Shown here piece by piece: positions 1 through 64,000 of a stretch of 64,000 bases of DNA (the first letter of the stretch is position 1; every line of letters starts with the position of its first letter). The position numbers were made by a program, and so were the translations under genes. Location: assembly GCA_945643635.1 (NCBI GenBank), contig CALZFC010000004.1, forward strand, positions 695,001 to 759,000. Reading direction: 5' to 3'. Origin of the DNA: Allodiplogaster sudhausi (Eukaryota > Nematoda > Chromadorea > Rhabditida > Diplogasteridae). The notes under the pieces were generated by a model. It was given only the letters and a program-made list of their open reading frames with translations, was not told where the DNA came from and did not search any database.

Positions 1-1440
1 AACATGTGATGCCCAGCGGTTTGCGGCCGTCGCAAAAGTACAAGCGGAAGAAGCGATTTCACTCTATGTTAGAGATCACACTCGGCTTTTCGCTCTCCCT
101 GGCTTCAAGTCACGACACTCTCTTTGTCACTCTCTTTCATGTTCTGAACAGACGGGAGTGTTTAGAAGCGCAACTATTAGAATCATTCCGAAACAAGGAC
201 AAGATCTATCTGTTGTATAACACTCTTTTACCCAATTGTTATGTATATGTATATTGAATGCAGAGCATAATCAGGATAACTCATTTATTTCTGAAATGTT
301 TATATCGACTCCGCGTTTCTAAACGCGGCTTCGTTAATTAAGGAACGGATTTTATCTTTAATATAGGGGCAAATCATTTTCGATTACCCATCTTTCAGTG
401 TTTCATTTGAGACAGGGAGAGATGACTAAGCAGGTCAGCTTTCTAGGAGGATCTGGAGACAATTTTTTTTTCTGAACCCTTCGGCACCTGAAAAAAGCCA
501 GAATTTTTGGAATTTACGGTTTCTGACCTTTCCCTGGTAAGTACAACATCATTAATAGATTTAGATGAAACGAAAAATTTATGTAACATTGATTATTTTC
601 TTTTGTCTAACACCTGACGGATCGGGCTCCTTCAGTAGTTCGATGCAGAACTGAACAAGTACTGTGGTAAGTGCGACTTTTCTCATATTCACAACATGCC
701 CCTATCTCTAGTTTTTCATAATTTTCTGTTGAAAAGAAGGTAATGCATTTATTTGCATGTCTGCTGATTTTCACCGGTGATTTTCTTTTGACCGGTTTTT
801 TCTTTAACTTCAAATTAGCAGGATTGGCTGATTTGTCTTCGAAACATCTTATGAATTTATTTTATCCTTGGAAAATGGCCGTGCCTGATTGCGCTACAGA
901 ACGTTTCTATGGATATGAAAAATGCAATTTTGCAATATTTAAAGTTTGGAATGAATTAATGGTGGCTTTATGAATGTTCTTCTTACAGAGCCATTCCTGT
1001 TTGTTTGCTGAATTCAACGAACCTTGATTTCGTCCCTCTCAACCTTGTAGTCCAGCCCCCCCCCCTTCCAGAGAGAAAGAGAGATCAGCCCATCGTTTTG
1101 ATCTTTCTAGTCTTATTCGTACAAAAAGGACTATCGTAGAAATAGAAAGAGAGGAAAGGGGATGATTTTACGGTATGAAGAGAAAGAGAACGAGAGAGCG
1201 CCATTAGGAAAAACAATATGAGATATCTCATATACAGGAAAAAGATTATTCTAGACCATCGACAGTAAGTAAAAGGAAGCCTCATCCTTCGAATCTACAT
1301 ATCAAGAATAGGCAAAAAAAATCTAAAAAATTTCGGAGATTGAAACTCCAGCAAGTCGAGGAAACATTGTATGTACATAGTATGTACAAACGAATGTTGA
1401 TGTACATATGCATCGAAATATGAATATCATCTGAATATCG
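1..1440. repeat. Segmental repeat unit, copy A (no gene)
   Basis: This non-coding unit recurs at about 35370-36250 (copy B, interrupted by a pogo-like insert) and 44380-45720 (copy C). Shared landmarks in order are: the 'ctggcttcaagtcacgacac' block (here about 98-120), a small hairpin reading ccgcgtttctaaacgcgg (about 311-328), a gatcgggctcctt block followed by a perfect 5' splice-like gtaagt (about 614-672), and a block around 840-960. A 76-codon frame at 743-973 is largely kept in copy C, but it shows no domain and looks like repeat conservation, not a gene. Confidence 0.8.
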
Positions 1441-1994
1441 ATAATTTGGGTAATTTAGGGAATTGTAAACGGTGTTCTGACAGCAGATTTAATGATCAAA
1501 TATGTACACATCTTTAAATGTTTGTAATAATTGAATGCATACGAAACCTGATCAAATGGTGGTGACCATCATTCATAGTTTGCTCCTCACTCAGCCGTCT
1601 CCTTCTCCTTTTTTATTAAGTATTAAAGTGTTGATGAAGAATATCTTTTTGTTTTTCTTCACAGTTGAAGAATAGGAAGAACAGCATTGCAGAAGGGCGA
1701 TCGGAGAGAAATATTGAACGATAAATCATATAAAGAAACAATCCTGGTCACAGTTCACGAAGCGGTGGTTTAGAAATGCGGATCCTATATAAATATTTCA
1801 ATCAAATAAGCTTCACCCTGTAGTGATCAGGGGTCTTTCGAGTAAATTTATTTTCAATAAATAATGCATTCCTGGTACCTGAATGATTTTAATAGTTAAG
1901 ATTCTAAATACCTAATATTTAAAGCGTTGAAGAGCTGACGTCAAGGGCAAAAAAGTGCGCCCTCTCCAGAACAAGTCTTCCATGACGTCATCAA

Positions 1995-3540
1995 GAACAA
2001 TCCTCGTCAAAATGTCACAATTCACGAAGCGGTGGTTTAGAAGCGAGGAACTGATATAAAATTTTCAGAAATACAGACTTACATGATGCTGTTCCATTTC
2101 CTTTTTTAGAATAGCAATTGTTGAAAAAATATTTAGTTATTAAAAAAGCGGATTTTAATGGCTCAAGTAGGATTCTAAATTCTTAATGGAGGACGTATTG
2201 AATCATATTGAATCATTCTCGTTTTGTACAAGTGAGTACCAGAAATATTACTTTTCCCAAAAATAAAATTGTGAAAAAATAATAATTAAATAAATAAAGA
2301 AGAGATATTCTGATTTATAGGATATCAGATATTTACAATATAACGATTTAAAAAATCTAAACAGCTGCAGAATTCATTTCTCTATCAAAATGAATAATCC
2401 GCCGTATTAGCAAGTCGGTATGATAGCGAAAGTGACATGGGCAGTGGCAAAGCCACAGTCCCTCCTTGATGAGAAAGAAAAGCGTAGAAGCTTTATCATC
2501 GGAGTTCCAAAAGTTAGAAAACATGTGATATGTCACATGGGTCGAATGGTGTTAGTGAAGGTATATAAGTTTAAAAATGGTTTAGCCGTAACTTTGCGAG
2601 AGGATTTCAAAATCTATAATCAAACTACATAATTATGGTCTGAAAATGTGAAGATTAATTTTGAGTATTTAGCTGTGGAATTCAATAAACGCGGCGTCCT
2701 GTGATACATTTGAATGTAATGCAAACTGCCGGTGCATAAACTCGGAAACCTGGTAAATTCATGGGTTCCATCATTTTTCTTCATATTTTGTTGCGGATCT
2801 TTCTTCAAATAATTTTTCAAAAAAAAATCTCTGACCGTTTTTTCTTGAAATTTGATGAAAATCTTCGCCAAATCATTATTCCATAAGCGGGACTATATTT
2901 GTTTTTTTAGTATGGCACTAGACTACGGTTAAAAAAATTAATTACATGTTCAATCCAAGAATTTGGAAAAGAAAAATTGCTAAATAATAAAACCTGAAGA
3001 GTGTGAACACTCTAGCAATATATTGATTGGCAAGGTTTACAGTCTTTATTACTCATTTATTGTATGCGTTTTGTCATCTCTTCTTTTTGTTTGTACTTCA
3101 ATCAAAATAGGCCATAATTTCCTTCCCAGCTCCTCAACTCCTCGTCTGCAATACAATAGCTTGCTCCTCAACCGCTCCACTGCCTCCGTCAGTACTAAAA
3201 TGTTGAGAAAGAACCTCCTTACAGAAGGGCGATCGCGAAGAAATTTAAATTAAATTAAAAGGAAACATAATTCTCGTCACTATAAACGAAGCAGTGGTTT
3301 AGAAGCGAGCAGCCGATATAAATATTTCTGAGTGGGAAGAGATCTTCGTTCTTTCTGGCGTTGACCATCTTCTTGAATATAACAACTTGGTAAAGATATT
3401 TTCGGTAATTAATACGACATAGTTTCTTGATTCCGAGACAGTTTTAATAGTAGCACTTCTGAATACATTACAAGCGTTGAAGAGGTGTACAGCAGGACTG
3501 CAAACGATGGTATTCCGTCTATTCAGAACATTAGAGAGAG
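1995..3540. repeat. Direct duplication unit 1 (non-coding)
   Basis: The unit runs from an 'aacaatcctcgtc' block through a 'cgaagcggtggtttagaag' module, an AT-rich stretch, a 70-codon frame (2420-2632) and the 'gctcctcaaccgctccactg' module. The same order recurs at 4253-5760 with frame-breaking differences, so the 70-codon frame is not a conserved gene. Two perfect TGACGTCA palindromes lie just upstream, at 1936-1943 and 1983-1990. Confidence 0.8.
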
Positions 3541-4250
3541 AAAGTGATAAAGAGAGAGAAAGATAGAGTGAAAGATAGAAAGAAGAGAGAGAGAGAGAAA
3601 GAAAGAAAGAGAAAGAGAGAAAGAGAGAGAAAGAGAGAGAGAGGGAGAGATAGAGAGAATGAGAGAGTAAGAGTGAAGCAGCTATTATGTCGAAATATAA
3701 ACCGCCTGGCCTGCTTTTGTTGAGCAAAAGAATGCCGCGCAATCGCCTACCAAAGTCCCGTCTGTTTCGTCTGTCTTCAATAGTGCTCTCTCTTTTTGTA
3801 TCTCTCTCCCTTTCTCTCTCTCTTTTCATTCTCGCCTCTTTGTGCCCTCTGCTAAAGTTGCTGCTCTTTTAAGTATGAAAAAAACTCAAATGAAGAGGTT
3901 ATTGGAACGAGGGGTCAAAGAGTCTCTTCGGACAGTCTTCATGTAATTTCTTTCTTTTTCTCTCTTTCTTTCTGTGGCAAAAGGGAGGGAAAGGGGGATT
4001 GAAGGGCGTGCAAGAAGATGCGGGGGGTTGGGAGGGGGATGTTCGTTTTTCTTGACACAGACGGATTTGTGACTGACGTCACTGGCCAGATCTCCCGCAG
4101 TGATGTGAGAATGATGGTTAGAGGGAGAAAAGGAGGGAGAGAGAGTGAGAAAATATAGTGATCGTGAGCGAGAGAGAGGAATGCAGAGATGAAGAGAGAA
4201 CAGAGCCAATTTGTCCGTGAGAACACGAGAAAGAGAGGCCGATTGATATG
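3540..4250. repeat. GA/CT tracts and a 'cgaaatataaaccgcc' module
   Basis: The interval holds a (GA)n tract at about 3540-3670, a module at 3687-3780 that recurs at least seven times in the window, a CT tract (3786-3835) and a GA-rich stretch (4130-4200). A perfect TGACGTCA lies at 4074-4081. I see no gene. Confidence 0.75.
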
Positions 4251-4252
4251 TG

Positions 4253-5760
4253 AAAAACAATCCTCATCACAATGTCACACTTCACGTTTAACAGCGAGGA
4301 AAAGCTTTTCAGTAAACAGCCTTTCATGATCCTTTTCTTTTCATTTATTAATATATATAGCAATTGTTGAAAAAATGATAAGTTATTAAAAAAGCGGATT
4401 TTAATGGCTCAAAAATGATTCTGGGGACGCATTGAATCATATTGAATCATTCTCATTTTGTACAAGCGAGTGCAAGAAAGATTACTTTTACCAAAATAAA
4501 ATTGTGAAAAAATTATAATTGAATAAATTAAGAAGATTAATGTGTTTGATTTATAGGATACCAGATATTTACAATATAATGATTAAAAAAATAAAATACA
4601 GAATTCCTTTCTCTATCAAAATGAATAATCCGTTATATGGACAAGTCGGAATGATAGCGAACATGTTCAGTGGCTCAGTCACAGTCCTTCCTTGATGAGA
4701 AAGAAAATCGTAGAAGCGTTGTCATCAAAGTTCCAAAAGTTGGAAAACATGTCACATGGGTCGAATGGTGTTAGTGAAGGTACATAATTTTGAAAATAGC
4801 TTAGCCGTAACTTGGCGAGAGGATTTCAAAATCTAGAATCGAACTACATAATTATGGTCTGAAAATGGTAACATTAATTTTGAGTATTTAGCTGTGGAAT
4901 TCAATAAACATCCCGCGGAGTCGCAGCGTCCTGTTATACATGTGAATGTAATGCAAACTGCCGGTGCATAAACCCGGAAACCTAATGAATTCATCGGTTC
5001 CATCATTTTCTTCATATCTTTCTTCAAATGATTTTTCATAATAAAATGTTTCTTGACAAATCATGAATCCCCAAATCATGAATTGTTTTTTTTAGTATAG
5101 GCACTAGACTAAGGTTTTTAAAACAACTAAATTATACGTTGAATCCAAGAGTTTGGAAAAGAAAAATTGGTGCATAAGCGAGGAATGGTCAATAATAAAA
5201 CCTGAAGAGTGTGAACACTCTAGAAATATATTGATTGGTTAGGTTGCCTGCTATCAGTGAGGAAGCTCTCTCTCTTTCTCTTTCTCTCTTTCTCTTTCTC
5301 TCTCTCTCTCTTACTCTCTCTCTCTCTCTTTCTCTCTCTCTCTTTTTTTTCTCTCTCTCTCTCTCTTACTCTCTTTCTCTCATTATCTCTCCCTCTCACT
5401 GGTATTCGTATCGTCCATTTGCGCACTTCTCATTTAACGAATATTACTTTTATTACTGTTTTATTGTTTGGGTTCCTGTCATCTCTTCATTTTGTAAACT
5501 TCAATCAAAATAAGGCCATAACTTCCTTCCCAGCTCCTCAACTCCACGTCTGCAATTCTAAAGCTTGCTCCTCAACCGCTCCACTGTCTCCGTCAGTACT
5601 AAAGTGTTGAGGAAGAACCTCATTGCAGAAGAGCAATCGCGAAGAAATTTAAATTAAATTCAAAGGAAAAATGATTCTCGTCACTAAAAAACGAAGCAGT
5701 GGTTTAGAAGCGAGCAGCCGATATAAATATTTCTGTTAGATTGATGAATTGATAGCTGCA
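4253..5760. repeat. Direct duplication unit 2 (non-coding)
   Basis: This is the second copy of the 1995-3540 unit, with the same module order and scattered substitutions and indels. It additionally carries a (CT)n tract at 5265-5395 that unit 1 lacks at the same place, so the tract expanded or moved after the duplication. Confidence 0.75.
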
Positions 5761-6345
5761 TGCGAACCACTGTATGTCTTCAATACTGCTCTCTCAGTTT
5801 GTCTCTATCTCTCCCTTTCCCTCTTTCTCTCTCTCACTCTCTCTCTCTCTCTTCATTCTCTTATAGCCTCTCTGTGCCCTCTGCAAGAGTTGCTGCTCTT
5901 TTCCATATGAAGTGTGAAGTGTCACACAAAAACCATGACCGCATCTCATATCTTGTTCTCTCTCTCTCTCTCTCCCTCTCCTCCCGGTCTCTCTATCTCT
6001 CTCTCTTTCTCTCGCTTTCATTCACTCTCTCTCGTCCTCTCTCTCCTCTCTCTCCTCTCACTTCCTTTCTCTCGCTCTCTCTCCCTTCCCCTCATTCTCT
6101 CCCTTCCCCTCATTCTCTCCCATTCTCTCTCTCTCTCTCGTTTTTCTATCTTTCATTCTTTCTCTCACGCTTTTCCGCTCTCCCGCTCTCTCTCTCTGTC
6201 TTACTCTGTCTGTCTGTGTCTCACTCTCTCTTTATATCTCAGCACCCCATTAGATCATCGCCTTCCCTCGCAACGTCCAGCAATTCATCTTAATGTAATA
6301 CAAACTGGAGGTGGCAGAGAAACTCAAACTTGTTGGCCTTCAGCA
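5760..6345. repeat. Copy of a palindrome-arm segment with CT tract
   Basis: From about 5895 the sequence matches the segments at 27240-27570 (+) and 19080-19400 (reverse complement): a 'gaagtgtgaagtgtcacac' block, a 280-bp CT tract, then a block ending in 'ggaggtggcagagaaactca'. It is a third, more diverged copy of that arm segment. The frames across the tract are low complexity. Confidence 0.75.
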
Positions 6346-8239
6346 ATCAATTCATCATTCTAGTTGTAAGTACATGCGAGAGTATAATTTTTTTTTATAT
6401 TGTTTTCTTTTCTTCGGAAAATTGGGAAAGACACACGGCTGCCCCGTCGACGATTGCTCGATACTTTACAGATATCACGCCTTCAAAACAGAACAGAGTG
6501 AACACTGTAGATGTAGACTGATGAGGTTGTCTACCATTATAAGGTGAAGAGAGAGAGAGAGTGAGAGAGAGAGAGGGAGAGGGAGAGTGAACGAGAAGGA
6601 GAGTGAGAGCAAGAGATTTTAACCAGTGAAACGCATCTATCACCTTTCCGATATGACGCTAAACTATTATGGTGTTGTGTGGAAATGTAAACAGCCTGGC
6701 ATGCCATTTTTGTCAAATAAGAATGCCTCATAATCGTATACCAAAGACCCATCTCTTTTGTTTCAACTTCTATTCTCTCTCTCTCTCTCTCTCTTTCACT
6801 CTCTCTCTCTCTCTTCCGCTCGTAAATTTTCTTTTCCTCTGTGTAGGAAATCTCCACGCTTCCGGTCGCGGGGTATAGTATGTGTTGCCTACTACATTTC
6901 GTGATGGTGGTTTGATGGTAAATGTTCGTATTAATTGTTTTCCCTTTTCCTGCTCTTCTGCATAATTATTTTCAATCCAATCTAAAGAAACTAGTTATTG
7001 TTTTCGCTGAAAGCTGTTTGATTTTTGCTTCCACCAGTCTCTTCATATCTAGAAACATTATTTTTTTTCACTCTCCTTCGTCTGTCTGCTTCTCGCTATC
7101 CCGGTAACTCTCTCCCTCTCTCTTACTTTCTCTCTCACTTTCTCTCTCTCTTCTCTCTTTCTCGCTCCCTCTCTCCTTTTCAGGTCCCTCTCCTCTCATT
7201 TTCTCCTTCCCCTCTCTCTATCTCTCTCTATTTCTCTCTCCCTCTTTTTTTAGGTCTCTCAAAGGCAAAAGAATCCTTTCTTAAAGGAACTATCCATGGA
7301 GTTTGAAAGCCGCTTGTGCAGAACTAACGTTTGAATTCGCGCAAGATATTGTAAAAAGTTTTGGCAGTATGCTTGCACAGTATCCATCACTACAAACTAG
7401 ACTTTGTGTGCCTTTTTCTCTCTGCCTCTCTTCTCTTCGCTCGAATCTCAAGCGTGGCTTGCCGCTTCGCACCTAGTTTTCACCTTCTTTCTGGTAGAAT
7501 GAGGGAGTGCATTCGGACAAAATAGGCAAGGGGTGGTGACGTCACTCCCTAAATTCTACAGTACGGCGTGGGGAAAATGTGGTTTTTCTCCTCAGGGCCC
7601 CTTCAGGACGCATTCTCACTTTTCATAATGATGTTTCTAGTTGGACCGGATAGTATTAACAAAAAATTCAGTAACATTGTAATCTCCATGGACAGCTCCT
7701 TTAAATGAGGTATACGGGGAATAATTAACCTAAGTTTTTCTCTATCTGAACATCTTCATCTTGGCGTAAAACATGAATCGAGAAAGTTTGAGCGATTTTC
7801 CTAATAAGTAGAACTAATCAAATTTCACATATTTACTTGTTTTACTTATATTCCTTACTTTGATTTCTTCATTATAATTTTTTTACGACATTGGAGAGCA
7901 AAAGAACTTGTTATTTTGCAGAGAATCGCTGGCATCTATTTATGCGCAAGAGAGGAAAGTTCTGCAAAAACAAAGTCTTTTTTAATAGACGGGAATGACG
8001 ATTAAGATTTGACAGAGTATTTCAAGGCATCGACCCGGTACTTTTCTGCAGCGTTGAACTTTCATATTGCTGAGATTTGAAGCTTCAGCGATAAGCCGTG
8101 GTTCTTGTGTGTTAAAAAAAATTACAGCAGCCTTATCGTACACTGCTCTTCATACAGATGTTGATATGAACATACATCGAAGGTTTACTGACGAGAATCT
8201 TCTGCCAAAATAGTTTTCGTAATACACAGGAATGACGGT

Positions 8240-8270
<31 letters not shown>

Positions 8271-9203
8271 GAAAGAGGGAGGGGGTAGAGAGAGAGGGAG
8301 AGAGAGAATGAGAGAAAGAGAGCGAAAGAGAGAGCGAGAAGGCGCGCGCGGCCACTGAAGACATCTCGAGGCTGAAGCAGCTGCAGGATCTGCTCAATGG
8401 AAGAAAGGAAGAAGGCAGAGTAGAGAAAATGGACATGACATACTATAAATTAATTATTGAACAAACATATAAAAAAGAGATTTTTTAATGATTCTCAAAT
8501 TTTCACATAAAAAATTGATGAAGAAAATGAAAAAAAGTTTAGCGAATATTTCTTTATAAATCGTTATATTTCTTTATATTTGAGTATTTCTTTATAAAGG
8601 AACAGCCACCAGAACTCCAGCAGAAAGTTCAATTTTCCAAAAATATTTATATGAGCTCCGCCTTTCAAAACCACCACATCATAAATTGTGACCAGCATTC
8701 TTTTTATTAATTAATCACTTTGATATTGACTGTTTCTAGGATATTTTGAAATACAATGGTGTTATTTTTGAATTTTTTTCTCCCTCAACTTTTGGCGGCG
8801 CTCATTGTCAGGCGATTTTTTCACGTATTCTTGATTACAAACCAGAACTGAGTGAACACTGTAGATGTTGAATGATGTCTACATTAGCGAGGAAAAGCAG
8901 AGAGAAACAAGAGAGAGAGAGGACGAGAGAGAGAGAGAAAGAGAGAGATGGAGAGATAATTCGAGAGGACAAAGAGAGCGGCAGCAAAGAAACACTATAA
9001 CCCACTTAGAACATGGATAATATGATTTTTAAATTTTGGAATCTACGTACCACACACTAACAACCGTCTGCTCGATATGACTCTAAACTTTTATGGTATT
9101 GCGTCGCATTGTAAACCGCCTGGCCTGCCATTCTTGACCAAAAGAATGCCGCGCAATCGTCCAACAAAGTCCCGTCTGCTTTTTCTCTACTTCTCTAGCT
9201 CTC

Positions 9204-9235
<32 letters not shown>

Positions 9236-12200
9236 CTCTCATCATCACACTCTCATAAAAGACACACTAATAAGCATAGGCTGTTCTCATTTCAAGTCGG
9301 CAATGAGAGGGACAAGAGTAAACCCGCTGGGCAGGGCGTTGTTTTTTCTCTGCGATAAATGCATAAATGGACGATTCAATCGATGAAAAGATTGACTCCT
9401 ACCACGAAGTCACTGACGGATTTGGAAGGAATGATAAAAAAACGGAGTAAAGAATCAACATAAATGGTGCAACTGCCTTTTGCCTCTCTCCCCAGAAACT
9501 GGTGGTTTGCACCACTGCCAGGTGAGCCTACATGTTAAGAAAAACCCGGCCAATGTTGGTTGCGCGCCCATATGTATGAAATTCCTGGGCGTGACTCGGT
9601 TGGCCCCAGCGGCCACAGTGTTGTTCTGTTAAAATTTTTTTTTAATGGTGGGAAAATAAAATATTTGGGAATTCAAAGTAGAAAACAGTGTTAATTTCCT
9701 CAGGGCATGAAGGTTTTTGTGACTTCTGGACACTTGCAATCGAAGTTTCTAGCACAAAACTACCAAATAATGCGAAAAAAAACAAGACACTATTTATTCG
9801 CCTTGGACCTCCTTTAAGGAGAGAGCTGGATGGTAGTTGGAAAGATGAAGAGAGAGAGAGAGAGATAGAGAGAGAGAGAATGAGAAAGAAAGAGAGAAGG
9901 AGAGAGAGAGAGACGGAGAGTGAGAGAGAGAGAGGAAGAAAGTAAGCATTGGCTGAAGAATTGGAAACCAATGGAAAGAAACCAAATCTCAGAGATATGG
10001 TAGTTCTTCACGGCAGAAAAGCACCGGGTCACCGTCATGCCTTGTCTCTTTAGTTGCATACAAATCCAAGGCCTATTCGCCTTCGAATATCAAGCATCTT
10101 TTTAGTTGTTCTTTGTAGCTAAAGAGATATAAATTTTCTGTGTGTTTTCATGCGAGTAAAGCGTTTTAATTTTCAACATTCAAATTACTTATTTTTCTCT
10201 CATAATAAATCTTTTTTTTTTGTTCAAATGCATATGCCTCAATAATTTAGGATACGCACCCGGCCAAGGCACGACATTATGATATGCATTAGACAGCTGG
10301 TGGGTAGTTGGATCGATGAAGAGAGAGAGAGAGAGAGAGACAGAGAGAGAGAGAAATACGAAATACGAAATTATCCTATTGCAAATGAACAGTTTGCTTG
10401 TGGATCTTGAAAGATGAAATATCATCTGTTATAAAATTTTACATAGGTAGTTCTTTTTTCAATCTATAAGTATTTACATTTATAAAATATTTAAAAGGGA
10501 AAAATTCTTTGCCCTGTGGCTTTCGCCAGTGTGAAAAGTGAATGAGCTATTCTGGCTCATAGTTAGCGGTTCGCGATTCAAATAAATTCAAAATGCATAA
10601 TGATTATATCGTGACATTCTTGATTTCTATAATTGCTACCCAAACTAATAATGATTGAAATACTACATTCCGTGCTAATCAGTTGCTAAATAAAGCGCTA
10701 TATTTATTTTTAAGTGGGACTACTTCAATTCCTTCGTCTCCCTCTCTCTATCTTTCCCTGTAGCTTCCATAGCCTCTCTCTCTCTCCTGCCCTTCTCACT
10801 TTCTCTTTGCTTCTTCTCCCTCTCCATCGCTCTCCAATCTCTCCTCGAATTCCCCAAGTGGAGCGATGCAGCAATATCGATTTATCAACACAGTAAAATG
10901 CTTGCGTTTTCGGCCACAGGAAATTTAATTCTTGTGAAATATAAATAAAAATAAATAAAAAAAGAAGTAAATACTAAAAAAAATCACTTCCAATACAGTC
11001 GTAATTCTTTCCCTTTATGTATTTGCATTTATTGGTTCCAGCAAACCATTATAGCAAAGTATACACTTATCTATATATTTTGTAGATGAAAATAACTTAT
11101 CACTGTTGGGAAGACAAGTTGGAATATTAAATAGTTGGAATATAAATAAAACTAAAATGAATTAATAAATAAACCCTTCTTGTCCTCGGTACTTCTCTTC
11201 TAGGCATGACAAAATAATATGTTGAGCACACCCTAACAAATGTAAATAAGACAATTCTTTTTTTTAAATTTAATTAAAAAGGAAAGAAATATCAAAAAAG
11301 GCAGAGTGCTATATGTTATATATTTTGCCGCAAATGGAGAGAGAGAGAGAGAGTCGCACAGAGTGAGCGCTGGAGAAGAAGGGCCACAACACTAGATGTT
11401 CTCTAACAATAAGGGCCTTCTGCTTGGCCAGAAATCTCGAGGGGTCGTTGAGGTAGTAAATTGATGGGACATGAAAGAAATTATGAAAATCCAGCTGTCA
11501 TGAAAGCATCGATAAATGATCGACCATTTTAAACTTTTGAAATTGAACAGCACCAAGAGGAAACACAACAACGCATGAGATTATAGCTTCTTACTTTTAC
11601 GCATCTTTCACTGGCATAAACCACCCGGAATCGAATTTTTTTAGTCATCCCATTGAAGAATTATCCTCTTGCATATGAAGATTCTTCTTGTGATTCTTGA
11701 AAGATATACTATCATCTGTGCAAAAAATTTACAGTTCATTTAATACATAATTAAAATCTATATATGTATGTGGCAAACTTTTTATCATCTTTTTTCACAC
11801 ACATAAAAAATTGTATGTCCTGTGGTCTTCGCCCGTGAGAAAAAGCATAAGTGCCGGAGTTTTTTAGGCTTATAATGATGTATGTAGGTGCAGGGACCTG
11901 AAGCGTTGCTTCTAATAATGAATTAATCAATTAATGACTTACAGTAGGGAGTTAACTTTATATAGTAGCGAAGCTTTTTCGTCGAATTAAAAAACCGCGC
12001 CGTTGCTTCATTTCGTTCTCCTTGTAAGAAAGGCAAAATTGGCAAATGAAATTGATTCTAATCACTTTCTCTCACTCACTGATTATGATCTCCGCAGCTT
12101 CAAGAAGTAGGGCTTCTAGAAGTAATTGTTTCGAAAAAAAAACACTTCAACGGGAGAGTGAGAGAGTGAAAGTGAGACAAAGAGAAAAAAAGTATAAAAG

Positions 12201-12285
12201 GGAGAGAGAGAGAGAGGAGAGAGAGAAGAAAGAGATAGACAGAGAACGAGTGAGAGAAAGTTTAGATTGCAACGTCCACTTATAA
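6345..12285. repeat. Dispersed repeat modules, no gene seen
   Basis: This stretch is made of modules found elsewhere. A 'gacgattgctcgat...ttcaaaacagaac' block lies at 6450-6500 and 8830-8870. A 'tgacgctaaacttttatgg' block lies at 6652-6760 and 9075-9200. A 'ttttctgc.gcg.tgaac' core lies at about 8040-8090 and, reversed, at about 10000-10040. CT/GA tracts lie at 5957-6240, 6546-6620, 6772-6825, 7105-7260, 8237-8340, 8905-8950, 9848-9945, 10319-10360 and 10740-10820. A TGACGTCA lies at 7537-7544. A GC-richer stretch at about 9480-9620 has no open frame I can defend. Confidence 0.65.
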
Positions 12286-12560
12286 ATCTTAATGCAATGA
12301 ATACTGAAACTTGTTAGAATTCAGAAATGATTTCTACATTCTACAGATATGCGAGAGTACATTTTTTTACATTGATCGAGGCAGTCGTGTTCTTTTTTTT
12401 CTTTGTTTGGAAAAGAAGAAAGTCTACCCGGCGACGATTGCTCTCGATTCTAAACAGATATCACGCACTCTTGCCTTCAAAACAGAACTGATTGTGAGAG
12501 AAGATGTAGAATGATGAGGTTGCCTACCGTTAGTGAGGAAGAGCAAGGAGAGAGAGAGAG
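12286..12560 (+). repeat. Left arm of a local inverted repeat
   Basis: About 275 bp here are the near-perfect reverse complement of 13222-13500, including the poly-T and 'gaagaaagtctacccggcgac' stretches. The arms are separated by about 660 bp. An untranslatable repeat is the likeliest reading. The 67-codon frame on this arm and the matching one on the other are mirror images of the same repeat. Confidence 0.85.
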
Positions 12561-13221
12561 GGGTGGAGAAGAATACACTTCATAAGTAAAAATGATATAT
12601 TCTTAATGATTGTTAGAGAAGGAGACACTGATTAAACACTACAATAGGTGCCCTGGAAAATATGTTACAGATGGAAAATGTATGAAAATGTAAAATTTGG
12701 GCCCAAATTCACGAAGCGGTGGTTTGGAAACGCGGAGCCGATGTAAACATTTTGGAAAAATGAACTCTCTTGATTATTTGAAAAAGAATGCCGAATGGAC
12801 AGCAACTCTAGCAAGGGGCACACAGTGGCGATAAAGAGAGAAGTAAATAGAGAGTGAGAGTGAGAAAAGAGAGAGAAGGTAAGGGAGAAAGTGAGAAGCA
12901 AAATTAGAGATCGCCTGTGAAGTACATATGTATACACAAAACAGACTTGAATTTGGTCGGCGATTGTATGGTATTCTTTTGGTCAACAATGGCATGCCAG
13001 GCGGTTTTTATTTCAGCACCAAACCATAAAAGTTTAGCGTCATACCGGTAAGGCGATGATAAGCTGGACAAGAGTTCCAAATAAATGTTAAATCAATTTA
13101 GCGAAAACATCAGTAGTTTCTGTGTATTTCTTTTCTCTCGCACTTTCTCTGCCTCCCTCGCCCTATCTCTTTCTCTTTCTATCTCTTTCTCTCACCCTCT
13201 CACTCTTTCGCTCTCCCTCTC
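12561..13221. repeat. Loop of the 12.3/13.5 kb inverted repeat
   Basis: The loop contains GA/CT tracts, a 'cacgaagcggtggtttggaaacgcgg' type module (about 12708-12735), a reversed 'gcctggcatgcc' module (about 12960-13040), and a candidate unoccupied TTAA site at 12632-12635. The sequence left of that TTAA matches the flank of the central element at 19450-19482. Confidence 0.7.
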
Positions 13222-13500
13222 TCTCTCCCTCCTTGCTCTTCCTCACTAACGGTAGGCAACCTCATCATTCTACATCTAAAGTGTTCTCTCACAATCAGTT
13301 CTGTTTTGAAGGCAAGAGTGCGTGATATCTGTTTAGAATCGAGAGCAATCGTCGCCGGGTAGACTTTCTTCTTTTCCAAACAAAGAAAAAAAAGAACACG
13401 ACTGCCTCGATCAATGTAAAAAAATGTGCTCTCGCATATCTGTAGAATGTAGAAATCATTTCTGAATGCCAACAAGTTTCAGTATTCATTGCATTAAGAT
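13222..13500 (-). repeat. Right arm of the local inverted repeat
   Basis: This is the reverse complement of 12286-12560. Homology to that arm ends at 'cttaatgcaatgaatactg', which is present in both arms. Confidence 0.85.
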
Positions 13501-14213
13501 ATTTTAACTCGTACATTATGTTTATACCCACATCCCCAAATAATAAAAATAGAGATTGTATCATTGATAACGGAAATCGATAAATCAGACCTTATCACGC
13601 ATGTTCATTAGTTGAGAAGATTCGCCTAACGATTCTGAATCTAATTATGTAATCAGTTTTCAAATAAAGTGCCGGTTAACAATATATTTTTGATTGTGTG
13701 TACTTTATATGACTTTCTTCCGAAAGAACAGGGCAGGGAGGCTTCTCAGGCCGAGGGGGCGGGGCCTAACCATTTTTTTAAAATAAAATATGAAAAATAT
13801 AAGAAATGAAATTTTTTATGAGCAAAAACTGATAACTTCTTATCAAATGATTAGAAATTATCGATTTTTTTATCAGTAGCATCCGTTCTCTATAAGCGAT
13901 GAGCTAGGGTCCATGTAAACGTAACAATTGAGAGAACATTCTTCATTGGATTACCCAGCCTTAAACCAAATTGATTAAAGGTGTTCTAACAGCACATTTA
14001 ATGATGCAAACCCTTAAACCATTTCTATAAAACCATTTCCACGGGAAAGCCGCATTATCATCACTCAAATGGTTGTAATACGACCATAATTTCCTCCCAG
14101 CTCCTCAACTGCAATTGTAATCAACTGCAATTCATACATATGTAGCTTACTCCTCATCCGCTATACTGCCTCCGTTTGTACCAAATTGTTGAGGAAGAAC
14201 CGCATCGCATTTG

Positions 14214-14256
<43 letters not shown>

Positions 14257-15364
14257 TCTCACGAACTATCTCTCTCTATCTCTTTCTCTAGCTATTTCGT
14301 TACTATCTCTCTGTCTCTCTCCTCTCTCTCGCTCTTGCTCTCTCACTCTTTCTCCCTCTCCCTCCCTCTCACTCTCTGCTCTTCCTCACTATTGGAAAAC
14401 AACCTTATCGTTCAACATCTACAGTGTTCACTCAGTTCTTTTTGAAAGCTAGAGTGCATGGTGTCCAGCAAGAATCGAGCAATCGTCGCTGGTGGGCAGC
14501 CGTTCTTCTTTTTCAAACTTTGAAGTAAAAAAAAACTATTTCGATCAATGTAAGAAAATTATACTCTCGCATATATGTACATATTATTGAATTAATTTCT
14601 GAACACACATTAAGATGTATTACAAAACTCTGCGATGGAAACTTCGTTTTTCTCTTCTTCTTTTTATCGTCTGATTAGCGGCGACTTCTTGATATAAGAC
14701 TTTCTCTTTTATCAAAGATGGAATTATTTGTATGTTGACGGATTAGCAGATATAGTAATTATTTTGTTATTACAAAAATAATAATAATATTATTATTATT
14801 AATTTTAGATAAGCAGCCGGATCGGGCTCGTTGAGTAGTTCGATGCAGAATTGAACGAGAGCCGTTGTACGCGCGAGGCGAGCGGAATATCGAGCGCTTT
14901 GCTCGCGTAGAATACTATTCTTGATAAGGAAAAGAAATAGATATAATTATTGATTTAATTTAATTTATTTATTTTTAATTAATTTATTCTTAATTAACAA
15001 AGATATATCAATTTTTTATATTAATGGTTACAGATAAATAGAAAGGTAATAAAAACTACTAGGAATTAATAATTAGCTCACCAATGATTTTGAAGAAAAG
15101 GCATTGACAACGTATCCTTCTTTTACCCGCTGATTTTCACAGGTGATTTTCACTTGGCCGGATTTTCTTTATCCTCGCAATAGAGGGATTTGCTGATGAT
15201 CCTTCTGTGTGACACGCAACAAAATTACCTGTCAAACAAAAGAGCTCGAATTCATAACCGAGTTTTGAGCTCCTTTAATTCTTGGAAAACGACCAGCATG
15301 ATTACTGATTCAGAACGTTCGGTCACCTCTTCAACAGTATGTTCATACATTCATTCCCTATACG
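13501..15364. repeat. AT-rich spacer and repeat modules, no gene
   Basis: The spacer holds a copy of the 'gcagctcctcaactgcaattg' module (about 14095-14210), a 170-bp CT tract (14215-14385), a reversed 'gatgtagaatgatgaggtt' type module (about 14390-14520), AT-rich sequence, and a diverged partial copy of the 0-1.4 kb unit at about 14815-15180 (gatcgggctcgttgagtag, then 'gattttcac'). Confidence 0.6.
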
Positions 15365-16662
15365 CCAGGCTGTTTACATTTCCACACCACACCATACAAG
15401 TTTAGCGTCATAAGGGAAAGGCAATAATTGCGCTTCAGTGGGTTTAAAAAATTGTATTAGCCTAAATAGTTTATATATGTATTTCTCTGATCTCGCTCTA
15501 TTTCTTTCTCTTGAACTGTGTATGTCTCTTTCTCTTAATATCTTTCTTGCTCTCACTCTCTTTCTCGTTCTCTCTCTCTCTCCCTCTCCCTCTCTATAGC
15601 TTATCACAATCGAACCATTCTAATACGTCTCTCTCGTTGATTTTTTATGATCCTATTGTTTGAAAGAGTAGCAACTCGAAGAAAGAGAGCAGGTATCGGA
15701 GACTGACCAGATAACTGGAGGTATCTTGGAGAGTGAAGAATGAGAGAGAGATACAAATAAAGAGAGACATGGAAAGAGAGTTAGAGATAGAGTGTGAGAA
15801 ACTATAGAGAGAAAGCAGAGGAGAGAGAGAGAGAGAGAGTAGTGCACAGCTTGAAGAGGAAGCAAGAAAGAGGGCGCCGAGTGGTTTTGTGAAAAAGTGT
15901 GTATTTTGAGCTCATCTTTAACGACAGTGTATGTGTGAAACAGGACTTTATTTATTGTATATTTCAAACGAATTCAGATTTGTTAATTTTTTTCATATCC
16001 TAGGAGAGCTCAGGGAAAGATGGAGAGAAAGAGATAAGAATCAATTCCATCTGACAAATCTGAACTATTTTACAAGAAGTACGAAATGGAGCAAAGGGCA
16101 ATGACATTTTTTTTTATTCGATGAAATAGCCTCTTGATTAGCCCGGAAGTATTTCATTAAATAATTAATAGAAGCATTTGACCATGTCTTATTTTAAATT
16201 GTATTTTCTATATTTTAAATTTATTAAATCTCTACGAACAAACTTCGAATCATCCTACGAAATCGCTTCCCGCACTTATGCTTTTCGCACATTCGAAAAC
16301 CACAGGGCAAATGAATTTTTTTTTTAATATTTTATATTTTATAAGTAAAAGGTGATATTTAATTGCATTTAAAGAACCGTAAATTTTTAGTGCAGATGAT
16401 ATTTCATCCTTCAAGAATTACGACTCTTCCAAGAGGATATTCTTTACAATTATGTTTAAAAAAGATTAGTTCGATGCTATTGCTGACTGTTTTCAACATT
16501 CAAATCTCATTAAAATAAAACAAATATAAATTTTTAAAATGTATTTTCATTAATAGTTAAGGATGCGCAATCAAAATAGCTGTATGGTAGTTGGAGATGC
16601 GTTATTAGCAGGAGGAACGTTAACGATGTGGGGACAAAGAGTGACAGATAGAGGGAGAACAG

Positions 16663-16700
<38 letters not shown>

Positions 16701-18589
16701 AAGAGAGAGATTTGAGAGAGCTGAAAGAGCAAGAATAAAAGGGCGCGTCCTCTTGGAGAAATTAAGAGTTATCTGGGAGAAGTCAAAAAGCAAGGCGAAC
16801 CAACAGAAAACACACAGCTCAACGATATGAAGGATCATCACGGTTGCAAAGAACCGGGTCACTGTCTGCCTTAAATCTTCTGTTGCTGGTTGCGCATACA
16901 TCTAGAGCTGAAGTGATAGACTATGAGGGGAGGGGGGTTCTATTGGAGGCAGGGGGGTTCTACTAGAGGGAGGGGTTCTATTTTTCAATGGCATTTTCAG
17001 AGGGAGGTACTATTAGAGGGGGTGTTCTAATAAAGGGGGGGGGGGGTACTAATAGAGAAAATACGGTATATTAAAAAAATTGTGAAGTGAAATTCATAAT
17101 GCTTATTATGTCTTTCACCTCTTTTCGTCAACTTTCTTCTATTAATTCTTAACAAAAATGAATTGAATTTCACGCGGGCGAAAATGAATTACCTTTTGTG
17201 AAAACTTTTTGATAAGCTACATACTTTTGATCATTAAACGTGTTATGATGGTACACACAGAATATATGTATGTATTTCATATGTTGTTTTTTTCTTCGTC
17301 AGGAAATCTTGCAGAATTGGAGAGCAACAATGTACATATGTACATATGCAGTAGAGTTCAAGATAAGAATGATGTCACTTTTTTATACTCGAGCAAGAGA
17401 TCGTTATCGAGAAATGTTTAAATCTCAGAAAATTTGAAGGTGCATCGCAGCGGAAAAGTACCGGGTCAGTATCATGCTTAGAATCTTATATTGTCATCTA
17501 ATAATAAAATTTTCACTTTACATACCTATTATATATTTCTATTCCTTTAGTACCTTTTCATTTTTTAATGATAATAAATCAGATTCGCTTGTAAGAAAGA
17601 GATATGGCGAAATTATGTAAAGCATTTTTTTCTTTCCTTCTTTCTGCTTTTTTCAAAGTGTTCTTCGCTTGTTGTTCTTCTAGATGGTAACATTTTTTTT
17701 TCTTTTTTTGTTTTGTTTCGGGCGAAAAGGGAGGGGATCTATGAGATCTCTGAGATCCGGCTTTTCGCCATGAGAGCCACTCCCTTCTTTTGCCTTCACC
17801 GCCACTCGGATTCAAAACATTTCTCCGTGGTAAGACTCATTTGAACAACAACTACGAAGTAAGAGAAGCTACCTAGCCATGAATTTCTTGTTATTATTAA
17901 GTTCTCTTGTGCATAGACGCCAGGAATGAAACTTATAGTGGAAAGGTGCTCCCAGGTATGTTAACGTTTAAACATGCTCTGTTATTTATCCTTTCTTTTT
18001 TCTTCGTCAGTAAACTTTGTAGAATTGCTGAGAAACGATGTATGTACATACATAGACATGCAATATATAAGACTGCTGCTATTTTTATCAACAAATGTAA
18101 TGGCTTATCGCAAAACATTCAAATCTCAGCAAAATGAAGGTACATCGCGGCAGAAAAGCACCAGCTCAGTGCCTCGAAAGATTTGAAATACACTGTCGAA
18201 TCCTAATCATTATTCCCATCGTCTAACCATAAGAAAACTTTGTTTGCCGAACTGAATCCATAAGCGGATGTATAATTGTTTTTTTTTAGTATAGGCACCA
18301 TACTAAGATTTCAAAAACAACTGAATTAAATGTTGAATCCAAGAGCCTGGAAACGAATTTTTTGCATAATTGCAGAATGGTCAATAATAAAACCTGAAGA
18401 GTGTGAAAAGAAATGCATATAAATTTCTACCGGAAACCTTCTGATAACGCTTATCCGATTCAACGCTTCTTACATATGTATGTATTGTGTCGAAATATAA
18501 ACCGTCTGGCACGGCCTGCCATTGTTGAGCAAAAGGATGGCTCCTAATCGTCCAAGAGAGTCCCGTCTGTTTTGTATCTACTTTACTAG

Positions 18590-18666
<77 letters not shown>

Positions 18667-19167
18667 TCTCTTTCTCTCTTAATCTCGCCTTCTCACTGGT
18701 ATTCGTATCATCCATTTGCGCACTTCTCACCAACGAATATTTTGTCTTTATAACTCATTTATTGTAAGTGTTTTTTTCATCTCTTCATTTTGTATGTACT
18801 GCAATCAAAATACGGCCGTAATTTCCTTCCCAGCTTCCCAACTCCTCGTCTGAAATTCCATAGCTTGCTCCTCAACCGCTCCACTGCCTCCGTCAGTACT
18901 AAAGTGAAGAGGAAGAACCTCATTGCATAAGGACGATCGCGAAGAAATTTAAATTAAATATAAAAAAAAATTATTCTCGTCACTATAAACGAAGCAGTGG
19001 TTTAGAAGTGAGCAGCCGATATAAATATTTCTGTTAGATTGATGAATTGATTGCTGAATGCGAACCATTGAGTTTCTCTGCCACCTCCAGTTTGTATTGC
19101 ATAAAGATGTATAGCTGGACGTTGCGAGGGAAGGCGATGATCTAATCGGGTGCTGAGATAGATATAA

Positions 19168-19213
<46 letters not shown>

Positions 19214-20411
19214 GGAGAGAGTAGGGGAAAGGGAGGGAAAGCGAGAGAAAGGAAGAGAGAGAGGAGAGATAGAGGGCGAGAGAGAAAGGGAGAGGGAGAG
19301 AGTGAAAGAGAGAGGAGGGGGAGAGAGAGAGAGGGAGAACAAGACTTGAGACATAGTTTTTGTGTGACACTTCACACTTCATACGTATAAGTGCAGCAAC
19401 TCTGAATTGTGACATTGATAATTTTTTTATACTCTTGCATTAAATAAATGTTCTAAATGATTGTTAGAGAAGGAGACACTGCTTAAGAGAGCCTCTCTGT
19501 ATGCCTCCAGTAGGGCCTGCCCCAGATCCAGATGTTGGATTTCGAGTATGAAAACATAGTCAGGCATGACACAGGCCCCCAGTAGCAAGATTAAATGGTT
19601 AAAATTTTTTTTCAAAAAAATTTCTTGAGTGAACAGTTAAAAGTTTGTATATTATATGAATTGACGTATCTCGCTTCAAACTGAATATTTTTCAATTTTC
19701 TTTTCTTTATTGGCATCGCCGTTGGATTCTAAACAAAACTGCCGTGATGAGTTTCAGTCAGCTATTTCATTTTCACATCGAAAAATTACTTTTAATATTT
19801 GAATTTGACGGTTAAGTACCTTATACTCATTTGTGTGTGGGTGTTATATCTCAAAATGTAGAGCATTAAAAACTGTATAACATACCTTCTTTTCGTTTAG
19901 CGTGGATGTCTCCCAAGCTGTCAAAAATAGCCTCAAATTGGCGTACCTCGGAGATGTGGGATTCAAGGAATGCGTGATAAAGAAGTTAAATTCTTATTGT
20001 AACATAAAATGAACCACTTCATTCGATTCAGCACGTGTTCCTTTTCAAGAAATCTCTAAAAACGTTCATAAAACTGTCGTTTTCCATGAAAAAAACCCAT
20101 TTTGCGAAATTTCCGCTTCCGACAGAAAATGACCTAAAACTATTCGAATCGCTGTATTTTCAATATTTTCAGTAAGAACAAAATGCGGATAGTACTGTTC
20201 AGTACGTAACAAAATTCTCTACAACATGCATACTTTACAGCTGGATATGGCGTCCCTACGAATTACAGTATCGATTTTCCAAAGGCCGTCGCGCCCAAAC
20301 TGACAGAACCGCATTTGGTAACTTTTCGTGAAATTTTAAGGTTTCTTACTCATCCAATATATCATTCTGCTCCATTCAGCATACTGAATTCAGAACCGAT
20401 GTTTATTTTGC
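15365..20411 (+). repeat. Left arm of the giant palindrome
   Basis: This arm is the inverted copy of 26224-32604. Matching landmarks include 15375/32595 (caagtttagcgtcata), 15850/32100 (gcgccgagtggttttgtg), 16620/31380 (taacgatgtgggga), 17810/28810, 18500/28150, 19000/27680, 19450/27180 and 20395/26240. The 76-codon frames at 17907-18137 (+) and 28500-28730 (-) translate identically, although the DNA differs at least once (for example c/t in the 'gaygccagg' position). It is therefore not a perfect assembly duplicate. No gene is evident in the arm. It holds CT/GA tracts at 15540-15600, 15740-15840, 16660-16715, 18590-18690 and 19165-19340. Confidence 0.9.
16920..17068 (+). mobile_element. Pogo-like transposon end, G-rich fragment
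   Basis: The fragment is G-rich, with repeats of the type 'ggaggggttctatt', and ends in 'actaatagagaaaatacggta'. The same terminus ends the elements at 29580 and 36629. It sits where the two palindrome arms stop matching, so it marks an arm-specific insertion or deletion. Confidence 0.6.
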
Positions 20412-20797
20412 AGATTTGGATTCTGATTGTTTCACTTTTTATGCAAGATGTTACTTTGGACGCTTTGCGATACTATAGTCACCCTACAATTAGAGCCATT
20501 ACTAGCAAGGCATTGCCAACGAGAATGAATTGGTCTAATACAGCAATTATTATGAATAATTAAGGATGAGGCGTTGCCTAATGACGAGCGAACTTATAGG
20601 CGAATACTAATTACAGTGCCGAAGGTTAATTAAGCCACATAAATAGCAAATATCTTGGCATCTTCTTATTCAACTGTTCCTTCAGACATTGTGAACTGTT
20701 CTTGCCTTCTTCATTCTGTGTTGTTTCACTATAAACGTGCCCTTTCTCTTCTCGCATATTCATACATACATATGTACATATATTTCTTTTCATTTAG
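20412..20797. other. 5' region of the DDE-like gene, start unresolved
   Basis: This follows the inner end of the left inverted repeat. An open stretch at about 20655-20740 includes the residues VNCSCLLHS and could be a first exon, but I cannot find a donor whose phase fits the next exon. The initiator codon of the gene is therefore unknown. Confidence 0.35.
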
Positions 20798-23700
20798 ACT
20801 AAATGCGCTTACTTCTTCTTTTTCTGCTGTTCCACCTCGTGATAAAGTGAAGCTTCCGTTGACAGTCGAAGAAGACGTGCCTTGTTATTTCTCCGTCCTC
20901 CGCAAGACAACTGAGGAGACATACGAGCGTCCTATCGTATCTCGAGTGAGCACCGACTGCCAAGGCGCAAAGAGAAAGTTAGAGTGGAATTTATGACACT
21001 TTTAAATTTATTTTTCGACTACGATTTAGAATGCGCGAATTAATTGACCAAGAAGCAGTCAACTCTCTTGGAACTACTAATCTTCTGGATATGATATTGT
21101 CGAGAGGAGCTGGAGAGTTTGATTGGAATTACAACAACGAAGCTGAAGTACATTTATATAAATGTAATAGCTATTTAGTTCGGTTACGTTTTCTTCAGAT
21201 TGGCTCAGTTGGCGAGAGATACATATGCGACAAGCACATCAGGGAACTCGGAACAGAGTGGGAATCTAAGCCATTCTACCATTTCAAGCGAAAGAGGGGG
21301 ACGGCAAAGAAGGTGTGCTCGTTGCCTCCACCGTATTCACAGCATGAATCAGCCAAAGGTCTTCCTTCACCCCCTCTGGTGTCGGGAAGCACAGTTGTTG
21401 AGAAAAATGAAGCTAGCGCAGCCTTAGCAATGGAACACGTCCTACTTCATATCGGATTGCGTTAGTTCTTTCGTGCCTAAATAGGTGAAGAATAATAGCA
21501 ATCATTTCAGCTGTATGCCCGTCTCATAAAGAAGAGCTCGAAAGAGACAGGACGCAGAAAAAAGTGCAAGAATCAGGGCACTCATTCGACCCTCCCCTAC
21601 TCGAGCGTCGTTTCTCCAAAACGCCAGACGTTATCACTGAAAACGTTCAAGAGTATCCAACATGCTCTCAAGAAGATGATCCGTCGTACCTGCCGCGCCA
21701 TGAAGGACCACCGATGAAACGCACTGTGTCAACAGCCTCGGAATCTGCAAAGCAGACATTCAACGCCTTCCTTAAAGCAATCGGGCAGGGGAAGATAATA
21801 CGGCGCATGGATTTCCGAGATCTTGCGGAAAGGTCCCAGAGGAGAAAAGCGCAGTACTTGCGGAGTGCTTTCGAAGTGGTATATGAGATAGTAGCTCCCG
21901 ATTCTCCCGAAATGCTTAAGAAAATGATAGTTTCCCCAGACCTGGAGGAGCTCTACGAGCGAGAGAGAACTGACAAATACGATGCCCTGATGAAGTCCAT
22001 AAAGTCCCGGTTTCTCAATGCGGATTCCCGAGTTGAAAAGCTTCATCTGCTCTCACTGGTCACACCACTTCTGGGCCTGGCTGCAGTGCAGCGTTATATA
22101 CTTGGCTTATCAGAGTATTTCTATACAAAATCAAAGCGTCTCGCATATCGCGGATCAAAGGAAATCTCCAAGGATCTAAAACGAAAGAGGTATACGCAGG
22201 AGCAAGTGAATCGCTTCGTCGAATTTATTACCAGGTTTGTGATCGGGTTTGAAATATATTTTACGAGTAATTGGACTTTGCAGCTTCAAAATTTCGACTA
22301 GCCTTCCGTTCGGAACACGATCCTCGAAGCTCTCGGATGGAAGTCTGATTGAATATCCAAATGTTCTCCGACAACATAGCGCAACAGAGATAATTGAGCT
22401 CTATAAGCGGTAAACGTTATTATTCCTTGCAATAAGTTCTGCCGTTGAAAATTTTATACTTTATTCAGAGATCTTGAAGAAACTGACGAGGTTTATTTGA
22501 TGATGTCACCAGCAACTCACTATCGAATTCTGTCTGCTTGTACAGCATCTACCCGAAAGAGTCTCCATGGAGTAGATTTCTTTGTGGCGGAAGCAATGGA
22601 AGTCGGTTACTAATTATTTACACACACAAAATATCAATTTATTCTCAGGCCTTCGATGATGCTCTTGCATTGCTTGAAAGCTTAAAAGCTGATGGCGATA
22701 TCGACGAATACTGGTTCGGGTCGCTCAGGATCAAGATCTTGGAAGTGAAGCAATATCTAAGGACAGACTACAAAGTCCACATCAAGCGAAAATCAAGAAT
22801 AGGGGACCACTGCATCCAGCACGGATTGAGCGATCCCCAGTCTCCTGAGTATGCCAACCCTTGTGATGGAGCAGAAGAGGAAGACGAACATATGCACAAC
22901 TTTATTTGTGACCGATGTGAGCTATTGAAGGTTAGGAGAAAAAATTTTTTTAAGACACAGAGTACAAACTTCAGATTACGTTGGGTGATATTCGCGAAAC
23001 CATCACGGCTCTGATTTCGGCTTCATCTCCAAGAACAGAACGCCGGAAAAAATTGGATCGGAAACTCGCAGACTGGCATAGAATAGAGGAAGCCATAGAA
23101 AATCTCAAAAAGCATCAGCTTCGCGCCATCGCAAGTGAACATGACCGCGATTCCTTAGTCTCAAACTTGGGGAACGGCGAAGCTCTGATTACGCTCGATT
23201 GGGCGATGAAACTGCTTCCCCTCTTCGCACGTGAGAAGACTACGGATTATTACGCCAAGCGTGGAATTTCTTGGCATATTAGTCACGTTCTTGCCAGAGT
23301 TAATGGCGAACTGACTCAGCATACTTTCGTTCACATTATGGAAGGAGATCTTCAGGTACGATTTTCATGTTACTTCCGCCAATAGTACAATCAAGGTGCC
23401 TATCCTCAGGACACAACTGCCGTTACTTCAAATCTCGCTCATGCCCTAATTGAACTATCTCGTGTTGGAATTAAGAAAGTTCATCTTAGGTCCGATAACG
23501 CCGGTATGTGATAATATATTCTTCATGTATGTAATGATCGTATTATTAGAAATGCTATTATTTTATCACTTTTTCTTTGCCAGGATGTTACAAAAGTAGC
23601 GCGACGATCGCCAGTCTGCATGACCTCTCGGCAAGAACTAACGTGGAGATCGCTTCGTACTTCTTCAGTGAGGCTCAGGCAGGGAAGTCGGCATGCGATC

Positions 23701-24260
23701 GCTTCGCTGCAGTCGTGAAACGTAAAGTTCACGATTACGTGGACTCTGGACATGACGTCAAAAATGCAGACGAATTTTTTCAAGCTGTTCTTCATGGCAG
23801 TAATGAACTGTCGGGACTCTCTGTTTACGTCAGAACCCTGACAAATGCCAAAGCTTCGACAACGAAAATCCCCGGGATTTCAACCCTCAATACGTTTGTG
23901 TTTGAAAAAGAAGGAGTACGCGCCTACAGGCACTCTCGCATCGGCTCTGGAAAAGTTGTTCCATATTCCACAATGACTTCGAATTTCGTGTTTTCAAGCA
24001 CCCGGAGGAGCGGAGGCAAACTAAGCCACATGGAAGACTTCTGGTCGATACCTGGAAAGCGCATGCGCTCAGAAGAAAGCACAACCTGTGACCCACCGCT
24101 TGTTTCGACTAAAGGCGATTGTGCAGCCGAAGACTCCGACACATGCGCGCTTGAGACCCATCTTTTTCGGTGTCCCGAAGAGGCATGCATGTCTGAATTT
24201 CTCGTTTCTACCCTGAGGTGCAGGCCGCTGTTGCATCACTGCAGGTTTGATAACTCAAAG

Positions 24261-24342
<82 letters not shown>

Positions 24343-24911
24343 ATATAATGTATAATATCCTTTGCTTTAGGAAACTACTGAAAGCGGAAAGAAAACCAAG
24401 GAAGGATGGGCACTTCGTGACCGTAAGAAAGGGGAGCGACTTCCCGAACGCTCCAAGGAATTTATCAAGCATATCTTCGAAGAAGGGTGGCGTACTAAGG
24501 TAAAAACTGACCCTCGCGCCGCAGAGCAACGTATGCGAAACGCAGTGGACTGCCAAGACAAGCTGTTATTCGCACCACATGAGCTTTTAAACTATCGCCA
24601 AATAGCTTCCATCTTCTCACGCCTCGCTCAGCAACAAAAGAAAGTTAGGAAGAATAATCGCTTGATGCATAGAACAAAAATATCTTTTATAGAACCCACC
24701 AATTCCGACTGAATCTGAGGAAACAGATGCGGTGCTCCAGGACCTGTTCTCGCAAGAAGGAGACGTAGAGGAAGAATTTGAAACTGACCCGCAGTTTGAC
24801 ATCACTGTTGATCATAGGGTAATTGCGCACGCCCAAACCGAATTAGCTGAAGATGTGGAGAACCCATCGGAAACAACCGAAGGAACACATTTTAAAGATG
24901 AATTACGCTAA
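20798..24911 (+). CDS. DDE-transposase-like protein with Cys/His clusters, ~12+ exons
   Basis: Exons that keep one frame are 20798-20983, 21030-21147, 21199-21460, 21511-22234, 22284-22409, 22469-22601, 22649-22930, 22975-23355, 23410-23503, 23584-24244, about 24371-24643 and 24693-24911 (stop), about 1,150 codons. Introns are 46-80 nt except one (24245-24370) that holds an (AT)n tract. Order of features: ICDKHIRELG (about residue 111) and VCPSHKEEL (about 190), like paired Cys/His ligands; a segment with FGTRSSKLSDG; RKSLHGVDFF; a Cys/His cluster DHC...C...HMHNFICDRC (about 575-610); DWAMKLLP (D about 685); HLRSDNAGCY (D about 766); FFSEAQAGKSACD (E about 798); a CPEEAC half zinc finger; LLNYRQIASIFSRLA; and an acidic tail. 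From memory, this pattern belongs to a widespread unnamed metazoan family. The D-D-E reading and a transposase role are inference. The 5' end and the junction across the (AT)n intron are unresolved. Confidence 0.78.
24256..24346. repeat. (TA)n microsatellite in an intron
   Basis: About 90 bp of nearly pure TA lie between the exon ending at 24244 and the one starting near 24371. The related copy at 62.3-62.9 kb has about 50 extra residues at this place, so the tract may have replaced or hidden coding sequence. Confidence 0.9.
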
Positions 24912-25309
24912 CAAAGCTTCCGATCTGCAATAATCAAACTTTTTAGTTCTCAATTTGTCTGCTTAAAATTGACTAACAATAACTGATTGCTGTTACTGGA
25001 TTTCTATTTCAGTATTATATGCGTTCGAATTTCTAAAAAAAAATGTATTGGAAAGTGTGGTTAGAACTAGTTTTAAGAATAGTGATAAATTCATGGAATA
25101 TATGAGGACTTAACAATATATTCGGCACCAACTTGCAAGATCATATACCTATTTGGCACAGTGTCTGACAAACCGAACACAAAAGTACTGTAGGAGAATA
25201 ATTTATTCGTGATGTTTGTCATCATTCAATTGATTTCATTGTAATAAAAGCTATCTTTAGAGTTATCTAGGTTATTGTACACGTTCAGAGTTTATTTAGT
25301 GTTAACAAA

Positions 25310-25713
25310 ATGTGCGACTGCCCCCCTAACACGACATGCATGGAAGTCACGACGTTTGAGTTCAATTGCGTGTGCGCGGAAGGCTTTTCAGGAGCGATGT
25401 GCACACCTGGTAAGCGGAACAGTTTTTTAAACTAATTATACGCATTTGGTAGGCATTATATTCCACTGATTTTTTTTCTTTCAGTTGACGACCATGGAGT
25501 ATCGACCAGTCTTTGCCTCATTTTCGCCGTTGTCGCCATCTTCATCATCCTCGCCATCTTCTATTTCTGCAAGACCTGCAAGCCACAGAAGCGAAGTGTA
25601 AGTTGCAATAATCTAATTGTTTCATATTGCTTATTACTACTGTTGCTAAAATCTTGAGCGGCAATGTCACAGTTAAACATTTTTAGGACTATATCGAGCT
25701 CGAGCAGGTCTAA
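25310..25713 (+). CDS. Small EGF-like single-pass membrane protein, 3 exons
   Basis: Exons are 25310-25409, 25485-25597 and 25687-25713. All have GT-AG borders (gtaagc/tttcag, gtaagt/ttttag) and phases 1 and 0, giving 79 residues. Residues 2-31 hold six cysteines ending CVCAEGFSGAMC, which fits the EGF signature C-x-C-x2-G-F-x4-C. A hydrophobic helix (about residues 42-61) follows, then basic KTCKPQKR and a short tail ending ELEQV. The EGF part would be outside the cell and the C-terminus inside. No signal peptide is visible. The frame stays open upstream to a possible acceptor at 25288 (gttcag), so a 5' exon with a signal peptide may exist. The gene lies 0.4 kb downstream of the DDE-like gene on the same strand, inside the TTAA element. 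Ligand or fusogen-type roles cannot be told from sequence. Confidence 0.7.
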
Positions 25714-26223
25714 GCAAAGGACGAGACTTAATATGTTTTTTGTTATATAACGATTTTTAAATATTGCTTGCGGCTATAAAGATTTCGAAAAAATACGATA
25801 TTGAACTGCATACCATTATAATAACAAATTTAAGCACATTTTCTCTTATTCATGAAACCAAAGTCGGGAAATCTGGATGGACAAATGTATGAAAATGCGA
25901 GAAATGGATGTGCATTTTCATCGCACTTCAGTGCTCTCGCCTAATTAGCACAATTCACAATTCTTTTTGGTAATGCCTTGCTCATAATGGCTCTAATTGA
26001 AGTGTGACTAGGGTATCGCACTTCATTCATCTCTAAGCGATGTCTGTCTAGCCACTCGACACTTGTCAAACAGACAATGAAAAAAATAAATCAGAACTTA
26101 CATATAACTACTAACGAAAACTGGCGGATCTGTTTCACTACCTTTTTCGTACATTTCACTGATACGAAGAGGAACCTCAATGCAAAAAAACATTCAGAAT
26201 TGATGAAATCAAACTCGGAAAAA
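25714..26223. other. Spacer between the EGF gene and the right inverted repeat
   Basis: AT-rich, no open frame of note. About 25960-26040 is a diverged inverted match to 20450-20540, so the terminal repeats once reached further inward. Confidence 0.6.
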
Positions 26224-27417
26224 AATAAACATCGGTTCTGAATTCAGTATGCTGAATGGAGCAGAATGATATATTGGATGAGTAAGAAACCTTAAAATTT
26301 CACGAAAAGTTACCAAATGCGGTTCTGTCAGTTTGGGCGCGACGGCCTTTGGAAAATCGATACTGTAATTCGTAGGGACGCCATATCCAGCTGTAAAGTA
26401 TGCATGTTGTAGAGAATTTTGTTACGTACTGAACAGTACTATCCGCATTTTGTTCTTACTGAAAATATTGAAAATACAGCGATTCGAATAGTTTTAGGTC
26501 ATTTTCTGTCGGAAGCGGAAATTTCGCAAAATGGGTTTTTTTCATGGAAAACGACAGTTTTATGAACGTTTTTAGAGATTTCTTGAAAAGGAACACGTGC
26601 TGAATCGAATGAAGTGGTTCATTTTATGTTACAATAAGAATTTAACTTCTTTATCACGCATTCCTTGAATCCCACATCTCCGAGGTACGCCAATTTGAGG
26701 CTATTTTTGACAGCTTGGGAGACATCCACGCTAAACGAAAAGAAGGTATGTTATACAGTTTTTAATGCTCTACATTTTGAGATATAACACCCACACACAA
26801 ATGAGTATAAGGTACTTAACCGTCAAATTCAAATATTAAAAGTAATTTTTCGATGTGAAAATGAAATAGCTGACTGAAACTCATCACGGCAGTTTTGTTT
26901 AGAATCCAACGGCGATGCCAATAAAGAAAAGAAAATTGAAAAATATTCAGTTTGAAGCGAGATACGTCAATTCATATAATATACAAACTTTTAACTGTTC
27001 ACTCAAGAAATTTTTTTGAAAAAAAATTTTAACCATTTAATCTTGCTACTGGGGGCCTGTGTCATGCCTGACTATGTTTTCATACTCGAAATCCAACATC
27101 TGGATCTGGGGCAGGCCCTACTGGAGGCATACAGAGAGGCTCTCTTAAGCAGTGTCTCCTTCTCTAACAATCATTTAGAACATTTATTTAATGCAAGAGT
27201 ATAAAAAAATTATCAATGTCACAATTCAGAGTTGCTGCACTTATACGTATGAAGTGTGAAGTGTCACACAAAAACTATGTCTCAAGTCTTGTTCTCCCTC
27301 TCTCTCTCTCCCCCTCCTCTCTCTTTCACTCTCTCCCTCTCCCTTTCTCTCTCGCCCTCTATCTCTCCTCTCTCTCTTCCTTTCTCTCGCTTTCCCTCCC
27401 TTTCCCCTACTCTCTCC

Positions 27418-27468
<51 letters not shown>

Positions 27469-27965
27469 ATCTATCTCAGCACCCGATTAGATCATCGCCT
27501 TCCCTCGCAACGTCCAGCTATACATCTTTATGCAATACAAACTGGAGGTGGCAGAGAAACTCAATGGTTCGCATTCAGCAATCAATTCATCAATCTAACA
27601 GAAATATTTATATCGGCTGCTCACTTCTAAACCACTGCTTCGTTTATAGTGACGAGAATAATTTTTTTTTATATTTAATTTAAATTTCTTCGCGATCGTC
27701 CTTCTGCAATGAGGTTCTTCCTCTTCACTTTAGTACTGACGGAGGCAGTGGAGCGGTTGAGGAGCAAGCTATGGAATTTCAGACGAGGAGTTGGGAAGCT
27801 GGGAAGGAAATTACGGCCGTATTTTGATTGCAGTACATACAAAATGAAGAGATGAAAAAAACACTTACAATAAATGAGTTATAAAGACAAAATATTCGTT
27901 GGTGAGAAGTGCGCAAATGGATGATACGAATACCAGTGAGAAGGCGAGATTAAGAGAGAAAGAGA

Positions 27966-28047
<82 letters not shown>

Positions 28048-29515
28048 CTAGTAAAGTAGATACAAAACAGACGGGACTCTCTTGGACGATTAGGAGCCAT
28101 CCTTTTGCTCAACAATGGCAGGCCGTGCCAGACGGTTTATATTTCGACACAATACATACATATGTAAGAAGCGTTGAATCGGATAAGCGTTATCAGAAGG
28201 TTTCCGGTAGAAATTTATATGCATTTCTTTTCACACTCTTCAGGTTTTATTATTGACCATTCTGCAATTATGCAAAAAATTCGTTTCCAGGCTCTTGGAT
28301 TCAACATTTAATTCAGTTGTTTTTGAAATCTTAGTATGGTGCCTATACTAAAAAAAAACAATTATACATCCGCTTATGGATTCAGTTCGGCAAACAAAGT
28401 TTTCTTATGGTTAGACGATGGGAATAATGATTAGGATTCGACAGTGTATTTCAAATCTTTCGAGGCACTGAGCTGGTGCTTTTCTGCCGCGATGTACCTT
28501 CATTTTGCTGAGATTTGAATGTTTTGCGATAAGCCATTACATTTGTTGATAAAAATAGCAGCAGTCTTATATATTGCATGTCTATGTATGTACATACATC
28601 GTTTCTCAGCAATTCTACAAAGTTTACTGACGAAGAAAAAAGAAAGGATAAATAACAGAGCATGTTTAAACGTTAACATACCTGGGAGCACCTTTCCACT
28701 ATAAGTTTCATTCCTGGCATCTATGCACAAGAGAACTTAATAATAACAAGAAATTCATGGCTAGGTAGCTTCTCTTACTTCGTAGTTGTTGTTCAAATGA
28801 GTCTTACCACGGAGAAATGTTTTGAATCCGAGTGGCGGTGAAGGCAAAAGAAGGGAGTGGCTCTCATGGCGAAAAGCCGGATCTCAGAGATCTCATAGAT
28901 CCCCTCCCTTTTCGCCCGAAACAAAACAAAAAAAAAGAAAAATGTTACCATCTAGAAGAGCAACAAGCGGAGAACACTTTGAAAAAAGCAGAAAGAAGGG
29001 AAGAAAAAAATGCTTTACATAATTTCGCCATATCTCTTTCTTCCAAGCGAATCTGATTGATTATCATTAAAAAATGAAAAGGTACTAAAGGAATAGAAAG
29101 ATATAATAGGTATGTAAAGTGAAAATTTTATTATTATATGACAATATAAGATTCTAGGCAAGATACTGACCAGGTACTTTTCCGCTGCGATGCACCTTCA
29201 AATTTTCTGAGATTTAAACATTTCTCGATTAGGATCTCTTGGACGGGTATAAAAAAGTGAAAGCATTCTTATCTTGCACTCTACTGCATATGTATGTACA
29301 TTGTTGCTCTCCAATTCTGCAAGGTTTCCTGACGAAGAAAAAAACAACATACCATCATAACACGTTTAATGATCAAAAGTATGTCGCTTATCAAAAGGTT
29401 TGCACAAAAGGTAATTCATTTTCGCCCGCGTAAATCGAATTCATTTTTTTTAAAGAATTAATTGAAGAAAGTTGACGAAAAGAGGTGAAAGACATAATAA
29501 GCATTATGAATTTCA

Positions 29516-29580
29516 CTCCCCCTCTCGCAAGGGTATTGAAAAATAGAACCCCCGGGGGTACTAATAGAGAAAATACGGTA
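29516..29580 (+). mobile_element. Pogo-like transposon end, solo fragment
   Basis: It reads ccccctctcgcaaggg...attgaaaaatag...cccccgggggtactaatagag and ends in aatacggta, matching the right end of the element at 36258-36629. Confidence 0.65.
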
Positions 29581-31284
29581 ATTGGAAATATTTTTCCACT
29601 ATAAATCTTTTCATTTCTATAAATTTGGACAATAAAAGAACTTGCTCTTTTGGAGTGCATCGCTGGCATCTATGCACAAGAGAAGAATGTGTGAAAACAA
29701 CTTTTTTTAACAGACAGAAACGACGATTAAGATTCGAGAGTGTAAGAAGTTTCAATGCATCACCGGTGCTTTTCTGCCGTGGTGCACTTTCTTATCACTA
29801 AACTTGTTGATATTCCGATTGTCTTGGTGATGATAGTCTTCTCGTTGATATAATACTTTCTCTTTATCCCTCTCTCTCTCTCTCTGTCCCTATCTCTCTC
29901 CCTCTCTTTCTCTATCTCTCTCCTCTCTCGTAATCGTTGATTTTCCTCCTGCCAGTCCACCTCAATTGCCCTCTTATGGTCTGGTGCATCTCTTAAAGGC
30001 GCGTATTTCTCTACAAGCCAGAAGCCAAAAACACAATTCATATTCGCGCGGAGCGCGAAGAATAGATCCCTAAAGGAGTGGAACAACGGTGACACTTTGG
30101 GTTTGTTCGAGGCTGGCATTGCTTGACTTGCATTATCAGAGAACAGACAACGAGGTATATCTAGTGACGGGGGGGCTGATAACGGGTAGAAGAATCAGGG
30201 ATGTTCTTGCCTCGGGGCGCCTCCCTCTCTCTTTCTCATGAGAGACGAGACTAAAAAGTTCGGAAAATTCGATTAGATTTTTTTTAGAAAAGCAACAAGG
30301 ATGCCACTTTAAAAAAACAAAACGAAAGTAAGAAAAATTATTCATATAATTTACATTCGCCATATCTCTTTCGTCGAAGTAAAATCCGGCGGAATCTGAT
30401 TTATCATCATTTTTTTTTTAAATAAAAATAAAAATAAATAAAAACAGACTGAAAGAATAGAAAGACAATAAAATGAATGTTTTATTATAGACGTGAATTA
30501 CGATTAAGTAAGATTCTATTCAAAATACTGACCTGGTACTTTTCTGCCGCGATGAACCTTCATATTTTCTGAGATTTGAATCTTGCGTGATTTGCGTGCG
30601 CTAGTAGATTTATCTTACACCGTCCTACATTTCTACGTGCGTCGTTTCACACCAACTTTACAAGGGAGAACGACGAAGAATAAAAGTACACAACTCATCA
30701 CGTTTAGAGGTCAGAAGCAAATATGTAGTTTGTTAAAAGGGTGCAAAACAAATGGCACATTTTTGACCACGTGAAATCGTGTTTATTTTAAACAAACAAT
30801 AAAATAAAGCGGACGCAAAGGAGTTTAAGATATAAAAAGATATTTAACAAATTTTTTTTTTGCATAACTGGGAGTATTTTCCACTGTTTTCACTTCTTTC
30901 AAATTGGAAACTAAAAGAATTTGCTATTTTGCAGATTATCGTAGGTATCTAATATCGTAAAACGCAGGAAAGACGATTCAGATTCGGCAGTACCAGACTC
31001 AAAAGCTTGACCCCGCGCTTTTCTGCCGCGATGATCCTTCATAACACAGAGATTTGGTTCTTCTATGTTTTGTCCACAATATCGTTTTCCATACATACAT
31101 ATACGCAACCAGCAACAGAAGATTTAAGGCAGACAGTGACCCGGTTCTTTGCAACCGTGATGATCCTTCATATCGTTGAGCTGTGTGTTAGCTGTTGGTT
31201 CGCCTTGCTTTTTGACTTCCCCCAGATAACTCTTAATTTCTCCCTCTCTCTTTATCTCACCATCCACGTTCTCTTCTTGTCACG

Positions 31285-31342
<58 letters not shown>

Positions 31343-32005
31343 TGCTGTTCTCCCTCTATCTGTCACTCGTGGTCCCCACATCGTTAACATTCCTCCTGCT
31401 AATAATGCATCTCCAACTACCCTACAGCTATTTTGATTGCGTATCCTTAACTATTAATGAAAATACATTTTCTAATTTATATTTGTTTTATTTTAATGAG
31501 ATTTGAATGTTGAAAACAGTCAGCAATAGCATCGAACTAATCTTTTTTAAACATAATTGTAAAGAATATCCTCTTGCACTGGAAGAGTCGTAATTCTTGA
31601 AGGATGAAATCTCATCTGCACTAAAAATTTACGGTTCTTTAAATGCAATTAAATATCGCCTTTTACTTCGCACATATAAAATATATAAAAAAAATTCATT
31701 TGCCCTGTGGTTTTCGAATGTGCGAAAAGCATAAGTGCGGGAAGCGATTTCGTGCGATGATTCGAAGTTTGTTCGCAGAGATTTAATAAATTTAAAATAT
31801 AGAAAATACAATTCAAAATAAGACAAGGTCAAATGCTTCTATTAATTATTTAATAAAATACTTCAGGGCTAATCAAGAGACTATTACATCGAATAAACAA
31901 ACAAAAAAAACGTCATTGCCCGTTCTCCATTTCGTACTTCTTGTAAAATAGTTCAGATTTGGCAGATGGAATTGACTCTAATCTCTTTCTCTCCATATGT
32001 ATTTA

Positions 32006-32127
32006 CACACTTTTTTCACAAAACCACTCGGCGCCCTCTTTCTTGCTTCCTCTTCAAGCTGTGCTACACACTTTTTTCACAAAACCACTCGGCGCCCTCT
32101 TTCTTGCTTCCTCTTCAAGCTGTGCAC
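32006..32127. repeat. 62-bp tandem duplication
   Basis: Two consecutive copies start 'acacacttttttcacaaaac' and run through 'cttcctcttcaagctgtgc'. The left palindrome arm has one copy (reverse complement at about 15842-15900), so the duplication arose after the arms formed. Confidence 0.9.
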
Positions 32128-32604
32128 TACTCTCTCTCTCTCTCTCCTCTGTCTTTCTCTCTCTAGTCTCTCACACTCTATCTCTAACTCTCTTTCCATT
32201 CCATGTCTCTCTTTATTTGCCTCTCTCTCTCATTCTTCACTCTCCAAGATACCTCCAGTTATCTGATCAGTCTCCGATATTCTTCGAGTTGCCACTCTTT
32301 CAAACAATAGGATCATAAAAAATCAACGAGAGAGACGTATTAGAATGGTTCGATTGTGATAAGCGATGGAGAGGGAGAGGGAGAGAGAGAGAGAACGAGA
32401 AGGAGAGTGAGAGCAAGAAAGATATTAAGAGAAAGAGACATACACAGTTCAAGAGAAAGAAATAGAGCGAGATCAGAGAAATACATATATAAACTATTTA
32501 GAATTATGTTAATATAATTTTTTAAACCCACTGAAGCGCAATTATTGTCTTTCCCTTATGACGCTAAACTTGTATGGTGTTGTGTCGAAATGTAAACAGC
32601 CTGG

Positions 32605-34396
32605 CGTGCCATTTTTGACAAAAAAAATGCCTCATAATTTTACACCAAAATTCCATCTCTTTTGTTTATACTTCTATTGCGCTCTCTCTCTCTCTCTCTA
32701 TCTTTCACTCTCTCTCTCTCTATCTTTCACTCTCTCTCTCTCTCTCTGACTCTCTTCCTCTCGTTAATTTCCTTTTCCTCTGTATTGAAAATCTCCACAT
32801 TTCGTAGGACTGTTCTTAAGGTATAGTAATTGTTGCTGCTTCATTTCGTGACGGTGGTTTGTCGTGCGGTGACTTGTATCAGATAAATCAAATGTTCGTA
32901 TTAATTGATAAGTGTCTTCCTGCCTTTCTGCACAATTGTTTTCTAGCCAATCTAGATAAACTAGTTATTGTTTTCGCGGAAAGCTGTTGGATTTTTTGCT
33001 TCCACTGCTCTATTCATATCTAGAAATATTCATATCTCTCGCTCTCCTTCGTCTGTCTACCTCTCGTTATCCCGGTACCTCTCTCTCTTACTTTCTCTCC
33101 CACTTTCTCTCTCTCTCCTTTCGCCCTTTCTCGCTCCCTCTCTCCTTTCCAGTTCCCTCTCCTCTGGTTCTCTCCTTCCCCACTCTCTCTATCTCTCTCT
33201 CTATCTCTCTCTCCCTCGCTTTCTCCCTCTCTCCTTTCCTGCCCCCTCTATTTACAACTCTCCTTTCATATCTCTCTCCGTCTCTCTCTCCCTCTCTCCT
33301 TTCCAGTTTCCATGAGCTCCGAAAAGTAGATTGCTTCAAAAACGCTTCGACGGCTCACTACGGGCAAGCCCTTCGGTGTTTCTGGACATTTCCCCTATTT
33401 TTTTCTTTCTATCTTTGCTCACTCTTCTTCTGCTCGATCGCTTTCTCTGCGCACTCTCCTAAACCTTTTTTTTCTTTTTTTGTCTGTCATGAATTGTATG
33501 TGTATATGTACACGAGAGTGCATTCCCAGGTGGTCTAAAGTCTTCTTTCTTCTTATTTTTGCTCATTTATGCTTATAAAAAAAAATAGCACATCATAATT
33601 TTCATAAATAAAAAAAAACAATTCGATGCCAAAAAAACAAACAAAAAAACAATGGTTTTGCGCGCGCCATAAAAGTATATTAGGAAAACGCGATTGCAAC
33701 TCACGCTAACATCCGCTTTTCCGTTGCAGTTTATTTAATAAATTCAATCAATATTTGTATGAGATCTCGATCCCCAACCATTGATTCGTGGACATTTCCA
33801 ACATTTCTTTTTTGTTTTGTTTTGGGCAGGGCACGAAAGTCTTCCGTTTTAACTCTCCAACCTGTGAGATGCCAAACATTTTAACGCTTTTTCCATGTTC
33901 CACAAAACTGTAATTAAAAGGAGTGAGGCAGAGCTCCTGAAGAGCCGGCCTTTAGTTTGTGGTCCAATTACAACCTTTTAATCGAAAACTCAATTAATGA
34001 AAACAGCTTAAAAGTTAGGCATCATTAAATAAGCTGTCTGAATACCATATTCCAGCGTCAAAGTTCAATACTCAGATGATATTCAGACATCCATATTGCT
34101 TGATTTTCTGTAGTTTCTAATAAAATTAAATTCGCAGATACCATGCTGCATTTTATTTGTTTCTAACGATAAACCTCTCACAAATTTCTGAAACAAATCA
34201 TTGAGTTCTTTTGTTCCCTGTCCTTTTACAATGGGGCATGCTCGAGTCTCTCAGATTGGCTCTCTTAAAGTCTTCTTAAATTATTTCGAAAAAAAATTTC
34301 GACGGGAAAGAGAGATTGAAGAGAGAAAGAGAGAAAGTGAGAGTGAGAAACAGAGATTAAAAGAGAGAGAGAGGGAGGCAGAGAGAGAGAGAGAGT

Positions 34397-34428
<32 letters not shown>

Positions 34429-35322
34429 TACGTTACATGGCATCTTCAATTAGAGAAAAGGAGGAGGAGGACAAAAACAATTAACAATTTGATGGTCGTC
34501 GACCATTTATGTTTTCAGAAATAACGGATATAACAATGACATAACTCAATTTTATTTAACAAATTCGATGCCCAGTGGTTTGCGACAGTCGTAAAAGTAT
34601 AAGGGGATGAAGAGATTTTAACACACGATTGCTTCTTACCATTAGAAAAAGTTGCTGAATAATAATTAACACATTTTATATAGCCAACAATTATATCATT
34701 TCCAAGAATCTAGGATAAAGAAAAAAGCCGGGCAAGTGAAAATCACCAGTGAAAATCAGCGCATAAAAGAACGATGCGTTATGAATGCATTATCTTCATT
34801 TTTGAAAATCACTGGTGAAAGAATAGAGATATAGAAATGTTGTGTGCTCGGGTATGTAATTGAGGAAGAGATGACTCTTCGAAGAGAGAGAAAATTTACG
34901 CGAGAGAGAGCGAAAGTGAGCGAAAGAGAGAGTGAGAGAGATAAAGAGAGAGAAAGATATGGTTCGAGAGAAACAAAGAGAACGAAAGCAAAGAAATACA
35001 TATAAACTACTTAGAATAGGGTTAATACGATTTTTTAAATTGTGTGATACTCTGTGTCAGCTGAATATCGTCTACTCGATATGACTCTAAAGTTTTATGA
35101 TGTTGTATCGAAACATAAACCGCCTATTCTGCCATTGTTGACCATAAGAATGCAGAGTAATCGTCCACCAGAGTCCCGTTTGCATTGGCTCAACTTCTCT
35201 AGCGCTCTCTCTCTCTCTGTCTCTCTCTCTCTCTGTCTCCCTCTTTCTAATTCTCTCGCTCTCTCTTTCTCTAGCTCTCTCTCTCTCTCTTTCTCTCTCC
35301 CTCTTTCTCTTTCTCTTTCTCT

Positions 35323-35370
<48 letters not shown>
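32605..35370. repeat. Repeat modules and AT-rich spacer, no gene
   Basis: CT tracts lie at 32685-32765, 33078-33310 and 35206-35370, and GA tracts at 34310-34432 and 34883-34980. The 33000-33310 block is a second copy of 7020-7260. A solo TTAA-type terminus (ggctctcTTAA) ends at 34268. 'gatgcccagtggtttgcg' at 34568 matches the start of the window. 33540-34200 is AT-rich and I see nothing in it. Confidence 0.6.
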
Positions 35371-35371
<1 letters not shown>

Positions 35372-36257
35372 AGGAATATCTGGAGACTAATTTTTTTCTT
35401 TCCGAACCCTTCCGCATATTCATGAAAAAACCAGAATTTTTGGAATTTACGGTTTCTGACCATTCCCTGGCACGAACAACATATCTAATATATTGACATG
35501 AAACGATAAATGTATGTAACAATGATTATTTTCTTTTGTCTAAGCAGCCGGATCGGACTCCTTGACTAGTTCGATGCAGAACTAAACAAATGCTGTGGTA
35601 AGTGCGACTTTTCTCATATTTACACATGCCCATATCTCTATTCTTTCATCATTTTTACTGGAAAAGAAGGTAATGTTACATTTACAGGTGCGCTGATATT
35701 CACAGGTGATTTTCTCTTGGCCGGTATTTTCTTTAACTTCGAATTAGCGGGATAAGCTGATCGATCATTCTTCGAAACATCTTATGAATTTATTTTATCC
35801 TTGGAAAATGGCCGTGCCTGATTGCGCTACAGAACGTTTCTATGGATATGAAAAATGAAATTTTGCAACATTTAAAGTTTGGAATGAATTAATGGTGGCT
35901 TTATGGATGTTCTTCTTACAGAGCCATTCCTGTTTGTCTGCTGAATTCCACGAACCTTGAAGTCGTCCCTCTCAACCTTGTAGTCCCTGATCCAGAGAGA
36001 AAGAGAGATCAGCCTATCGTTATGCCGCCTTTGATGTTTCTAGTCTTATTCGTACAAGAAGGACGATCGTACAAATATAAAGAGAGGAAAGGGGACGATT
36101 TTACGGTGTGAAGAGAAAGAGAGCGAGAGATCGCCATTAGGACAAACAATATGAGATATCTCATATACAGGAAAAACCTTATTTTATAACATCGAGATTA
36201 AGTAAAAGGAAGCCTCATCCTTCGAATCTACATATCAAGAATAGGCTATAAAAATCG
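35371..36257. repeat. Segmental repeat unit, copy B
   Basis: This is a direct repeat of about 440-1310 and 44800-45640. It keeps the splice-like 'ctgtggtaagtgcgac' (about 35590) and the 'catcttatgaatttatttta' block (about 35778). It is interrupted at its right end by the pogo-like insert. Confidence 0.8.
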
Positions 36258-36629
36258 AAATAGTGCCCCCCTCTCGCGAGGGTATTGAAAAATAGTATCC
36301 CTCCCTCTAATAGAGCCCCCCCCCTCCAATAGTGCCCCCCCCCCTATTAGTCTAATACCTCGGCTCGAGATGTACCTCGAATGGATTCTAGAGGCTCTTC
36401 CCAACGAATTAATTACAAATTCATTCAAAATTTACAGCAAAATGTATCTTCCGGTGATGATTCAATTGAAGAAGAGCTACAAATCGCTTTTGTTAGGAAC
36501 ACATTGTTGTTTACATACTATTAGCCAATCACATTGAAAAATAGTACCCCCCCCCCTCTAATAGTGCCCCCCTCTCGCAAGGGGATTGAAAAATAGTGCC
36601 CCCGGGGCACTAATAGAAAAAATACGGTA
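36258..36629 (+). mobile_element. Pogo/Tigger-like remnant with C-rich ends
   Basis: C-rich repeats (agtgcccccctctcg) flank a central 180 bp that ends in the terminus ctaatagaaaaaatacggta. The centre translates on the + strand as EMYLEWILEALPNELITNSF followed by KIYSK. This resembles the W...L...I..SFK stretch near the C-terminus of pogo/Tigger DDE transposases (family recalled from memory). It is inserted in copy B relative to copies A and C. Confidence 0.55.
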
Positions 36630-36639
36630 TGTTTATTGA

Positions 36640-37740
36640 TGTATGTATGGAAATCGGAATATCATCTGAATACCGATAATTTCGGTAATCTATGGAATTG
36701 TAAACGGTTTTCTGACAGCGCATTTAGTGTTCAAATGTGCACATCTTTAAACGTTTGTAATAATTGAATGCATACGAAACCTGATCAAATGGTGGTGACC
36801 ATAATTCATATTTACAAGTCTCTCTCTCTCTTTCTCTCTCTCTCACTCTATCTCGCTCTCGTACTCTCTTTCTCTCTTTTTCTCTTTATCTCTCCCTCTC
36901 ACTGGTATTCGTATCATCCATTTGCGCACTTCTCATCTAACGAATATTACTGTCTTTATTGCTCATTTATTGAATGCGTTTTGTCATCTCTTCGTTTTGT
37001 ACACTTCAATCATTATACGGCCGTAATTTCCGTCCCAGCTCCACAACTCCTCGTCTACAATTAGATAGCTTGCTCCTCAACCGCTCCACTGTCTCCGTCA
37101 GTACAAAAGTGTTGAGGAAGAACCTCATTGCAGAAGAGCGATCGCGAAGAAATTTAAATTAAATTAGAAGAAAAAAATTATTCTAGTCACTATAAACGAA
37201 GCAGTGGTTTAGAAGCGAGCAGCCGATATATGTAAATATTTCTGAATGAGAAGTGGGCTTCGTTCTTTCCGCGGTTGACCTTCTTCTTAAATATAACAAC
37301 TTGGTAAAGATATTTTTGGTAATTAATATGATATATTTTCTTGATTCCGAGACGGTTTTAATAGTAGGAGGTGTACAGCAGGATTTCAAACAACGGTATT
37401 CCGAACATGTGAGAGAGAAAGTGATAAAGAAAAAGAGAAGGAGAGAGAGAGAAAGATAGAGGGAAAGAGAAAGAGAAAGAAAGAGAGTGAAAGAGAATGA
37501 AAGAGAGAAAGAGAGATGGAGAGAGAAGGAGAGAATCTCGCTTTTCAATATCTCTTTCTTTGCCACTCCCTGTCTCTCTCTCTCTCGCTCTCTCTTGCTC
37601 GGTGTTCAGATCCCGCTTTGTAATGCATCCAGAGACTTAACCGTAATCCATTTGAATCGGACTACTCTTGAATTAAACGAATTTTTAATGATTAATGAAT
37701 GTTAGAGACACAAATTAAACACTAAAAGGTGTACAATGGA
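36640..37740. repeat. Continuation of copy B and a further module copy
   Basis: 36640-36800 resumes homology with 1400-1560. 36818-37560 matches the 3.0-3.6 and 5.25-5.75 kb modules, with CT (36818-36905) and GA (37406-37540) tracts. TTAA at 37715-37718, in 'caaattaaacacta', is a second candidate unoccupied target site. Confidence 0.65.
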
Positions 37741-38269
37741 GAATGCGCTGATACATACATACATTGTGACAAAGTCATGGAGAACTTGTTCCGGAGAGGG
37801 CGTCGCTTATGTTAGCTGACCGTCTTTTTCTGGGGGCTCTTCAACGCTTGCATGTTTATTGTTAGGAATTAAGAAGCCGAACTATTAAAATTATTCCGCC
37901 GGAACCAGGACTATAATACTTATGGAAAATAAATCTGCTCAAGTACTAGGCACCACTTTGAAAAATGCGGTTGGAGTTTTTTTTTTTGAAATAGTAATGC
38001 TGAACTGGTGTTTCTAAACCACCGCTTCGTGAATTGTGACCAGGAATGTTATTTTATTAAATGTTTTTGGGATTGCATGGGAGTATTTTTTTACTTCTAT
38101 GAAATTGGAGAGTACAATATCTGGCTTTTTGGCAGAACCTCGTTGGCAGCTATACACAATTAGAAATTGGCTGACATACTTTTCATAATTAACAGGAAAG
38201 ACAATTAAGATTCGTCAGTCCGGTGACATTTGATGCTCCCGCGATGCTCTTCCTAGACTTTCACTTTCG

Positions 38270-38272
38270 CTT

Positions 38273-38337
<65 letters not shown>

Positions 38338-38348
38338 TATATATATAC
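38270..38348. repeat. (CT)n followed by (TA)n microsatellite
   Basis: A CT run changes directly into about 45 bp of TA, abutting the terminus of the pogo-like element. Confidence 0.9.
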
Positions 38349-38625
38349 CGTATTTTCTCTATTAGTGTCCCTCCCTCTATTAGAACCCCCCTCCTCCTCT
38401 AATAGTGCCCCCCCCCTTGAGAAGATAATTGAAAAATAGTACCCTCCCTCTAATAGAACCCCCCCCCCCTCCAATAGTGCAACCCCCTATTAGTCTAATA
38501 CCTCGGCTCGAGATGTACCTCAAATGGATTCGTGAGGCTCTTTCCAATGAACTAATTGCAAATTCATTCAAAATCTACAGTAAAACGGATATTCCAGTGA
38601 TGATTCCATTGAATTAGAGGTGTAA
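38346..38625 (+). mobile_element. Pogo/Tigger-like remnant, left end
   Basis: It begins TACCGTATTTTCTCTATTAG, the reverse complement of the terminus at 36610-36629, followed by C-rich repeats. A coding remnant reads EMYLKWIREALSNELIANSF then KIYSK, diverged from the 36.3 kb copy but kept open. The right end was not found. Confidence 0.55.
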
Positions 38626-41600
38626 TAATCACTGTAGCTTATTCGAGGCTGGCGCAGCTTTCCTCGCATTAGCAGTGAACAGAGAATAAGGTATAGTTAG
38701 TGGTGATAACGGGTGGAAGAGTTTGGGACGTTGCTGTCCAAAGAGGACCTCTCTGTTTCTCATGTTATTTCTTGTTCTCTCTCCCCCCTTCCTCCCTCTC
38801 TTTCATGAGCGTGTGAACGAGGTAATTATGAAAGTAAGAACGTCGAACATACAAGCGAATACCTCAACAGCCTTCTTAATTTTTCAAACTCATCAGCTAA
38901 TTAATAAATTGTATAAGCGGGTGAATAAAGAAATAAATTAGTTTAAAAAAATAAATGATTACGAAGATAAAAATATATACATAAATATAACAAAGAGATA
39001 TGGGATTTTAACATTAAAAATAATTATATAATTAACTGAATGATTATAATTAATTAATTTAATTAATCAACAGAAAGGCGAGAGAACACGTGATTTAGAG
39101 AGACACGACGGCGCAAGTCAAGAAAATGTAAATAGATAACTGTAGTGTTTCGTGCTCCTTTAAAGGCGGTGAAGACAGAGCACATGGGCGCATTGAGAAA
39201 AGCCCGGATCCGAGGGATGTCATTGATCCCCGCCCCTTTTTCCCAGAGGCAAAACTCAAAAAGACAAGAAAAGTTTTATATCTTCCTCTTGCAATCGACG
39301 CCTCTCCAACTCCCCTCCAGCTGTCTCGTGCATCTCTCGGTTGCTTATTGTAAATTATTGATGCAAGTACCTGTTGGAATTTTTAATGTTTAATTCCTTA
39401 AAAAAAGATTTGTATGTTAAAAATTTTCAGCGGTACTTGCATGAAAATACATAGGAAATGTCTGTCTCTTTATCTAATCACAGAACAAGTAACAAATATC
39501 TTTATATTCAAATTCGACTATGTCTTGGAATTATGCGCAACCAGCAACAGTAGATTCAAGGCAAGACGGTGGTGCATCGTAATGAACCTTCATAACGCCG
39601 AGATGTGTTATTCTTTCTGTTGGCACTATTTTTGACTTCTCCCTGATAACGTTTAATTTCTCCCTCTCTCTTTATCTCCCACTCCCCGTTCACTCGTTGT
39701 CACGCTCTCTCTCTCTCTCCCTCTCTCTCATACTCTCTCTCTCTCGCAATCTCTCTCGCTGTTCTCTCTCGATCTGCCACTCGTTATCCCTACATCGTTA
39801 ACGTCCCTCCAGCTAACGACGCCTCGACTACCCTCCATCCATTTTGAGTGCGTATCCTATATGATTAAATTAAAAAAATTATATTTGTTTTATTTTAATG
39901 AGATTTGAATGTTGAAAATAGCCAGCTATATCTCTTTAACTTGTATATCAAGTTTTGTGGTCAGAAGCAAGTAGTTTGTAGTTAGTTTAAAGTATGCAAA
40001 ACAAAAAAAAAGCACATGAAATCCTATTTATTTTGAACAAACAAAGTGGACGCAAAGCAGTGTAAGACATAAAAATGTATTTAACAAATTATTTTTTTTA
40101 CATACCAGAGAGTATTTTCCACTGTTTTTATTTCTTTGAAATTGGAGATTAAAAGAATTAGCTATTTTGTAGAGCATCGTAGGTATCTAGTTTCTAATAT
40201 CGTAATACGCAGGAAAGACGATTAAGATTCAACAGCACCAGATTCAAGATCTTGACCCCGTGCTTTTCTGCCGTGATGAACCTTCATATCACAGAGATTT
40301 GCTTCTTTACTGTTACATCATCGATATAAACGACTTTCCCGTATAATATTTTACTTTAACCAACTCTCACGCATACTCACTCCCTCTTACTCTCTCCCTT
40401 CCACAGGTCACTATTTCCCTCATTTCATCTCTACTAGCCTGAAGCCAAAAACACGGCATTTATATTCGCTCGGAGAGCGCGAAGGAATGATCCCTTCTGA
40501 TCCCCGGAAAGCAGGGGAGCAACGGTGACACTTTGGGTTTGTTCGAGGCTGGCACAGCTTTGATTGCATTATCAGTGAACAGACAACGAAGTATATCTAG
40601 TGAGGGGGCTGATAACGTGTAGAAGAATCAGGGATATTCTTGCCTAGTGCGACATTAAACATTCTCATGCTATTTCTCTCTCCGTCTCTGTCTGTCTCTC
40701 TATCTATCTCTCTCTCTTCCACCCTCTCTTACGTGACCGTGGGAACGAGGTAATTATTGCGCATTAGTCATTAAAAGTAGAGAGACATCGTTTTTAAGTG
40801 CTAGAACATCAAGCAGATATTTGAATAACAAGAATCTCACGGTCAGAAAGCTTCTCTCACTTCGCATTCGTTGTTCAAATGAGGGTCTTACCACGGAGAA
40901 AAACTTTGAATCCGAGTGGCGGTGAAGACAAAGAATTAGGGCGTGGCGCTCATTGTGAAAAACCGGATCTCAGGGATCTCAAACATCCCCTTTCTCGCCC
41001 TAGGCAAAACTAAGAAAAAAAACAAGAAAAATGTTGCTATCTAAAAAAGCTAAACGCGGAGGACACTTTGAAAAAATCAGAAAGGAAGAAAACAAAAGGT
41101 TTATATAATTTACATTAGCCGTAAGCATCGCCATATCTCTTTCGTCCAAGTAAAATTCGGTGGAATCAGATTTATTTCTGTTTCTAAAAAATAATGAAAG
41201 CGGACGAAAGAGTCGAGAGACATAATAAGTAAAATGAATGTTTTATTAATTGACGGGAAAGACGATTAAGATTCGACAGTGAAAGATTCTAGGCAAGACA
41301 CTGACCCGATACTTTTCTGCCGCGATCAACCTTCATATAGCTGAGATTTGAATCTTCCCCGATTTTTACTTTTAGGGTGAGAAAACAGCGGTCTTATTAT
41401 GCAATGTCGCGCATACATATACATACATATATATGTATGTTCATCGTTTCTCACCAATTCTACAAGATTTACTGACGCAGAAGAAAAAGATATGAACAAT
41501 ACGGCATGTTTATAACTCAAAACAATATATATATAAATTGTCGCAAGTGTGCAAAAACAGATGATTCATATTCGCCCGCTTGAAATCCTATTTATTTTTG

Positions 41601-41885
41601 TTTAAAGAAATAATGAAAGAAAGTAGGTGAAAGAAGTGAAAGACATAATAAGAATAATGAATTAACATACTTTTTCAATACACTGGAATGACGATTTTAA
41701 GATTCTCGACAGTATTCGATTCAAGGCAGAGCCGGTGCATTTCTACCGCGATGAACCTTAATATCGCTGAGATTTGACGCCTTGGGGTTTTGTCTTAAGA
41801 TCCTCGATCTAATCTTATCCCTTCCAATAAATATTTTATTTCTCTCTCTCTCACTCTCGCCCCTTCTCTCCATCTCTATCTCTCT
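38626..41885. repeat. Dispersed repeat modules, no gene
   Basis: The segments match 30000-31500 of the right palindrome arm (for example 39555-39850 and 40440-40640). 'gcggtgaagacag...gatccccgcccc' at 39170-39250 and 40915-41000 matches 28840-28920. The 'ttttctgccgygatgaaccttcatat' core occurs near 40260, 41310 and 41735. CT tracts lie at 39665-39785, 40675-40735 and 41840-41895. Confidence 0.65.
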
Positions 41886-41894
41886 CTCTCCCTC

Positions 41895-43514
41895 AGTAAG
41901 GCTCCAGTAGGCTCTGCCCCAGATGCATTGAGAATGTGGTCAGGCATGACCAAGGACCTCTCTATTAACTTTTTGGAAAAATTTTATTTTTATAAAAATT
42001 TTCATTCCAGGAACACCATAAAGTGTGCTCACATTTTGAAAATTCATATCTTGCTTTAAAGTCAAAATTTTTCACTATTTTTTTTTTATTCGATTTCTCG
42101 TCGAATACTTAATAAAACGTATCTCAGGAGTTTCTTTCGAAAAGTTTAATTTGATGTTAAATTTTGTCATGAATTTTTTTTGTCATGCATTTTCGATCGT
42201 TGAGTACCTAAACCTCATTTCCTCGTGGGATTTTGATTTCAGATTAAAGAGCATGACATATATTCTACACAACATATATTCTCATCGCATTATCTTGATT
42301 TCCCACTTTATCCGAAAAGTTTATTTCTAATTCGCTGTCCGAGCTAAAATTAGCTTCGGGTGTCGTTTATAAATGAGTTAACTTTAGAAATCGATATTTT
42401 CGCACAAAATAACAATCTTTCCCGTGTTCCTGGTATCGAACAACCCCTCTAGGATAAATTTGGGGAAAACATTTTTTTAGACCTTTCTCTGCCCATTTCG
42501 CAATTTTTTTTTCGACTTTTGACCGCCCATGGCGAAATTGGAAGTCAAAAGCCGAAAAAAATTTTTTTCCCCAAATTTGCCCTATAGGGGTTGTTCGATA
42601 CCAGGAACACGGGAAAGATTGTTATTTTGTACGAAAATATTGATTTCTAAAGTTAACTCATTTATAAACGACACCCGAAGATAATTTAAGCTCGGACAGC
42701 GAATTCGAAATCAACTTTTCCGATCAAGTGGGAAATCAAGATAAGGCGATGAGAATATATGTTGTGTAGAGTTTGCTGCTCTACAAGATAGAGCTACGGA
42801 GATATTGTTTTCAGCTAGCTCGTACGCACAATACTTCATGAAATAGGTTTTCAGCCATTTTCCAAAATGTGTGAGAATTGAATTTTCAATTTTTTATTAA
42901 TAATGCGCGCGATTTGTGAAAATCTCATAGACACCATTTTGTAGAGAATAAGATGCTGAATAAAGAAGCTGTTTAGCTTCTTTGAGCTTTTCAAATTTGG
43001 CACGTTGTATCCGTATTACCATATTCGCTCTGGTGAGAGTTGCTCCTATTCGCGTCACTTTTTCGAGGCTGGTGGGAAAGAGATTGAACTGAACTTGGAC
43101 AGTATATTGTACAGTTTTTCATGCTCTTTAATTTGAAATCAAAATCCCACGAGGAAATGAGGTTTAGGTACTCAGCGATCGAAAATGCATGACAAAAAAA
43201 ATTCATGACAAAATTTAACATCAAATTAAACTTTTCGAAAGAAACTCCTGAGATACGTTTTATTAAGTATTCGACGAGAAATCGAATAAAAAAAAGAATA
43301 GTGAAAAATTTTGACTTTAAAGCAAGATATGAATTTTCAAATTTTGAGAACACTGTATGGTGTTCCTGGAAAGAAAATTTTTATAAAAATAAAATTTTCT
43401 TAAAAAGTTAATAGAGAGATCCTTGGTCATGCCTGACCACATTCTCAATGTATGGATCCGTCATCTTGCATCTAGGGCAGGGCCTACTGTAGCCTTACTG
43501 AGAGGCTCTCTTAA
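41895..43514. mobile_element. Foldback element with long inverted repeats
   Basis: The two halves are reverse complements around about 42525 (at gccatgg): 41900-42520 pairs with 42530-42770 plus 43110-43510. The right half carries an extra stretch of about 340 bp (42771-43110). The right end reads ctgagaggctctcTTAA (TTAA 43511-43514). The first ~30 bp inside (ggcctactg...gcagggc, caggcatgac) match the inner ends of the element at 19483 and 27148. The left end lacks the TTAA and runs into a CT tract. No gene lies inside, so it would be a non-autonomous relative. Confidence 0.75.
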
Positions 43515-44380
43515 ATAAAAACAAATAAAAATAAACTAAATTAAAGAAAAGAAATATCTCTTTGCCCTTTCAGAAGCGGATTCTGCGCGATCAAAGTGCG
43601 CGTTGCTCCGCTCGCCTCTTCCGCGTAAATCAGTTGATTTTTTTTTCTCGTTTTGCTTCATTCAAAATAAGAAGACCAAGAGAGAAAAGTCGATAATCGA
43701 TACCCATCAAGACTGAAGGAGACATTTCTGCCGATGCTTCCATTCGTAAGGCTTATGTTAGCATTTCAGACTTGATGTCATCTCCATGATATATTATAGG
43801 TTTTTAGCCTCTTTTTCATTACACAATTACATATGCATCATGCATTTTTTAAGACATGAATATTCTCATCGTTGACACTTTTTCTTAAATGATCACTAAG
43901 TTTTTTTTTTACATGTATATACATATATGTATATTCAGTTTAACATTTTCTTCCTTGCACTCTATTTATTCCTTGTTTCGTCTGTTCTCAATCGCATCAG
44001 GTGGTTTCTTCTTTCTGAATTTGCTTATTGGTGCAACACATTTGTGGACATTTTGATCAGCTGCTGGAGCGATATTTATAGACATATTTGGTATCTACTT
44101 TACCAAAGCTACCTTCCTCACTTCCTTCTTCTGTTTACGTACACTTTCAATGGATTTTCCATCAAACGATTTCGTCACGCACCCAAAACTGGTATTCGTA
44201 TCATCCGCACTTCTCATCTTGTCTTTCTTACTCGCTCGTTTTTCTCGTTTTTCTTTATTTTTTACTCTTGTTATGAAAGATATTTTTGGAACTAGGGCCC
44301 GGGCCGGGAAGAGCCAACGATTGCAAGCCAGGATCGTGCTCGTCCCGCCGGGGTCTTCTCATACTCGGCTTCTTTCTCTC
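43515..44380. other. AT-rich spacer
   Basis: A 122-codon frame at 43927-44295 is hydrophobic and F/Y/L-rich, with no recognisable domain. The interval also has a short GC-rich stretch at about 44290-44360. I see nothing I can support as a gene. Confidence 0.5.
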
Positions 44381-45720
44381 TCAGTCTCACGCTGTCTCTC
44401 TCTCTCTCTCCCTGGCTTCAAGTCACGACACTCTCTTTGTCACTCTCTTTCATGTTCTGAACAGACGGGAGTGTTTATAAGCGCAACTATTAGAATCATT
44501 CCGAAACAAGGACAAGATCTATCTGCTGTATAACACCGAACACTCTTTTACCCAATTGTAATATATTGAAAGCATAATCAGGATAGTTCATTTTTTTCTG
44601 AAATGTTTATATTGACTCCGTGTTTCTAAACACGGCTTCGTTAATTTAGGCCAGGATTTTATATTTAATTTAGGAAAAAAACATTTTCCATTGCCCATCT
44701 TTCAGTGTTTGATTTGAGATAGGGAGTCTCAAATCAAACACTGAAAGATGGGCAATGGAAAATGACTAACCAGAGAATAGTCAGGTCAGCTTTCTAGGAG
44801 GATCTGGAGACTAATTTATTTTCTTTCCGAACCCTTCCGCATATTCACATGAAAAAAACCCCAGTATTTTTGAAATTTACGGTTCTTACCATTCCCTGGT
44901 AAGGACAACATAATTAATAAATTGACTTGAAACGAAAAATGTACGTAACATTGATTATTCGGGCTTCTTGAGTAGTTCGATGCAGAACTGAACAAGTACT
45001 GTGGTAAGTGCGACTTTTCTCATATTCACAACATGCCCCTATCTCTAGTTTTTCATCATTTTCAGTTGAAAAGAAGGTAATGCATTCATTTGCATGTCTG
45101 CTGATTTTTACCGGTGATTTTCTTTTGGCCGGTTTTTTCTTTAACTTCAAATTAGCAGGATTGGCTGATTTGTCTTCGAAACATCTTATGAATTTATTTT
45201 ATCATTAGAAAATGGCCGTGCCTGATTGCGCTACAGAACGTTTCTATGGATATGAAAAATGAAATTTTGCAATATTTAAAGTTTGGAATTAATTAATGGT
45301 GGCTTTATGAATGTTCTTCTTACAGAACAATTCCTGCTTGTCTGCTGAATTCCACGAACCTTGATGTCGTCCCTCTCAATCTTGTAGTTCCTGATCCAGA
45401 GAGAAAGAGAGATCATGCCGCCTTTGATGTTTCTAGTCTTATTCGTACAAGAAGGACTATCGTACAAATATAAAGAGAGGAAAGGGGATGATTTTACGGT
45501 GTGAAGAGAAAGAGAGCGAGAGATCGCCATTAGGACAAACAATATGAGATATCTCATATACAGGAAAAAAACATTATTTTATAACATCGACAGTAAGTAA
45601 AAGAAAGCCTCATCCTTCGAATTTACATATCAAAAATAGGCAAAAAAATGGAAAAAATTTCGGAGATTGAAACTCCAGCAAGTCGAGGGAAGATTGTATA
45701 TACATACAGTACAAACAAAT
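44381..45720. repeat. Segmental repeat unit, copy C
   Basis: This is a direct repeat of 60-1360 and 35371-36250. It differs from both by carrying a perfect 38-bp hairpin at 44682-44764. Confidence 0.85.
44682..44764. repeat. Perfect 38-bp hairpin, 7-nt loop
   Basis: The left arm 44682-44719 and right arm 44727-44764 are exact reverse complements around tagggag. Copy A (about 377-415) has only the left arm followed by ordinary sequence. Confidence 0.95.
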
Positions 45721-46848
45721 GTATGAAAACGTCTTTCTCTCTTTCTCTCCCCTCTACCACTCTCTCCTTCCCCTCTTTGTCGTTCACTTCTCTCACCCTA
45801 TCCCTCTCGCTCAACTCTCTCTCTCCCAATCCCTCTCACTTTCCACCCTTCTCACCGCTGATGTTTCTTCTGCTATCTACTCCTACTCCAACAACCCTCC
45901 GGCTGACTGGTGCATGTGATAACGGCGTCCGGCCTAGCCCGGCTCCTAGCCATCTGTACCAACTTTCTAGGGCCGGGCACAAGAAAAGTTTGGCCGGTCC
46001 GTAATCAGGGGTGGGCGGACCGGGCCATGCCCTTAAAGGAGGTCTCCGACGAATAATTAACATATCATTTTTTATGCATGGATCAGTTCGTCTCATCGTA
46101 AAACATAGATAGGGAAAGTTTGAATGAATTTCTTCTTATCATTCCAGAATTATAGTCATTTTAAATGTCACGGGTAGAGAATTGGCTACTGTAGATCCTA
46201 GCACCCTCCTATTTTGCATCCTCCTATATTGCTAATTTTTTGGGCACTAATTTCTGTGGAGAGAGTGCAAGGGCTGCAGCACTAAAATGAGAGGATCACA
46301 GCCTTCCCAAAACGTGACGGGCAGAGAACTAGGAATATTTTAGACAGTGGCCGCTAGAGTCCCTTCCGTGCGGGACACTTCATGGTTCAAATGCCTATTT
46401 TGAATTGCTTGGCCAAACATTCGCCGGAGACTTCCTTTAAGGATATATTCATACCGGCAGTTATCAAAATGTTGCCAGGTCCAGGTTAGCATTCATATTT
46501 TGCTCACATCTAATTAACATGACAAAAAATTTATGCCCAAATATTTATTCTTTTTTTTTTAGAGATTTCTTATTTATTTTATTTATCGTACATGAAATTA
46601 ATATTTCGATATGACAGCACAAATGTATGAAAAAAAGTCTTCTGTATAAATGCTACAACTGAGAGATTGTGGGGAAGTGAGGGGGAAAGAGATCGACGCA
46701 GATAAATTGTTTTTATTTTATCGGTTATTTGATTTTATTAGTTATTTTTATGTTAATTTTTCTTGCATTAGAATTTAATAAAAACAAAAAGCGCTCGCAT
46801 ACCAAACTCGTGTTCAGAAATGGCCTTCGAGGCGGGCGCAGTTTTGAG
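45721..46848. other. Spacer with CT tract and one repeat module
   Basis: A CT-rich tract lies at 45730-45850 and a GC-rich stretch at 45900-46030. The 'gaataattaac...cgtaaaacat' module at about 46050-46110 recurs at about 7708-7780. 46140-46700 has no other match that I noticed and no convincing open frame. Confidence 0.5.
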
Positions 46849-47054
46849 GAGCCACCACGACTGCTCTTCTTGCATACTTGGACGCGCGTAGCGATACTGC
46901 AGATTTTTGCGGTGTCGATCCTACCACTACTTCTACCGTAATCCCGACTACGTCTACTCCATGCGATCACAACTACTGTCCGACTGTAATTTGTCACTCA
47001 AGGACATTAGCGATGATTGAAACAAGGGGAGAAAAATGTTTTGCTAATTACTGA
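46849..47054 (+). CDS. Possible exon of a Thr- and Cys-containing protein
   Basis: After a weak possible acceptor (AG at 46847-46848) the frame is open for 67 codons to TGA at 47052-47054. It contains FCGVDPTTTSTVIPTTSTPC, then DHNYCPTVICHS and GEKCFANY. A Thr/Pro linker next to a Cys cluster is typical of secreted proteins, and the stretch is GC-richer than its surroundings. I cannot name the family or find the neighbouring exons. Confidence 0.3.
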
Positions 47055-47437
47055 TTTTTAAGTCGTTGTTTCCTTAAAATCTTTTTTTTCTTTCGCTGCC
47101 TTGTGGCTTACAAACATGTCGGAGCTTTATATGAACATGCATTCACAGTGACATTTGATGCTGCCTTGTATGTTGGTGTATTTTACTAACAAAAATTACA
47201 AATGAATATACTACCACATTTGTTCAGTGTCATGCTAACCATAATCTCCCATTGTTGTAAATAACTGAATGCTTCTTGCGCATATTAATAGCAATAAAAG
47301 TTTAATCAAGCGTGTCAAATTATATATAAAGTTCGTAGTTGATTATAATGTGCACTTTCCACCTCTCTTAGTCCTCTTTTTTTCTTTCATGTCGGCTCCA
47401 TATGCCACAGCAAAACCGTCGTCTACTTTGACCAAGA

Positions 47438-47608
47438 ATGAGAGAGACCACCACCACCACGACTGCCGCGACGAGCGAGAAGGAGGTCAAGAGGACTTGT
47501 GGGTGGCCACCAATACACGTCCGCACCCCACCTTACGACATTCGCGTTCATTGTCAGTCACACGGAACGGAATGTTCGCCGCAGACGAATTTTAAAGCGG
47601 ACCATTAA
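47438..47608 (+). CDS. Possible exon, Thr-rich then Cys-containing
   Basis: A 56-codon frame runs from ATG at 47438. It begins MRETTTTTTAATSEKEVKRT and includes CGWPP, HCQSHGTEC and a stop at 47606-47608. Another frame over the same bases is also open, so this is weak. Its composition resembles the exon at 46849-47054. Confidence 0.22.
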   Translation: MRETTTTTTAATSEKEVKRTCGWPPIHVRTPPYDIRVHCQSHGTECSPQTNFKADH

Positions 47609-47613
47609 ATCAG

Positions 47614-47760
47614 GAAATCCAGCGTGGAGCATTCATCCTCAGGTTAGAAGAGCAATTCCGACGCTCTGCTCAGTGGAACACCAATGCTGGTCTCTGCAGT
47701 GCCACTCGCTTCTCGCAATGGCAGCCGCGCCTCGCTTTCTGCCTCCAATCCCCCGAACCT
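47614..47760 (+). CDS. Possible exon resembling the Notch-ligand N-terminal (MNNL) module
   Basis: After a possible acceptor (aaatcag, ending 47613) the frame reads RGAFILRLEEQF, then NTNAGLCSATRF and PRLAFCLQSPEP. The spacing G-x-F-x-L-x-L...F...G-x-C...F-x-F-C-L recalls the MNNL domain of Delta/Serrate-type ligands. I found no DSL domain (C..YYG..C) downstream in 47.8-50.1 kb, so the assignment is tentative. A CT tract (47760-47855) follows at once. Confidence 0.33.
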
Positions 47761-47812
47761 TTCTCTCTTTCTACTCTATCTCGCGCTCTCTCTCACTCTA
47801 TCTCGCGCTCTC

Positions 47813-47846
<34 letters not shown>

Positions 47847-47997
47847 GCTCTCTCTTCGACGCGTGAGCTCGAATACAACAAATTGCAGGAAAATAGCCAA
47901 TTAAACGACTTTTACAGCAGTTTTGGTTATTTATTGTTGTTTTAACACAATATCTTTAATATGTATTGAAACGGGAAGCGAGGGAAAGGAGCTATGA

Positions 47998-48029
<32 letters not shown>

Positions 48030-50182
48030 TGAGAGAGAGAGTGAGAGAGAGAGAGAGTGAGAGAGACAAATAGTCTGACTGTTCGGAGCAAATTACGGCT
48101 CTAATAAATGGCACTTCCGTACGAGAGTGCGCGCATGCTTTGCAGGTCTCTTTGTTCCTTGTTGACAAATTCTCGCTATCGTTTATTCTCTCTCTATCTC
48201 TCTATCTCTATCTCTCTCTTGCTCTCTCTGTCTCTCAGTCTCATTCTTTCTTTCATTCTCTCTATTTCTCTTTCTCTCAATCTTTCTCTCTCCCCCCTGC
48301 TTTGTCTCTCTCTCTCCTTTTCCATTCCTCTCTTCACCACAGCCTCATTAATTATCTCTCGTAGTAGCGATACAAATGTCTCTCTCTCTCAACCTGGATC
48401 TCTCTCTCTCTCTCTCTCGCCGTGGGATTCAGGAGCAGATGCATCTTGAATGTGTGAGAGAGAGAGAGACAGCAAGAGAGAAAAAGAGAAAGAGAGAGGG
48501 CAAAAGAAACAGAGAGAAAGTGAGGGGATGCCTCTATTTTTGGCGCATCTTCATCCTGTGGTTGGCCAACATCTTGTCAACGTATCCTTTCCAGATATTT
48601 CTGTCGCTTTTCTCAAACTCCCTACATTTCTATCACTCTCGCTCTCTCTTTCTCTATCTTTCCTCTCTCCCTCTCTCCATTTTCTCTCTCTCTATCTCTC
48701 TCCATCTCTCTCTCTCCATCTACAATCTCTCAGCCCGTCTCTCCTTCCCAATTACACGTGCCACAGGGCGGCTAAATCAAGAAGACGAGGGAAGCCGCGA
48801 CAGAGTCGGACGTTGACAAGGCACGCGCCGCCCCTGGCCATCCGTATGTCTCTCTCTCCCTCTCTCTCTCTCTCCTTCTCTCTCTCTCTCTCTCTCTCTT
48901 CCTCGCTCTTTTCTCTCTCACTCTCTCTTTCACTATCTCTCTTTGTGCTCTCCCTCATCTCACTATCTCTCCTTCGCTCACTCTCTCCTTGTCTATTCCT
49001 CTCTCTATCTCTCTTTTTTTCTCTTTCTCTTTCTCTCTTCCAGTCTCACCCTCAGACACTCTCTCTCGCACCCTTTCTTACCTCATTCTCTTGTCTTTCA
49101 CTCTCTCCTTCTGTCCCTAACACATACATATCTCCCCTTTCCCGCAAGCACATCGTTGCCTTGTGTTCTCGCTGTTCTCACATCAGTTCGTCTTTCCTTT
49201 TGCGGACTCACTCTTTCTCTTGACTTTACGATGACATCACCTTTATCACCTCTCAGGAAACTTTCATCAGATATTGTTTTATTTTAATTTTATTGTACTT
49301 CCTATAACATCGGTAGGATCACCAGCGCAACTTTTTTAGCTTGTGCATTGAAGAACTTGCCGTGCAAATTTAAACCACCGGGTTGGATCAAAATTGAAGT
49401 TTGGCCTGGCTTTTTCTCGCAAAAAACATAAAGTTATTTATGCATTCTCTGATTACTCTTACTAAGTAGCCCTATTGAAAGAAAAAAACAAATATAAATT
49501 AACGCTCGCCTTCACCTTCAGTTAGGAATCTTTCTTCCCCATACATTTATGTGCATACATATGTATGTATTCATGTCCTTGCTTTCTCTCTCCATTCTTC
49601 CCCGCATCCTCTCTCTCTCTCCATCTCTCATCTCTCCCAAGATCTTTCTCTCTCTAAGCTTCTCTTTCTCTCTATCTTCCCACCCTCTCATGTCTCCTCA
49701 GTCTCTCATCCCATCTCCCTAAGTGTCTCGAGGCGCGCGTACTATTCTAGTGCCTACATCAGCTGAATAATTAATCGACACGCCTCTCTCACTCTCTTTT
49801 TCACTCTCTCCCTGTCTTACTCTCTCTCTCTCTCTTTCTCTGTCTCATACCTTCTGTCTCTTTTCTCTCGTTGTCAGTGCCCGAATTCAGGAGAGCTTCT
49901 TTTCCTTCTTCTTTCTTTTTGCAACGACGACTTCTTTCTCTTTCAGACGTGATCCCGATGTTTAACTGAAACACAAGGAGATAGGATTTTACTCCTTATA
50001 TCTATCTGGCTCTCTCTCACACACTCTCTCTGACTCGTTCAATCTCTTTCTCTGACTCTCTCAATCTCCTTCGCTCACTCTCTACAGCCGTCTGTCGCCT
50101 TCTTTCTCTCTCTGTCTCTCTCTCTGTCTCTCTCTCTCTCTCCTTCGCACTTTCTGTCACATTCGGCACCGCCATTCACATC
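47761..50182. other. CT/GA-tract-rich region upstream of the globin gene
   Basis: The tracts at 47760-47855, 48000-48070, 48185-48430, 48455-48535, 48630-48740, 48848-49130, 49580-49720, 49780-49870 and 50000-50160 occupy much of the interval. Small islands with mixed composition (48095-48150, 48540-48600, 48750-48840) could be short exons, but I cannot join them in phase. The last tract directly precedes the globin start codon and so lies in its promoter or 5' UTR. Confidence 0.5.
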
Positions 50183-52219
50183 ATGGGCGGATCACATTCG
50201 AGCGAACAGCGAGATAAGGTTAAGCTTTTTTCGAAATATTATACATAAGTAATATTAGTAGAATTAACATTTCTATGCATTTTATCTAACAAAAAAATTA
50301 AGTTTGGTATTACAAATTAGGTTAATATAAATACCTACGATTTTCTTCTAATGCAGATTGTGAGAAACAGAGAATTAAAGCGAAGCGAATTAAAGTTAAT
50401 TTAGGTGAATTAAAATAAATAATGCAAATTGAAGGTAACTGATTAACTTGGCCTAGGTGGAGAAGTTGTTCCGTCTGAATGCGCGCAGTGGCCGCAGCCG
50501 CAGCTTGGACGTTCATCCAGAGTCTTCTTCGACCGCAGCGCGACCGCCGACGCGTCCCGTCGGCACTAGCCATTCGGCAAGGTGTGCAGAGACTATTTTT
50601 GTTTTATCTTTTTATTTTACATTTTGCTTTCAATATCTTCTATCACATTTTGTCTTGTTATAAAAAAATAAGCGTAACTCAACAAACTTTTTTTACATAG
50701 TGAAAGAGCAAGAAAGAACTCTTGTTGTCTCAATTCCTCTTTACGTCTAAATATCTTGAAAGCATGCGTAAAACAACATAAGCTTTAATGTACATATGTA
50801 CATACATAGGTGCTCTACTCATACTTGTATGGAGCATTTAAGCTGTTCAAGTTTAAGTCTTTTTGAACCACTCTTCAAATTCCGTTAAAAGTAGTTTTAC
50901 ATACACATTTCCCGTTCCATTCCAGAGCGCCCAAGGTGGCCGGAGGACGATTCGCGACGACTCGCAAGATGATTACGGGCAACGTTGGTGAGCGTTGTTT
51001 TCTTTTTACGAATAGTTCTTTCATTTCTACGAATATTTCCTTCGTTTTACTGATATCTGCTCTTACTGAATGTTGTGTTCATGTCCAAACAATTTCTGTT
51101 CATTCTATTATACTTTCTTTATTGTTTTTTTTTAAATTTAAATATATATAATTACTTATTTAATTATATATTTATCTTCATCTTGGAGTTTTGTGTTTTT
51201 TTTTGCTGATTTTTTTGATGTTACTTTTCGTCGCCTTTTCTATTGCGGGAACTTTTCCATTTTTATCGATATATTTATTTCTAAAATTCATTGATTTTCT
51301 GTCAATTTCTACTTTGTGCTGCGTCGGTCGCCACGTCACACAAAATGATGAAGAAGATGAGAAAGCCTTCAAATAGATGAATTCTCTCGAAAATCGCCTC
51401 TTGTTAGCCGCCGAAATTGCCAATGGGTGTCAAGAAGGGAGAAATTGGCATCGTTTGGAGACGGCGAGAGAGTGCGAGAGGAAAGAGACGGAGAAAGTGA
51501 GAGAAAGAGAGAGAGAGGTTGAAATGAGAGAGAAAGAGTGACAGAGACAGAGAGAAACGAGAGAGAAGGAGAGAAAGAGAGGGAAGAAGAGAGAGAGATA
51601 GATGGAGAGAGAGAGAGACAAAGAATTACGAGAAAGAGGACGAGGTAGAAAAAGAAAGAAAAAGAGAGAACAAGAAAAAGAGAGAAGAGAAAAAGGGGGA
51701 AAAAGTGAAAGAAGAGAGAAAGAGAGTGAGGGAATTGCCGGTAAAGGATAAAGGATATGGGGGAGATTGAATTGATGAGAGCTTGAAGGGGAACAAGAGA
51801 AGCGGAAACAGCTGTGCAGCATTCTCCCGCTTCAAAATGTCTCACCAAGTCTTCAATGGTTTTTAAATACCAAGTTTTACGTATACATATGTACATACAA
51901 AACAATTCCATGGAAGGCCTCCTGAAAATGCAAACAACACTATTTGTATGATAATCATTCTGCACACAAAAATCGTTATCCTTATGTCGCGATGGAAAAA
52001 TATCGCCTTATCAACATAGAAAACCTCCTGTGCTGTCTGCATAAGCGCAGTGAAAAGAGCCGATAGATAAATTTTGTAAATAACATGTTTTCTTACTTTT
52101 TCATGCTTATTTCAATACTTTTATCTTTTTGAACTACGATTATTTCCGTACATTTTTTTTGTAGTCTACGGAAATATCCTAATTGAACCTTCTCGATACT
52201 CTCTCTCTCGCTTTCTCTT

Positions 52220-52253
<34 letters not shown>

Positions 52254-53891
52254 TCTTTCTCGCTCTCTCTCTCTATCTATCTCTCTCTCTTTCTCGCTCT
52301 CTCTCTCTATCTCTCTCTCTCTATCTCTCTATATCTCTCTCTCTGACTCACTCTCTATCTGTCTCTCTCACGCTCTCTCTCCCTCTCTCTGACTCTCTCT
52401 CTCTGTCTCTCGCTCTCTCTTTCTTTTCTCTCACTCTCTACTCTCTCTCACTCTCTCTCAGAATGCTCGATCAACGGCGCGGTCGACGTCTCGAATGCGC
52501 CATGTGCCAGTGGAATGACGCCGCGGCAGAAGTGCCTACTTCAATCTTGCTGGGTAGATCAATTATCCACTATCCTCCTTCGTCTTCTTTTCCCCCCAGT
52601 GTGACCCCCAGTGTGAATCACGAGCGAAAAAGGGATCGACTAATGTTTCCTTCTGTTAATAATGGGCACAAAACAAGTCGATCCCATTTGTCCCTTCGTA
52701 ATTGACAATGTGGACAAGAAGGCGTAAAAGATTAAAAGGGAACATTGATCATTTAACTAGTAGATCAATCCCTTTTAGGTGCGCGCCTCTCCGCGTCAAC
52801 TCCGCCGCTGCACCGAAGACGTCTTTGCAGACATCTTGCACACGGATCGCTCTCTACTGGCCGTCTTTCGTCTGGTTCGCATGAAGCATCTTTCAATATT
52901 TTTTAAACAATAACTTATGCATAAGCATACCAAATCGCTAAATGACTGTAAGATTGCTCAAACAGCAAACAAGGATAGAAGAGGAATCATCGCAACCTTG
53001 AGGAAGACATGCCCTCGGGACGCTTCCGAGACTCGCCGGCTTTTCGTTCGCACGCTGCCGCTCTGTCCGTGCTGCTCGAGTTGGTCGTGCAGCACGTGAA
53101 CGATGGCGTTGGCGATGTGTGCAATGCGTTGCAGGTGGGCATTTTTTGTTGTTGTTGTTGTTGTTTCAATTAAAAAAAGGTTTTGCCTTTTCAAATATTT
53201 CATAAACGTGCAGAAGGTCACAATAAAAATGTGTGATATTTTTTGCCAAAATTGACTATTTTTTGCCAAGCTACATACAACAAAGATATTTTCATATTTC
53301 AAAAACGTGTAGAAAATCACAATAAAAATGTGTAATATTTTTTGTCATTATTTACTGCGAACTACATACAACAAAGTTTGAAATGTGTGGTTTTCCACTG
53401 CTTCGACTGGATGCTACATTCGGTTACCATTGTCGTCATTGCTATTTGATCTCTCTGTCAAGAAACTTTCACAGCACCCTATACTCGTCACCTTAATCTC
53501 CCTTCTCCTTCCGTAGGCCCTCGGCGCGCAGCATGCCCAATGGCGCGAGCGAGGCTTCAGCTCGCACTATTGGGACGTCTTTGCAGATGGATTCGAACGC
53601 CATCCGCCAGCGACTTTTAAAAAGTACAGTTTTTGGCTTCATTTAAAACGTTTTTATAAGCTTAAATGCGAATTAGTGACAACAATTAAAGTAATTTGTA
53701 AAAACGCAAACTGTAAAAATGATGGTAGCAATCTGTTATATTGGCAGTAACGGAAGTATTTTTGAAGAGATGAAGAGCGCGAATCGTGGAGTCTGCTGAT
53801 TCTGTTTATACTCGCGCAGATGAAGACTGGCTTCAGGCTGGCTGATAAGAAATGCGATCGACTTCTTTTACCACCAGCATCTCGAATTTGA
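50183..53891 (+). CDS. Globin with N-myristoylation-type start, 8 exons
   Basis: Exons are 50183-50218, 50457-50581, 50926-50987, 52462-52553, 52779-52874, 52979-53134, 53517-53623 and 53768-53891. Phases are consistent throughout (0,2,1,0,0,0,2) and give 265 residues. It starts MGGSHSSEQRDK, an MGxxxS N-myristoylation-type motif. A long N-terminal extension of about 95 residues rich in Arg/Ser precedes the A helix (MTPRQKCLLQSCW). The CD1 Phe is in LLAVFRL, the distal His in AFRSHAAAL, and the proximal His in ALGAQHAQW. The H-helix region is SWSLLILFILAQMK. Both haem histidines being present suggests a hexa- or pentacoordinate haem protein. N-acylated globins (vertebrate globin X, some nematode globins) are membrane-linked, so a sensing or electron-transfer role is more likely than O2 transport (inference). 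Exon 6 could start at a nearby alternative AG, and the exon 5 donor (gttcgc) is weak. Confidence 0.86.
51462..51735. repeat. (GA)n tract in globin intron 3
   Basis: About 270 bp of purine-rich gaga/gaaag repeats on the sense strand. They are complementary to the CT tract at 52196-52461 in the same intron. Confidence 0.9.
52196..52461. repeat. (CT)n tract forming the 3' end of globin intron 3
   Basis: About 265 bp of CT repeats run directly into the acceptor (ctctctctcag, ending 52461) of exon 4. The normal polypyrimidine tract is thus expanded more than tenfold. Confidence 0.9.
53195..53375. repeat. Tandem duplication in globin intron 6
   Basis: Two adjacent diverged copies, each holding 'cacaataaaaatgtgt', 'atattttttg' and 'ctacatacaacaaag', lie between exons 6 and 7. 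A (GTT)6 run precedes them at about 53145. Confidence 0.85.
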
Positions 53892-54590
53892 ATTTTATTA
53901 CTTGTTTCTTTATTTTTTTTAATTTTAAGGAACCAGTAAGGTTTGCACTGTAAAGAATCAAATGAATCAAACAAATAATAAGCCAAAATCAGCTATTCAT
54001 CTTGCGAAAGTATTTGCAGGTTTTTTTTAGCCTGTCAAAGTTGCATATTGTATATGCAAGAAATATGCACGTTTATTTATAAAGTTTTACCTTTTCGGAA
54101 GAACCAGCGTCGTTTTCTCAAAGAGTTGACCATAAAGCAAAGTGATTGCAGAGAAAAGCACCTTCTCTTGTCTAGAAAATATCTCAAACGTTGAAGGCCA
54201 AAATGGAATGGAATTTCCTTTTCGCCGAAACAGCTCCAAGGGAACTCTCCGGTAAATTCTAGTAATTCAACACAGTTGCATTCTGAACTAATGTATAAAT
54301 CACTGAAGTTAAAGGAACTATATTAGAAAACTAATTTGCAATGATATAAAAGAGCTCTTTCGCGCCCACAATCACATAGTCAATTCGCGGGACCAATATC
54401 TTGTAGTACGTACAGAAAATTATCTGATATAAAGTTTTCGCGTTTACACAATCTGAAACTGCTGTGAGACCACCGATAATGCGCTCACTTTTATTGGAGG
54501 GTGGCTTAGAAGTTTAAAAAAGAATTACTCTGCACAAAGAATTATATAAGTGAATCCAATTGCACTGTATAAATTGTCCAAGGTTTAAGG
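53892..54590. other. Region 3' of the globin gene
   Basis: AT-rich with no convincing exon. I see nothing else to report here. Confidence 0.5.
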
Positions 54591-54593
54591 GTA

Positions 54594-54765
54594 GAGAGGG
54601 AGAAAGAAAGAGAGAGAGAGAGATAGGGAGAGAGAGTGAGAAAGTGAGGGGAGAGAGAGAAGGAGAGCGAGAGAGAGAGGAAAGATAAATGAAAACTGAA
54701 TTAAATTGAGAGATGATGAGAGAGAGAGAAATTGTGAGAGGGAAAGCGGAAGACAGACAGAGGAA
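54594..54765. repeat. (GA)n tract
   Basis: About 170 bp of GA-rich repeats on the + strand, with a short interruption near 54690-54715. Confidence 0.9.
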
Positions 54766-54844
54766 CACATAATGAGTTGTAGAAATTATGCACATATGTA
54801 CATACATAAATGTATGTGCATACAAACACATCTGCCCCCGATAC

Positions 54845-54964
54845 TGGGAACACTCCAGAAGATTCCAGAAGGGGCTGTGTTTGGCCCTGGGACGTGAAAT
54901 TTTACAGAACATTCCAAAGTCTGCCACCGGTAGTGGGAACATTCCAGAAGATTCTGGAAGGGAA
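54845..54964. promoter_or_regulatory. Duplicated array of heat-shock elements
   Basis: Alternating GAA/TTC triplets at strict 5-bp steps occur at 54858-54870 (GAAgaTTCcaGAA), 54907-54914 (GAAcaTTC) and 54937-54959 (GAAcaTTCcaGAAgaTTCtgGAA). The last has five contiguous units, a strong consensus HSF site. The two main sites lie in a duplicated block ('ctgccMccg.ta.tgggaac') about 90 bp apart. A TATA-like tatataaata lies at 55170. The gene controlled is not identified. The globin gene ends 0.95 kb upstream. Confidence 0.75.
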
Positions 54965-55106
54965 CCTCTTTCTTTCCAGAGCATATTTTTGCAGATCTCT
55001 CATTGGCAAACAAATACATTTCTTTTCTCTCTTCCGAGTTTACGTAGATAAAATGATGTTCTGTAGTATACAAAGCCAAAATATCGGAAGAAAAGTGAGA
55101 TTGCGA

Positions 55107-55180
55107 GGCCGCGAAGCGGCCGAGCAACCAGCCGGTGAAGCGCGTGCGAAGCGCGCGCGAACCGGCTGGTATATAAATAA
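55107..55180. other. GC-rich double hairpin next to a TATA-like box
   Basis: GGCCGC/GCGGCC (55107-55121, 3-nt loop) is followed by CCAGCCGGT/ACCGGCTGG (55128-55169) around a gcgcgtgcgaagcgcgcgc loop, then tatataaata at 55170. It stands out in AT-rich surroundings. Confidence 0.7.
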
Positions 55181-56040
55181 ATAAATAATAAAAGACAGAA
55201 TTTGTAGCCTTTCCGAATGTGCAATTTTAATTCTAGAAAATAAATGTATAAATAAATTATGCAACCTCAAGTTGTGCTTTATCAGCTACAAAATCACCCA
55301 AAGAGCAATCAATTGTGCGTCTTTGCAGGCGTGTTTGCCTAAAATGCAAACATTTCAAGGTTGATCTACTTTCGCTATCTCGTTAATCTTTTTACACCTC
55401 TTCATTATAGTATCACATATCTTCCTCCTCTCTGCGAATCCCTCTTATCTTATTAGGAGACACATTTGAGTGACAAAAGGCCTTGTCTTTTAGACTACAA
55501 TGGTTAATGAAAAATTGATAGCAGAGTTGAGATCAGCGGGAACGCATTGGTGCTAGCAAATATATTCAGTGAGTGAGCTGAAAAACAATCCGGGCGGGGC
55601 ATTGTCGCGCTTTTTGGAATAGTGGAGAGAGAAACAAATTTTAAAGTCGATAACAACGAAAAAAAACCGCGAGATGATTTGTGGCGGTTCGGAATCCAAT
55701 GAATAAGTTGGCCTCTGTTCGGCTATTTGCCACCGGCAGAGGACTCTTCTCCCCAAATGCTTTCCCCCTCACCCAATCATAGTCAGTCGTCATCACGTAA
55801 CTGCTGCAGTTTTTTTCTGAATCCTCCATCGGCTGGCAATAAAATAGTAGTTAGATACATATGTTTATGAGAACAGGATGATGTTCACTCGGGTCAGCTC
55901 TTGGCGATAGCGTCTAGCAGTAACCTTTTTTGTTGAAGCAAAAAGCTAAGTAAGCAACCAACCGGGAACCACTTGGCTGCATTATAATCATTTGTTTCTT
56001 AAAATATATATTTAAAAACGTTAAATATTTTCGACCGAAT

Positions 56041-56135
<95 letters not shown>

Positions 56136-57298
56136 TATTTATATTTAGCGTAGGTCGAAGGGTCTCATCCCATCTACACCGGTAAGAAGGAGAAAGCACA
56201 GAAAGACAACAGAGAAAGATGGATACGCTATTGAAAGCGAGTTCTTTGGAAAATCACTTCAAAATTCAAAGTAGCTTTTAATTTCATCCTGTGAGATAAG
56301 ATTCTCTGTGAAGAGGGGCAGGTGAGAACTAAATCGATTTTAATATGCTAGTATATCTGCAAGTGGACGTTGGAATTTTTTGAATTCTGTAGAAAGCGAC
56401 TTTGTGCACCCTTTGCATTGGCAAAGAGAGAAGCAAAGAACAGACAGTCTTTACCTTCTCCCACTTCTCGACAAATGTACTCAAATGTCAGCACAATTGG
56501 AACATGTTAGGTTGACGTTGATTATTATAATTACCTAAGTGAGAAGTGAGTGGTAGAATAATTCATGGCTTAATTTATGATTCTCTCTCTCTCTCTTGAT
56601 ATCTCCCTCTCTCTGTTCTCTTTCCTTCACTCTCAATCACTCTCGCTCTCTCTCCACTCTCTCTCCACTTTCTCTCTCTCCATATCTCTCTCTCTCTCTC
56701 TTCCTCACCGACTGCATACTGTACCACGACGTCGCTGAAGACAACGGAGCCGTTACTCGTCTCCGCGATCCAGCGAGTAGCCTGTTCATCGGAGCGTGTG
56801 TTGATCACCAAGTGGAGAGGGGAAGGGACAGGGAGAGAGATATAAAAAAGAGAGAGAGAGAGACAGTGAGAGGAGAGAGATAAAAGAGAGAGAGACAACG
56901 AGAGAAGAGAGAGAGAGATAGTGCTAAAGAAAAAGAAGGAAAGAGAAAGCAAGAGAGATTAATAGAGTGAGAGAGAGAGAGAGAAGCAAGAAGAAAGAGA
57001 GAACAAGAGAAATATATATTACAGAAAAGTGATTGTAAGAGGGTTAGATATCAATCACCTTCTCACAAACTCGAGCTCCTCATCAAAGGAGGCTGTTGTG
57101 ACGATAGGCAGGAGTTCCCTGTACAACACAGATCGCTTTTTAAATATTTCCATAAATTAGCCAATTAATAATTTCAAAAAAATGTGTGACTGCTGTTTAA
57201 ATGTCGTGAATTTAATATGAGAAGCCAGCAATACATTTCAATAATATGAAGCGAAACCTCCACCACGGTGGTTTGCTTTTTCTATCGATTAACTTAAG
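55181..57298. other. Intergenic region with microsatellites and possible small exons
   Basis: A (TA)n tract lies at about 56040-56135, a CT tract at 56580-56705 and a GA tract at 56815-57000. Two short stretches could be exons on the - strand, 57115-57058 (LLPIVTTASFDEELEFV) and 56786-56714 (with GT-AG-like borders), but I could not join them with certainty. 55180-56040 shows nothing. Confidence 0.4.
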
Positions 57299-57436
57299 AA
57301 GCTGGCATTCGCTAACTGGGATTATCCAAAGAATGTTGATACGTCGAAAATCAAAAAGGGCATGGAGCAAGATGGGTCTGACGAGCAATACCGCTTCTAT
57401 TCGATTGTGTCGGTCTCTCTCGCCGTTTACTCTATA
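57299..57436 (+). CDS. Probable exon of a membrane protein
   Basis: The frame is open for 46 codons between an AG (57297-57298) and a GT (57437). It reads KLAFANWDYPKNVDTSKIKK and then DEQYRFYSIVSVSLAVYSI: a soluble charged part followed by the start of a hydrophobic helix. The composition is coding-like, unlike the other frames. The family was not recognised. Confidence 0.4.
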
Positions 57437-57608
57437 GTTTTTCGCTTCTTGCATAGTTGACGGTTTATTTTCTTCGTCTATGCATTGCTCTTCGACAACT
57501 TATTTTTATTCTTCTTGAATTCAGCGAATTCAGGAAATTGCGCATTATTGTGGATGAAAAAAAAAAATTTTCCCTTCACAAGAGCATCTTCTCGCTTCCG
57601 CTGCCAGT

Positions 57609-57752
57609 ATGCGCGGCGCCAAGAAACTTGCGAATTCCGCCGTTGGTTCTGGCGCCGGCCCCTGTTCAGTTCTCTCTGCCGCCACCTCGCTGAGTTATGC
57701 GCTTTCCGATCAAAGCGACGTTGCCGCCATGGAGCGCCGCGCAATGCAATAA
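57609..57752 (+). CDS. Probable terminal exon, small Ala/Ser-rich C-terminus
   Basis: The frame from about 57590 to TAA at 57750-57752 includes MRGAKKLANSAVGSGAGPCS and ends DVAAMERRAMQ. The GC content is well above the flanks, and a pyrimidine-rich stretch ending ctgccag precedes it. It may be the last exon of the gene at 57299-57436, but the splice phase is unproven and another frame is also open. Confidence 0.35.
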   Translation: MRGAKKLANSAVGSGAGPCSVLSAATSLSYALSDQSDVAAMERRAMQ

Positions 57753-57761
57753 CAATAATAA

Positions 57762-58362
57762 AAGAGTGAGAGAGATAAAGACACGTAGCGAGAGAGAGAG
57801 AGAGGGAGAGAGCAAAAAGATAAAGATAGAGACACAGAAGGAGAGGTACAGATATGGTGGAAAGTGGAAGATAGCGAGGGAGAGAGCGATAGAGAGAGAG
57901 AGCGAGAGAGCTAGAAAGATAGCGAAAGAAATAGAGAATTGCAAAGAGAGATATATGTTTTGTACATTACGGAGATATATGTTTTGTACATTATTCGTCA
58001 GATATTTATCGATGTCTTAGGGCTGTAATTGTTTGCTGTTGTTACTGTTCTTGTTGTCGCATGTCAGGGAAAGTCTTGGGACTTATAGGAGATGAAAGCG
58101 TTCCGGAAAGCTCGAAGCGCCTAGAGAGCCTATCTTAAAGTTCCGCAGTATCAATTGTGGATTCTAAATACTTACATTAGTCAGTTTCCCAATTTTCGGG
58201 CCCTTATGGGTACTTTTGGGATCCTTACACTCAATTACTCAAAAGCCAAATAAACGGCATTTTGCGAGAAGAGCGCGAAGAAAGGTTTCTGATCCCCCGG
58301 AAAGCAAAGGAAGCAAGAGTGGAAGTTTAGGTTTGAAAACGACAGTATTAAAATGAAAAGCT
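57762..58362. repeat. GA tract, short tandem duplication and repeat module
   Basis: A GA tract lies at 57762-57950. A tandem 'gagatatatgttttgtacat' pair lies at about 57947-57992. A module with 'aagagcgcgaagaa' at about 58268-58320 recurs near 30050 and 40470. Confidence 0.7.
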
Positions 58363-58400
58363 TTAAGGGAGCTTCTCTGTAAGAGTCGAGCATGCGCTTA
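58363..58400 (+). mobile_element. Truncated TTAA-type terminus
   Basis: It reads TTAAGGGAGCTTCTCTGTAAG followed by gtcgagcatgcgc, close to the terminus at 60958. It abuts the next element and has no body of its own. Confidence 0.5.
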
Positions 58401-60318
58401 CGAGAGCCAATCTGAGAGACTCGAGCAGGGGCATGTCGGGAACAAAATTATTTTTTGATTTTCTTTTCCTTCTAAAGGCTTATGAGGCATCCTAAAAACA
58501 CCTCAAAAACATTTTTTCCAAAAATTATTTTCTTCAGTTTACCATGGATATGCACCGAAAACCGGAAAAAACTCGAATGATCATAACTTTCTTCGTTGTT
58601 GAGATATATTAATTTTGAACTGTTTATTCAATTCCAAATTGAAAGGCGCACAAAAGTCGTGTTAATCACTTTTTAAAAATATTTCATTAAATGCCTCATT
58701 TTGGCATTTTAATATTTCGAGTGGTATAAAAAATAAAAACATAAAAAAAAAACATTGGGGCATAAAAAACCACCCATGTTAAAAAACTGAAGGCTCCACG
58801 TGAAAGAGCGACCTTTTTTACCCCTATTTAAATGCTTTTTACTAAAAAACTTCGATACACCTGTTTCAATATTTTGACCTGAAGCGCGCGAGTCGGTCAA
58901 AATGGCGCATTTTTCGGCCGCCGAGGCACCGTGCAAGCGCATTCATCGATCCATAACTGCACTCAATGTCAATATTACAAAATCGTAAATATATCATCTA
59001 AGAGCTCTCACGGAGATCTTCAAATGCCACATACATACTTTTATTGAAATATTTATATTTCTATGGAAAATTTCGTTCTGTACTATTAGAACGCTTAAAA
59101 AACTACCATACAAACATTTCAGCATTTCAAAACATACATCATTAGAAAGAGCGTGAAATTTGCTACAAGATGAAATCTTTAAATGTTATATACATACTTT
59201 TATTAGAAAGTTTCGTTTTATATGGAAAATTTCGTTCTGTATAAATAGAAGGCTTAAAAAACTATTTTAAAAACATTTTTGCCTGTCTAAACATACATCA
59301 TAAGAAAGAGGATGAAATATTCTACAAGATGAACCCCTTTAAATGGAATTCCATGCATACGATCTTTTGTTATAAATCATAAAAGTAGTGCCAGTAGCAT
59401 CGCTGTCATTTCGCTCAAGAATTCACATTTTAGGTTATTCGAATTAGAATATTCCAATCCTTTTTTCTACAGGTTTTCCATAAGGCCTTGTTATCCTACT
59501 CTTATGGCTTATAAAAAAGATCGTATGCATGGAATTCCATTGAAACGGGTTCATCTGGTAGCAAATTTCATCCTCTTTCTTATGATGTATGTTTGGGCAT
59601 GTAGAAATGTTTCTGAAGTAGTTTTTTAAGCGTTCTTATTATACAAAACGAAATTTTCCATATAAATCCAAACTTTTCAATAAAAGTATGTATGTAACAT
59701 TTGAAGATCTCCGTGAGAGCTCTTAGATGATATATTTACGATTTTGCAATATTGACATTGAGCGCAGTTATGGATCGATGAATGCGCTTGCACGGTGCCT
59801 CGGCGGCCGAAAAATGCGCCATTTTGACCGACTCGCGCGCTTCATGTCAAAATATTGAAACAGGTGTATCGGAGTTTTTTAGTAAAAGGCATTTAAATAG
59901 GGGTAAAAAAAGTCGCTCTTTCACGTGGTGCCTTCAGTTTTTTAACATGGGGGGTGTTTATGCCCCAAACGCACCACTCGAAATATTAAAGTGCCAAAAT
60001 GAGGCATTTAATGAAATATTTTTAAAAAGTGATTAACACGATTTTTGTGCGCCTTTCAATTTGGAATTGAAATAACAGTTCAAAATTAATATATATCAAC
60101 AACGAACAAAGTTATGATCTTTTGAGTTTTTTCGGGTTTTCGGTGCATATCCATGGTAAACTGAAGAAAATAATTTTTGGAAAAAATGTTTTTGAGGTCT
60201 TTTTAGGATGGCTCATAAGCCTTTAGAAGGAAAAGATAATCAAAAAATAATTTTGTTCATAATCATGCCTTACATAGAGCCCTGGTCGAATCTCTCATTG
60301 TCAGATTGGCTCTCTTAA
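58398..60318. mobile_element. Foldback element with ~0.9 kb inverted repeats
   Basis: The left arm (about 58402-59375) and right arm (about 59505-60314) are reverse complements around a loop of about 130 bp. The ends are gcttacGAGAGCCAATCTG (TTAA mutated to TTAC) and its partner ...CAGATTGGCTCTCTTAA (TTAA 60315-60318). Mirror-image frames of 77 codons (58942-58709, -) and 84 codons (59782-60036, +) start MRLHGASAAEKCAILTDS. They show no known domain. The left arm holds a partial tandem duplication of about 160 bp that the right arm lacks. Confidence 0.8.
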
Positions 60319-60957
60319 GGCAGCCTGCCCCGGAAAATTGTTTTCGAATTCATTAACGGAAAACATTTTGCTTATACAATTCGACCTGCTCTATTTAATG
60401 AGACTAATTTCATCATCATCCGATTTTTTCCGTTCGGGATACACTACCGTAACCCTGAAAATTCATTGAGCCATAAATCCGTCCAAAATCTGTTTTGAGA
60501 AACCATATACATATCATTCAATAGCATTTCAAAAGCTCTTCAAATTTCATTTAGGAACATGTTTTACGAAAATTTTATTTTGGCCGAGAAAATTTGCGTT
60601 AAATTATTTGAAGGGTCAGCACACCACTTTATGATCATTTCCCCACCCTGGGTCCTAGATAGAAAGAAAGAGCGTGAAATTTGCTATCAAATAATCACCA
60701 TGCAAGAAAAATCCGAGCGTACCAATTTTTGCTATGACGCGAGCAATGCGCGCGAGTCGGTCAAAATGGCACATTTTCGGCCTCCGAGGCACCGTGTAAG
60801 CGCATTCATCGATCCATAACTAGGCTCAATGTTAATATTACAAAATCGTTAGCATATCATCTAAGAGCTCTCACAGAGATCTTCAAATGCCACATACATA
60901 CTTTTATTGAAATATTTATATTTCTATGGAAAATTTCGTTCTGTACTTTTAGAAGGC
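60315..60957 (+). mobile_element. Fragment of a further TTAA element plus copy of the 58-kb arm
   Basis: From TTAAggcagcctgccccgg the sequence resembles the start of the 60958 element (aattcgacctgctc versus attcgacatgctc). From about 60735 it is a direct repeat of 58885-59096, cut exactly at the TTAA at 60958. Confidence 0.65.
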
Positions 60958-61454
60958 TTAAGACAGCCTATCTGTAAGGGTCGATCTGCCCTCTGCAATG
61001 GGAAATTTTTGATTTTTAAAATTGATGAAAACTTGATCATTTGTACTATTCGACATGCTCTTTAAAATGGTGAAATCGTGATTTCGAAAAAAAAATTTTC
61101 TTTCGAGATAATAGCGATTTACGCTTAAAATTCACATGCCCATATCTCAGTTATTTCTTAAGATTTTTGAAATCTCTTTTTTGTGTTTTATAGATCTTTG
61201 TATTCTCTTTAAAAAAGGTCGCGGTGACGTTTCGTGAAAACAACTTTTAAGCAGCAAAAATCGTATAAATAGATTTAAAAATATGGTTTTTCTGGTTTTT
61301 CAGACCAAGTAACCCCCGCGGGGAGGATAAGCTGTTCACAGAAAGAAAGCCCGTGAAATTTGCTACAATGCGATGTATCTTTAAAAGAATTCTAGGAGGA
61401 CATATTTTTGGAATATGCACTTAAGCAAATATACTCAACTTTAAAAGTACCTTG

Positions 61455-61487
61455 CAAGAGGTCCGGGTTCGAAGCCCGCTCGGGGCA
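61455..61487 (+). other. Box-B-like tRNA fragment
   Basis: It reads ggtccgggttcgaagcccgc followed by tcggggca, resembling a tRNA T-arm plus acceptor 3' strand. No matching 5' half (gccccga) lies within 100 bp upstream, so it is not a tRNA gene. It may be a tRNA-derived SINE remnant or chance. Confidence 0.3.
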
Positions 61488-61758
61488 AAGTTTTTGCAAT
61501 GTTTTGTAAACTGCCAAAAAACATATTATCGATCTAAAATTGATGTCTATTCGTCTCATAGCTCCATAAATTTGCATATGCTTTCCGTTTTCATTCTGAT
61601 TTCACCAACTGAAAATTTCTTCAACATGTTTTTATTCCAACAAAGGTGCACAATTATAGAATCATTTTAGCTTCGTGATTCGAAAGTGCAAAGCATTTCT
61701 CAAGTCTCTTGAGGGGCTCATCAATGAACAAATATGTAGGGATTATCATGACTAATGG

Positions 61759-62894
61759 TCAGAATAGTTCATCGTGGACGCGTCTGGGTGCTGTCTGGGC
61801 AGACCCGCTCATGTCTACAGGCTCAAATACGTCTTCATTCGAGAGCTCCTCAGGTGATTCCGTTTGCGTGGCTGTGGGATTTCTTTTTGGATCTGCCTTC
61901 TCAGATGGGTACTCAACGTCATTCTCTATCAGTTGTCTAAATTCGTCGAAGTCAGTCCCAAAAAGCGGTTCCGATTGAGCCTCCTCAATGATATCACCTT
62001 CCGTATCGAACAGTTCATCAAGCTCGTCTAAGACGTTCACAGATGTTGGTTGCGGTGTCGTTGTAGTTGTTGATTGATCCAAGTCGGGCACATTTGCATG
62101 TCTCTTCTTCGAGGCAAGATTTCCGAAAATGCTTGCTATCTGCTGGTAATTGAGAAGTTCTGGCGGTGAGAAGAGTAATTTTCCAGCTGCGTCGATTTCC
62201 TTGCGCATTTTCTTCTCCAGCTGTCGAGGATCATGTTTAGTGCCCGTACGAAGGCCATCATTAAACGCTTCGATCACATACGTCTTAGACCTGGGTGGAA
62301 GTCGAGTGCCCAGCCTTGTGGCAAACGAAGCCCGTTATCTGTCACTTCTGCTAGCGACTCGATTGCCTCGTGGACTTCGGAATATGCCTGCTCAATCTTT
62401 TCTCCTTCGAGACACATGCCGTACCGCTTCAGAACATAATCCCGAAGAGTCAGCCTCTCGGAAATTGCCCTATGTTTGCCAAAAAGGAGATGTCTCTCGA
62501 GATTGTGGGCTTGCAAGAATTCAGCTCCACAGGTTTCTTCTGGGCATCTGTAAAGATACCCATATTCAGGGCAACTTCCCGTGAGAGTGTATTCGGCATC
62601 TTCAGGAGCGCGGCAGGCCTCATCATCTATTTCTTCATTACGATCACGGCCATGGTCCGGCGTGACCTCGCCTCGGATTGGTTGGCCTTCTCTCCCCAAC
62701 CAGCATAGTTCAGATGTCGTGTCCAGGCAACCTCCAGATGAATCGGTGATGAACTCTCCTTCATTGTGTTGTAGAGATGAGTAGTCGATCTCTTTGCCGA
62801 TACCGATAGTAGAATATCGATGAACTCGAAGTGCCGTTTCTTTAAATAGGAACGTGTTATACTTCCTTATTCCGGCAATTTTGGCCTTAGACAA
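61759..62894 (-). pseudogene. Truncated, frameshifted copy of the DDE-like gene
   Basis: Two overlapping frames (62894-62274 and 62277-61759) match the last third of the gene at 20798-24911. KYNTFLFKETALRVHRYSTI corresponds to LNTFVFEKEGVRAYRHSRI. CPEETCGAEFL plus ERHLLFGKH is a full C2H2 finger that gene 1 lacks. LLNYQQIASIFGNLA corresponds to LLNYRQIASIFSRLA. A frameshift separates GWALDFHPG from the continuing SKTYVIEAF near 62290. The region spanning both 3' introns of gene 1 is uninterrupted here. The N-terminal two thirds, with the first two acidic residues of the proposed triad, are missing, so it is not functional as a transposase. Confidence 0.8.
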
Positions 62895-62904
62895 CTATGA
62901 CGGA

Positions 62905-63210
62905 CGAGGACAAGAACACGAACGCTCCCCGCTGGCAGTCGTTACAGAGAGAGATAAATTGTCACTTCCAAGAACACGAAACCTCCCGCCCGGCAGTCGT
63001 TAGAGAGAGAGATAAACTTTCGCTTCCAAGAACACGAACTCTCCCACTGGCAGTCGTTACAGAGAGAGATAAACTTTCGCTTCCAAGAACACGAACTCTC
63101 CTCCCTTTCAGTCATTAGAGAGATAGAGAGAGAGAGAGAGAGTGGAGGGGGTCTTTCGCTTCCAAGTACACAAGTCTCCTCCCTGGCAGTCATTCAGACA
63201 AATTTTCGCT
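62905..63210. repeat. Minisatellite, ~58-bp unit, about 5 copies
   Basis: Units contain 'ccaagaacacgaac', 'ggcagtcgttacagagagag' and 'ataaactttcgctt'. Their starts lie near 62911, 62970, 63028 and 63085, plus a diverged copy near 63160 that has gained a GA run. Confidence 0.9.
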
Positions 63211-63232
63211 GTGTGAGTGCTTCCGAAGAGAG

Positions 63233-63733
63233 ATGTCGTACCAGCCGCAACTTGCCTTCCTCATTGATGTCTGCCCCGACGTATTGCTACCGGGCGATGC
63301 TGGGATGCAAGCTATTCAGAGCGCCCTCCGACGATCGCCAGTAGGCGTTCTTCATGCACGGCGAGTGCTTCCAGGAGGCACCCATTGGGGTCAACAATGG
63401 CTCCTCGATACGTCTGTATCCAGGAATCAGGTATATCCACTAGTAAATGATGATGATTGGTCTATTAATTTAGATAAGAGCGCAGGAGGCGACCAGAATT
63501 GAAACAAGATTGGGCCGCCGCCTCGATGGCACTCTGCCAACCGTTCAAAGCAGAGGACTGTGCGTCCACCCTCTCGAAACCATTGTGGTGCCGGTTAGAA
63601 TTTATTCATTTTCATATTTAGATAATGTTGATTGCTATAGGTGCAGTACTACCCTAATTATCGAGGGGCACTTGCGCCCCGCAATCCAATGCCCATCGTC
63701 GCCTACACAGATCCTCGACCATCCGCAATATAG
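63233..63733 (+). CDS. Unknown protein, 3 exons, 132 residues
   Basis: Exons are 63233-63430, 63486-63593 and 63641-63733 (TAG). All are phase 0 with GT-AG borders (cag/gtatat...gcgcag; ccg/gttaga...ctatag). The protein starts MSYQPQLAFLIDVCPDVLLP and includes GGTHWGQQW and VQYYPNYRGALAPRNPMP. It has no signal peptide or transmembrane helix and is proline-rich at the end. The introns are 55 and 47 nt, like those of the other genes here. The family was not recognised. The stop in exon 3 may be real, or another donor may continue the gene beyond 63.73 kb. Confidence 0.55.
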
Positions 63734-64000
63734 GGCACAATGTGCAACAGCTCGCTCATTGTCAGGCTACAAGTGTCTACTCTTCTTTTTCCCTCCCCAA
63801 CTTCTCCATTTTGCTTAAGTCATTTCTAAATGCTTCCTCGTCTTTTACTTATTACTTCTATCCAGGAAGCTTTTAATAACGACTGAAATTGACTTTCCAA
63901 GTGTCGTTACATTAATTTATTTGATGTCGATAAATATATATACATATATAAACATGTTAACTAAGCGCAGTTTACTATGAAGAAATTTTCAGTTGGTGAA
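63734..64000. other. AT-rich 3' flank
   Basis: Nothing recognisable except a short TA-rich stretch near 63930-63955. Confidence 0.5.

Follow-up and report, generated by a model that had tools for sequence, protein, structure and literature searches.

A transposon with two genes lies in the middle of a 17-kb palindrome in the assembled genome of the nematode Allodiplogaster sudhausi (contig CALZFC010000004.1, positions 695,001 to 759,000). We refer to the whole stretch of DNA analysed, 64,000 nucleotides, as the window, and positions are counted from its first letter (Table 1). The palindrome consists of two unequal arms. Only the innermost part of each arm, a terminal inverted repeat (TIR), belongs to the transposon, and the remainder is flanking DNA that occurs in mirror image on the two sides.

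Table 1. Features of the transposon and the surrounding palindrome, as window positions
Feature	Position	Strand	Basis or remark
Left arm of palindrome	15362-20409	+	4.1 kb mirrored flank plus left TIR; self-BLAST
Older part of left arm	15362-17698	+	4.4-4.7% mismatches to right; without 1.58 kb of 29518-31099
Young flank tract on the left, copied or converted	17699-19482	+	Right counterpart ~27149-28939
TTAA target site, left	19483-19486	.	
DNA transposon between TTAA sites, 7,658 bp	19487-27144	+	Shared extent of two copies; end sequences of 11 copies
Left TIR	19487-20409	+	100% identical to right TIR; outer ~197 bp of 5' type
Gene 1, transposase-like protein, 11 exons	21031-24911	+	Hand-built model
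Gene 2, 79-aa EGF-like and membrane-span protein, 3 exons	25310-25713	+	Hand-built
Right TIR	26222-27144	-	5'-type terminus
TTAA target site, right	27145-27148	.	
Right arm of palindrome	26222-32607	-	Right TIR plus 5.5 kb mirrored flank; self-BLAST
Right-only stretch, 1,582 bp	29518-31099	.	Left has 187 bp there
61-bp tandem duplication, two copies	32004-32125	.	Right arm only; left arm has one copy

Genes of the element

Gene 1 is predicted to encode a transposase with an RNase-H fold of the DDD type. The fold is suggested by a homologue, P0001, and the predicted RNase-H/integrase core contains three conserved acids. Exon 11 is an open frame, a zinc finger is damaged beside a TA repeat (24262-24358), and dN/dS values of 0.20 and 0.33 were obtained on 600 bases. 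The protein has no match to a Pfam family up to an E value of 1. A single-sequence search returned 45 homologous proteins, and none of the 7,996 candidates scored in an alignment-based search reached E 0.001, which we read as a limit of the tool. The nearest homologues, together with the short introns, suggest a nematode host. Comparison of 33 homologues with Pfam matched 21 families at E <= 0.1. The KDZ transposase domain is absent from these families, SAP is matched by two of the homologues (best E 3.4e-05), C2H2 by three and, weakly, DUF7869 by one (E 0.055). A viral fold library gave 432 matches at E <= 10, none of them at E <= 0.001, and the 51 sequences found by a PDB profile search at E <= 1 are nearly all zinc fingers.

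The product of gene 2 resembles EGF domains, although the EGF models match it below their cut-offs. A search for homologues of this protein found none, and no candidate shared three words with it. Exon 1 occurs in eight of the 12 copies fetched from a group of close relatives (97% identity; see below) and in 6/7 copies of a more distant group (88%). For this exon dN/dS is 0.16 between the window and copy L030, 0.12 between L016 and L030, and 0.32 between the window and L016, values that are based on 99 bases and 3 to 10 synonymous changes; exact matching did not anchor the EGF exon in the copies of group 2, and L030 was placed by tblastn coordinates. The low ratios fit a kept accessory gene, apparently under purifying selection. 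Among the papers listed by narrow literature searches, which do not prove absence, none joins an EGF-like domain with the cargo of a DNA transposon, or Kolobok with EGF.

Other scans revealed little else in the window. Ten ORFs from the arms gave one weak Pfam match (Atrophin-1, E 0.0048), to a low-complexity stretch, and another 10 ORFs, from the rest of the window, produced nothing but weak hits that stayed under the cut-offs. There were no Rfam matches and no tRNAs, and a comparison with viral contigs produced 62 pattern matches and no relative.

Termini and relatives of the transposon

Using 2 kb of gene 1 as a query, we searched the genome (351.8 Mb in 382 contigs) and found at least 41 matches, the window itself included. 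Twelve are full-length at 97% identity, 11 are almost full-length at 88-89%, and the remainder are partial. At least 23 other relatives cover the query almost entirely, and these counts are lower bounds because only the best candidates were scored. We fetched 20 copies, comprising 12 of the 97% group, seven of the 88% group and a copy named C245. In all 20, the sequence that is innermost in the palindrome arms adjoins the coding region, and this sequence therefore belongs to the element.

Both ends could be read in 11 other copies (10 of the 97% group and one of the 88% group); C81 was read at its 3' end only and C245 at its 5' end only. Each of the 11 has TTAA on both sides, flanks that are unlike each other, and 5' and 3' termini that differ. 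The 5' terminus is GAGAGC[G/C]TCTC[T/C]GTATGCC in 10/11 copies, the eleventh having a small deletion there, and the 3' terminus is GAGAGCCTCTCTGTAAGGATC in all of them. None of the 11 shows the mirrored flanks or the pair of 5'-type termini that distinguish the window copy. A further copy, C91, has a longer inverted end, lacks gene 2 and retains a normal 3' terminus, so end changes other than that of the window also occur in this transposon family.

The extent of the element is set by copies C75 and C42, which share 7,464 bp at 99.8% identity and then have no common flank. Their ends read TTAA followed by GAGAGC, and GCTCTC followed by TTAA. The TIRs of the window copy make up the innermost 923 bp of each palindrome arm and are 100% identical over that length, terminus included. 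By comparison, the TIRs of C75 are 96.3% identical over 891 columns and those of C42 98.5% over 827, in both cases without the outermost stretch. We had also considered 20466-26020 as the element, because of an inverted repeat (77 columns, 82% identical) together with a CTT duplication. This candidate was rejected as internal to the element because other copies show the same letters outside it.

The element has features in common with Kolobok, which in the available part of its description has TTAA target duplications, 5'-RR...YY-3' termini, a DDD/E-type transposase and accessory second genes, and includes nematodes among its hosts (PMC9587614). Here, too, a 4-bp TTAA target site duplication flanks the window copy and 11/11 other copies read, the termini are of the RR...YY form (GAGAGC...GCTCTC, or GA...TC), the transposase is predicted to be of the DDD/E type, and there is a second gene. 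Unlike the Kolobok elements in that part of the source, no C/DxxH is seen in gene 1 from D712 to D753, its predicted second and third acids, a check made by eye in the alignment that depends on D753, itself a prediction, as the third acid. The accessory gene is EGF-like, whereas those named in the same part of the source are KolX, nuclease or helicase genes (PMC9587614). Gene 1 further differs in having no Pfam match, and it was compared with Kolobok by description.

Zisupton/KDZ elements have also entered Pristionchus nematodes, and the portions of the sources available to us describe TIRs and transposases longer than 1,000 aa that are encoded by multi-exon genes, as in the present element (PMC9297572, PMC12730594). 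However, 8-bp duplications are reported there for Zisupton, in contrast to TTAA here, and no KDZ Pfam match was found here (PMC9297572, PMC12730594).

Structure and divergence of the arms

Self-BLAST of the window resolves the arms into two blocks. The inner block pairs 17086-20409 with 29517-26222 at 97.8% identity over 3,331 columns, and the outer block pairs 15362-16898 with 32607-31100 at 87.6% over 1,578 columns, with gaps as the main cause of difference. Among the inverted pairs listed for the window at E <= 1e-10, these two are the longest, the third covering 875 columns at 69%, and the inner block has the highest identity. The palindrome is a real feature of the assembled sequence. A preliminary description had proposed inverted arms of about 5.0 and 6.4 kb around a 5.8-kb centre, which the self-BLAST coordinates bear out (centre 20410-26221, 5,812 bp). 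It had also equated the element with this centre and described different pogo-like ends among the differences between the arms. The element instead extends from 19487 to 27144, and pogo-like ends are not confirmed, the termini of the element being those given above (TTAA-GAGAGC...GCTCTC-TTAA).

Outward from TTAA the flanks are mirrored perfectly over the first 303 bp, and without the element they would meet at TTAA with zero spacer. On the inner side, the mirror does not clearly extend into 20410-20465 and 26021-26221 (50 of 1,000 shuffles scored equally), and single-strand folding of 25930-26230 gave a z of -1.4, with 6/100 shuffles equally good.

When aligned, the arms are not identical at every base, differing by 97 mismatches and 30 gaps in addition to larger indels such as the 1.58-kb difference. 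Mismatches amount to 0.11% over the inner 2.7 kb as against 4.4-4.7% farther out. Within the inner block, 27 fall in the outer 613 bp and three in the other 2,711 bp, which contain a few short gaps besides, and the identity changes sharply at 17698 (2*LLR 74). The outer block has 67 mismatches in 1,440 sites. The arms had been described as near-identical and ageing; ageing applies to the outer arms, but the inner 2.7 kb is almost identical. Of the indels proposed in the preliminary description, a stretch of about 1.4 kb present only on the right agrees with our net figure (1,582 bp right, 187 bp left), and the tandem duplication is indeed present, on the right only, with a unit of 61 rather than 62 bp.

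A search with 15900-16630 recovered only the locus itself, a match on contig C67 and short neighbouring matches on C4. On C67, part of the arm occurs a third time, starting at 28384 and running outward, with 92-95% identity in the main blocks. Of the 1.58 kb confined to the right arm, about 1.44 kb is also found on C67, so that this difference is better explained by loss on the left than by gain on the right. A short repeat is complete on the left arm and on C67 and partly lost on the right arm. Since C67 shares the right-only stretch as well as the full short repeat of the left, each arm appears to have lost something.

Private differences among left arm, right arm and C67 group the sequences differently along the arm. 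In the inner tract there are 2, 1 and 25 in 555 sites, and left and right are sisters. In the adjoining piece the counts are 17, 17 and 5 in 538 sites, so that left and right are not sisters, and farther out (2, 3 and 16 in 231 sites) they are sisters again. One piece, with counts of 44, 10 and 9 in 419 sites, was set aside because a CT tract distorts it. The two outer pieces re-cut from it are balanced (1, 3 and 4 in 139 sites; 3, 4 and 2 in 157 sites). As a means of dating the outer arms by C67, these pieces contradict each other.

A young tract thus overlies an older inverted relation between the arms. Either the outer arms reflect an old first copying followed by later re-copying of the inner part, or an older inverted repeat captured a new strand near 17698. 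The near-identity of the inner 2.7 kb fits both later conversion and recent copying, which are not separated here. Inverted arms with a homogenised tract are also found in gene-converting palindromes, which the available portion of one source places on Y chromosomes and in some parthenogens (PMC7953838). Unlike the palindromes in that portion, the present one has small arms without recognisable genes, surrounds a transposon, and is homogenised over the inner 2.7 kb only.

Origin of the palindrome

The mirror begins exactly at the target site of the transposon, which ties the transposon to the duplication event. The presence of two termini of one type argues that copying proceeded across the end of the element. 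By itself, a mirrored flank could have several origins. We consider it probable that break repair primed in a TIR copied the right end of the element, together with the right flank, onto the left. According to this model, a TTAA-targeting DNA transposon with inverted ends of ~0.9 kb would have inserted at the locus, and a break would later have occurred at or close to its left end. The left TIR could then have paired with the near-identical right TIR, making the right end of the element the repair template. Synthesis would have left the element through its right terminus, crossed TTAA and entered the right flank, and the new strand would have been joined to the left chromosome end. In the outcome, the left terminus would be overwritten by one of the 5' type and the right flank mirrored. 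The outer arms may or may not have arisen in the same event. If the whole arm had been copied once and recently, left, right and C67 should be related just outside the young tract in a way that they are not (17/17/5; farther out 1/3/4 and 3/4/2), although the piece with 2/3/16 points in the opposite direction.

That the right end and its flank were the source is suggested by parsimony with one close relative. C245, a partial copy, is the closest relative (99.2% over 2,842 columns), and its left end is of the 3' type. The window matches it from 19684 inward, though not in the outer 197 bp. On the right, the inner stretch adjoining the TIR is still of the 5' type past the identical zone, to about 25960, with 87.7% identity over 269 columns to the 5' side of C75, and the right end therefore looks native. 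Moreover, a dispersed repeat spans the right arm edge at 32607 without a break and is likewise uninterrupted in other copies, whereas the left arm is cut inside this repeat, as expected with the right as source. Against this direction, C245 is a single partial relative, and the altered end could be that of C245 itself, for which a right end was looked for and not found. The TIR body does not distinguish the ends, being 87.1% identical to the 5' TIR of C75 (927 columns) and 87.7% to its 3' TIR (730), and the left side of the window also has a diverged 5'-type stretch farther in (20466-20839, 73%).

The main rival to copying from the right is an assembly error. Had the assembler strayed out of the left TIR and into its right counterpart, it would have placed a second copy of the right flank on the left, perhaps taken from the other haplotype, and such a path across a collapsed TIR would yield both the replaced terminus and the mirrored flank. 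Yet the arms differ by their 97 mismatches and 30 gaps, the 1.58-kb difference, the 61-bp duplication and the unequal loss of the short repeat, and beyond the arms the left and right sides are not allelic in the window (the longest inverted match there is 285 columns at 68%). In addition, the contigs reach megabases, which suggests reads long enough to cross a 0.9-kb TIR. We therefore judge mis-assembly unlikely. Independent indels had previously been taken as evidence against it; they make a simple mis-assembly less likely without settling the matter. We give no more credence to alternative transposition, or to breakage and fusion of sister chromatids, as the process that joined an inverted right flank to the left end. 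The mirror does start exactly at the TTAA of the transposon, and transposon ends likewise lie at the breakpoints of rearrangements of this kind in maize Ac/Ds, as reported in the parts of the sources available (PMC3744419, PMC8225341). However, alternative transposition should leave each terminus unchanged, and plain alternative transposition or breakage-fusion would not be expected to swap one terminus type for the other. In the window copy, both termini are instead of the 5' type and the TIRs show no difference over 923 bp, and all 11 other copies have one terminus of each type. Fusion would presumably also mirror far more than 5 kb unless a second break occurred. The preliminary description of a transposon-centred inverted duplication with independent arm indels is upheld, but neither of these processes in plain form is the likely route.

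Two further explanations are much less probable. Insertion of a transposon at the exact axis of a pre-existing perfect palindrome would be compatible with flanks that meet at TTAA without a spacer. This scenario is very unlikely, as it needs insertion at one exact point of a spacer-free palindrome, a kind that is unstable, and leaves the two 5'-type termini unexplained. We rejected the reading of the whole 17 kb as one giant transposon with inverted ends of 5-6 kb, which has next to no probability. It could draw on the arm sequence beside the coding region in 20/20 fetched copies, but the shared part of the arm is the TIR, the stretch common to C75 and C42 ends after 7,464 bp, and in other copies the dispersed repeat at 32607 extends beyond this outer edge.

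The locus is a good candidate for a natural transposon-centred inverted duplication, which we regard as a variant of known repair and rearrangement routes. In Pack-TIRs, breaks in TIR transposons are followed by gap filling, which copies DNA from elsewhere and involves template switches, and in the available part of that account the copied DNA lies inside the element, unlike the mirrored flank outside the element here (PMC8277862).

Long palindromes are fragile and promote rearrangement, and their birth is seldom caught. In this case, near-identical sister copies show the normal state of the ends, and the changed end and mirrored flank can therefore be read as a repair scar. If our reading is true, transposons with long inverted ends should occasionally leave mirrored flanks and replaced termini. 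A second point of interest is the unclassified transposon family itself. More tentatively, and with considerable doubt on our part, this may be a TTAA-targeting family outside the described superfamilies, with a selectively maintained gene for an EGF-like membrane protein and with kilobase TIRs that prime end-rewriting repair, mirror host DNA and thereby seed palindromes in the genome again and again. It would be unexpected for a transposon to keep an EGF-like membrane protein, and this raises the question of what effect the protein may have on the host.

The EGF-like gene and rearranged element copies

Gene 2, the transposon-borne EGF-like gene, is predicted from its sequence to encode a small membrane protein, and also occurs in most of the fetched element copies L016-L033 and L035. 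Its exon 1 was found in 8 of 12 copies of one identity group and 6 of 7 of the other, and its dN/dS is low. Some copies are rearranged. In L020 (contig C91), 5'-side sequence is written over the 3' side, and gene 2 is lost, while the 3' terminus is normal. Inside L028 (C355), gene 1, the transposase-like gene, has its 3' part duplicated in tandem. In the left flank of L062 (C33), the apparent 3' end of another copy lies directly against the L062 5' end, with one TTAA common to both.

Other repeats and a gene 1 relative

A dispersed repeat is present in the left arm and has seven matches elsewhere in the window; CT tracts follow several of its copies. Several smaller inverted-repeat structures are probably fold-back or short TIR elements. 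Another gene 1 relative, which lacks the N-terminal part, is ~40% identical to gene 1 in its C-terminal part and 31% further up, and is adjoined by a 58-bp tandem array.

Features in the window
Feature	Position (strand)	Arms
Gene 2	25310-25713 (+)	
Dispersed repeat	6644-6794, 9076-9218, 12930-13060, 32549-32699, 35080-35222 and others	
Smaller inverted repeats	12286-13500, 41892-43502, 58397-60319	0.3-0.8 kb, 88-96%
Gene 1 relative	61778-62894 (-)	

Genomic distribution of arm sequence

In a single search with one arm segment, all 31 matches fell on C67 (1959-2047 kb), C16 (6349-6359 kb) and C4 (595-737 kb), those on C67 and C16 being close to a contig end. These stretches perhaps represent a special chromosome region.
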